From: Geosiphon pyriformis
Taxonomy: Eukaryota > Glomeromycota > Glomeromycetes > Archaeosporales > Geosiphonaceae
Assembly (NCBI GenBank): GCA_016748015.1
Contig: JAAOMT010000289.1
Coordinates: 693,639 to 757,638, forward strand
DNA length: 64,000 bases
Direction of reading: 5' to 3'
Within the stretch, counting starts at the first letter, position 1, and each line of letters starts with the position of its first letter. Below, in pieces: positions 1-64,000 of the stretch. The notes below the pieces were generated by a model, which was not told the origin of the DNA, did not search any database, and saw only the letters and a program-made list of their open reading frames with translations. A program made the translations under genes and the position numbers.

Positions 1-754
1 CTGGACTAGCGTAGTAATAAGCGGAGATCGGTGGATGATGAGAAACTTGTTCTGAGACAAAAAAAGCTTCAGTTTTATCGGCAAACTGCCATCGTGCGCG
101 AAAATGTTCTCCTAACACAGGATTGTATGGTTTTTTTACCCCCTACAATATATATATATATATTATAAAGATAAGTTTAGGATTGGATTGGATTTGCAAG
201 CAAGTGAACATAACAACACAATAAAAGCCTATCAACCTTTGGCTTAATATGCCAGCCAGACAGATAATATCGCACAACATTCACAAACCGCTTAACAGGA
301 TCGTCTTGCTTTGATATTCTGAATTCAAGGATGAAAGAAAAAAGTGATGAGGCATAGAGAAACCTCCAGGGATATATTTTAAATACCCAAATGTTTGCAA
401 AAGTGAGAAAAAACTGTCGATTCGGATTTAATTATAGTTGAAAACCGTCTTAAATGATCAATATAAGTCTTATCAGATCATAATAGACTTTGATTTATAG
501 TGAGCAAGGGGAATTCTGTTACTTTAGAAAGAAAATGTTTTAAGAGCAATCAAAACAAACCTGAGAATCAGTTCAGGATGACTCATAAAATCGGTGATCC
601 TCTCTAGCATACTTCGTGGTTCCAAAACAAAAGTTGGCAATGTAACGCGATGTAAGTCCATGCCTTTTCGAAGTTGTGAGATGAGCCCGAGTAGAATGCT
701 CCTAGGCTCATCATCAAGAACTTCGGCATCATTAGAATTTTCCTCCTCTGCCAT
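1..754 (-). CDS. Oxysterol-binding protein (OSBP/Osh family), 5' exons, truncated by window edge
   Basis: Lipid-transfer protein of the OSBP-related family, which exchanges sterols or phosphatidylserine for phosphoinositides at membrane contacts. Three exons can be read on the minus strand: 754-561, 318-237 and 142 to beyond position 1, joined by GT-AG introns that keep frame. The protein starts MAEEENSND and soon enters the ligand-binding fold ([12 protein letters not shown], then [14 protein letters not shown]). Exon 2 carries the [11 protein letters not shown] stretch. Exon 3 carries NPVLGEHF and the family signature EQVSHHPP, which contacts phosphoinositide phosphate. There is no room for an N-terminal PH domain or ankyrin repeats, so this is a short-form ORP, most like the Osh6/Osh7 branch (inference from motif wording). 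The start is the first ATG of the conserved frame. The 3' part lies left of the window. Confidence 0.93.
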
Positions 755-1062
755 GGGTGATTAGGTTTATTGATGTAAAGAGATTCTAGAAATGAAATTT
801 TGAGCTCAGATTTATCTAATGAGGTTGTAGATCGCCACAGAAAAAACAAACGTCTAAAATTCGGGATTGGCTCTTTAAAAAGTGAACGAGAAACCAGTGG
901 TCATGGACTTGAGCCGTGAATACTATTCATCTGTTTTATGCCCGTTCATGCAGACCCGTCGAGGATTAAGTGGTAACACAAGTCCCAAAACCCCGCGGTA
1001 AATATTTGATATGTTACCAGTTATTTGGTCCTATCAGTCCCAAATTTTAAGTTTTTTTAATT

Positions 1063-1074
1063 TTTGGCGGGAAA
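1063..1074. promoter_or_regulatory. E2F/DP-like consensus site
   Basis: The 12-mer TTTGGCGGGAAA matches the textbook E2F binding site and sits in an AT-only background, so its GC core stands out. It is about 310 bp upstream of the OSBP start and 2.1 kb upstream of the REV1-CTD gene. Fungi outside the Dikarya generally keep E2F-type factors (general knowledge). Use of this site is not shown. Confidence 0.35.
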
Positions 1075-1525
1075 ATTTTAAAATATATTATTGTGCTTTT
1101 AAAATTTAAAAATATTATTATAGCATTTATTATTATTATTATTTTATTATTATTTTATATTTAAATATTTTATTTTTATTTTTTGTATAACTTTATTTAT
1201 TAACATAAATAATTATTGTTTTTTAAATTATTTGGTCATAATTAATTTTATAATTTAAAATGAAAATTTATTTAATTTATTTATAAATTTGATTAAAATT
1301 TGGTCAAAATAATAGTAATTAAAATAATTATTATAATTTTAAATGTTTTATTTTTAAATTTTAAATTTTTAAATTTTTCAATAATCATTTGGATACTTTT
1401 AAATAAATTAATAAATCTTTTAATAATTAAAACAATTAAAAAACATATAGTTTTTAAATAAATACATTATTATTAACATAAAAGAATAAAAAAAATGTTA
1501 AATTTTATTTTTATGCAAATAAAAA

Positions 1526-1580
<55 letters not shown>

Positions 1581-1947
1581 AAACATTATTTATTATAAAA
1601 AATTATATTTAATTTACTAAAAATAATTTTTTGTTTAAAGAGTTTTATAAATATATATTTATGTATATATATTGTTTAAATATTTAAAGTGGTTGGGCTA
1701 CATCGCAAGCATGTTAAATAAATAAATAAATATAAATATATATTTATATATTTGAAATTCATGTGAATAAATTTTAAATAAATAAATCTTTTGGCAGATT
1801 CTTTTTAAAAAATTATAAAATACTTCTTTAATAATTAATATCAATCAAATATAGATTAGATAATGAATATTAGGAGCCACGTTTAATATGAAACATATAT
1901 TTGTTGAATTTATTTAAATAACGGCTGGGATCTCACACTATATACAA

Positions 1948-1978
<31 letters not shown>

Positions 1979-2942
1979 AAACTTTTGATAATTTAAAGCT
2001 AGATCAAATATATAAACTCATCATTAAACTGTATAAAAATATAAAAATATACATATTTAACATTTTGGTGTCTGACGAATTTAGCAAAATTTTTTATCTG
2101 TTAATAAAAGATTTTATTCAAAACAAAAAAGTGTTGACTAAATCTTTTTTTTTTTTAATCAATTCAATTGTCAGCGTAAATACTTTTTTTTTTTTGTGAA
2201 TATTTCATAATTGTAACCCAAGAGGTAGTATTGGTACCCATTTCATTTACTGAATCATATCAAAATGAGAAATTCTTATCTCGATCAAAGAAAAAAATAA
2301 GTTAATTAAAAAGTGGTGTCAAAAAATTTTTAGATCAATTATTTACTTTGCGTAATACATATTTTATTTTGCTCTTGTTGGAAAATGAGCATGGCAAATA
2401 TTACCTTTCACTGAATCTCGTTAATTTTTCTCATAATTTAGGCTACCATTAAAAACTCTGTACTGTGCCAATCAAATTGTGGAACTTTTTTTGACTGCGC
2501 GGGAACAAACAAAATTCTGCGGCATTTTTTACATTTACTTATTCTTTACGATTATCAGGCTAAAAACTAAGCCTGCTTTGTTGGCTACATCGATCTAATT
2601 CTATGGATCTCGTAAACAATAGATCATGGAAAAAAAAAAAAAGGTTTCAGATTAAAATTACCCAAGTAAATCGCGTCCTTGGGCAATAGTCTCACGAAAA
2701 ACCCTAAACATGATTTTCGGGTGTTCTGAAATTTGAAAACTACGGTGATCGCTGGTAAGGCCGAATTAATATCTCGTTCATTAGAAAATAACAAGGGTGG
2801 GATTCATCCCGAATTCCTAAAATATGTTAATGATCGGTAAATCATCCTGTTAAAATAGAAATTCTCCAGACCGCCTGCAGTGCATTGACCGTTTGACAGG
2901 TTTTCTGCAAGTTCATCATCTGCAATATTCTTTTACCAAAAA

Positions 2943-3060
2943 AGGTTCATTGTCACCGCAGTTAGATCCTTTTGGATATCCAATATTAAAATAGACTGTA
3001 TTGGTTCATTATCACCGCAGTTAGATCCTTTGGATATCAAATATTAAAATAGACTGTATT
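2943..3060. repeat. Tandem duplication of a ~58-bp unit in the promoter
   Basis: Two head-to-tail copies (about 2943-3000 and 3002-3060) share the core GGTTCATT, TCACCGCAGTTAGATCC and AATATTAAAATAGACTGTA with three or four differences. They lie 95-210 bp upstream of the start codon of the REV1-CTD gene, so any factor site inside is doubled there. They could be upstream activating elements or a neutral slippage event. Confidence 0.8.
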
Positions 3061-3154
3061 TAACTACAACCTCACTTGTTTAAGTTCCTTCTTCCGATTA
3101 CAAATATATAATCAAAGTAAATTTCTTATCATTAGAGCAAGAAACATTAAAAAA

Positions 3155-4760
3155 ATGCCTCTTCGTAAGACAACTAATAAATTATTTTCCAGGAGGGTAT
3201 CGTCCAGTAATCGTTTGCTTCCGGGTCAAACAAGGCTTGACCAGTACTTTACTGGTCCTTCTAATACCTCGACACCTTATAGCAACTCGACAATCTTACA
3301 ACTACCCTTGACAACTTCACTTCAATTCAAACGAAAAACATTGGGGGCTGTATCTATAGTTCCAGAAGCTAAGCGAGCCAAAAAAGAAAATGAGTCCCGA
3401 CAATGGGCAAGGACCCCCGCGCAACTTGTCGGACCTTCCGGAAACTCAACCTCCACTCAACCGCAACTATCAACGCCACCCCAATCTAAACGACCAAGAT
3501 TGGAGGATCCACAGGAGAAAATAGTCAAAAAAGAAAACGAGGGGCAATGGGGAGGGGTTTTTAGTGACATTTTGGACCGAAAAAATAACTCTGCTGCCAC
3601 GCGCATTCCCTACACCCTTAAAAATGATAAGGGAAAAGCCAGGGAAGTTCCAACTAGATCCCCGACACCTAACACGTGTTTAAAAGATGTATTAATTGAT
3701 TTAAACGCTGGGGAACTCAGCGAGGAAAACGATCCCCAACAATGGGAAAAAACTTTTGAGGATTTCGTTGGCAGCTCCTCATCCTCCCATCCCCCACCTC
3801 AGCTTAATAATAAGCCAAGGTTTAAACTTCAAATTATTGATTCCGAAGCCAAACAATCTAATAAGGAAAATATGGTGTATCACGATATAGGAAACTTTAA
3901 CTACCATACTACAAGTCGGGTTTACTGTCATAATAAGCCCAAGGGAAAAAGTAGGACGGGTCTGAGTACCTTCCCCCTTTCACTTTTGGAGGATCAAACA
4001 ACCGAAGGATTCAAAAAAGAAAATGATGTGCAAAAATGGGCCAGAGTTTTTGAGAATTTTGCTACCCAACAGAATAAACATCGTTACATTAGTAGAATAC
4101 GAGTCAGGGACCCAAAAGGTCGAAGAAAATTTTCCTTCCCCTATGACAAACGTATCGACTTACCCAAAGGGCAGGGAACCGGTTACAATAGCTACCATCC
4201 TAACGTCCTGGAGAATGGAAAATTTGATAGAGAGGTTTTCAATTCGCTGCCGGAAGGTATATATTATATTTTATATAATTTTAGTCGATTAGCTAATGTT
4301 CATTCAATTTTAAGATCTTAAAACCTATATATCGAACGAATCTCGCCACTTCCTACGAAATAAGAAATACGAGGAAGATAAAAAGTTTTGGATGGATGTT
4401 CGGCTTAAGGCATGGAAAGAACGGACTCGCTATAAGAGACGTCGATTCCCGATCCCGAACATTAAGATTGAGCCAAAAAAGAGGCCGGTTCTCCAAAGCA
4501 TGACCACTGTTGAGGAGATTCGAGCTATTATCAGGGTATGGATCCGTGATAACCTGAATTCAGAAAACTTGGAAGAGCTACTCCGATTCTTACTAGAGGT
4601 TATAGCCGATAAGGAATTGGAAAAAGTTCAATTAATCATCCGTTACTTGCAAAGGATAACTGAAAACTTGGGTGATGAATGGAAGCAGGCAACTTACTAT
4701 ATCACAGAGAAGATCAATGATACCGTCATGGAACTCTATGACGGTTCACTTTTATTCTAA
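3155..4760 (+). CDS. PIP-box, KEN-repeat protein with UBM and REV1-type C-terminal domain
   Basis: Two exons, 3155-4256 and 4315-4760, give 515 aa; the 58-nt intron (gtatat...aag) restores frame with the downstream ORF. Seen in order: a consensus PCNA-interacting PIP box QTRLDQYF at residues 25-32; a long low-complexity linker with KEN at 77-79, 126-128, 237-239 and 288-290 and a variant EEN at 190-192, several followed by W then F-x2-F/I; a UBM-like motif DREVFNSLPEDLKTYI at about 358-373, completed only by splicing; a basic stretch with YKRRR; and a helical domain at about 430-515. That domain matches the REV1 C-terminal domain pattern (W-I, then DKELEKVQLIIRYLQRI, then a Y-x-GS-x-L end). 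UBM followed by CTD is how REV1 ends. No BRCT or polymerase core is present. Likely role (inference): a scaffold for translesion synthesis at ubiquitinated PCNA. A truncated REV1 paralogue is the alternative. The start is the first ATG after an in-frame stop near 3049. Confidence 0.82.
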
Positions 4761-5644
4761 TTATCAGAGTAGAGATACTGAAGGGTGGTATTATTTTTTG
4801 AAGTCCTACTTTTCTGCTTTTAACAAATGAATTCCTGAAATATTTACTAATCGGCTTCATATTTATTTTCATTAATTTAAAACATTGGCTTCCATAAAGA
4901 ACAAGAAATTCTAATTTGATAGTCTGATTATCTTTTTTAGCGAAACACTAATTATTTGAGTCATATTTTATAGGTAATTGCGCGTCTCCGAATCCTAACT
5001 GATGCGAGACATCCCAAACTGTAGATTTAAATCATATTCGATTCAGGAGCTATAGGTACGAGTTGGTGGGTGCGGCTGTTAGGCTCCGAGCTTAGCATGT
5101 CCTGATGCATGATGTCCAGGATGATTTCTATTAAATTTATGGATCGAATTTACACCTTTTCGAAACAGAAGATTAGAATTATACATTTTAGTTAATCTTA
5201 CGAAAATGAATCATGTATTCTCTCTTCTTCTTCAAAAAAAAAAAGGCAAATATGGAATGAAAATAAAATCATGGGTAATAAAAAAGGAAAAATAAAACTT
5301 GAAACTTAAAGAAACCTATTAATCCTCATTTTTGATTACCTAAAACAACCCTTGTATAGGGGGAGAACTTCATTAGTTTAATCAAATTTATCTCTATTGC
5401 AGAAATTTGATTGATAACGTTTTTGTTACTTAGGATATCATTGGCAAAATTGAGGAATATTAAATCGAATCTAATAATGTTCCCTCAGAATAATAAAAAT
5501 TATACAAAGATAAACTGGTAACGGTATGTAGGATTAACCACTATTAAAACATCATTTAACTCGATTTTATTGAATCTTATAACAATGCCATGAGATTTAT
5601 CTGCCAAAATCCTTAGGTATTATTTACAATTAAATAGTCCCCAA
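4761..5644. other. Intergenic region 3' of the REV1-CTD gene and BRR2
   Basis: The flanking genes converge here, so only 3' UTRs and terminators are expected. No ORF of note. Positions 4975-5135 are clearly richer in GC than the flanks (for example GGGTGCGGCTGTTAGGC), but I recognise no tRNA, snRNA or snoRNA box arrangement in it. Confidence 0.5.
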
Positions 5645-8600
5645 TTAGTCCATATCCATTTTTGTCTCTCCCTCCTCCTCTTCTGAAGTTTCTTCAATTG
5701 GTTCGTGTAAATCAACCTCGAATTGAATGTCTTGATCAGAGCCCATATACGAGTCAGACATGAAATAAAGGGTAAGAGTCTGTCGGCCAATTCTTTCGGG
5801 GTAGGCGACCTCTAACTTTATATCTAGTTCCTTGTTCAAGGTGATCCGTTTTATACCCAAAAGTTTATTGTCCTCTGGATCACAAACAACTATCCACCAA
5901 CCTTCATCTTTCTTGTGTGGAAAGTAGGGCGCTATTACCGGGCCGATATCATTTTCTTCGTCCCGTTTCAAATGTACTTCAATATTTCCTTGAGCGCCAG
6001 CCAATAATTCATCCTCGTCCAACACTTTCACTGAAACCTCAATGTCTGGATAGCGGTTGGAAAATTTTGCGACTTCATTGAATTTTGAATCTTCCAGTTG
6101 AAGTATCTTTCGAAGTTCATCCTCATCCCTTTCCCCTAATTCAAATACGTTCTCAACCCCATGCTTTTTACAACGCTGAATAAGAGCATCGGTAAAGTAA
6201 GGGACCTGTTTTAACTCTGAATCCCGATCCCATACAGCTTGAACACACATCTGCGACAATTCCATCGCAGCTAGTGCGGGTTTTAGCCATCCTTCAGAAC
6301 TGATCACATCGACAATGGCTTGAAGCAAAGGAATGATTTTGCCTAATATCATGGTTTGATCTGATTGCAAATCTGGGGGCAATTGATTCCTAGAAAAGTG
6401 TGCTTGCAACAAAATGTTCGTCTTGACATGAGGTGAATTAAATTTAGGCGATTTGAGTTTAGCCGGGACTCTATCATAAATTGCTCTGAGGATCTTGTCT
6501 TCGTGATGGCGTATTGGGATAGATTCAAATTCCGCAGCTGAAGCAACAATTTCTAAAAGTCCACGAATTTTGGTCTTGGCATTTAGACTCATACTAAACA
6601 TTTCCACTGTTATATAGCTGACGTTATAATATGCGGCAATCATCCCTAGGTTAAGGCTTGTTACATCCATTTCATCTTCTAAGCTTATACATTTAGAAGC
6701 AGTCAGATCATTCACAGTTGTCTCAACCAATTCTGATAAATGATCGGACAAGTGTCTATGGTCCGATCCTTGCATGCCATAATAGTTGGGGTTTTCAACC
6801 ATTCGACGATACAAAAATGTCCAAGTGAGATAATCGACTGCATCTTGTTTGTTTTCAATTGTTCGTGTCATGATCTCTGCATTGAAATGATCATGTAAAA
6901 AATGATCCAAATGGGATTCCACTGGGAGGGCTTCGTATAAAAATTTCTTGTAAAATTCCTTTTTGATAGCTTGGCACATTAAAACACATCGCCCTGTATC
7001 ATCTTCTCGGGGGCGGCAGGCTCGACCCATCATTTGAAGAACGTCAGTGATTGGATAGTCAGCGTAACGATGTTCTTTGCCTTCGAAATATTGAGTTCCC
7101 ATTATTACAACCAGATGACAATTCAAATTTAAGCCCCAACATGTATCGCGTGATGCTACCAAAACTTGAATGGCTCCCGCTTGAAATAAACTTTGCACAA
7201 TTTCTTTATCGTTCGGGCTCAAAGCCTCATGATAGAAACCAACACCATGCTGCAAAGTTGCAAATAAAGCTTTATCATTAATAGCTTCCAAATGCTCTTG
7301 AATATCTTCAATATTTGCATGCAAGAACCGATTGGGAACACCATCGGCAGCGCTGAAAGTAAGTAAATCTAGTGCTGTCAGGCGACTTTGTTTACGAGAG
7401 GGGACAAAAACAATAGCCGGTCTCTCTAAGGAATATGCTGTAATAGAAACATAAACCGGTTTCGCCATGGCCATCATCAATGAAGCAAAATGAGGTATAT
7501 TATAATTTTGAATGTGTATTTCCAAGGGCACAGGTCGAACACTTGGATGGAAATTGAAAATATTTGCAGGCTTCGCGGCAATCCATTCGCCAAGATCTAG
7601 GGCATTGGCCAAAGAAGTACTTAAACAGACAATACGAATTTGGTTTGCTATTTGACCCGTCTTTTTTTTCTCTTCACCAATTTGCTCAGCTATATAACGC
7701 ATACGTGAGACCACAATTTCATATGTTGGCCCAACATCACTGCCAATCAAATGTATTTCGTCCGCAATGAATAAAGCGACTGTTTGAACATTTTTACGCT
7801 GTTTCCACCTTCTAGATATCAAATCCCATTGCGTAGGTGTAGCGAAGATTACATCACCGCCTTCCAAGAGTTTTAAGTCAGCGCTAAGTTCTCCTGTAAG
7901 AGCGACAATACTCTTACCACCTTGAATATTGCCAAACTTCTGTCGCCACTCTACAACTTGATGGTCGACTAACTCTTGAAACGGTGCAATATATACGCAA
8001 CGTCCTGGGTTTGGCTTAGACCATAAACGGAGCAAAGCGAATTCAGCACACACAGTTTTACCAGAGCCCGGAGGAGCTCCAACAAATACGTTGTCGTCAG
8101 AGTTATATAGGGCATTAAAAACTTGTGTTTGAATAGGATTAAACTTATCAATCCATGTATTATAGACTCTTTCAAATTCGCTATTGCGTAACGCGGTGAC
8201 AGGCAAAGGCTGCATGTCCAACAATTCTGTATGTGGTGGATACTTCTTGGGGAGAATTAGATGTCGGAAAGATACAGGTAATTTTGTCTCGCAATGCAAC
8301 CATCGGTCAGAAATGACGGAAATGAAATAATTTGGTGGTAAAGGTTCAAAAAGTGGTACGGTAAAGGTAATGATATGATCCTCTTCGGCATACTTTTTCT
8401 TAAGGATGAAAGAGTCGTGGTATAGAATCACATCGCCATCAACATCTTCAACCAAAACCCAAAATGCCTCACCCGTACCATGAATATTATCATCCCACTG
8501 GAAGTCAGGTGTTATGGTGAGTTCGACTTTGAGCAATGATCGTGTAATAGGTTGGACGAATGATTTCAGGGATAACTTTGGGAACTGATGAACAAGCTTA

Positions 8601-11600
8601 TAAATTAATTTGGCAAGATTTTGACCAACTAATTGAGACAGTTCAGGAACTCCTAAATCAAAGTATCTTTCCCATTCAAATTCTTTCTTTTCTATCTTCT
8701 TTATATGCTCAAATTGCAATCTTTTGAATTGACGAAAAGGTGTCATGGAAAGCCACATTTGCTTTTCAACCATCTTGCAAAGATCCAAAGCTCTTCGGGA
8801 AAGTTGAGACCACCCTCGTTTAAGGCAGATCTCAAACATAGCTCGAAGAAGCCGGCTAGCTGACTGCGTGACATATACCATATCTGATACAAGTGCGAAA
8901 CCTTCTAATTTAAGTTGAGATATGTAAGCCTGAAGTAATACATTAATTTTAGAGGTTGGTTCCTCGATTCCTTCCTTGACAGGAATAGGTACACGCTCCA
9001 AAAGTTTTGACAATTCGAGCTTCTCTTCTTCGCGTACAGGAATGTATTTGAATTCATCAGAGAGGGCAAAGACACGAAATAGCTCTATATGTCCCATCAT
9101 TGGTTTTAAGTGCTGATTGTAAGTCGCCATAGAATTGTGTGTTATATAATAGTGCGAGGCGATCCGTCCCAACTCAGTGACTTGGAATCGGCCAGTCTTT
9201 TTATCGTATTTTATTAAATTGGATTTATCAAGGAGCAATGCCGCAGAATGAATTAAATCTACCCGCTTCTGTTCAAGGTAAGGGTCCTCATCTAGGTAAT
9301 CTAATGTGATGCCATATAATGTGGGATTGCGTAACATTCGAACATAAAGGTATGTATAACCTAACCATTGTACGGCTTCATCACGATTACGCACTGTTCC
9401 CAAAACAATTTCAGCATTCAAATTATCTCCCAATTTACTGATAAACTGACTTTCGATTGGCAACTGTTGATTGAGTAAAGATAAATAATATTGAAGCTCA
9501 CTATGAGATGTTATGATTATACCTTCGCCAAATGTGTCGTACTGAGGGCGACCAGAGCGACCCAACATCTGGAGGACGTCTTCAGGGCTAAGTTCAACCC
9601 ATCGACCTTTTTCGGGTGAATAAATTTGCGTACCCTTGATAATAACGGTATGGGCAGGTAAATTAACACCCCAAGCTAAAGTTGCAGTAGATACAAGAAC
9701 TTGGATATGTTTATCAGAAAAAAGTCCCTCAACAAGCTCACGATCGGTACGATTCATTCCAGCATGATGAATTCCAAAACCATATGGCAATAAATCTTGA
9801 AGGTTAGGGTCTTTGGCCGTGGGCGCTTCAGTTTGTAAAATTTCACGACTTGCAGAATCTTCTCTTAAAAATTGACCAATCGTGTCCTTTTCCAAAGCCA
9901 TATCACGAATAGTTTTGGCTGTTTTGGCTGTTTCTTTACGTGAATGTACAAATATTAGTACTTGATTGTTCCCAGCCTGAGCCATTACTTTTTGATAGGC
10001 AACTTCATTCATAACTTGAAATCGTTTGATAGCTTTCTTTTCAGTAATGCCTATGTATTCCTGTTTTAAAGGGCATGGTCGGTAACTACTGTCAAAGTGA
10101 AACAAACCCTTATTGGGATCAACTCGCAAAAATGTGGCCACATCAGCGTAATTTGGTAAAGTAGCTGAAAGACCCACTAATCTTATCATCTCTTGCGTCT
10201 GCTCCATGTGACGAATTGTACGTGCTACTATACTTTCGATCACAGGGCCACGATCATCATGGAGTAAGTGAATTTCATCGAATATAATGAGCTTTACAAG
10301 ATTAGTATAGCTACGGTCGGTAGCTTTCCGTGTGATAACATCCCATTTTTCTGGGGTTGTGACAATAATTTGGGTCTCCGAAATTTGTTGTTTGGTGAGT
10401 TGCCTATCACCCGTTAGCTCCGAGACTTTGATACCAAAAGATGCCAGACGAGTTGAGAAATTACCCACCATTTCTTGTACTAGAGCTTTCATAGGCGCAA
10501 TATATACAATTTTGAAGTTATCTGTATTGATGAGCCCAGTTTCTTCGTTGCGATGTTTTGAAAGTTCATTAAGAATACAGAGCATAGCAACGTTTGTTTT
10601 ACCCGAGCCAGTTGGGGCACATAGCAACAAGTTATCATCGGCTCCAAAAGCAACAGGATATAATTTGCTTTGAATCCGATTGAGATTTTTTGCCCCCCTA
10701 AAAGCATCCTGTATCCATGCTGGGATTTCCTTGAGAGGAATGAGTTTTTCATCTTCCGCAAATGGTTTTGGTTTTGGTGGGGGAACATGTATTTCTTCAT
10801 ATCCTTTCATTGGTTTTTTAAATGACCCTTGAGGCAGTGTACAATTTTTATTAGACATCAAGTGGCCACCTTGCGTGAATGCCAAAGATTCGAGATCGAT
10901 TACTGCTTTGGGCATAGCTGACGCCCCCAAAGGAGCCTTGGCTTTAATCGTGATGGATGGACCATGCGTTATAGATGGCTGATCAATTTCCATAATATTT
11001 TCTACAACCCCTCTGCGGGCTGCGCCTTCTCCGCGACGGACTCTTTCACCTGCAAGTTCTTTTAATATCCACTCCAGACCTTTTTCCTTAATTTCATTTT
11101 CTATTTCTAAACGATGGGGGTCTTCATTTCCAACTCTGGCCAGTTTTGTGCACCAAACTATAACATCTCTATTTGCGGTTAAGGTTTTTACAAGGTCAAA
11201 TTTATCATAATCATATAAGTTCATCAAAGCATTTTCGCATTCACGAGGATCATAATCTGAAGCAAGAATGAGCATCGTGCTGGACGTTTTTTCTTGGGCA
11301 GTATGAGGGTCTGAATAATAATTGGAAACCAGGCGCTGTAGCCAAAAGGCATCAATGTCATGAGGTGAAATTTTTTTTTCAGACTGTATGTCAGTTAACT
11401 TCTTAGATGGGAAATATCCAGGTCCTTGTACTGTATTAAAACCTTCGGCCTCTTCGTCTGAAAAATACTCATCCCTTTCATCACCAATCTGGCCCAAGCC
11501 TAAGATACCAGTTGTTTCTGCTTCAACTCCACCCTCATCTTCCCCATCATCTTCTGATTCAACCTCATATGTTCCATATTCATCTTCATCCTCTTCTTCT

Positions 11601-12343
11601 TCATCAAAGACAACTGCCACACCTAGTTCATCATCGATATCACCGGCACGATCACCGTCTTTGTCAATTTCCATCTCATCATCAGCTCGGTAATCAGTTA
11701 ATTTTTTGACAAGATTGACCAGTTGAGCAAAACGATCCGAAGCGATTGGGCCAATAGCCACTTCAATCTGCTTCAATTTATCGAAATCTTTCAGAGTATC
11801 AGCTTTCAAGATTTTTAAAACATCATCCGCTGCACTGCGAACAACATCTTGACTTTGATCGCCTAGATTCTGATATACAAATGCGAGAATTAATTCATAG
11901 GCTTCACGTGTTTCTTTTGTTCTTGGCCGATACGAAAGACTCTCCACATCTTCTGTGGCCGTCAACACGTTCGAATAGCCATATGCCTTTTTAATGTCTC
12001 TTTGAAGCAAATTTCAAGCAAACAATAGTTATTTAATAGGTTTAAAAAAGTGAGTAACATATTTTTCTCAAAATCAAACCTACGTTTCTTCTTTTCGCCT
12101 TCGCTTTTTTTCTTCTGCCTCCTCAGCTTTACGTGGTTTCTTCTTCTTCGCCTCTAGATCCTTCACACTACTTCTCTGTGCTCGGGTACCAAAGTCTTTA
12201 GGGTTAATCTTTCCCCACAAAGATTCTGGCTCACCCGAAGGTTCATGATCTCGGCGTGGTAACTCGGATCTATTAGCTTGAAGTACGAGATTCGAGTTTG
12301 CGGTGTACTGATACTGATTGCCACGGGCAATTTGTTCAGCCAT
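5645..12343 (-). CDS. BRR2: Pre-mRNA-splicing helicase BRR2 (U5 snRNP 200 kDa)
   Basis: Ski2-like RNA helicase of the U5 snRNP that unwinds U4/U6 during spliceosome activation. Two exons, 12343-12084 and 11999-5645, give 2204 aa, close to the 2.1-2.2 k of yeast and human BRR2. The 84-nt intron joins the N-terminal exon ([13 protein letters not shown]) to the main exon. An acidic patch lies near residues 215-250. The N-cassette has APTGSGKT (about 548), DEIH (about 660), SATLPNY and GRSGRPQYD. The C-cassette has APPGSGKT (about 1393), DEIHLIG (about 1499) and the degenerate motif [12 protein letters not shown], as expected for the weakly active second cassette. Each cassette is followed by a winged-helix and Sec63 unit. 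The tail is acidic. The 6.35-kb intron-free main exon is unusual beside the heavily split neighbours. The frame is intact throughout. Confidence 0.98.
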
Positions 12344-12525
12344 TAATAAAAAAAAATTACTGAAGAAGGATGAGAACGAAAGCCAGAATGCTCAAAATGA
12401 TGGCAAACTCTCGCACAAAGAATAGATATAGTTTCCGTTGAAAAGTGATCGTTACCACTGTTGACACTTTCAATTTATTTAAATTTCTAATGAGATCATT
12501 TAGATTGCGTAGATCATTTCAGCAA
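11613..12525. repeat. Left copy of a 913-bp overlap flanking an assembly gap
   Basis: This stretch (BRR2 N-terminal exon, intron 1 and upstream region) recurs at 12546-13458 with a constant offset of 933 bp. I found one difference, A at 11709 against C at 12642, which changes Val to Gly in BRR2. The copy ends exactly at the run of Ns, as expected for two contigs that overlap but were not merged. Confidence 0.95.
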
Positions 12526-12545
12526 NNNNNNNNNNNNNNNNNNNN
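12526..12545. other. Assembly gap (20 Ns)
   Basis: A run of exactly 20 unknown bases, a usual placeholder for a gap of unknown size. The flanks overlap, so the true gap is negative and about 933 bp of the window is redundant. Confidence 0.99.
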
Positions 12546-13458
12546 ACTGCCACACCTAGTTCATCATCGATATCACCGGCACGATCACCGTCTTTGTCAA
12601 TTTCCATCTCATCATCAGCTCGGTAATCAGTTAATTTTTTGCCAAGATTGACCAGTTGAGCAAAACGATCCGAAGCGATTGGGCCAATAGCCACTTCAAT
12701 CTGCTTCAATTTATCGAAATCTTTCAGAGTATCAGCTTTCAAGATTTTTAAAACATCATCCGCTGCACTGCGAACAACATCTTGACTTTGATCGCCTAGA
12801 TTCTGATATACAAATGCGAGAATTAATTCATAGGCTTCACGTGTTTCTTTTGTTCTTGGCCGATACGAAAGACTCTCCACATCTTCTGTGGCCGTCAACA
12901 CGTTCGAATAGCCATATGCCTTTTTAATGTCTCTTTGAAGCAAATTTCAAGCAAACAATAGTTATTTAATAGGTTTAAAAAAGTGAGTAACATATTTTTC
13001 TCAAAATCAAACCTACGTTTCTTCTTTTCGCCTTCGCTTTTTTTCTTCTGCCTCCTCAGCTTTACGTGGTTTCTTCTTCTTCGCCTCTAGATCCTTCACA
13101 CTACTTCTCTGTGCTCGGGTACCAAAGTCTTTAGGGTTAATCTTTCCCCACAAAGATTCTGGCTCACCCGAAGGTTCATGATCTCGGCGTGGTAACTCGG
13201 ATCTATTAGCTTGAAGTACGAGATTCGAGTTTGCGGTGTACTGATACTGATTGCCACGGGCAATTTGTTCAGCCATTAATAAAAAAAAATTACTGAAGAA
13301 GGATGAGAACGAAAGCCAGAATGCTCAAAATGATGGCAAACTCTCGCACAAAGAATAGATATAGTTTCCGTTGAAAAGTGATCGTTACCACTGTTGACAC
13401 TTTCAATTTATTTAAATTTCTAATGAGATCATTTAGATTGCGTAGATCATTTCAGCAA
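12546..13458 (-). pseudogene. Artefactual second copy of the BRR2 5' end
   Basis: It contains the BRR2 first exon again (13276-13017) and the beginning of the second (12932 down to the gap), with the same intron. It stops at the Ns. The duplicate is an assembly overlap and should not be counted as a gene. The single mismatch (12642) may be a sequencing error or an allelic difference. The sequence beyond 13458 is unique and gives the real upstream region of BRR2. Confidence 0.93.
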
Positions 13459-13515
13459 ATAATATCGCTGATTTGGTAAATTAAGTTTAGTTTTTGAAAT
13501 TTTGTTACTTTCACA
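13277..13515. promoter_or_regulatory. Shared head-to-head promoter of BRR2 and CCT7
   Basis: After removing the redundant contig end, only 239 bp separate the divergent starts of BRR2 and CCT7, so one short region must drive both housekeeping genes. No clear TATA box; a T-rich stretch precedes CCT7. Confidence 0.6.
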
Positions 13516-16050
13516 ATGTCTCGTCCAGGAGTTCCGCTCATGGTTAGTAAAGCTAAAAAAGCTTTACCTGTCCATTCAAATAATTTTCGCGCTTGTATTT
13601 GATACTCCAATTCAGAGTATAAACTCCTCAAAGCCAAAGAATTTTGTTTTAATAATGAAAAAATTAGGGATCTTCATTCATATATATTTGCAAGTACCTA
13701 CCCATCAAAATTTTCTTTTTCTTAAAAGCAACCCCAAATTATATTACTCAAAGAAGGCACAGACGCCTCTCAAGGGAGAGGTCAACTTTTATCAAATATA
13801 AGTGCCTGTATGGCGGTCGTTGATACTGTGCGAAGTACTTTGGGACCCAGAGGGATGGATAAACTAATTGTTGATGATAAGGGTAATTACTAGAAACCTT
13901 TTACCTCATGTTTTTACCAATAATCTCTCTTCAATGATTGAGTTTTTAAAAAGGTGAAGCCACGATTTCTAATGATGGGGCTACCATTATGAAGCTTCTT
14001 GATATTGTTCACCCTGCCGCAAAGACATTGGTTGATATAGCCAGATCACAAGATGCCGAAGTAGGTTCCAGAGTAAATTGTTGAAAATTCAAACACCTTA
14101 GTTAAATCTTTAAGTTGGATTTCGCAATCTACAAAAAAACATAGGTGGGAGACGGGACGACTAGTGTAGTTTTGCTTGCAGGTGAATTTTTAAAAGAAGT
14201 CCGAGGATTTATCGAAGAAGGTGTCAGTCCACATGTAATCATAAAAGGGTACAGGAAAGCAGCCCAATTGGTTAGCATTCTTATTATGCTTGAACTATGT
14301 CTTTCGTGAATAATATTTCTCTGACATTAATCAAGGAGATAATCTTTTGATCTATTGGTAAATCGGCTTGAACAGGCTATAAACAAAATAAAGGAAATCG
14401 CTGTCAAGATTGAGCGTAAAGATGAAACGTGAGTTTCTTCAATTGATTTCTATTTACCTGGATTAACCATATTAATTTCTTTCCTTAGAGAATTTCGGTC
14501 TCTGTTGCTAAAATGCGCCGCAACCGCTATGTCCTCAAAACTGATCCGCTCGCATGAGGATTTTTTTACCAAAATGGTTGTAGATGCTGTTTTATGTTTG
14601 GATCAACAAGATTTAAACGAACGGTTAATAGGTATAAAGAGGATTCCTGGTGGGGCGATGCAAGTAAGTTAAACAAACTGTAATGTATTTGATTTAAATT
14701 GCAACTCGAGATTTAACGAATAAGCATCGCTATCAATTTTATTTGGTATTTTGAATAGGACTCTCTTCTCATAGATGGTGTTGCATTCAAGAAGACCTTT
14801 TCATATGCTGGTTTTGAACAACAGCCAAAGTATTTCGAGAATCCAAAGATTTTGGCGTTAAATGTGGAATTAGAATTAAAAGCCGAGAAAGATAATGCTG
14901 AAGTGCGCGTGGAGGATGTCAATGTATCTTGAAATCTGAACAAATTTGCATATTTATAAATTTATGAAAAAAACGTATAAAAATTTTAATCTTCACTCTT
15001 TCTAAATCAATAGGAATACCAAGCCATTGTTGACGCAGAATGGTCAATTATATACTCTAAACTTGAAGCGATTGTCAATACTGGTGCTAAAATAGTTCTT
15101 TCTAAGCTTCCCATAGGCGATCTAGCCACACAGTATTTTGCAGATCGAGGAATATTTTGTGCCGGAAGGGTACCGAGTGACGATTTAAATCGAGTTGTGA
15201 TTGCAGTTGGCGGCTCAATACAATCTACATGTTCTGATATTGAAGACCGGCATTTGGGTAAATGCCAAACCTTTGAAGAAAAACAAATTGGTGGCGAAAG
15301 GTTCAATTTGTTCCAGGGATGTCCAGCTGCAAAAACATGTACACTTATCCTCCGTGGGGGTGCGGAGCAGTTTATCGCAGAGGTAGAGCGGAGCTTGCAT
15401 GACGCAATAATGATCGTGAAAAGGGCTATAAGCAACTCTTTGATTGTTGCAGGTGGTGGGGCTACTGAGGTTAGATGATTTGGACTAGTATAAAGATTGA
15501 TTACTAATTGCATATCGACTAATATTCTACTATTTGCGTCATAGATGGAATTGTCAAAATATTTGCGAGATCACTCCCGCACTATTGAGGGCAAGCAACA
15601 ATTGATCATTGGTGCGTTTGGTCGTGCCTTGGAAGTTATCCCTCGTCAATTATGTGATAATGCGGGATTCGACGCCACGGATATTTTAAATAAACTGAGG
15701 ATGAAACATGCACATGGTATTTAAAATGAGATAATTATTTGTTGCAGAATTTAATTTTCTTGAACCTTAATCACGAATTCCTTTTCTTAAATCCAGAAGG
15801 AGCTAAATGGTATGGAGTTGATATCAATTCTGAATCAATTGCTGACAATTATGCATCATTTATTTGGGAACCAGCTCTTGTAAAGACAAATGCCATTTCA
15901 GCTGCTACCGAAGCTGCATGCCTCATTCTGAGTGTGGATGAGACGGTAAGGAATCCTCAATCTGAAAAGCCACAAGGTGGTCCTCAAATGCCAAGGGGTG
16001 GAGCACAAAGGGGATTTAGAGGTCGTGGCCGGGGCATACCTCGTCGATGA
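13516..16050 (+). CDS. CCT7: T-complex protein 1 subunit eta (CCT7/TCP1-eta)
   Basis: ATP-driven subunit of the cytosolic TRiC/CCT ring that folds actin, tubulin and WD40 proteins. Ten exons: 13516-13542, 13729-13882, 13954-14060, 14145-14270, 14376-14428, 14489-14663, 14759-14923, 15014-15469, 15545-15716 and 15797-16050. All phases agree and give 562 aa (animal CCT7 is about 543). Conserved blocks: [36 protein letters not shown], the nucleotide-binding [34 protein letters not shown] and [15 protein letters not shown], all specific for the eta subunit. The first exon is only 9 codons; the start is the only ATG that joins in frame to LLKEGTD. The C-terminal tail is Gly/Arg-rich (RGFRGRGRG). 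Its 3' end faces SEH1, 169 bp away. Confidence 0.97.
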
Positions 16051-16219
16051 GAAAATTATTGAGAATTTTTGCATATGGTTCCATATGTTGACAACAAGTT
16101 ATTAAATTTTTGAATTCTGAGTAAATAGCATTCAATTAAACTTTTAGATATGAAATTCTTCAGAAAACGAGGTAGAATATGAATACTAGGAACATAGTTT
16201 GTATTGTACTGTCACCAGA

Positions 16220-17729
16220 CTACATTTCCATATTTTCAGTTTGACGATCGTGACTTAAAACACTCATACATTTCCACTCCCCACTATATGAGGCTATAAA
16301 TAAAAGGGAAAATCAGAACAGAGTTAAGGCAGAATATGTGGAAAACGTAAAATGTTTGTACCTTTCCATAACCTTACTTTTCCATCGTCACCTGAAGACG
16401 ACAAAATAGTGCCCGTAACATTCCATTCCACTCTCCACACCTGGTGTTAGATATCAACGATAAATCTTAAAATAATACTCAAAATAAATGTTGTTGTGTA
16501 ACGGCTTTACCTCAACATTATGATCCCCAAAACTGCAAAGAAGTTCTGCATGATATCCTGTTCTATCTGAAGTTATTTTATAAATCCTCACATGTTGATC
16601 CTTTGAAGCCGTCGCGATTAGTTGGTAGCTTCTATCAGGGAGATGAGTCAACATATTTCAATACCGAACGAGACAAATTTTGACTCATGATCATGTAATG
16701 GCAATCAAAATTGTGATACGAGCCTTCCCATCGTCGGGGCCCAGCTAACGTCGTGTACAGTATCCTCATGGCCAGAGAGTATTTCATAAGCCTGCCACTT
16801 ACCTTGCCCATCCTGTCGAAAAATCTGATGTCGAGGTCGAAAACAGCACTAAAGTTAGATAACTTATTTCTATTAAAAATGGATCAACTAATAACTACTA
16901 ACCTTTGCCTCTTTACCACAGCCTACTACCATCATTGAAGGGGGAAATCGCGACGGACACCATGAAATACAGTAATGACCATCGACTTCTTTTGTTATAG
17001 TTCCAGGATTTATTTCGAATTCCTCCATACAACTATATTCTTCTAAGTTGTTCACATTAAGAAATTCATAAATGCGAACGACACCATCGGCGGCGCATGC
17101 TGCCTAGTCGAAATGCCATTATTCGGTAGACATTAAAAGAGCCTAGTATCTTAAGTGTAAGCCTATTATAATCCAATGTGGAGATTGAAAGAAGCAAACC
17201 AATTTCAAATGCAAAGTATCAGGGGCAAATTCGATGTCTTGCACCGATTTTAAAGCGTCTGGTATACGCGCGCGAAGGATAAAACGCCTTCCACTATTCT
17301 TCGGTTCTATTATATTAAAATCAGTTTAAGAGCTTGAATGAGCTGGGGAATCGACTAATTGAGGTTGCTTTAACAGTTGAGAGTAATGTACCATGATCTT
17401 GTTCCTCCCAAATACGAACACTGCGATCAAAAGAACAGGACGCAATAACTTGCCCAAACTCTGGGTGTGCCCAAGCAACTTTGAGAATTGAACAATCATG
17501 GGCCTATGATGCAAGAAAGTGAATATGGTAGGGTAAAAAATTCGACATCAAAAACAGCCCAAAGTACCCTCCAAGAATCGACCGTTTCCCAACTATTTGT
17601 TTTCGAATTGTGTTCCCAGACTTTGAGCCTTTGGTCGGAAGAACAAGTAACCAATCGTTTGCCATAGAAATCGTAGGCAACATCGTGAATCAAGTCTTCA
17701 TGTGCTGTATCAAATGTCTGAACAGCCAT
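16220..17729 (-). CDS. SEH1: Nucleoporin SEH1 (WD40; Nup84/Nup107 complex and SEA/GATOR2)
   Basis: Seven-bladed WD40 protein shared by the nuclear pore Y-complex and the SEA/GATOR2 regulator of TORC1. Eight exons: 17729-17568, 17503-17392, 17306-17200, 17103-16903, 16824-16724, 16631-16511, 16440-16362 and 16293-16220, giving 318 aa. Diagnostic SEH1 wording: [68 protein letters not shown] and the ending [12 protein letters not shown]. The SEC13 paralogue lacks these. The intron between 16723 and 16632 has no usable GT donor in phase: only a GC donor (AAG/gctcgt) gives [17 protein letters not shown], the conserved join. The protein is some 30-40 aa shorter than yeast and human SEH1, missing only the low-complexity tail. 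Confidence 0.93.
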
Positions 17730-20029
17730 TTGAGTGTAAGTATGGTTTTTTGATAATCTTATTTCGAAAAATAGTTATAAATAAAATTTAGCAATTATAA
17801 ATTTATCTAATTAATTAATTTATGAAAGTGATTTTTTATGAAATTGTATAATTTTTAATGTCACAATTGTAATATTTTATATTATTATTTATTTTGATAA
17901 TTAATTTGATTTGATTCTTAAATAATATTATCTTTGTTTTTGCAATTATTGTTTTTTACTTTTAAGGTTATAATTAAGCAACTATAAATATAAATTATGC
18001 ATTTTTAACATATAACTAGCAATTTAGATTTATGTTAAAAAACATTATATAAAATTAACCAAATCTTAACTGTGGTGTTAATTTTACAAATGTAGATAAT
18101 TAAAACATATTAAAAAATATACTTAATTTATTCTTCTTCTTAAAATAGCTTTATTAATCTAATTAAAAAATGTTATTTTTAATTCTATTCATAAATACTT
18201 AATTTTTTGAAAGCTTATTTATTTATTTTCTATAGCTTAACAATAAAAATCCAGATTTTGTTTTTGTACTTAATTAATAATAAATAAACGATTTTTTTTA
18301 TTTTTATTATAATTATTTTAATGTATTTATAAGCTTTTAAAGCTTTTTAAAACCAATTTTTTAACACAAATTTCGTAGCTAATATTTTATAAAATTACTT
18401 TAATACAGTTAATACATCAATATTTTTACAAAAAAATAATTTAAATAAACTTTTTAAAATATTAAATATGTTACATTAAATATTTTTTATTTTATTGTAA
18501 AAACTTATTATAAAATATTTTTATAATGTATATACAAAAACCAATAATTAAATTTACATAAAAATATGTATTTAAATATTAAATTAAAATAATAATTTTA
18601 TTTCATATTATTAATAAGTTTTTGTATATTGCTTAATTTTTTATTATTATTAAGATTTAATAAGCATGGCCCAATTACTATCTAAAAATTAGGAACAAAC
18701 TAAGTGTTTTAAAACTAAATATAATTCACATGTTTTTTATATATAACCAGCTATTCAAGCCAATTTAGACTATATTACATTGATATAACAAAAGTAAACT
18801 TATCTAATGCCAATATTTTTTGAATTATGTCAAACAATTTGATATTACAAAAGACCAATTCAACCAGCTATTCAGCTATTTCAAGAAATCAGTTTTAATA
18901 CTATTAGATTTATGTATTCAAAGAGACATTAAGTTAGAAAATATATTATTATCAATGCCAGCTAGAAGATTCGAATTATTAGACTTGTTAATATTATCTA
19001 TATAGCACTTTTTTTTAATAAAATTATCTTTTTTTTTAATTTATTAACAACTTTGTTAAAAAAATTCAGATATATCATAAGTTTATTAATCTTAAAGTTA
19101 AAAATATTGCTTAAAACCAAATTACTCTTAATAAATTGTTCAAATACAGCAATCAGAAAAACAATAGGCTTAACAATTAACTCAATCAATACAGAAAGTT
19201 TGGCCAAATCAGATTTCAAAGAAATCAATTAAAAAAACATTAAAGAATTACCAACAATTACAAAAAAAAGAACAAAAGTTATTAGAAATAGAAACTTAAA
19301 AGAGTTCAAAAAAGCAGAAGTTTTGACATAAAATTTAGCACTTACAAAATGTGATATAAACATCTTAAAAACCTTGGAACTTTTAAAAAGAAAAAGTAAA
19401 AATATTTTACAATTTATAGTCAAATGGCCTATTTTTTAATACTTAAAACAATACTAACAATCAAAAGTTTCTTATTAAATACAACACTTTTTTAGTGTAT
19501 TAGTCTTAACTATTGTAGTATTCAAATTAGTTTAAGATTTAAATATAACCAGAACAAAATAAAAACAGTAACCAAAATCAAAAAGTAAAAAATAAAACAA
19601 GTTTAACTATTAACTTAAGAGATCATATTACTAATTTTAAAATTAGTACAGCCAAAAAAAAGGTTAATCAACTTGGTTTTAAACTTATTATAAGACAAAA
19701 TAGTTTTATTTTGATTAACCAAAAGAAGGATTTTAATACTATTCTTGTTTATTAACACTAATCAATGATTCAAAACAAATACAACATATCTAGCTCTTTA
19801 AAATGAACAACAATATATTACTAAACACTAGCAAATTTCAGCACAACTTACCAAAAACACTAAGTGTTGTCTTAATATTAACAGCAAACATATTTAAAGA
19901 CATATCATGTAAGACAATAATAGCAAAAAAGAAATCAAACTCAGAAACCACCAAAAATTTGGCAATTTTAAGAGTAGTCAGATAAACAAAGCTTGTGAAC
20001 TCAACCAAAAATACAGCTTTTAAAAACTT

Positions 20030-20900
20030 TTAAAAAGCAAATTTTACACAAATAAGCTTTATATTGTTTTTTAATATTGACTTAATATTTAGAAAACTAT
20101 GTACAAACTAAAAAACAGCTTTAATATAAGCCAATTTAATCTTAAAAATAATATTAAATACCAAAATAAAAATCATTTATCTAGTAAATCTTTGATGATT
20201 AAAAATAATTTTCTAAATATCACTAATGACAGCATTAAAAATTAGCAGAAAAAATAAATTGGTTTTTATTTATTTAATCCAGTTTTTAAGAACAGATAAT
20301 CTAACAAAAAACTGTTATTTTACTTTTAAAATTGGTAATAATTTATTAGAAGAAACCATATTTGGCAGTACAATTAGTAGTTAATCTTGGCCAATCTTAA
20401 ATAATATATTGGATAATATAATGAAAATCTTATCTAAGATCTTATTAAGAATCATAATAAGATTTAGTATAACAATAGCAGAAATAAATAGCTGCTTTTA
20501 CTTTTTGGAATTCTTGGTCTTTTTGACTATTTTCAAAAAAAAAGTATTAATAATACCAAATATAGCAACAATAATTGAGAAAACCAGCTTGTTAATTGGT
20601 CTATTATTAAAAACTTTTAAGCTCTTGGTAAAAATAAAAACAACACTAAAACTAATCTAAGTATGTCTTTTTGAAAAAACTTTAACTGGTAAAAAACCAG
20701 TCAAAAATAAAAAAGATGTTTTAACAGCCACCAAAAACAGCTTTTTACTATTACTAACTAAAAAAAAGACTTCTAAAATGTTTTATCTAACTGTTTTTAC
20801 AACAGAAAAAACTTTTTTTGTTGAAACTTTGTAAAATACCAAAAAAAAAGTATTAGTTACAGCTTTTTTATTCTTTGTTTTAGTTATAATTATAAAATTA
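20030..20900. repeat. Degenerate repeat block, copy 1
   Basis: Shares order and wording with 22600-23330: both contain an AAAATTTACACAAA-like start, a TTTTATTT-TAATCC block, TCTAAGATCTTA/TTAAGATTTTA, TTTGGT/CTTTTTGACTATT, TTGTTAATTGGTCT and AAAACAACACTAAAACTAA in the same order. Probably internal sequence of one element family, present twice in the same orientation. Confidence 0.65.
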
Positions 20901-21680
20901 AGAAAACAAAGAGTTTATTTATAAAAAATTTTTTTTTTAATTATTTAACAAAAATATGTTTTGCTTAATAAATTAAATTATATTTATTAATATAAATTAT
21001 AATAACAAATATAAATATAAAAAAATAAATAAAATTAATTAATTTTTTTTGTTGATTTTTTAGTCACAATAAAAGTAAATAATTTTTGTAAAAAATAGTT
21101 TTTTTATTCTCTATTCTTTTTTTTCTTATATTTTTTAATTGTTTTTTTTAATATACTTCTGTTTATAACTATAACATTAGTAAATTTTTTTGCTAATAAG
21201 TCTGGTTCTGATATAACTGAATTAGAAATTCACTTAAGCACCAAAAAAAAGTGAGTAAAAAATATTTATTCTTATAGTATGTTTTATAAAGAACCAAAAA
21301 AATTTATTGCTAATAATAATATAGTCGATTTATTTATTGGTTTTTTAAGTCTAGAAAATATTAGTAGTTTTAATACAAAATCTGTGGTGTTTTAAGAAGC
21401 AAAGTTAATAATAAAGTTAGTAATATTAGTAGTCTGTCAAATATAAAGAATATAAAAATATATTTACCAAGAAAACTAGTTATATAAATTTATATACTTT
21501 AGTAATTAACAAGAATATAAATAATATTATGTTAAAAAAAACTTGTATTTAGACATACATATTAAGTTAATTACTGAAAACTCTTTCATTTAATAATTTA
21601 AATGATAATAATAATATTTTAGTATTTTTGTCTTCTAAATTTGTTGGCTTTAAACAGTTGCTATTAGTCAAATTACATGT

Positions 21681-22562
21681 TGTTACAAGTAATTATTTGA
21701 GGTGTTGAAACAAATAACAAACTCATAACTTGATACTTAATAGCTGAAAATGCTAATAATTTCTGAAGATTTTTGAGTCTAAAAGTTTTTGTTGAGTTTT
21801 TTGTATAATAAACAAAGATTTAATTGATGGTTTTTTCTATAATTTTTTTTTTAGCATAATAATCAGTTTAATCTAACAGTTATGTTTTTCTGATAAGCTA
21901 TCTTTAAATTTTTATTCTTATTTCCAGGTCTTTTATCAGACTATCTTTGATATTAAATACTTAGTGCTTAATTTCTTTAATTAATTAGTAAACAACAAAA
22001 AAATAAAACCAAAGAAAATAAAAAAAAATAAAAAAAATCAAGAAAAAAAAATAAAAAAATTAGTATTCTATCAATAGCTGTAATTAAAAGTTATTGTTTT
22101 AATATAGTTAAGTATTGAATTTTATTAACATAGAATATTGATAATAAAAAAAATAATTAATATTTTTAATCAAATAACAATAACATAAATTGGATAATAA
22201 TTAAATATTTTTATTGATATTAATAGATTTCTATTTTAAGTTATAAAAAAAATTTTTTTAAAGAGAAGAGTATTATTGGTTTGAACTCTATTAAATTTTA
22301 AATACTTTTCTGTTTTTAATATTCTCACTATATATACATAATTTATGTTATATAAGATTTTTAGAAATTTTATAATTCCTTAAAAAAATTTTGAAATTCT
22401 GAAATCCTACAATTTTCCAAGAGAAATTCTGTAATTCTAAAATCCTACAATTCTGGAATCCTGTAATTCTTTAAGACAAATCTTGGAATTTCTATTTTAC
22501 TACATTTATTTCTGATTGGCTATTTTACCTATTATTATAATTTTTAATTTTTACAAGTAATA
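21681..22562 (-). repeat. Degenerate LTR (B-type subfamily)
   Basis: It begins TGTTACAAGTAATTATTTG and can be followed colinearly against the B LTRs: AACAAACTCATAACTTG, AAACAAAGATTTAAT, TATTGATAA, TATATATACATAAT (22329-22342), a set of GAAATTCTGxAATCCT repeats, and the end TCTGATTGGCTA...AGTAATA. Nearly all differences are C-to-T or G-to-A. The orientation is the same as element B. No matching target duplication was found. Confidence 0.75.
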
Positions 22563-22599
22563 CCACCAATAAAAACTTTAATAATAGCAACTAAGAAAG

Positions 22600-23330
22600 C
22601 CTTAAAAATAAAATTTACACAAAATAACTTAATATTATTTCTAAAAATTAATTTGAATTTAATAAAGCCAAACAACAAATAAAACAGAAAATTAACTAAA
22701 ACCAACTTGATTTTAAAATAAAAACAAATACTAAAATAAAAATTATTTACTCAAAAAATTTTTAATAATTAAAAATTGTTTTTCAAGTACTATTAAAAAC
22801 AGTATCAAAAAACAAAAAAAAAAAGATTGATTCAGTTTTTATTTGATTAGTTTAATCCTTAAAATTAGGTAACTTAATAAGTTGTTAAAAAAATCTTATT
22901 TAAGATTTTATCTAAAACTATAAAAAAGTTTGATATAACAATAATAAATACAAGTAACTACTACTGTTTTTTTGATTTTTTGGCCTTTTTGGCTATTTGT
23001 AAAAAAATAGTAATGATATTAATAATAATAACAGAAAAAATTAACTTGTTAATTAGTCTGTTGTTGAATATTTTTGGACTTTTGAAGAAAATAAAAACAA
23101 CATTAAAACTAACTTAAATGTATTTTTTAAAAAAAACTTTAATTGAAAAAAAATTACCAGCCAAAGATAAAAAAAATGTTTTAAAAGCTGCGAAAAACAG
23201 CTTTTCACTATTAATATTTAAGAAAAATATTGTTAGAACATTCTGTTTAATTGTTTTAACAATAAAAAAAATAACTCTTAAAACTTTTTTACTCTTTGTT
23301 TTAGATGTAGTCATAAAATAAATAAATAAA
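22600..23330. repeat. Degenerate repeat block, copy 2
   Basis: Second copy of the block at 20030-20900, same orientation, on the other side of the ruined LTR. The two have diverged heavily, and copy 2 is poorer in C and G. Confidence 0.65.
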
Positions 23331-24866
23331 AAGTTTATAAAACAATTTAAAATTTAATTAGTTTATAAATTAAAAAGATTTAAATTTTAATTATAAAATA
23401 ATTTATTATTAAAAAAAACTAATTTATATAAATTTACGTTATTTTTTAATAAATTAATTTTTTATCTGTATTAACAAAATTAAAACAAATCTTATAAAAT
23501 TTTTAAATCATAAATTACATAATATAAAGATTTTTTTTAATAATATTAATAATATATTTTTATTTAATTTAATATTTGTTATAATAATTTAAAATATTCA
23601 ATAAAATTTTTATTTAATAAGTATTTAAAACATTTTGGTTATTTAAAAACAATTTAATAATACTATTAAACAAAACAATATTTAAAAATAAAATAATTGC
23701 TTAAAGTTTTATTAAAATTAAAGCTTTTAACAAATCAAATTAAATTATGTTTTGGTCTAACTTGAATTTAAATTAGTTAAAAAATAACAAGTTTTTTTTT
23801 TTTAAAATCTTAAACAAAAAAGTGCTTTTATATAGTTTTTCTTAAAAAATTTGTTTTTAAAAATTAATTTGGTGAGTTTTTGGATTTCTTTAAATTTAAT
23901 TAGTAATTATAAAAAACATATAAATGCTTAACTTTAAATTTTAATCTTGTTTTATTAAATTAATGAATTTTTTAATATTAAATAATAATGTAAGTGTTTA
24001 ATGTAGTTTTAATTAATTTGTATAACTGGTTATATATAGCAAATATATAAAACATGTTTTTTGTATAATAATTTTTTATTGAGTAATAGTTGAGCCACAC
24101 TTTGTTAAAGCATAATAAAAAAACAAAAAAACAACACAAAATAATTATTTTCAAGTTTTAAATTTATTATATGAATATGTACTATTATTTTTTATTTATT
24201 TATTTAATTAACGAGTGAGGCCCAAACGCCATTATTTTAATGTGTAATATTTTTTAATAAATTTATAATTTGTTGATTCATGGTTAACTTTAATTTTGTC
24301 AATGAAACTGTTTTACTATGGATAATATTTAATTCGAAATGATAAAAATATATAGATGCGTAATAAGTTTCTTGGATATTTCAGAGTATAAAAATTGGAA
24401 CATGAATTTATCTAAACGTGGATTTGGTCAATAAATTAATATAAACAACTGAAAGGTTAAAAGGTTGGAATTACAGATCCCAACAATCTTATACTTTAAT
24501 TTTTGTGAGTTGCGTGTGTTGTAAGCTATATCTATTGTTTATTTTATAAGCTTTGATTATACAGATCACAAGAATCATGCTAAAAATATTTGGAAAGAAA
24601 CTTTCGCAAATTCTTTTAAAAATATAAGTTATCCACAAAAATATTTCCGAAAATACAAATAAAGCTCTTCCCGTTTAGAATCTCAGCTTTTCAATTTCAG
24701 AAAAAATTCTTTCAAGAAAAATTTATTTCTACACGAATACATAGACATCTAAATAACGATACGGTGTGCTTTCAAAGAATTGATTTTTGCTGCTCATTAA
24801 TTTAGAATTGTTTGGAATATAATATATTTTTATTGTATAATTAATTCATCTCCCCACAGGGTAATA

Positions 24867-24989
24867 TTATAACTGGTCAAAAATTCCCAGTTTATTTAGT
24901 GCATCAATATCAAAGTCCTTAGCTAAAGCCGGATTTATCATCTGACCTTCAAAGAAAGAAGTGGTGTATGAGTCATTGATTATTTCCAT
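24867..24989 (-). CDS. Small ORF downstream of UBA2, possible terminal exon
   Basis: A 40-codon ORF (MEIINDSYTTSFF... ending LGIFDQL) with acidic, balanced composition and codon use like the host genes and unlike the AT-rich surroundings. A splice-site-like AG (tacttttaag) precedes its ATG. Just upstream on the same strand (25080-25045) another short coding-like stretch (KVAGCSGLDEQ) ends at a gtaagt donor, but I could not join the two in frame. It could be the end of an unrecognised small gene or a relic. Function unknown. Confidence 0.3.
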   Translation of the reverse strand: MEIINDSYTTSFFEGQMINPALAKDFDIDALNKLGIFDQL

Positions 24990-25143
24990 GCCTTAAAAGT
25001 ATTAAAAGGAACTAATTTCGAGTTATATTGAAAACAACTTACTGCTCATCTAAACCTGAACAGCCGGCTACTTTTTTCAATCAAAATCTCGAGGATTAGG
25101 GACCAGTTTTACAGTAATTTACCGATCCCATCGTTTGGTATTT

Positions 25144-27821
25144 TCAATCAAGAGAAATAACGGTTTGCGGACCATATTCCGTCATTATTATTTCATCATC
25201 GGGAACAATAATTTCAGAATCTAGTTGAACCCTCTTTAATGCCGAAGAAGTCTCTTCAAGCTCCGCATATGCTTCGAGTTTTCGCTTTAAAGTGGGAGCT
25301 GGCTTGAAATCTTGATCTTTCGTATTTGGGGAGCTAATGCCCAAGACTTCACCTTCGATCTCATACCAATCATTAGGTGAATTAAAACTTTCCCTATTAA
25401 AAAGATTTTTATGATAAAGCGCCGGGTGAAAAATCAAATTATGTCAGAATTTAGAAATTTTTACCTGTGAGAAATAGCAAAAATGGCAGGCTCGTGGTTA
25501 CTCTGGTCTTCTTCAGATGTCACCCTTATTAGCTTACCATCAGTTATTTTCAATTGTTCAAACGTTACATCTAAATTGTCATCATATTCAACATCATACA
25601 ATAAACTAAAAAGGTGTAATAGGAAAATGTATCAAGTGAATAAGAAATTAGAATTAATTTCTTTAAACATCCTCTACCTTGCACCTTCCTCAACGGTTAC
25701 ATCCCCGTAATCTAATCCGCCAATATTGTGATTACAAAGGATTTTCTCGACGAAGTCTCGAAGAGTTGCCACTTTTGTATTAATCTTTAAAATGAAATGA
25801 CTATTCCTGCAAACTGCACAATTAAGATTGGGCGTCTTCAAAGATTCAGATGGCAGGAGATTAGGACGCCTTACTCCATCCAAATAGATCTAAAACATTA
25901 GAGGAAGATGAAAATTGAAATATTTTTGAAGGAGGTTTTTATTTTAATTGCTTCTGTTACCGTTTTACATTCATCCAAACGGCCTTTAAGAATATTAAAT
26001 GACTGGATGACGATTATTCCAGCGATAACGGCATTCGTGGTTGCAATTGCAGGGATTATATTTCCCGCCATTGCTTCATTTCAGTTTATATCAAAGTTAG
26101 CACGTTAAATTATCATGCAATGGCAAAACGAAAGAATAAATGATCGACCTTTTACTTGAAATATTGATTTTTCCTCTATTCCAAAAATTCTAGCTCTGAG
26201 ATTGGATGTAGCGGTTACAAAATTCAGCGCATCAGAATCATCTTTATCAAATGAGAGCAAAGCGTCGGGTTTGATTTTTTGTTCTTCTAGTAGCCTTGCA
26301 CTTAAACTTTTTAGGCTAGGAGATAACACGCGTAAGCCTTATTTGCCATATAGAAAACGGGATTGGGTACAAGCCTGAGAAAACAACTAACCTTCTTATG
26401 AATACATCAAAATTTTCTCTCAAGCTCCACGTTCGCTGATTTTTGAGTGTGTTGCTATCATTTGTTTCTATTTCGTCTTCCCCTTCGCAAGGGATTTGTT
26501 CGAGATCCTCGTATTTTAAAGGTACAGGCCGTTGACGCGTTTTCCACATGTCTTCCATCATTAGAAGTCGTTGGATGTCCTCAGTGAATACTTTTTGAAA
26601 TACTTTCCGAGGATATTCAGAGGTGCCCATAGCTAATCTAATCTGTTTTAATGCTTCAGTCTCTTCCCTGAGATTTTCTATTTCTTCGGCTGATAGAAAA
26701 TAAATATTTAACATATTTATGCATAGGAAAAGTCAAGATAAAAAAAATTGGCTACCATTTTCACTGTTGCTCTCTTGAATTGGTGAGTCTTCTTCTTCTT
26801 CAGATATGCCAAATAATTGACTTCATTTTGAAATGATCACCCGCACATTAGTAGAGGAGTTCATTATAAATAACAAGAAATGGGATTGATTAAATGAATC
26901 AAGTAAAAATTTTCACCTGAAAAGATAACTTTTAGCCCAAACGATACAATGAATTGGACTAATCGGAGTACTACGAATAGTGCAAACAGCATAGGTTTTC
27001 CGCATTGGCTTTGGCTGGCAGTCGTAGCATTCTGTCATGTCCTGGAGGATTCGTTGATAGTGTCAATAAAAATCAATTTATTTGGGAATAAGACTTGATT
27101 GAAGTTCACCTTTTTGATAACGGTCACTTGCCCCAAATACCCTTCCGTTCCTGATTCTACAAGAGGGACATTGGCAGCCAAACACATACTGTTCACATAC
27201 CTTCTTGCCTCTGTCACATAAATGCAGAAAAAAATCGTTATTTGTGATGAATCATATTAGTTCCAAAGCTCTATCTAAATAAAGCAGTACCTACCAAGGT
27301 TATCCAGTGCATTCATCACAATATTAAATCGCTTAAACCAATCAACATTAAATTGAGGGTCTTTGATGTTGGCATGATGTGATATTATTTCGACGTTAGG
27401 GTTAAATTTCAAAGCGGATTCTTTGGCCACCTAAAAATTGAGAGGGATTAAGAGTTTGAAAAGAAAACGCGTAAACGGAGCTTATATCTTAAGAGAAACT
27501 TGCGTGTGCTTTGGACTTTTTTATGTGTTGCTTTTGAAATAAAAACTGACGGTTAAGGTTTGAGAGGTCGATGGTGTCAAGGTCAACCTGTTAAATGAAA
27601 GAGACATATAGTTGAGTATTGAGGTTTGCATAGGTTTTCATCCTTGCATAAGGTAAAAGTTTGGAACATGCCAATTCTATCAGTCGAAAACCTGAGAGTA
27701 CTAAGTTCTTCAATAATTCACAACCGATTCCGCCTGCCCCCACCACCAAAACGCGGCTAGTTAATACTATTTCATATAAAGAAGGCCCTAGAATGTTTTC
27801 TATGTGGGAATTACGCGACAT
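25144..27821 (-). CDS. UBA2: SUMO-activating enzyme subunit 2 (UBA2)
   Basis: Catalytic half of the SUMO E1, which adenylates SUMO with AOS1 and holds it as a thioester before passing it to UBC9. Twelve exons: 27821-27672, 27587-27504, 27430-27295, 27210-27110, 27041-26917, 26820-26756, 26689-26392, 26315-26149, 26073-25961, 25889-25678, 25605-25465 and 25393-25144, giving 613 aa (human 640). The ATP site is [17 protein letters not shown]. Zinc ligands are CYDC (162/165) and the later NCAVC. The catalytic Cys is C177 in VCTIRSTP. The crossover [18 protein letters not shown] is exact, followed by a ubiquitin-like fold and a C-terminal tail with KRKLEAY and acidic patches. The first two introns appear to use GC donors (gcatgt, gcaagt); no GT site preserves the frame. 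Confidence 0.96.
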
Positions 27822-29911
27822 TATTTCAAAAAAGATTTAAAAACTAAGGTTTTAAAGTTCTCTGAACGAAATAAGGGACACTTTTGATATATAAAGACAG
27901 TTAGAGATTAACTTTAATGCTTTAAGGTGAGCCAAAGCCCATGCTAAAAGGATTCATATTATCCGATTTATCGTAAACCTGGCCAATTGACAATAATTCC
28001 ATTTTGTTCATTGGACAAACTCATTACGCGGAGGAACTTTAATAAAAATTTATCCAATAAAATTTGACTTGAAATCATTTGGAAAACTATTTTTTAAAGC
28101 TTAGAATTATAACATACTTTTACATAATTTGACCTGGATGGTTCACAATTTAATAACTGATGTTAATAAAAATTATAAAATTGGCATTTGATTAAAAAAA
28201 TAAATATTTGAATAAAATTTCTAGGAATAATTAGTATTTTTTCTGATAATAAAAATAACTAGAGAAACAATTTTTTAGACAATTACTACACAAAAGAATT
28301 GAAACATTTCTTGTATTTCAAATTTAGTTAACACCAAAGCTATATAACGATCAGGGATATATATATCTCAAAGACCTCAATAAATCATTTTTCTTTTGAT
28401 AAAGGAAATTCAAATTGATATGGATTTATTTTCATTATTAATATCCATGGTTAATACCACATATTAATCGTAGAGAGAAAATTTTTTGTCCTTATTCAAT
28501 CAAATTTCTGAAATGCAGCCTTGTTGAAATGTGGGCGAATTTCTTCCTAACCTAATCCGAGTAGGTCCTAATTGAAAGATTACCATGCCAATATAGTTGA
28601 CCGAAAAAATATTTTAAATTAAATTTCTGTTACGAAAAAAGGGAGTTGATACAAAAATTCATCATCGGCGATGAGATATTCATGAAACAGAATTACACTT
28701 AAAGAAACCTGTAAACATTGGATTAAAATAATAGGACGGATCTAAAAAAGATTTCAAAAGTCTTCATGAAATGGGTTACAGATTCAAAATATGGAAATAA
28801 TATCTGGAAATTAGATCAATATCAAATAGATACATCCAAATTCAGTATTTGCCAGCAAAAGCAAAAAAACTCATGTTAAATAGAAGCCCGGGACTAGGTA
28901 ATTGTAGAGATATTGTTGGAACTAGTAATCCTTATTGTTTATTTTGACTATGGAACACTTGGCCTCCCGCAAAAATCATTTTGAAGATAAGAGGGAAATC
29001 ATTCAATATTTTTTATCAACTGAAATGATGAATCAATAATATCTAGAGACTCGAGTATGAGATATAGGAAATACCGGAATTTATGTTGACAGCTTTTATA
29101 TCATCACAATTGTAGCAGATTTTCATTCCTTTTGGGCTTTAAGCTATAACGCAAGGTGGTGGCATATTACTGTAAGATAGTTCTGTTTGGGATTAAGCCA
29201 TCAATTCGGATTTTGAATCCGCCGCGATTAGCCTTACATCTTTCCCATCGAGCCAATTCCGATTTCAGAACATAGGTATTTTTACTCCACACGTGATAAA
29301 AATCTTGATCTTGAAGAAAATTGTCCTTTGCTTTAGAAATTATCGAAGAGACAACTGACGAATTTGGAGAATAAACAAATACTGTAATATTATCGCTTGC
29401 CTCTTTGATCTTTTTAAAAGAAATGAGATTTCGTCAGCTTGGAGCCATGAATAAAATGACGAATAAATATGCTCGTCAAGGGTGGATCTCTTTATGTTTC
29501 GGTTTTCCTTTACTTATCAATGTTTCCTTTTGAATGATTAAATGTCAGTTTTCTCAAACACATGAGGCTTTAACAGAGACCCAAAGTCCTGGAAGACAAA
29601 TACTTACAAATAAAATCCCATTCTCTCTTTTTCCATTATTGACTAATTTTGTAAATGAAAATATAATTTTGATTTTACCAGCTAAGTGGTTTAAAAAACG
29701 CGTACAGTTCTACTCGAAAGTATGATATCATTCGTTGAGTTAGAATGAATCATCATTCGATCATGAGTCATTTTGATCTATGTTTGATGACAAAAAGTTT
29801 TTATTATTAAGACTCCGCGAACTTATTTCAATTAATACAATTACCCCTATACTTTTTATCTTTTATATTACTTTTCCCTTAATTGTACTTTTGTTTTTAC
29901 TATAGAATATA
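27822..29911. other. Intergenic region between divergent UBA2 and mtHSP70
   Basis: About 2.1 kb. Most is AT-rich and non-coding; it holds the promoters of both flanking genes. The one coding-like stretch is the minus-strand ORF at 29167-29409, listed separately. No RNA gene seen. Confidence 0.5.
29167..29409 (-). CDS. Unrecognised terminal-exon-like ORF (80 codons, no ATG)
   Basis: The frame is open from about 29437 to the stop at 29167, with normal host-like codons and composition (Ser/Asp/Lys mix, several Trp, one Cys), unlike the flanking AT-rich DNA. The region before it (ctcatttcttttaaaaag) looks like a polypyrimidine tract and acceptor, so it may be the last exon of a gene whose upstream exons I cannot find, or a gene fragment. 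Recognisable pieces include VYSPNSSVVSSIISKAK and ELARWERCKANRGGFKIRI. No family recognised. Confidence 0.35.
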   Translation of the reverse strand: MKEASDNITVFVYSPNSSVVSSIISKAKDNFLQDQDFYHVWSKNTYVLKSELARWERCKANRGGFKIRIDGLIPNRTILQ

Positions 29912-32960
<3,049 letters not shown>

Positions 32961-35900
32961 AATCAACAATAAATGAATTGAAATACTATCCTTTAAATAC
33001 TAACAGCGAACATTCTGTAGCATTAGCAGATAGCTGCCTTTAGTACCTCATTTGGAAGATTACAAATTACCGGTTTTTTTAAAAGAATGATTCCATTATT
33101 TGCGTAAAATGTTTTTAAAAGTATTGCCCCAATCCATAATGAGGCTTAAATTTGCCAGTTTTTTAAAATTGGCAAGTTAATAAATAAAATTTTACCAACT
33201 TGAATCTTGAAATAATGTATCAATAAAAGTTGATCTTAATTTTAATGTGTTAAAATTTAGCAATGTTCAAGTTCGATTTTTAATTATTTTTTTAAATAAA
33301 TATTGATAATTGGTTTTAATTAGTTATATATAATTAAATAAAAATAAGTTTCTTCTACATCTTAAATTTCCTGAAAAAGTTATTTTTGAAGAATAAGTTT
33401 TTTCTTTGTTATAATCTTTCAATATTCAGTTCAATATTTTTATACTTTTTTTGTTCAAATACAAGGCTGTTGTCAAGTTTACTGTTGTTATAGATGTTAA
33501 TAAAAGTAATAAAAATTTGGACTTTGATTTTGCTGGTAAAATTTTTTCTTTACAAAAGAAATAAAAAAAGATTTTTTTTCTCAAGCTTGATAACAATAGT
33601 GCTGGCTTTTTTTCCAGTAAGTAATTTAAGTAATATTAATACTAACAATACAACAAAAACAGAAAGTATTAATATGAATAAACAATATTTAATAAAAAAA
33701 ACTATTTTTAACAATAATAATAGTAGCAACATAAAAACAAAGAATATAAGTACTATTTTAAAAACATCTAAAGTTAAAACTTATATGATAATTACAAAGT
33801 TTTTGGGCAAAATTAATTTTAATAATATTGGTAAAAATTTTAATGTTTTTTTTGTTTTTTTTTAAGATCAAAATAAATATATTTGTTAAAAAATTTTTTA
33901 TCTTAAATATTAATCTTTTAGTTATTATTAGTGTATTATTTTAAGATAAATTAAAAGCAATTAAAAATTTGTTTTTAAATATAAATAGTTTTAAAAAATA
34001 TTTATTTTTTTAAAGTTTAATATTATTATTTGTGTTATTTTTATATTTAAATTTAAAATAATAAAAGCTGTAAATATAATAAATAACAATAATATAATAG
34101 TAAATATAATATTAAAAAACTAATAAATAATTATACATATTAAGTTGTAATATTTAAAAATATTTTTGTAAAAATATTAATAAAAATTATATATATTATA
34201 TTATTTAATTTTAAAAATATTAAGTTAATTAAAATACAATTGATAAAACTATAACAAAAAACATTAATTAAATTTAATAATTAAAACCAAGTTAATTTTT
34301 TAGCATCTAAATAGTTTATTTTAATTGAAAAAAATACAATTTAAATAATTAAAACCAATATTAACAAATTATAAAATTTAAAAAATGCTTATAAGATTTT
34401 GTTTTATACTTTATCTATAAATATAATTATATATAATCTGTAAAAAATTTTGAAATTTATTGGTAAAAAAACTTGTATAATTAATTATTATTTAGTTTTT
34501 TATGCTTATACAAAATATTTTATTGTTTATTTCAAATTAAAAATATATTTTGGCAAATTATAAGTTATTTTTATAAATTATTAAATATTTTGTTGATTTT
34601 TTAATATTTTAATAAATTTTTAAATATTATATAGTATAAAATATTATATAATTTAAAATATTATATAATCTAATTATATTTTTGTATTATATAAATTAAG
34701 TTATTAATTAGATAATAATATTTAATAATTTGATAAAATAATATATAATAAATTAAAACAATAATATATAATAATTAATAATAAAAATTATAATTTTATG
34801 TTAATTAATAATTCAAAGTTTTATTAATAATAATAATTTTAAATAAACAGTTTTTTTTATTTAATATTTACTTTTTTATAAGATATTATTAAATATAAAT
34901 TACAGTTAAGTTTTGTTTCTAAAAATCTATATTATAAATAAAATATATAATTAAAAAAAACTTAAAATTAAAAACTAATCTGCTAAAAATTTTTCTAAAT
35001 AAAACTTTATATTTTTCTTTTTTATATAGCTTAAAATCTTTAACCAAATATATTTAAAAATAAAATTATGTTAATATTGGCTTTTTTAAATGTTTTTAAT
35101 ATTCTTAAATATTTGTTTAATTAATAGATTTTAAATTTACAAATTATTAATTAAATTTTAAAAAATTTATTATAATATTCTGTTAAGTTATTATATATAA
35201 ATTTTTAATTTATTGAAAATTAACAACAACTTTAAATTAGTTTTCAAAAAACAATTTGTACTTAGACTTTTTATAATCTTGGTTATCAGTAATTCTAGCT
35301 TAAAAATTTTTGATAATTGTTTGTTCTTTGGATATTTGTATTTACTAAACCAATATTTAGAAAAAACTTTATTAGCAGAATCTACTACTATCTTTTTTAA
35401 AATTTTTTATATTATATTTAGATTTTTACAGTTTTTTGTATTATTGAATTTTGCTATATTTAATAAAAACTTTTTTAAAAAACACTTCTTAAATTATAAC
35501 TACTTAGCAGCATTACATCTTTAATTTTAAATTTTTATTTATTTTTGTTGGCTTCTTTGTGTATACTATTCAGTCAGACATCTAAAAAACTATTCAAACC
35601 AATTAAAACCAAAACTGTCTTATAATTAGTATTAAAAAAGTCAAAAACAGAATTAATTCTATAACCAGCAACAGTAAACAATAAATTTTTATTAACAAAA
35701 ATGCAATTTATGACTTTTTTGACTTCTCTTAAGTTGCTCTAAGTAAAGACTTTAATTAATAAATATCTGTTAAATGAATTAACCAAACTTAAATCCAAAC
35801 AAAACTTGAAACTCACATTTTTTTTAGATTTGTTTTTATTGAAATTCCTACCCAAAACCATAAAAGTGCTAGAATTAACTGCTTTAGCAATAAGAAAGTT

Positions 35901-36195
35901 GATTTTTACAGTTTGACCAAACTTAATTTCAGAAAAAGCAGCATATAAATCCAAAATTGTAACTAAAAGCTTGTTTTTAAAGAGAAGCCATACTAAAATA
36001 ACCTAATCCAAAACTTTTTTTATTTTAAAAACATGCCAAGCCAGAAAATTATTTATAATAATAGCCACTTTAGTGCCAAAAAAACTTTTATCTAAACCAG
36101 ACATAAAGATTTACACTTTATTAAACTTATTTATAACTTATAACTTAGTATTAAATTTTAACTTTGTTTTAATAATAATAAAAATTATATTACTC
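32961..36195. repeat. Second AT-rich tract of decayed repeats
   Basis: Over 3 kb of nearly pure A/T (34000-35200 most extreme) with no host gene. The minus strand at about 35739-35954 has a weakly readable frame (LIAKAVNSSTFMVLGRNF) in the style of a retropepsin-flanking region, so part is a ruined retroelement. The ORFs at 33494-33865 and 35213-35524 are low-complexity and not supported as genes. Confidence 0.65.
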
Positions 36196-36400
36196 TGTTA
36201 TCAGTAGAATTTAGCTATTAATTAGCATGAAATTACTCTCATAATTTCTATTATTAATTAGCATACATTATTATTTATTTCAATTATCATTTATTATTTA
36301 ATTAAATTATCAAATATTATTACTCAATCAATAATTCAATTTGTACTCTAGAAATTAAAATAATCAAATTACACAATACTTTGAATCATTTAACATAGTC

Positions 36401-36500
36401 AAAATTCGCCGAAATTAATGAAAATTGGCCGAAATAATCAATAGTTCAGTGAAATAACTTGTAGTTTGCCGAAATGTATCTTTAGTTTACCCAAATTATA
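36401..36500 (+). repeat. U3 array of element C LTR: five 20-bp units
   Basis: Five units in exact 20-bp register share a core like TTxGCCGAAAT (for example AAAATTGGCCGAAATAATCA). The array ends 46 bp before a TATA box. It is analogous in position to retroviral enhancer repeats. Confidence 0.8.
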
Positions 36501-37668
36501 GCAAAGAGAAAAGTGCAAGTTCAAAGACTAGTACTACAGCAAATTTTATAAAAAAAGAGCTTCTCTTTTCAAGAAAATATATCTTCTTATAGTATCTTAC
36601 CATAGCATCCTACTTTAAATATCTTAATTGAAACAAATCACCTTTTACACATTCAAATAAAAATTAAAATATTCAAAAACCAAATCCTTAAATTATTACA
36701 CTTGAAATTCTCTCAACACAACTAACATTTTGAAATTGATTAGCTACCAATTTCAATAATTTGTTAGTGACTCCAGGCCTGAATAAAAAACGTTTCTTTT
36801 AACAGAATTCTATTTCTTTTACATTTTTTTTCTTTTTCTTTTCTTTTTTTATCATAATCATTTGGTGTTACAAATGATTATTTGGGGTCTCAAGTCAAAT
36901 AACAAATCTGTAACTTGGTGCTTGGTTGGTATTCTGGTGTTGATATCTGAAGGTTTTGTTGTAGAGTTCTTTGTATAATGAACAGAGATTTAATAGTTGT
37001 TTTCAGTAGCCTCCTAGAATTGTAATTCCATCAAATTTCTTTCTCAGTGTGGTGGCTGGTAATCTTGGCAGAGATGCCCTTCTGGTAAGCTATCCTTAAA
37101 TTCTCAATTCTTATACTCTTTCTTTGGGGTCTTTTACCAGACTATTTTTGATGTCAATAACTCAGCACTTAATCTTTAATCAGTTTTAGTAAAACCAAAG
37201 AAATAACAAAAAAAAATAAAAAAAAATTAAAGAAATGAATGAAAGCAATTGCAAGTTAGTATTCCATCAATAACTATGATCAAGAGCTATTGTTTCAGTG
37301 TAGTTAAGTATCAAATACTATCAACATAAAGTGTTGATAGTGAAGAATGGATTGAGATAGTAAATAATTATTTATTGATATTTGTGATATGGAAGGTTTC
37401 TAACTGATGAATTCTTTTTTTTTTTGTATTTTTAATAATTATGATTTGCAAGTCTAATTGATTTTATGAGTCTAATTGACTCCATGAATTAATTGACTTT
37501 GAGTCTCCTTGACTAATTTTCTAACTTCTAATACTACTGCTATATATACATAATTTAAGTTCTATGAGATTGCTTACATTCCCGAGCAATGTGCCATGAT
37601 TTCTGACATTGCTCCACATTGCTAAGCAATGTGCCTGTAATTTCTGACAATGTGCTTATTGCTAAACA

Positions 37669-37688
37669 NNNNNNNNNNNNNNNNNNNN
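37669..37688. other. Assembly gap (20 Ns)
   Basis: Twenty unknown bases. The 254 bp before it (37415-37668) are repeated right after it (37689-37942) without a difference that I can see, so the contigs overlap and the gap is artificial. Confidence 0.98.
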
Positions 37689-37942
37689 TTTTTTTTTTTG
37701 TATTTTTAATAATTATGATTTGCAAGTCTAATTGATTTTATGAGTCTAATTGACTCCATGAATTAATTGACTTTGAGTCTCCTTGACTAATTTTCTAACT
37801 TCTAATACTACTGCTATATATACATAATTTAAGTTCTATGAGATTGCTTACATTCCCGAGCAATGTGCCATGATTTCTGACATTGCTCCACATTGCTAAG
37901 CAATGTGCCTGTAATTTCTGACAATGTGCTTATTGCTAAACA
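37689..37942. repeat. Artefactual repeat of 37415-37668 (contig overlap)
   Basis: Constant offset of 274 bp, begins in the same run of 11 Ts and ends at the same GCTAAACA that abuts the Ns. Same kind of scaffold error as at 12526. Confidence 0.93.
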
Positions 37943-38388
37943 AGATGCTGTAATTCTCTGACAATGCTTCACATTGCTGAGCAATATGCTTACATGCTGA
38001 ATACTATTTTCTTATTGGTTTATTTTCTCTATCTGTTTTTCCTATTATTTTTTTGTATTCTTTTTCTATGAGTAATATTGGGTAACCTACAGACAAGATT
38101 CCTGTAGAAGAGTTGACTTTCACAAACAAAGTAACTACATATTTTTAGTGAGCTTTTAGACAAGCAATTTCTGAGAAAGAGTTGATATTTACTATAACGT
38201 AACTACATAAAAATAACTGGCACAAAATTGGCCATTTCACTCATAAGCCCAGCAGTTCAAATTATAAGAGATAATTTGAAGATAAATTCAGTTATTGGAG
38301 GTTCAATTGCTTTTAGAAAACGTAAAAGTAACAACAGACAAACAGTAAGAACATTCAAAAAAAGAGACCAAAAACCTTTGGTAACATT

Positions 38389-38400
38389 TGGTGCTTTCCC
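38389..38400 (+). promoter_or_regulatory. Primer-binding site of element C
   Basis: TGGTGCTTTCCC starts two bases (TT) after the LTR end. The TGG matches the CCA end of a tRNA. The D and B sites read TGGTGCTTCCTG and TGGTGCTCCCTG, so one ancestral primer with C-to-T change explains all three. Confidence 0.7.
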
Positions 38401-38419
38401 ATAGAAATAACACAGCAAT

Positions 38420-40013
38420 AACAACTTCAAAGTAGTGACCACACTAGACACAACAACTCTAGAGTATTATCAGTCAATTTATACCCATTGCAAGCAAAGA
38501 TTCAACATTCCAGACGGAATTGAAATTTTTAAGAAGATACTTTACCAGTATATTGAAAACCACATCAACAATTATCTTCTTGGAGATTACAACATTTCAG
38601 AAGTTAGAAGCAATCTTTACAATAATTTAGTGCACTATTCACAGTTGAGAACTGAAGACCTTAACAGTGAAACACTTGCCACTTACTTCTAAGAACTTAA
38701 TTTTAACATTATCAAGTATTGTGAAGAAACATATCCAGTACAGTTTAAATACTTTATTGACTTTAAATCAGAAACAGAAACAAGCAACAAAGACAAACAA
38801 AAATTGAAACAACACTCAAATATCATCTCAAATACTCCAAAGACATTAAAGACAACTATTAAACACTTACAAACACCCAAACAAAGAACTAGTATCAAAT
38901 TACCACTTTCTATTACACCATTTCCAATTTTATTTGCTCGATCACAAATGCCGAATTCACTACTTAACTATTTTTCCAGACCAGAAGATTATTAGTCACC
39001 TAAAAATCCTATTCAACAGCAGAAACCCATATCAACAAGCACCAATATTATTAATTACTTACAGAAAAACGAAAGTAATCATTTAGAAAACTTGGAAAGT
39101 AAAGAAACTAAATCAGAACAAGAAGAAACCACAGAAAATGAAAAAGAAATGGCAACTGCTTATATTGCAAAGATTCCAAAATTCACTGATGAAAACAATA
39201 ATATCAGTTTTCAAAAATGACTTGACAAAGTTCAAAAAGCAGGAGATGCAAATAGTTGGAATACTGCAAGAATGCTCAAAGCAATTTCATATTTTCTCCA
39301 AAGAACTGCAAGAGAATGGTTTAAAAACTTAAAAGAACTATTTAGAAACTGGCAAGCATTTAAAGATGCTTTCTTACAACAATTTACTAACAATAATACC
39401 TCTATCACTCTCTAAAATCACTTTTACAATATCAAACAAGAAACATCTGAAACTGTTATGACTTATCTTGGAAGATTCAACAAACTTTTTTGACAAATTT
39501 AACAATTGGAAACCAATGAATACTATTTCAATGTCCAGATTTTAGATCAGTTTATAGCAGAATTAAAAAACAAATTGATCAAAAAAATTTACCCACATGT
39601 CCCAAAAGACTTAGCAACAGTCATTAGACATGCAAAAAACTACAAAATGGCAATAAAAGAAATAAACCATACCAAATTTGTGAATCTTGCTATTAGAGAA
39701 ACCAGCTCAGCAGCTAAAAAAAAAATTGACCAACTTACAAAGAAAGTTGAAAACTATTTTACTAACCAGCAACAACAGTAACAACCACAAAAATATCAGT
39801 CACCACAATAATGAAACCAAACCAACTACTTATCATTATCAAACAGTCAAAACCAAAGTTGTTATTATTGTAAGATTTTAGGACATTGGAAATGAGATTG
39901 CAGAAAGCTACAAAGAAACCAACAAAACAAGAGTAATCAGTGTTACTCTTCAACACAGCAATCTTATTACCAGTCTCTACTACCAGCCTACTATTATTTA
40001 AGACTCCAACAGT
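38420..40013 (+). pseudogene. Element C gag, 5' part (N-terminal region, capsid, zinc knuckle)
   Basis: The first readable block (from about 38423, VTTLDTTTLEYYQS) is the N-terminal Gag region also seen in D and B. The capsid-like domain starts near 39147 (MATAYIAKIPKFTDENNN, then QKWLDKVQKAG) and runs to about 39780. A CCHC knuckle of the form CYYCKILGHWKWDC, with the Trp and Cys codons partly mutated, follows near 39860-39905. The tail is Gln/Tyr-rich. Stops and a TGG-to-TGA change break the frame. Element D interrupts it at 40013. Confidence 0.75.
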
Positions 40014-40771
40014 TGTTACTCATAAAAAGAAAACAGATATAGAAAATAGCAGACCAATAAGAGAATAGTATTTAGCATGTGAGCACATTGCTCAGCAATG
40101 TGAAGCAATGTCAGAAATCATGGCACATTGCTCAAGAAATCAAAGCACATTACTTGAAAATGTAAACAATCTCGTAGAACATCAATTATGTATATATAGC
40201 AGTAATTTTAGAAGTAAAAAGAACAGAATCCTTTAGTTAGAAATCTTCTATTCACAAATATTAAATAAATAAATCATTCACCATCCAAATCCACTCTCCA
40301 TTATCAACACTTTATGTTGATAGTAATTGATACTTAACCATGCTAGAACAATAGCTCTTAATCATGGCTATTGACGAGATACTAACTTGCATATCACCTT
40401 GGCTCATTTTTTTATTTTTTTTTATTTTTATTTTTTTATTTTTATTGTTGAATATTAACTGATTAAGAATTAAAGCACTGAGTAATTGATGTTATGGATA
40501 GCCTAGTAAAAGACCTAGAAATAAGGGTAAATTATATATATATTAACGGATAGCTTACTAGAAGAGCATAACTGCCAGAATAAATCAGCCACTAAGCTAA
40601 AAACAGAAATTGGGAACACAACTCACCAACCAACTACATCATCATTGAATCTCTGTTCATTATACAAAAAACTCCATAACAAAACCTTCAGATAAAACAA
40701 CATTATATTAATTAAGCACCAAGTTATGGGTTTGTTATTTGATTTAAGACCCTAAATAATCATCTGTAACA
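40014..40771 (+). repeat. 5' LTR of element D
   Basis: TGTTACTCATAAAAAG...CATCTGTAACA, 758 bp, with inverted TGTTAC/GTAACA ends. A GCAATGTG-type array at about 40080-40160 precedes TATATATA at 40191-40198, and a motif GCACCAAGTTATGGG lies near the 3' end. It is shorter than its partner LTR by 104 bp, mainly because the array has fewer units. Confidence 0.93.
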
Positions 40772-40773
40772 TT

Positions 40774-40785
40774 TGGTGCTTCCTG
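40774..40785 (+). promoter_or_regulatory. Primer-binding site of element D
   Basis: TGGTGCTTCCTG, two bases after the LTR. See element C site for comparison. Confidence 0.75.
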
Positions 40786-40789
40786 TGAG

Positions 40790-42600
40790 ATATAATCCTA
40801 TAAAGAACAACACCAAAAACAATTATCTAAAAGTGGCAGAATCAGAAATCATAGGAACAAATCATTTAGGATTCGCCAAATTCTTATTTCAACAGTACAG
40901 CCAACAATTAGACTTAACCAACAACTATTATCTAACAAAATCTGCTTTCAACTTTTATGTTAGCAAAAAAATCACAAACTGCCTAAGAGAAACAGTTGAC
41001 ATTGAATCAGCAAGAAAAAACTTCTATACAGAATTATTTCAACATACTAGCTTACCAAGAAACTACAGTTTTGTACCAATTATTAGAAAAATCAATCAAA
41101 CTATTGAAAGATATACACAACAACAATTTTTCATCACCTATGCAGATAAAGACAAAGGAAGATTGCAAACTCCAACAGTAACACCAAAACAAATACAACC
41201 ATCCAATTGGAAAAAAACCCAAGTTGAATTACCTACCAATCTATTATATCATTATATGCCTGGAAGTGCCATCAACATCTCATCAACAGATGCATCTACA
41301 TCAAATGCAACATCAATTTTTGGATACTTCCCATTTCAAAGTAAACAAAGAAAAGCAGAGTTATTGAACCATATGGTGATTACTTTGAAGAATTTAAATC
41401 ATGATTACCAACACCATCAAGATTCCGACCACCACTACCCCAACCAGATTTTGGAAACACAAGTCCCTAGGAGATTACAGAATCAGAAGAAGAAAAAGAA
41501 GAAAAAAAATTTGAGGATTAAGAATTTACTTATCAGAACCCGATCCCAGAAAACTCAGACATTAAAACCCTGAACTTTTAGACTCAGCAAAATCTAAATT
41601 TAGAAAATTTGGAAATTGAAACTCCAAATTTTCAAATGCAGCACGATCAGAACAATTGAAACCCCAATATTAATAATCAACAACACTTACCTCCAGTAAT
41701 TATAATCAATCCACCCCCAGCTCCACCAATCGACGAACAGCAACAACAGCCACCATAACAACAATTCCAACTAAACTTAAATCCAATGGCCTACGCTCCA
41801 ATAGCAAAACTCGAGAAATTCACTGGTAAAGAAGATGACATCCAAGTATGACTTAATGACATAAAAAAAGCCATAGCAGCTAATGAATAGAATGATGCCA
41901 GAGCCATACAAGCCATCCCATATTTTCTCCAGAATACTGCCAATTCATAGTACCAAAGCCTGGTTAACAAACTCCAAGATTTTAATGCATTCAAAATTAA
42001 GTTCTTAAAATACTTCAGCAACAATAACAGCATTAACAGACTAGCAAACACATTTACTACCATCAAACAAGAAGAAAATAAAGCAGTCACTACTTACTTA
42101 GAATACTGCTACAGGAATCTGCACCAGATTCAAGCTATTGATGCCAATTATTTCACAGTGGCCCAAATCCTAAATCAGTTTATTTGCGGATTATACAGTA
42201 GTATCCTGCAACATGTACATCCAATGCATTCTGTCAATCTGCAAGCAGCCATTACAAATGCCAGAGATTTTGAAGCCGCTAAACTCGAAGCTAATCATGT
42301 TCAAGCTGTTAATCTAATAATGAATGGATCATCTGAATTGAATTCCAAATTGAAACAATTTAGTGATTTCATCAATCAGAAATTAGAAGGATACTTAGCT
42401 GACAATTGTGCAATCTATTAACTACTACAAAAATGCAATAATTCTGGAAATGCGAATTGTTTTCAGAATCAGTTACATCCATCATTGTCGACCAATTAAC
42501 AGTGACAACAGAAAACATGTGTTTGCCACTATTGTGGTAAACAAGGACATCTACAAATTGATTGCCACTATTGCTTAAATAACCAACAATTGGAAAATCA
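40790..42600 (+). pseudogene. Element D gag
   Basis: The N-terminal part is open for 266 codons in the frame that starts near 40773 (conserved block AESEIIGTNHLGFAKFLFQQ, shared with B). It becomes Gln/Pro-rich, then the capsid-type domain begins at about 41788 (MAYAPIAKLEKFTGKEDD) and runs to 42420 (NQFICGLYSSILQHVHP). A CCHC knuckle, CHYCGKQGHLQIDC, lies at 42517-42558. At least half a dozen stops interrupt it, several at positions where B has Gln or Trp. Confidence 0.85.
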
Positions 42601-43079
42601 ATATCGAAACTCCGATTGCCAGTTTTGAATTCCGAATAATCTACCAACTCAGAGCCATACTATCAGAATTACATATCTATAACGCAGCAGCCACTTTATC
42701 AACCACCAGTATATCAAGCACCAATCTATCAACTAACAACACTGACAATTTATCAGCCACGGTCACAACCCATTTATCAGTCACAGCCTCAGGTAATCTA
42801 TCAGTCCCAACAAATTCAAACACTACCACAGAACTTATCTCAAAATGGAACCCAAAGGCCGAGATTGATCCAACAAAACTGGAAATCATCAATGGTAGTT
42901 TACCAACCAATCCCCAGTTCTTCCACACAACCAGCAGGATCTCGACAATGTAATTCGAACACTGAGTACACCCAAAACCTGAATTCCCAGAACTATTTAA
43001 GTCTCCTAATTACTCCAAAAGACACCCAACGCAATAATCCAGAGACCAACCAACAATCAACACTTACCAGCAATATTCC

Positions 43080-44190
43080 ATTAGCTACCATTACCAAGAA
43101 CAAATCACTGGATGCCATCTTCCCATTTGAACTCAAAAAACCATTGACCACGCCACTATTTAGTGAGCCACTCTGGAAAAAAAACTTATTATGGCCATGT
43201 ATACTGATGCCAAAGTTGATGGCCATTTCATCAAACTGATCCTAGACAGTGAATTAGCTGGCAGCATAATTACAAAACAACTTATGGACCAATTAGGTTG
43301 TTGAGTTGATTGTGCCACCAGCGCTTGAATTATAACTGCTGATGGAGCAACAAAAACTCCCATTGGTGAGATTGATGACTTCTCCATTGAAATCAACAGT
43401 ATCATGATTCTAATCAAAGTACTGGTTATGGAAGCCACTTAATACCAAGCACTCGTTGGTAATAATTGACTATCCAAAACCAATGCGTTGCTTGATTGGA
43501 ATACACAGCAGCTTCAAATTAGCCAAAACGGCTGACACACATGCGTACCAGCCATGTGTGGCCATTTTAAGACCATCAATTCGACAACACCACTTATTAA
43601 ATTCGAGGAAGAGGAGAAAAAACCTACCTGGGAAGCCTATCAAGTTTCTTGGGCTGACACCAAACACAATAAGCTGCTGCCAGTACCTTTGTGAGATGAC
43701 AACAACAAAAAAAAGCAGAGCAAAGAACTTACCTGGAAAGCCAATCAAGCCTAGGAAACTGACAACAACTAGGAAGAACAAATAAATTGGAAATAGAAAG
43801 AAGACAAAAAGAAAGAAAGAAAGAGGAAGGAAGAAAAACCAACAACTGACAGCAATTCCACTTATACTTCTTATACTATACTCCACCAATCCACTTATTG
43901 CCACCCAAAACTGGTATGCATCAATTGCGGCAAGAAATTGTCATCAATAGACACTTGTTGTGGTGATGATGAGGAGTACACTTTGACAACAAAATCCTAC
44001 TGCTGCCCATGTATCATTGAATGCTTTGAAAGCCCAAAATGAGTTGGAAAATGTGACAATAAACCATGCTTGGCTTGTGGAGAAACTCTTCTGAATGAAG
44101 AAATATGGAACAACATTTCTGGGCAAGGAGGAACATGCGATGAATTGTGTTAATACATGATTTTCATAAATGACTGAGTGAAAAAAAAAA
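43080..44190 (+). pseudogene. Element D protease and Cys-rich domain
   Basis: Retropepsin-like frame: MYTDAKVDGHFIKLILDS with the active-site Asp kept but the following Gly changed (LDSE), then AGSIITKQLMDQLG and, later, VGNNWLSKTNALLDW. After a Lys-rich linker comes a cysteine-rich domain at 43917-44190: CINC, TCCG, CCPC, CLAC and CDELC, matching element B position by position. Stops at several sites. The Cys-rich domain is not a known part of gypsy Pol; it may bind zinc and nucleic acid. Confidence 0.8.
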
Positions 44191-45330
44191 TGCCCATAAA
44201 CATTGTCTGGAGACAAACCATTAAATGTCTGGATGGATGTCCACATGATGATGATAAAATCTGGCAAATGACACTTGCCAAAATCAAAGAAGCGACACCA
44301 GAAGAGATAAAAACAATTAAAAATAACCCACCTAAACCTATAGAACTCAACTGGAACCCAGAACCAGTCATAAATCTCCTAGATCCAGAACAATTCTACA
44401 AACATTACCAAGAGCTAGCACCTATGAGAGAAGAGCAGAAGCAAATGCTTAGAAGAAATAAATACAAGACTATATAACTATTGTTTAATTCCCTGTAACT
44501 TTCAATACTGTAATGAGTGTAACCTCATTTACAATCCACCACCATGCATGATCTACACAATTCCAAAAGAAAACAAACCAATCAGCAGCTGCACATCAGA
44601 ATTGGAATCAGTTTTCAATTCCAATTCAAACTCTGACAACAATAACAACAAAAACACTGGTTTCAGCTCCATGCAATATGGCAATAAAAATATTAACTAT
44701 TCAAACTCTGATTCAAATCCCAAAATATACATGGTGCTTTCTGATCTCTCTAAGGAGCAGAAACTTAAATGGTATAGTAATTATAATAAAGGTATCATGC
44801 CAGAACATGCACATGATACTGATGCAGAGTTTGATCTAAGATATCCAGGAAAAGAAGCCATCAAATTAGAACCACATTTGCACACTTGCATTGATCTGAA
44901 AATAGCACTGAAAATTCCAGTAACAACAATGGTTCAGTTAACATTTAGGAGTAGTCTAGCAAAAAAGAGAATCAACATTAGAGGAGAAATAATTGATACA
45001 GAATACATAGGAAATATTATTGTTATGCTACAAAATGATTCAGAAAAAGCATATACCATAGATCCAAATAAAAAGATAGCACAGGCAATATTTCTACCTC
45101 TGGTGAAAATAGCTTAACTAGTGTCAGTAGAAAACAGGGAAAAATTAGAGATTATTGCTAAAAGGATACAGGAATTCAGATCAACGAGTAAAATAGATAT
45201 ACCAATTAATATGACAGAGGAAAAAATTGTTGACAAAGAAGAAATTATCTCAACTCATTAAACAATTTCTATTCTGCCATATGACCAGTATATGTTAGCC
45301 ATAAAAAGGGAAGTAAAGAATCAAGCTTAA
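44190..45330 (+). pseudogene. Element D dUTPase region
   Basis: A small Cys cluster (CNECNLIYNPP) opens a 189-codon uninterrupted frame (44548-45117). After an Asn/Ser-rich spacer come the five dUTPase motifs: AEFDLRYPGK, then RSSLAKK, then the catalytic-type IDTEYIGNI, then IAQAIFLPL. The trimeric dUTPase fold hydrolyses dUTP and limits uracil in DNA; here it would act in reverse transcription. The usual C-terminal Gly-rich motif 5 is not evident. Confidence 0.85.
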
Positions 45331-46990
45331 TTGTTTGAAGCAGAAGCCACCATTTGTGAATCAGGGAAGATTGAACTTACCAATCTCTACATATCAGCCA
45401 AAAGCCCCAAAAACATCAAAATTTCCATCTATAATACAACTGGAAAGGTCATCAAAATACCAAAGAGAACCATCATTGGATATTTAACCACCAAAGTTGA
45501 GGATCAACCACCAAACCACATTCCAGATTTTCCATAGCTTTGCAGATATGTGAATATTACATTACAAACCATCTATGAAAGAAGTGAATGTTATCTGCTC
45601 CAACCAAAACAATTGAAACAGATAAACATGGGGAATCTAGATCCACTTCAACAGATGCAACTCAAAATATTACTCAACAATTTCAATGACATCTTTGCTA
45701 GCAAAAATGAATTTGGCCGAACCAACATTACCCAGCATTAAATCAAGACTGAAGATGTAATGTCAATTAAACAAAGAGCATACAGAATACCACCAGCTAG
45801 CCATGAGATCATTTGTCAAGAAATCAACTGGATGCTTAACAATGGGCTAATTCAGCCATCAATGAGTCCATGGTTGTCACCAGTAGTACTAGTCCATAAG
45901 AAGAATAGAAAAATCTATTTTTGTGTAGATTACCAAAAACTAAATAGAGTAACTAAAAGTGATAACTACCCAACTCCAAAGATCCAGGAATTATTTAACA
46001 CTTTTGGTGGAAATAAATGGTTCTTAACATTAGATCTAGATAGTAGATACTGGCAAGTACCCATGGATCCAGCCAACAAAGAAAAAACAGCATTTACCAC
46101 AAGAGAAAGAAATTTTGAGTTTGAAGTCATGCCATTTGGCTTGATAAATACTTCAGCCATATTCCAATGGCTTATGAAAATTGTTTATACCAGACTACTA
46201 TAGAAATTAGTAGTCATATACTTAGATAACACCAATGTGTTCTCAAAAACATTTGATGATCATCTGCATCATCTTCAACAAGTATTCGAAAGATTAAGAA
46301 GAGCTTGATTGAAACTAAATACAACCAAATGTTTCTTTGAAAAAACTGAACTCAAGTTTTTGGGACATGTAGTGAGCAAAAATGGAATCAAAACAGATCC
46401 AGACAAGATCAAAATAGTTAAGAACTTTCTAGTACCAGCCAACTTGCCAAAACTAAAGACATTTTTGGGATTTGCAGGCTACTATTGCTGCTTTATCAAG
46501 GATTTTTCTAAACTAGCTCAGCCACTTCACTATCTACAAACCAAAAATGTGAAGTATAAATGGACTGAAGCTCAACAAAAAGTATTTGACACATTAAAAA
46601 GAAAGCTTATTCAAGCTTCAGTATTGATGTATCCAAATCACAACAAACCATTCATTATTACTACTGATGCATCAGGTCAAGTATTGGGAGCAGTACTATT
46701 ACAGAAAAGACCAGATGGAAGAGAATATTCAATAGCTTACACCAGTAAAAGCTTAAGTCCAGCTGAGAAGAACTATAGAACTCCAGCACTAAAACACTTA
46801 GTTATCTATTGGGCTGTCATCAAATGGAAAGAATACTTGAACCAAAAGTTTAAAGTGTACACTGATCACAAAGGATTGACTTCAATCCAGAAACAAGAAT
46901 TTACAAATGATCATCATGCCAGATGAAAAATAGAACTTTCACCATTTAATTATATAGTACATAAAAAGAGAAAAGACAATGGAAATGCCA
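45331..46990 (+). pseudogene. Element D reverse transcriptase and RNase H
   Basis: The run-in is QINMGNLDPLQQMQLKI. RT blocks: AYRIPPASHEIICQEINWML, SPWLSPVVLVHKK, FCVDYQKLNRVTK, LDLDSRYWQVPM and FEVMPFGLINTSAIFQWLM. The catalytic YxDD box reads YLDNTN, with the second Asp lost by GAT-to-AAT. Then TKCFFEKTELKFLGHVVS and RNase H with ITTDASGQVLGAVL and YTDHKGL. Three or more stops interrupt it (for example 46201, at an expected Trp). Confidence 0.93.
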
Positions 46991-47039
46991 ACAGATTGTC
47001 ACAAATGAGACAAATCTAAAAACATTTCAACCCAAAAAT

Positions 47040-48420
47040 ATAACAAAAGATGAATACACAAAAATACTAACAACTCCAGCATTATATAAATACTCAATTG
47101 TTCAAGAAAAAATTATCTCAAAAAGAACAAAACAATATAAAACAGCAATTAAAATATTTCATCAATCATCAAAATATACTTTACCAGAAAAACAGAAGAA
47201 ATCCAGACCAACCAACTAGAGTAATTACAAAATCAAAAAAAGAAACAATATTGTTTAACATGCATTTAGATCCAACAGCAAGACATTTTTATAAAAAAGC
47301 AACCATAGAAAGAACCAAAAAAAAATACTATTGGCTGTCAATGTATCCAGACATTATTCAATATGTTCAAAGTTGTAATGCTTGTCAAAGAAGAGGTGAA
47401 ACAAAACCCAGTGAACCATTAAGACCAATCAAAGTAAGACAACCATTTGATTACATTGGAATTAACTTAGTCAGACCATTAACAATTACCAATAGAGGCA
47501 ACAGATATATTGTAGTAGCTATAAACTATCTCACAAAATGGCCAGAAGCAAAAGCCATTCAAAAAACAGATGCAAAATTCATTGTTGAATTCATCCATTA
47601 AGATTTGATATGTCAACACAAATGTTCAAAGAACTACTATTAGATCAAGGAACTCATTTTGTGAATAGAACATTAACAGAATTAAGTCAGAGATTTGGAA
47701 TAAAAAGACCATTATCATTACTATATCATTCACAAACCAATGGACTAATTGAAAGATTCAATAGAACATTGTGTGAAGCAATTGCCAAAATTAGTCAAGA
47801 AAACCAAGATAAATGGGATTTGTTTATATTATCAGTATTATTTGCTTATCGGACAATAAGACAAGATACTACACAAACAACACTATTTGAATTGGTATAT
47901 GATAGAACAGCAACATTACCAGTTAAGATAAAGGTCAACACATATCCAACTGAACCAATAACAGAAGCTAATTTCCAAGAAACATTGTTGAAATGAACAT
48001 ATGACTTAATAGAAATACTAGAAAACAGATGATGAAAAACAGCTGACAACATTCAAAAGTCACAAAAAAAGCAAAAAAAATGACACAAAAACCAACTACC
48101 AAATAAACCAGTTGAATTCTAGATTAGAGACAAAGTACTATTACATTATACCAAAGCAAAAAAACAATAAAGTAGAAAATTTGACCTCAAATGGGACAGA
48201 TCATTTCACATAGAAGAAATTATAGGAAATAGAGCTTATAAATTAAGATAAAACAACAAAATCTTAGCCAAAGCAGCACATAGTGATCAACTGAAACCAT
48301 ATTACCAAATAACATTATCATTTACCAATAACATTCCACAACTGGGAGTACAAAGAATACTAGTTCAACCAGATGAGATTTCACAAGATCTGGAACCAAT
48401 CATAGTTATTAAACCAAACA
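47040..48420 (+). pseudogene. Element D integrase
   Basis: HHCC zinc region (H...H...CNACQRRG), then the catalytic core. The first core Asp reads Asn (INLVRP; B has IDLVRP), the second is kept in LDQGTHFVN and the Glu in NGLIERFNRTL. The GPY/F-like module near 48180-48250 (LKWDRSFHIEEIIG) closes the domain. Stops at 47599 and in the C-terminal part. No chromodomain is visible after it. Confidence 0.9.
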
Positions 48421-48649
48421 CAACAAATTAAACAACCAAAAGAATATATAAAGACATAGTATATGCAACAAAAGCAACCAAGAAAAATAGAAATACCAGA
48501 TTATATCCACACTATAGCTCAACAATTGTTCCAGGCCTTAAGTGAACAACAGTTAGACATGGAAATTGTTATTAACAACCAAATAATTTGCTATCAAAAC
48601 ACCCAAAGAAAGACAAAAAATACACCATATTAGCGACTATCAAAGAATG

Positions 48650-49130
48650 ATAAAAACTGGTCAGATAACATAATAGAAAAAGTAAAAAACACTTTTGGAA
48701 AAATACTTATTATGGCATCAACAGAAGAACTTACAAAAGAGAATTGGAAGCAATGGACAGAGCAACTTCTTATATCATACTGTTACTACCAGTTAGGTTG
48801 AAAGTTGAATATTCAGGAGTTGTATATCGACAAATCCAAGAGAATATTTAACCAAAACATAATACAACAAATTGAAGAATTTATCAGAAAGAAACCAAAT
48901 TCAATACTATATGTTAAAACAATATACCAACTACACAACATATTTCAGAACTATCCAGAAATACTGTTACACTCTGGCATGGAAACCATAACTATTAACC
49001 AATAGGGGAGAATGAACAATACACAAGTAAAAGACATGAAGAACAGAGTCAAACAAACAATACTTGAAAAAGAAGTATTAGAATTAATTCAAAATAAAGA
49101 TTTTGACAGAGTTCAATATTAAAAGAAAGA
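48650..49130 (+). pseudogene. Extra reading frame after integrase (element D)
   Basis: Frame with TKENWKQWTEQLLISYCYYQ, MNIQELYIDKSKRIFNQNII, then a Lys/Gln/Asn-rich helical tail ending near the polypurine tract. Element B has the same sequence at the same place, so it is conserved coding matter and not chance. No known family recognised; it could be a Pol C-terminal extension or a small third ORF. Confidence 0.7.
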
Positions 49131-49135
49131 AATAA
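49121..49135 (+). promoter_or_regulatory. Polypurine tract of element D
   Basis: AAAAGAAAGAAATAA directly abuts the 3' LTR. Element B has AAAAGGAAAAAATAA in the equivalent place, after the same AATATT. Confidence 0.8.
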
Positions 49136-49997
49136 TGTTATTTATAAAAAGAAAACAGATATAAAAAATAGCAGACCAATAAAAAAATAGTATTTAGCAC
49201 ATGAGCACATTGCTCAGCAATATGGAGCAATGTTAGAAATCATGGCACATTGCTCAGTAATGTAAAGCAATATTAGAAAGCATGGCACATTGCTCAGCAA
49301 TGTGGAACAATGTTAGAAAATTAGGGCATATTGTTCAGCAATGTGAGCATTGCTCAAGAAATTAAAGCACATCGCTTAGAAATGTGAACAATCTCATAGA
49401 ACATCAATTATGTATATATAGTGGTAATGTTAAAAGTAAAAAGAACAGAATCCTTTAGTTAGAAATCTTTTATCTACAAATATTAAATAAATAAATTATT
49501 CATCATCCAAATTCACTCTTTACTATCAACACTTCATGTTGATAGTAATTGATACTTAACCACACTAAAACAATAGCTCTTGATCATAGCTATTAATGAG
49601 ATACTAACTTGTATATCACCTTGGCTTATTTCTTTATTTTCTTTTATTTCTTTCTTTTTTTGATTTTTATTGTTGAATACTAACTGATTAAGAATTAAAG
49701 CACTGAGTAATTAATGTTATGGATAGCCTGGTAAAAGACCCAGAAATAAGGATAAAATTATATATATATTAACAGATAGCTTATCAGAAGGGCACAACTG
49801 CCAGAATAAACTGGCCACCAAGCTAAAGACAGAAATTGGAAACACAACTCACCAACCAACTACATCATTATTGAATCTCTGTTCATTATACAAAGAACTC
49901 CACAACAAAATCTTCAGATAAAACAACATTATATCAATTGAGCACCAAGTTACGGGTTTGTTATTTGATTTGAGACCCCAAATAATCATCTGTAATA
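49136..49997 (+). repeat. 3' LTR of element D
   Basis: TGTTATTTATAAAAAG...CATCTGTAATA, 862 bp. The terminal CA is now TA. TATATATA is at 49413-49420. The array upstream of it (about 49200-49380) has more GCAATGTG units than the 5' LTR. Many C-to-T and G-to-A differences separate the LTR pair, so the insertion is not recent. Confidence 0.92.
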
Positions 49998-50001
49998 CAG
50001 T

Positions 50002-51597
50002 AGAACAACTATTATTAGTCTGCCCTACAGCAGCAATATCAACAATCTTTACCAATCCAACAGTATCAACAGCTACCTACACAACAATACCAAGTACCAG
50101 CCCAAAGATTGGTTCAACATAACCAATTTACATCTCAAAATTAATTTCAGAATAACAAAATCAACCCAAATAACCAGTTGGTTCTCTGAAATTCTGGTCA
50201 GCAAAGACCCAATCATTATTACACTCAATTCAGTTATCTTACAATGCCTAAAGGATCAGATTTTCAACAAACTGCACTTTCTGAAAGTAAAGTTACAGCA
50301 CCAAGATCAAACCCTTCCAATAATACTATTCTACCAGCCCAAATTACACAAAATGCCAACTTTTCAGATATATTCCCATTCGAATTTAAAGCAAATAAAT
50401 CACCATTCTTGCTTAGCAATGTAGCAGTTAATGAGCAAAAAGTTATTACTGCCATGTATACTAAAGCTACAGTAGAAAAAAAGTCTATCTGATTAATTCT
50501 AGACAATAGATCCACTGGAAGTATTATTACCTACTAATTAATACAACAACTCAATCAAAATATTAACAGACCAGCCCAAACAGTAATTGCTATAACAGAT
50601 AGTATAAAAAAGACACCAGTAAAAGAAATTGACAACTTCCTATTTACCATTAATGAAATTACTATTCCAGTCAAAGTTTTAGTTATGGATGCACTCTAAT
50701 ACCAAGTTATTGTTGGAAATGATTGGCTTTTCAAGGCCAATGCAAATTTAAATTGGGAAACCCAGGAATTGAAGATTTCATACCAAGGACAATACACCAA
50801 AGTACCTGCTATTTGTGGTACTTTTAATAAAAAATATAAAAAAGTTCCAGTATTTGAATTTAAAGAGGAAAAAGAACTACCAGTTATTGAAATCTTTATG
50901 GCTCTTAGATCACCATCCAATTGAACTGAAAAAACAGAACAAGAAATCTTTAAAGAAACCAGAGGATAGAATGTAGTTAGATATTCCACACCAGAACCAC
51001 AGAAACAACCATCTTACATCCCACTCAAATATAAAGATTGCAACAAAAAACTTTCATCTATGGGAGCCTGTATTTCTCCAAAAGAGGAATATAAAACTCG
51101 CACCTGTTACTTCTGCAAAGCATGCCATAGAGAACGATTTGAATTCCCAAAAAGAAGTGGAAAATAGGACAATACACCTTGCCTTATATGTGGAAATATG
51201 CTATCTGAAGAATACAACTGGATTGATGTTGTAATAAGGAAAGGAGTATGTAATCAAACTTGCCAATATGCTCTATCAATTTCAGAAAAAGTGAAAAGAA
51301 GAATCCTATTCAATGCAGCATACAACAGTGCTTTCAACAAATTGTATTACTATTCTTATGATGCTGAAATGATTTTTGACTTAACAATAATATTAATCAA
51401 TAGAGCCACCCAAGAAGATGTCTACCAAATGAAAGAAGCTGAATACATTGAGTATACTATGAAATTAGCTAGATTTGATTATGAAGATAAAGTAGAAACC
51501 TACAACCAAATTGCAAATTATACATATCCAACCAAAGAAGCTCAAATTCAATGATTAGAGCAAATAAATATTCAATTATGTGAAAAATGTGTTATGC
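50002..51597 (+). pseudogene. Element C: gag end, protease and Cys-rich domain
   Basis: Continues the C gag after the D insertion: Gln/Tyr-rich stretch, then a protease-like frame (SDIFPFEFKANKSPF, MYTKATVEKKSIW, LDNRSTGSIIT with DSG changed to DNR, VGNDWLFKANANLNW). The Cys-rich domain runs over about 51030-51290 (YKDC, ACIS, CYFCKAC, CLIC, CNQTC); the first Cys of the CxxC has become Tyr. A helical extension follows (51300-51550) and a CEKC pair ends at the B insertion. Confidence 0.8.
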
Positions 51598-52463
51598 TGT
51601 TACTGGTAATTATTTAGAGTCTTAGATTAAATAACAAACCTATAACTTGGTGCTCAAAAGCTACTCGCATTATTGATAATATCTTTAAATGATTGGTATC
51701 TGAAGGTTTTTCCAAATGAGTTCTTTGTATAATAGACAGAAATTCAATAATTGTTTTATCCATAGCTTCTCAGACTTGCAAGTCTGTCAATTCTTTTCTC
51801 GGCTTGGTGGCTGGCAATCCTCTGGTAAGTAATCTGTATCTTCTGTATATGTTCTACCCACTTGCAGAGGTCTTTTATCAGGCAATCTTTGACGTCAGTA
51901 ATCAGCACTTTTAATTAACCAATTAGTACACAACAATCAAATCAAATAAAATAAATAAAATAAAATAAAATAAAATAAAATAAAAATAAAGAAAGAAAAG
52001 AAATAAGTCAAGACAATTTGCAAGTTAGTATTCTATCAATAGCCATAATCAAGAGCTATTGTTCCAGTATAGTTAAGTATCAATTTCTATCAATATGGAG
52101 TGTTGATAGTGGAATTAGGTTTGAGGTACCAAATAGTTATTTATTATGTTTGGAAAATTGTTTTGAAAATCTAAACTTGAAGGTCTCCCTTTTTAGCTTT
52201 TAATATTACTGCTATATATACATAATTGAAATTCTTCAATTTCTTGATTCTTCACAACAGAAATTCTGGAATTTTTGGAATTCTGCAATTTCTTTGAGAG
52301 GAATCCTGGAATTTTGGAATCCTGTGATTCCTCATCGGAGAATCCTGAAATTCCTAAAATTCTGCAATTCTTGAAAAAAATCCTGGAATTCCATATTTAC
52401 TACATCTACTTCTGATTGGTTAATAATCATGCTAATATTTTTTCTATATTTCTATAAATAACA
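51598..52463 (-). repeat. 3' LTR of element B
   Basis: 866 bp, TGTTAC...ATAACA on the plus strand as shown. It carries the GAATTCC-type array (about 52250-52395) and TATATATA at 52213-52220. A pure AAAAT run near 51936-51988 has expanded relative to the other copy. Confidence 0.93.
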
Positions 52464-52478
52464 TTATTTTTTCCTTTT
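52464..52478 (-). promoter_or_regulatory. Polypurine tract of element B
   Basis: On the minus strand AAAAGGAAAAAATAA, directly next to the 3' LTR; primes plus-strand DNA synthesis. Confidence 0.8.
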
Positions 52479-52479
52479 A

Positions 52480-52935
52480 ATATTGAGCTCTGTCGAAATC
52501 CAACTCATTTAATTCACCCTCTTGAAGTATTTTCTGAATTTCATTTTTGAGAATTACTTGTATTATTTGAGTTTGTAATTCCTCAAATTGAGCATTGGTG
52601 ATCTTTCCCAATTGATTACTGGTAACTGTATCCATTGTTTTGTTGAGTAAGATTTCTGGTCGATTTTGAAATACTGAGTGTATTCAGTATATAGCTCAAG
52701 CTTGTGTGGATAAGTTGTTTTTCCCCACAAAATGTTTTAATTGTTGTAGTATTGTTGTGTTAAATAACTGCTTTGTTTTATCCGTATATAAGTTCTGTAT
52801 ATTCATGTGTTGTTCTAAGTAAAAATAACAATAGTTTCTTGGAAATTGTTGTATCCACCAATTCCAAGTTTCCTTAGTCAACTCTTGATATATTGACTCT
52901 TTTGTCAATTCTTTTATTGCCAATTTTATTTTTGT
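52480..52935 (-). pseudogene. Extra reading frame after integrase (element B)
   Basis: Counterpart of the D tail frame: ELTKETWNWWIQQFPRNYC, MNIQNLYTDKTKQLFNTTIL and a Gln/Leu-rich continuation, then on to SNRPEI-type and coiled segments before the PPT. The uninterrupted part is 52696-52923. Function unknown. Confidence 0.65.
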
Positions 52936-53269
52936 AATGATTTTGTTGACAGTATTTTCTGGTTTCTTCTGTTTTTTGTGTTACAATGTTTTTCTAATAT
53001 CTTGATATTGAATGGTTTGTTGATTGATTGTAATCTCCATTTCTTGGTGTTGAATCAATGAAAAAGTTGTTGTGCTAGTGAGTGAATGTTGTCTGTAATT
53101 TCCATTTTTCTGATATTTCCTGTCATGTCTACCATGTCTTTATATTCTTTTGATGGATTGATTTCTCGTTTTGTTGTCAATAATAATGATTGGTTCCAGA
53201 TCTTGTGGAATCTCCTCTGGTTGGACTAGTATTCTCTGTACTCCTAATTGTGGAATATTACTGGTGGAG

Positions 53270-54420
53270 GGTAATGTGGTGTTGTGATATGATTTTAGTC
53301 AATCTTCATGTACTGCTTTGGTTAAAATTTTGTTGTCCAGTCTTAATTTGTAAGCTCTATTTCCTAAAATTTTTTCTATGTGAAATGGTCCATCTTATTT
53401 GGGGTCAAATTTTCCACTCTATTGTTTTTCCACTTTGGTACAATATAAGAGTACTTTGTTTCTAATCTTGAATTCAACTGGTTTGTCTGTTAGTTGACTA
53501 TCATGTCTTTCTTTTTGTTTTTCTTGTGACTTCTGAATATTATCAGCTGCTCTTTTTTGTTTGTTTTCCAATGTTTTCATTAAGTCATATGTTCTTCTTA
53601 ACAATGTTTCTTGAAAATTCTCTTCTGTTATTGGTTCAATTGGATATGTGTTAACCTCTATCTCAACTGGTATTGTTGCTGTTCTACCATATACTAATTC
53701 AAATAGTGTTGCTTGTGTAGTATCTTGCTTCATTGTCCAATAAGCAAATAGTACTGATGGTATAAACAAATCCCATTCATCCTAGTTTTCTTGGCTGAGT
53801 TTGGCAATTGCTTCATACAATGTTCTATTAAATCTTTCAATTAGACCATTTGTTTGTGGATGATATGGTGATAATAGTGGCCTCTTAATTCCGAATCTCT
53901 GGCTTAATTCTGCTAATGTTTTATTCACAAAGTGGGTTTCTTGGTCTGATAATAGTTCTTTTGGACATTCATGTCAACAGATCAAATCTTAATAAACAAA
54001 TTCGGCAACAGATTCTGCATCTGCTCTTTGAATTGCTTTTGCTTCTGGCCATTTAGTGAGATAGTCTATGGCTACTGCAATATATCTGTTGCCTCCACTA
54101 GTAATTGTTAATGGTCTGACCAAGTCAATTCTAATACGATCAAATAGTTGTCCTACTTTGATTGGTCTTAATAGTTCATTGGGTTTTGTTCCTCCTTTTC
54201 TCTGACAAGCATCACAATTTTTAACATATTGGATGATGTCTGGATACATTGATGGCCAATAGTATCTCTTTCTGGTTTTTTTTATGATTGCTTCTTTATG
54301 AAAATGTCCTGCAGTTAGATCTGAGTGCATGTTAAACAGTATTGTCTCTTTTTCTGGTTCTGTAATTACTCTGGTTGGTTGATCTGAATCTTTTCTATTT
54401 TTCCAATAAAGTATATTTCG
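53270..54420 (-). pseudogene. Element B integrase
   Basis: HHCC region HKEAIIKKTRKRYYWPSMYP and CDACQRKG, then core IRIDLVRP with the first Asp intact (lost in D). The second catalytic block (QETHFVNKTLA) reads Glu-Thr where D has DQGTH, and the Glu block NGLIERFNRTL is followed by an in-frame stop. Then FAYWTMKQDTTQATLFELVY and a GPY/F-like end. Frames 54330-53989 and 53769-53419 are open. Confidence 0.88.
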
Positions 54421-54689
54421 GTAAGTGATAAAATATTTGGATTGTTGTTTAATCCTCTTTTGTTCCAGTTGAGATAATTTTTCTTGAACTGTTGAGTATC
54501 TATATAATATTGAAGTTGTTAATATTTTTGTATGTTCATCTTTTGTTATATTTTTGTGAGTATTGTTTTGGTTTTGTTATATTTTTAGGTTGAAATGTTC
54601 TTAGATTTGTCTTATTCGTGACAGACCATCAGCATTTCCATTGTTTTTTCCTTTTTTATAATGTATAGTATAAGTATATGGCGAAAGTG

Positions 54690-56035
54690 CCATTTTTCAT
54701 CTTGACTGTCTTCTGTCTCCAAATTCTTGTTTTTGGAGTGATGTCAATTTTTTGTGATCTGTGTACATCTCAAACTTTTGGCTCAAGTATTCTTTCCATT
54801 TTATAACTGCCCAATATATTGCTAAGTGTTCTAGTTCCAGAGTTCCATAGTTCTTTTCAGCTGATGTTAAGCCTCTACTGGCATAAGCTACTGGATGTTC
54901 TCTTCTATCTGGTCCTCTCTGAGATAGTACTGCTCCCAATGCTTGGCCTGATGCATTGGTGGTGATGATGAATGGTTTGCTATGATCTGGATAAATCAAT
55001 ACTAGAGCTTGAATAAGCTTTCTTCTTAAGATGTCAAAAGCTTCTTGCTGGGTTTTAGTCAATTCATATTTTGTATTCTTGGTTTGGAGATGATTAAGTG
55101 GCTGAGATATCTTGGAAAAATCTTTGATAAAGCAGCAATAGTAGCCTGCAAATCCTAAGAATGATTTTAACTCAGTCATGTTGGTTGGTACTGAGAATTT
55201 CTTTACTATCTCTATCTTATTCAGATCCATCTTGATGCCATCTTTGCTGACTATATGTCCCAAGAATTTTAGTTCTGTTTTGCCAAAAAAACATTTGGTT
55301 GCATTTAACTTCAATTTTGCTCATCATAGTCTTTCGAATACTTGTTGGAGATAATGAAGATGATCATCAAATGTTTTTGAGAACATGTTGGTGTCATTCA
55401 GATAGACTACTACTGATTTCCATAATAAGTTGGTGTATACTATTTTCATTAGCCATTGGAATATGGCTGGAGCATTCATCAAACCAAATGACATGACTTC
55501 AAACTCAAAATTCCTTTCTCTTGTTGTGAAAGCCATCTTTTCTTTGTCTGCTGGATCCATAGCTACTTGCCAGTAACCACTGTTCAAGTCTAATGTTGAG
55601 AATTATTTGTTTCCACCAAAAGCATTAAATAATTTCTGAATTTGTGGAGTTGGGTAGCTGTTTCCATGAGTAATTTCATTGAGCTTTCTATAATCCACAC
55701 AAAAGCAAATCTTTCCATTTTTTTTCTGGATGAGTACTACTGGTGACGACCATGGGCTCATTGATGGCTGAATTAACCTGTTGTCAAGCATTCAATTGAT
55801 TTCTTGATGGATGATCTCATGGCTGGCTGGTGGTATTCTATATGCTTGTTGTTTAATTGGCATTGCATCTCCAGTCTTAATCTGGTGTTGGATGATCTTA
55901 GTTCTGCCAAATTCATTTTCACTGGCAAAGATGTTATTGAAATTGGCAAGCAACATTTTGAGCTGCATACATTGAAGTGGGTTTAAGTTTCCCATGTTTA
56001 TCTGTTCTAATTGTTCTGGTTGTAGCAGATAACAT
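54690..56035 (-). pseudogene. Element B reverse transcriptase and RNase H
   Basis: Blocks in order: MGNLNPLQCMQLKMLLANF, AYRIPPASHEIIHQEIN, SPWSSPVVLIQKKNGK, FCVDYRKLNEITH and FEVMSFGLMNAPAIFQWLM. The catalytic YxDD is changed to YLNDTN. The 205-codon frame 55314-54697 covers the RT thumb and RNase H (ITTNASGQALGAVL, with the RNase H Asp changed to Asn; YTDHKKL kept). Stops at 55796 and 55600 replace expected Trp codons. Confidence 0.92.
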
Positions 56036-56040
56036 TTGTT

Positions 56041-57365
56041 TTATCTGTAGATTGTTTGTAATGTAATGTCTACATATCCACAAAGCTGTGGAAAATCTGA
56101 AATGCTGCTTGGTGTTTGATCTTCAATTTTCATGGTTAAATATTCAAGAGTGGTTCCTTCTGGTATCTCTACAACATTTTTAGTGTTGTTGTAAATGAAA
56201 ATTTTGATATGATTATGGCTCTTGGCTGGTATGTGTAGATTAATAAGTCCAATTTCTTCTGATTCATAAAGGCTTGCTTCTACTTCAAAAATTTGTGCTT
56301 GATCCCTCACCTTTCTTTCTATGACTACCATGTACTAGTTATATGGTGAAATGGAAATTGCTTGGCCAGTTGAGATAATTTCTCTTTGGTCAACAATTTT
56401 TTCTTTCACCATATTAACTGGTACATCTATTCTATTTATTGATCTAAATCCCTGTATCCCTCTAGCTGTTATCCCTAATTCTTTCTTATTTTTTATTGAC
56501 ACTAACTGAGCTATTTTCACCAGAGGCAGGAATATTGCTTGTGTTATTCTTTTATTTGGCTCTATAACATAGGCCTTTTCTGAGTCATTTGTAACATAGC
56601 AATAATATTTTCTATGTATCCTGCGTCAATTATTCCTTCTCTGATGTTTATCCCTTTTTTTGCTAAACTACTCCAAGATGCTAGTTGAATCATTGTTGTT
56701 GCTGGGATTTCCAGCATTATTTTCAGATCAATGCAGGTGCACAAATGTGGTTCCAATTTGATGACATCTTTTCCTGAATATCTCAAGTCAAATCTGGCAT
56801 TAATATTATGCATGCATTTTGGCATAATACCTTCATTATTATTACTGAACCATTTCAGTTCTTGTTCCTTGGTGAGGTCAGGAAGCATGATATATTGTTC
56901 ATAATTTGAGTCGGAGTTTGAATCTGAGTTAATATTGTTGTCATTGTCATTGCCATTTTGAATGAAGCTGGAACCATTATTCTCATCATCATCATTGTCG
57001 GAGTTTGAATTGGGATCGAATGGTAATTTTGACTCTGATGTGCAGCTGCTGATTGGTTCTTCCTCTTTGGGGATTGTGTAGATCATGCATGATGGTGGAT
57101 TGTAAATAAGATCACAATCATTACAATATTCAAAGTCACTGGGAATTAAACAATGGTGACACAGTCTTGTATTCAACTGTGCTAGCCATTGTTTTTGCTC
57201 CTTTCTAGTGGGTGCCAAGTTTTGGTAGTGTTCATGGAACTCTTCTGGTTCCAGAAAATTTATGACTGGCTCTGTGTTCCAGTCAAGTTTGATGGATTCT
57301 GGTGGGTTGTTTTTAATTGTCCTAATTTCTTCTAGTGACGTGTCTTCAATTTTGGCAATTGCCAT
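56041..57365 (-). pseudogene. Element B dUTPase region
   Basis: The longest open frame of the element (267 codons, 57365-56562). It starts with a small cluster CHHC...CNDC, then an Asp/Asn/Ser-rich spacer, then dUTPase motifs: ARFDLRYSGKD, SSLAKKGI with the motif-2 Arg changed to Trp (WSSLAKK), IDAGYIENI with the catalytic Asp kept. A stop or frameshift follows the motif-4 region. The segment down to 56041 is the linker to RT (NLHIPAKSHNHIKIFIY), also present in D. Confidence 0.87.
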
Positions 57366-57399
57366 TTGCTATAATTTATTGTTGTCGTGTGGACAACTA

Positions 57400-57730
57400 T
57401 CCAATTGCTATACAGCTCTTCTCCAGGCGGCTTCTATTGGTGTCTCTTTCTTGACCCAGTCACTGATGAAGATTGTGTATTGGCAGGAAATATTGCATGT
57501 TTCCCCTCTTCCAGGAATGTTGTTCCATATTCTTTTGTCAAAAAGAGTTTCTCCACAGGCTAAACATGGTGTATTATCCCATTTTCTCACTCGTTTTGGT
57601 CTTCCAAAACATTCAACGAGGCATGTGTGACAATAGAACTTGGTTGCCATTTGATATTCTTCGTCATCACCACAACATGCACCCATTGACAACAATTTCT
57701 TGCTGCAATTGACGCACACTAGTTTGGGTT
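57400..57730 (-). pseudogene. Element B Cys-rich domain
   Basis: The cleanest copy of the domain: CVNC at its start, a CC pair ten residues on, CHTC, CLAC and CNISC, 78 residues from first to last Cys, with a basic patch (RPKRVRKWDNTP) between the second and third pairs. Four pairs could hold two zinc ions. It stands between protease and dUTPase in all three elements. I know no named gypsy domain like it; a zinc-ribbon nucleic-acid binder is a guess. Confidence 0.75.
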
Positions 57731-58073
57731 GGCAATAGGTGAATTGTTGTGGTATTGTGTGTTGATAGAAGATATATGGGTTTGTTGGCAGTGGCTCTTC
57801 TTCTTTTGCTTTTTCTTTCCCTTTGTTGCTTTCTTCTCATTTCCAGCTTGGTGTTGGTTTCCTTTCATCATTGTCAGTCCAAGTCAGGTTGTTTGTTTCT
57901 TAAGTAAGTTCCTCTCTTTGTTTTCCCTTGGGGTTGTTGTCCTACGATAGTATTGGTGGTAGCTCATGGTGGTCTTTGTTGTTGGTCTAAGTGTCAATAG
58001 TGGTTCTACAGGTAGGTTTTTTTCCTTGTTCCTTCTTTCCATTGTTATTGTCATCCCAGGTGAGTATTGGTAG

Positions 58074-58951
58074 TGTTATGGTTTAAGAATTTAGCAAAAA
58101 GAATCATAAAAATAATACAAACTATTTAATCATAATATAGCACAGTAATAATCTTAGAAAGGTAATGATTAACATAGTAGCAAACACCATCTCGCAATAG
58201 TGGCAAGCACCAGTTCACAATAGCAGCCAACACCAACTGGTGATAGTAGTAAACACCAGGTTAAAATATCAAAAAGAAAGTATTACAATATGTTTTCTCA
58301 TAGAACTACAAACATGTATATATACAGTAGTTTTAATATTGGGAAAAAAACAATCAAGTAATAAAAATCATAACTTATCAAGTAATAGATCCAATTTTAT
58401 CCAACAAACTTCACTTTAAATCATACTTTCAAATTAAATATCCCAAGAAACCTTTAAATCAAAAAGAAATGAAAAAGAATATTTAAAACTGAATTATTAC
58501 AACCTAAAGTATTAAGAAACTTACTTGTATTATTTATTGAATGAAACTATCATTCATCAACTGAATCTCTTAGAAGAATAATTCTTGATCAAGATTATTC
58601 ATGTTGTTATTAATTGATAAAAGCTTTATTGTAAGAATTAGAAAAAAAGCGCTAAAGACCATTAACATTCTGTGTTTCTAGATTAGAGAAACACATCAGA
58701 CAATTGCAAGGATAGCCTCAGAAAAGACCCCAAACAGTGGGTAGATTTCAGTTCAGCCTCTAAGAAGGAGTACATAAACACACACAACAATCAGGAATTG
58801 AAGAATAACTTACATCACAACATTAAAAAGAAAGCCTTCAGTATAACAGTGACATTATCACACAAATAGAATTAAGGAACTCACGAAAGACTGATTGCAA
58901 TTAAAACAGGATATCAGCAATTAAATATAACAAGAAAACCATCTCATAACA
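58074..58951 (+). mobile_element. Solo LTR of a further family (E) inside element B
   Basis: 878 bp from TGTTATGG to CTCATAACA, flanked by GTAG (58070-58073) and GCAG (58952-58955), a 4-bp duplication with one C/T change. When removed, the B frame reads on from HNELLLP to LTWDDNNN as in D. It has a 4 x 23-bp array and TATATATA at 58317-58324, which implies plus orientation. No internal region. Confidence 0.85.
58175..58266 (+). repeat. U3 array of the E-family LTR: four 23-bp units
   Basis: Units at 58175, 58198, 58221 and 58244, each starting TAG and sharing CAAxCACCA (for example TAGTGGCAAGCACCAGTT...). The array ends 50 bp before TATATATA. Confidence 0.85.
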
Positions 58952-58959
58952 GCAGCAGT

Positions 58960-59720
58960 TCATTGTGGTCGACATCAGCTCACAATACTTGGTATGCCTT
59001 CCAAGTAGGCTTTAGTTTTTTCTTCTCGAGATCGATAAGTGGCACTGATGTTGTAATGTTGTTAGGTTTGAAATGGCCACACGTTGCCAGTACTTGCATG
59101 TGTTGGCCATTTTGGCTGAGCTGGAGTTCCTGTATGGTCCAGTCGAGAATGGCATTGTTTTTAGACAACCAATCATTGCCCACTAGTGCTTAGTATTGGG
59201 TTGCTTCCATCACTAAGACTTTGATGAGAGTAATGATGCCATTAACTTCAATTGGAAGGTCATTAATTTCACCAATAGGCGTTTTCATGGTACCATCAGC
59301 AGTGATAATTCTAGTGCTGGCAGTTCGATCAACTCAGTAACCTAATTGATCCATGAGTTGTTGTGTAATGATGCTGCCTGCTGAACTACTGTTAAGAATT
59401 AACTTGATAGAGTGGCCATCAACTTTTGCATCAGTGTACATGGCAGTGATGGGTTTTTTTTCCAGAGCTGCTTCACTGAATAAAGGGATTAACATAACTT
59501 CCTTGAATTCAAATAAAAAGATGGCTGCCAAAGACTCGTCATTGGTGATGATTGCTGGTAGAATGTTGTTGGTAAGTATTGTTGGTTGTTGATCGAGTTC
59601 TGGATTGTTGGAAGTGATGTCTTCTGAAGTAACCAGGAGACTTAAATAGTTCTGGGAATTCAGGTTTTGGGTGGAACCGATACCCGAATTTCACTGACAA
59701 GATCCTGATTGTTGGCCTGA
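58960..59720 (-). pseudogene. Element B protease
   Basis: Read on the minus strand: IFLFEFKEVMLIPLFSEAAL, MYTDAKVDGHSIKLILNS with the active-site Asp changed to Asn (LNSSSAGS for an expected LDS-type box), AGSIITQQLMDQLG, then IKVLVMEATQY and VGNDWLSKNNAILDW. Retropepsin needs this Asp, so the enzyme is inactive. The following linker is cut by the E solo LTR. Confidence 0.87.
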
Positions 59721-60069
59721 TAAACTGAAGATTGGTTGATGAACAACTATCGCTAATTTTCAGTTTTGGGTGATTCTGAATTTCGGATTTCCTGACATCA
59801 TTATAGCTGAGTTTTGGTGTGGTGTTTGAACTTGTTGGGATTGATAAATTACTTGAGGCTGTAACTGATAAATGACTTGTGGCTGTGGTTGATAAATTGT
59901 TGGTGGCTGTGGCTGATAAATGGGCAGTTGATATATTGTTGGCTGATAAATTGGTTGCTACATTATAGGCAGATAAGCATTTTAATATTGCTCTTGATTG
60001 GATTGGTGATTTGAAGTCTGAAACTGGCGATCGGAGTTTCGATAATGATTTTCCGATTGTGAGTTGTTA

Positions 60070-61832
60070 TAAATATGGCAGTTTGTCCTAATATGCCCTT
60101 GTTTACCACAGTTGTAACAGACACACATTTCTGGCTGTCATGACTGATTAGTGGATGATCCTGGACATGCTTGATTCTGAAAACAATTCATGTTTTCTAA
60201 ATCATTATGTCATTGGGGTGGCTAATAAATTGTATGATTGTCAGCTAAGTAGCCCTCTAATTTCTGATTGATGTTGTCACTGAATTGTTTTAGCTTGGAA
60301 TCCAGGTCAGATGATCTATTCATTACTAAATTCACAGCTTAGACATGGTTAGCTTCTAACTCGGCGGCTTCAAAATCTCTGGCATGAATCATGGCGGTTG
60401 GGAGATCAATTAGATGCATTGGACATACTCGCTGGAGGATGCTACTGCACAATCCTCAGATGAATTGGTTCAAGATCTGTGGCACTGTAAAGTAGTCAGC
60501 TTGGATTGTCTGAATTTGGTGCAGATTTCTATGGAAGCATCTCAAGTAAGTGGTGATTGCTTCTATGTCTCCTTGTTTGATGGTGGTGAAAGTACTTGCC
60601 AAGTGGTTGATGCTGTTGTTGTCACTAAAATACCTCAAAAATTCTAATTTGAAGGCATTAAAGTTTTGAGATTTCTGAACTAGACTGTAATACCAAGAGT
60701 CTGCCATGTCTTTGAGAAAATAGAGGATGATTTGCATGGTTCTGGCATTATCCCAGTTATTAGCAGTGATTGCTTTGGCGATGTTGTTAATCTAGGCTTG
60801 AGCATTGTCTTCTTTGCCAGTAAATTTCTTGAGTTTGGCTATTGGTGCATATGCCATTGGATCTAAGTTGGGTTGTGATGGTTGTTGAAGTGGTACTAGT
60901 AGCTGTTAGATCTGCTGATGTGGTTGTTGTAGTGGCTGGCCAATTGGTTCAACTGGTGGTGGGTTAATGACAATAACAGGTGGTAAGTCTGGTTGATTAA
61001 TTAGATTGGAGTTTTGATTGTTCTGATTTGGCGGTGGTTGAATATTTAGGGTTTTGATTTTTGGGTTTTCTAAATTTAAATTTTGCTGGGTTTGAAGATT
61101 CAGTGTTTTAACTTCTGGGTTTTCAGTAATCAGATTCTGGTAAGTAAATTCTTGATCTTCTGATTCTTCTTCCTCTTCTTCTTCAGATAGTTCTCACAGG
61201 GTAGTGGTTCCAAAGTCTGGTTGAAATGGCAGTGATCAAATTCCTGATAGTGTTGGTAATCGCAATTTAAATTCTTTAAAATATTTGCCATATGGTTCTA
61301 ATAACTCCACTTTCCTTTGTTTACTTTGGAATGGGAATCGTCCAAATGTTAATGTCACATTTGATGTGAACGCGCCTGTTGATAAAATGTTGATGGCACT
61401 TCCGGGTATATAGTGATAAGATAAATTGGTTGGTGATTCAACTCTTGTCTTTTTCCAAGTAGGTAGTTGTATTTTTCTGGGAGTTACTGTTGGTGTTTGT
61501 AGTTTTCCTTTGTTTTTATTAGTGTATGTAATTGGATATCTTTGTTGAGTGTGATGTTCAATTTTTTTGTTGATTTTAGTAATAATGGATGCGAAATTAT
61601 GATTTGTTGGTAGGTTGGTGTTTTAAATTAATTCTCTGTAGAAAGTTTCTCTTGCTGATTCAGTATTCACTAGTGTTCTTAACAAAGAAGAAATCTTTTC
61701 GTTGATGTAAAAATTAAAGACTGATTTAGCAGATATATGATTGTGGTTTAATCCCAAGTGTTGACAATAGTGTTGAAATAAGGATTTCACAAATCCTAAA
61801 TAGTTTGCTCCTATATTTTCTGATTCTGCCAC
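60070..61832 (-). pseudogene. Element B gag
   Basis: Starts MAESENIGANYLGFVKS just after the PBS, continues through Gln/Pro-rich sequence to the capsid-type domain (about 60860-60240; YFLKDMADSWYYSLVQKSQ) and a CCHC knuckle CYNCGKQGHIRTNC near 60073-60117. Beyond it is a run of IYQPQPQVIYQ repeats. Stops and shifts break the frame in at least five places. Confidence 0.85.
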
Positions 61833-61880
61833 TTTTGGATGATGTTTGTTGGTGCTGGTTCTCTGTAGAATTATACCTTA

Positions 61881-61892
61881 CAGGGAGCACCA
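61881..61892 (-). promoter_or_regulatory. Primer-binding site of element B
   Basis: On the minus strand TGGTGCTCCCTG, two bases after the 5' LTR; the best-preserved of the three sites. It would pair with a tRNA whose 3' end is CAGGGAGCACCA. Confidence 0.78.
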
Positions 61893-61894
61893 AA

Positions 61895-62749
61895 TGTTAC
61901 CAGTAATTATTTGGGGTCTCAGGTTAAATAACAAACCCGTAACTTGGTGCTCAAAAGCTACTCGTGTTATTGATAATATCTTTAAGTGGTTGGTATCTAA
62001 AGGTTTTCCAAATGAGTCCTTTGTATAATGAACAGAGATTCAATAGTTGTTTTATCTGTAGCTTCTCAGACTCGCAAGTCTGTCAATTTTTTTTTCGGCT
62101 TAGTGGCCGGCAATTTTTTGGTAAGTAATCCGTATCTTTTGTACGTGTTCTACCCACTTGTAGGGGTCTTTTATCAGGCAATTCTTGACATCAGTAATCA
62201 GCACTTTTAATTAACCAATTAGTGCACAACAATCAAATCAAAATAAAATAAAGAAAAAAAAATAAAATAAAAATAAAGAAAAAAAAAAATAAGCCAAGGT
62301 TATTTACAAGTTAGTATTCCGTTAATAGCCGTAATCAAGAACTATTGTTTTAATGTGATTAAGTATCAATTTCTATCAACATGGAGTGTTGATAGTGGAA
62401 TTAGGTTTGAGATACTAAATAGTTATTTATTATGTTTAGAAGGTTGTTTTGAAAATCTAAACTTGGAGGTCTCTTTTTTCAGCTTTTAATACTACTGTTA
62501 TATATACATAATTGAGATTTCTCAATTCTTTAATTCTTCATGACAGGAATCCTGAAATTTCTGGAATCCTGCAATTCTTTTGAGAGAAATCCTGGAATTC
62601 TGAAATTCTGCAATTCCTTATTGGGGAATCCTGAAATTCTTAGAATCCTGCAATTTCTGAGAAGAATCCTGGAATTTCATATTTACTACGTTTACTTCTG
62701 ATTGGCTAATAATTATGCTAATATTTTTTCTATATTTCTATGAGTAACA
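61895..62749 (-). repeat. 5' LTR of element B
   Basis: 855 bp, TGTTACCAGTAATTATTTGG...GAGTAACA as written on the plus strand, with perfect TGTTAC/GTAACA ends. TATATATA at 62499-62506; GAATTCC-type array at about 62515-62675, on the U3 side of the TATA box. Confidence 0.94.
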
Positions 62750-62753
62750 ATGC

Positions 62754-64000
62754 TTTGTAATAACCAATGATATTTAGAATACTATGCTCTTAACATTCCT
62801 CTGCCAAATGAGAATGATAAAAATGAAATCGAATTTGGAGTATCTGAACTGGTAGAAGAACTATCAATCACCCCCATTTATCTTTTTAAAAATCAACCAC
62901 CCTTATAACTTAAATATTTCAACAACTATGGCCAAGGAATCAGACCAGAAAAAACACACGAGATTAATGCTGCATATGATCTAAGATACCCAGGAAAAGA
63001 TACTTTGGTTCTTCAACCAAAGTCCTTAACAAAAATCAATTTCAAAATTGCTCTTGAAATTCCACTTAAAGCAATGATTCAAATTGCATCCAGATTATCA
63101 TTGGCAAGCAAAGGAATCAACATTAAAGGAGGAATCATAGATGCAAAATATACTGAAAACATTACCATCATGTTGCAGAATAAAATAGACAAACTATTCA
63201 GGATTGAACATGCCAAAAAAATTGCCCAAGCAATTTATCTACTCTTAATCAACATTTTGGGTTTACAATCAGTTAACAACAGAGAACAATTGGGAAAAAG
63301 TGAAAGAAAAATGCAAGATTTTGGTTCAACTGGATGATTTACAGTGCCAGTAAACATAACTCTCAATGCACAGAATGAATTCCACCAGATTCTTCAACTT
63401 CCCCAACCAATTACCATTTCACCTTTTGGAGAACATCAAGAAATTTACATTTGCTCAAAACCTACCACTACCCAACAAATCTTTGAGTCCAATGAACAAA
63501 TCTGTTTAAAGCATGAAATCTCAATCCCAAACGTTTATATTCCCAAAAGAATGAAAAAATTTTGAGTTACATTCTACAACCCCAATAATTACCCTATTGT
63601 CTTATTGAATAAATTAGAAATTGGAATCATATGCAGCAATATTTTCCAAGATGAAAATCCTCAAATTGTCTCTAATTTTATTGAAATTATAAAACATATA
63701 TTACTTTCAAATTCAAACATCATTTCTACTACCAAAAACTACCACTTTTTGGAAGAAAAACTCTCTCAAATCAACATGGGTCTCTTAAAACCCCAACAAC
63801 AAAGACAATTAAAACAGCTAATAGCTGAATTTGCAGATATATTTGCAAAAGACAACAATGATCTTGAAAAAACTAATATTGTTCAACACCAAATCTATAC
63901 AGAAGATGCTCTACCAAAACAATAATAAGCATATTGAATTCCATCTGCTAGCCACCAATTCATCAGAAAAGAAGTACAAAGAATGCTCAAAAATGGATTA
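62754..64000 (+). pseudogene. Element C: dUTPase, linker and start of RT (runs off window)
   Basis: Resumes in frame from 51597 (CEKCVM then LCNNQ). dUTPase motifs: AAYDLRYPGKDTL, SRLSLASKGI, IDAKYTENI and IAQAIYLLL; the spacer before them is short and lacks the Asn/Ser run of B and D. The linker (63340-63760) holds several stops. SQINMGLLKPQQQRQLKQLI introduces RT, and the frame reaches the AYWIPSASHQFIRKE block before the window ends. Confidence 0.87.

Follow-up and report, generated by a model that had tools for sequence, protein, structure and literature searches.

The window analysed here, a 64,000-nucleotide stretch of the genome of the glomeromycotan fungus Geosiphon pyriformis (G000:C377:693639-757638, from a 124.7-Mb assembly in 406 contigs), carries a gene of two exons whose spliced product of 515 aa ends in a domain of the REV1 type (Table 1). 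That one 58-nt intron joins the two open reading frames had been proposed from the DNA letters alone, and the public annotation makes the identical splice: the 515-aa product is the same over its full length as the Geosiphon hypothetical protein G9A89_020801, an independent annotation and itself a prediction. A stop at 3050 closes the frame upstream of the ATG, and both exons are open. In GC content the exons (0.43 and 0.40) exceed both the intron between them (0.17) and the two flanks that were measured (0.30), and the rise ends at the exon edges. When the assembly was searched with the whole protein, it returned only the gene's own two exons (three candidates scored).

Table 1. Features of the REV1-type gene and its predicted product; positions are those of the window.
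Feature	Position	Strand	Remarks
Exon 1	3155..4256	+	residues 1-367 and first base of codon 368
PIP box QTRLDQYF	3227..3250	+	residues 25-32; pattern Q..[LIMV]..[FYHW][FYHW]; putative PCNA tether
Linker, five degenerate repeats	3359..4150	+	residues 69-332; boundaries set by eye
KEN, repeat 1	3383..3391	+	residues 77-79
KEN, repeat 2	3530..3538	+	residues 126-128
KEN, repeat 4	3863..3871	+	residues 237-239
KEN, repeat 5	4016..4024	+	residues 288-290
UBM-like motif DREVFNSLPEDLKTYISN	4226..4337, intron-interrupted	+	residues 358-375
Intron	4257..4314	+	58 nt, phase-1, GT-AG, CTAAT branch-like motif
Exon 2	4315..4760	+	remainder of codon 368 through residue 515, plus stop
REV1 C-terminal domain with its N-terminal hairpin leucine	4491..4757	+	residues 427-515; Pfam match 435-513

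Several further observations concern the surroundings of the gene. Directly upstream, in what is likely the promoter, a stretch of ~57 bp (ggttcattrtcaccgcagttagatcc...aatattaaaatagactgtat) stands twice in tandem at 2944-3059. The REV1-type gene faces, tail to tail, an uninterrupted frame of 2121 aa (5645-12010) which, by reading alone, we take to be the spliceosomal helicase Brr2, and the start of a frame at 32395-32976 resembles, again by reading, the C-terminal part of a mitochondrial Hsp70. The GC content falls to 0.167 at 20001-24000, the adjoining 4-kb blocks being at 0.274 and 0.332. Two related stretches read as retroelement-like occupy 40773-57365 in opposite orientation, with frames at 46309-46926 (+) and 54697-55314 (-) and at 44548-45117 (+) and 56562-57365 (-); the AT skew flips sign near 52 kb, within this region.

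Judged by sequence, and with a modelled fold in agreement, the protein ends in a genuine REV1 C-terminal domain (CTD), as the sequence-only reading had held. The Pfam family REV1_C matches the whole protein with 31.3 bits (E 3e-7), above the cut-off of 26.5, and the domain alone with 37.3 bits (E 4e-9), for comparison with the 29.5 bits of yeast REV1's own domain. Against the REV1 CTDs of the PDB, phmmer gives a best E of ~6e-7, and local alignment to the human REV1 CTD scores 107, the best of 2000 shuffles reaching 57. A single-sequence structure model, built without an alignment, is a four-helix bundle, and the six best Foldseek matches of this model are all REV1 CTDs, none of which reaches E 0.001. 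The binding surfaces were mapped by alignment to human REV1-CT, for which PMC8468184 names the residues contacting RIR motifs and REV7. The hydrophobic cage for REV7 is kept throughout (human L1203, Y1244 and L1248 correspond to Geosiphon L469, Y509 and L513), with S1246 changed to Gly and K1249 to Leu nearby on this face. Of the RIR pocket residues, two are unchanged (L1159 as L427, W1175 as W443); L1171 and L1172 are replaced by Ile, V1190 by Leu, D1186 by Asn, Q1189 by Glu and E1174 by Val, and I1179 aligns to a gap. On this alignment, the REV7 face of the CTD is better preserved than the RIR face.

Near the N-terminus, the octapeptide QTRLDQYF, previously read as a consensus PIP box, fits Q-x-x-h-x-x-a-a and would provide putative PCNA binding. 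Because 990 of 20,000 shuffled versions of the sequence contain the pattern somewhere, the motif taken alone is weak, suggestive evidence. The UBM-like motif had been described as coming into existence only by splicing. This holds: EVFNSLPE|DLKTYI straddles the splice junction. Six of the seven ubiquitin contacts listed in PMC8468184 for human UBM2 (D1016, V1019, F1020, L1023, P1024, L1027 and E1030) are kept, as D358, V361, F362, L365, P366 and L369, the seventh, E1030, being Tyr (Y372). An amendment is that the motif is sub-threshold: on a 60-residue piece Pfam UBM gives 11.6 bits where 23.3 are required, and with the complete protein as query the family is not listed; the corresponding stretch of yeast REV1, a real UBM, is likewise under the cut-off (18.1 vs 23.3). 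Three of four REV1 UBM templates land on the same place with scores reached by 7, 8 and 1 of 2000 shuffles, and the fourth on an overlapping site nearer the C-terminus (51 of 2000). We regard the motif as a probable, not a proven, UBM on this sequence evidence. It is the single candidate before the CTD, where two UBMs are the REV1 feature.

Between PIP box and UBM-like motif, the linker does stand where BRCT and polymerase are absent, as had been noted; its composition of repeats, unmentioned in that account, is an amendment. The five repeats, each 47-65 residues long, share a consensus of about KKENExxQWxxxFxxF, most easily recognised in repeats 2, 3 and 5. None of 1000 shuffles attains their summed pairwise score of 387 (shuffled, 210 +/- 13), and parts of them recur in the underlying DNA as 33-34-nt direct repeats, with four copies and three copies. 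As to the W-x3-F-x2-F portion, repeats 2, 3 and 5 have both the W and the F pattern, and repeat 1 has the W; judging from this pattern, it may be a helical binding motif for some partner. The protein contains four KEN tripeptides, a number that 1 of 20,000 shuffles reaches; being part of a repeat, the four are not independent events. The KEN box is a degron of the APC/C, recognised by Cdh1. Timed destruction of the protein may be a reasonable idea by analogy, given that REV1 levels in fission yeast are cell-cycle controlled, through the proteasome and SCF (PMC4493104); the main text of that paper makes no mention of KEN or APC.

A full-length REV1 was sought in the same genome by profiles, REV1 queries and signature patterns, and none was found. 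REV1_C has one match in the 124.7-Mb assembly, which is the 515-aa protein itself. The IMS profile finds two loci and IMS_C the same two: a 709-aa frame which, by reading, we take to be Pol kappa, and an intron-split gene with a UBZ-like finger, by reading presumably Pol eta. Protein queries of this one assembly, each scored on its best one to three candidates only, led from yeast REV1 to Pol kappa and one retroelement-like match, from the human REV1 core, and likewise from its 80-residue palm piece, to Pol kappa only, and from the human REV1 N-terminus to three matches, namely CHS5, Pol kappa and one at E 4.5 that is probably chance. A REV1 BRCT was not found in the assembly, the single BRCT-like match to the human N-terminus being CHS5. 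The signature patterns SRLHHxSxWK and ARxxGIxNGM, derived from two REV1s only and applied without a positive control, have 0 matches each in the assembly with mismatches disallowed. Neither yeast REV1 nor the human core revealed a REV1 core exon when run by tblastn against the window (best of three chance matches, E 2.7). In the protein itself, neither IMS/IMS_C nor BRCT is among the three families listed at E up to 10, and the order of UBM-like motif then CTD is that of REV1, both in line with what had been claimed. Since neither of two defining features, Y-family core and BRCT, was found when tested for, the protein is classed as a REV1 variant and not as a REV1 polymerase. The suspicion that it might be the mis-assembled end of an ordinary REV1 is countered by the position of the gene, which starts ~697 kb into an 824-kb contig, together with the lack of any REV1 polymerase exon in the window (tblastn) or the assembly. 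From these searches, REV1 polymerase and BRCT are likely, though not proven, to be absent from Geosiphon, and the adaptor pictured earlier looks like the genome's only REV1-type protein, in place of an additional one accompanying a full REV1. The sequence-only reading was otherwise largely right, the amendments being three: the sub-threshold UBM, the sole REV1-type protein and the repeat-built linker.

The partner proteins expected of a REV1 CTD were followed in the same assembly. A REV7 orthologue is present (locus L014 on G000:C318), divided into many short exons and with a C-terminal tail extending past the human end; with its exons joined by eye, it matches human REV7 (MAD2B) at 4e-35 compared with 1.7e-9 for MAD2A. 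The C-terminal exon of Pol eta (L015 3414-4283, on G000:C175) contains three FF motifs, AKFFLKS, LQFFGRS and SYFFSNS, a count reached in 568 of 20,000 shuffles; from their sequence, these may be RIR or PIP motifs. Pol kappa was considered as an RIR client and is not supported as one: its sole FF (AFFENE, residue 131 of 709) is N-terminal, and the C-terminal part contains none. Three C-terminal FF motifs in the one and none in the other make Pol eta the likelier inserter polymerase. That a fungus should offer an RIR client is not a given, because the TLS proteins of yeast are described as missing RIR motifs (PMC11276120).

The alternative that an ordinary REV1 exists as well, missing from the assembly or overlooked in it, and that the 515-aa protein is an additional adaptor or competitor sharing the CTD, is unlikely though by no means negligible. 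Its appeal lies in the reach of the searches, in which only best candidates were scored and intron-rich genes match weakly: only one exon, of 37 residues, led the human query to REV7 (E 0.01), the HORMA profile failed to find this gene, Pol eta was missed by the REV1 queries, and the assembly is in 406 contigs. Against it, a second REV1_C would be expected and one was found; IMS, IMS_C, four REV1 protein queries and two signature patterns all fail to show the gene, even though the same four queries reach the more distant Pol kappa, IMS and IMS_C together find the intron-split Pol eta, and one short exon sufficed for the human query to reveal REV7. A second alternative, which we consider improbable, has the CTD recruited to another job on REV7, such as a REV7-dependent complex outside TLS or service as a competitor excluding Pol zeta from the clamp. 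REV7 is reported to serve shieldin as well as Pol zeta (PMC7181697), and the combination of a changed RIR pocket (D1186, Q1189, E1174) with a kept REV7 cage would suit such a role; the PIP box and the UBM-like motif point instead to PCNA at stalled forks, and a Pol eta with UBZ-like finger and FF motifs is at hand.

Homologues were looked for in a protein collection through shared 5-residue words, a requirement under which distant REV1s are not expected to surface. The whole protein retrieved only itself (one of 8000 candidates scored, E up to 1e-3), as did residues 355-515 (one of 200 candidates, E up to 10) and the CTD among proteins of 448-1424 aa (one of 63 candidates, E up to 10); these results indicate the lack of a close relative in the covered length ranges, not absence from other fungi. 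A decaying REV1 remnant or a chance gene model without function, to which the missing homologue might point, is highly improbable in view of the open exons, the raised GC that stops at their edges, a CTD fitting its family better than that of yeast REV1 (37.3 vs 29.5 bits), the four-helix bundle modelled without alignment and the identical public annotation.

On the sequence evidence as a whole, what Geosiphon has of REV1 appears to be a clamp-binding scaffold alone, lacking the half that copies DNA. We consider it reasonably probable that the REV1-type protein of this fungus has been reduced to a scaffold in which a PIP box replaces the BRCT as PCNA tether. What the analysis itself establishes is the structure of the gene, the family of its CTD together with a model that has this fold, the PIP pattern and the repeats; that REV7, Pol eta and Pol kappa are present; and that neither a REV1 polymerase nor a REV1 BRCT was found in the assembly. 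From a full REV1, whose descent to the present protein we infer together with every binding event and the KEN function, BRCT and Y-family polymerase would have been lost, and the long linker, one UBM-like motif and the REV1 CTD would remain. The N-terminal PIP box would hold the protein on PCNA, a task of the BRCT in other REV1s, and the UBM would favour ubiquitylated PCNA. One face of the CTD would bind REV7 of Pol zeta, and the other an inserter polymerase, Pol eta being the likeliest, by way of its FF-type RIR motifs, such that the primer end is passed from inserter to extender by a protein that itself copies no DNA. Its degradation at a set stage of the cell cycle may be directed by the KEN boxes of the linker repeats. 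In a review, Rev1 is described as lacking a PIP box and binding PCNA via its BRCT, with the CTD coordinating the TLS polymerases and the catalysis dispensable for TLS (PMC11276120). The RIR face, the UBM and REV3 are the weakest links of the proposed mechanism. Counted against the scaffold are also the single species without a homologue found, the altered RIR pocket, the S1246 and K1249 changes on the REV7 face, the single sub-threshold UBM, a polymerase absence that derives from best-candidate searches of one assembly, the lack of a Foldseek match at E 0.001, and FF motifs of Pol eta that could be PIP boxes. The complete proposal, in which Geosiphon has lost the REV1 polymerase and BRCT entirely and runs REV1/Pol zeta TLS with a polymerase-free REV1, a clamp contact moved from BRCT to PIP box and a repeat linker whose several KEN degrons set the timing of the protein in the cell cycle, has in our estimate slightly less than an even chance of being correct.

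At the level of titles and abstract beginnings, in a search that subscription papers mostly lay outside, no description of a polymerase-free REV1 was found. A survey of 183 fungal proteomes sets PF16727 beside REV1; it describes REV1 expression in Mucor lusitanicus, Umbelopsis isabellina and a Mortierellomycotina species, gives no REV1 in its condition-specific transcriptomes, and leaves Geosiphon unmentioned in its main text (PMC11061109). A survey counting REV1 by the REV1_C domain alone would presumably score the Geosiphon protein as an ordinary REV1. Arguments over whether REV1 matters as enzyme or as scaffold have drawn on engineered mutants; Drosophila that lose the CTD are reported to become sensitive to MMS, and the transferase to be required when REV3 is missing (PMC11309488). 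If true, the proposed scaffold would be a natural separation-of-function REV1, evolution's own version of the engineered experiment. It would imply that a PIP box can take over the contact with PCNA from a BRCT domain, and that mutation spectra at abasic sites in Geosiphon are shifted, without the dC insertion of REV1.

Lastly, the Geosiphon protein can be placed among known systems. With REV1 of human, mouse and yeast, a Y-family deoxycytidyl transferase and TLS scaffold, it shares a C-terminal REV1_C with the REV7 cage kept and the RIR pocket partly kept, a UBM-like motif and CTD in the same order, and a REV7 in the same genome. It differs in having neither BRCT nor IMS polymerase, with no REV1-type polymerase found in the assembly, and in its PIP box, which REV1 is reported not to have (PMC11276120). 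It differs further in its length of 515 aa, its repeat-built linker and its one UBM-like motif instead of two. Factors of the MSH6, UNG2 and DNA ligase I type are tethered to PCNA by an N-terminal PIP box. The Geosiphon protein resembles them in that such a box is followed by a long, probably disordered linker, and is distinct from them in that its C-terminal module is a REV1 CTD, not an enzyme or a mismatch-recognition core. With POLD3/Pol32, the accessory subunit of Pol delta and zeta, it would have in common the role of a non-enzymatic, PCNA-binding TLS adaptor (putative here) linked to the REV1 CTD; human POLD3, as reported, carries the RIR that binds this CTD (PMC8468184), whereas the Geosiphon protein carries the CTD itself.
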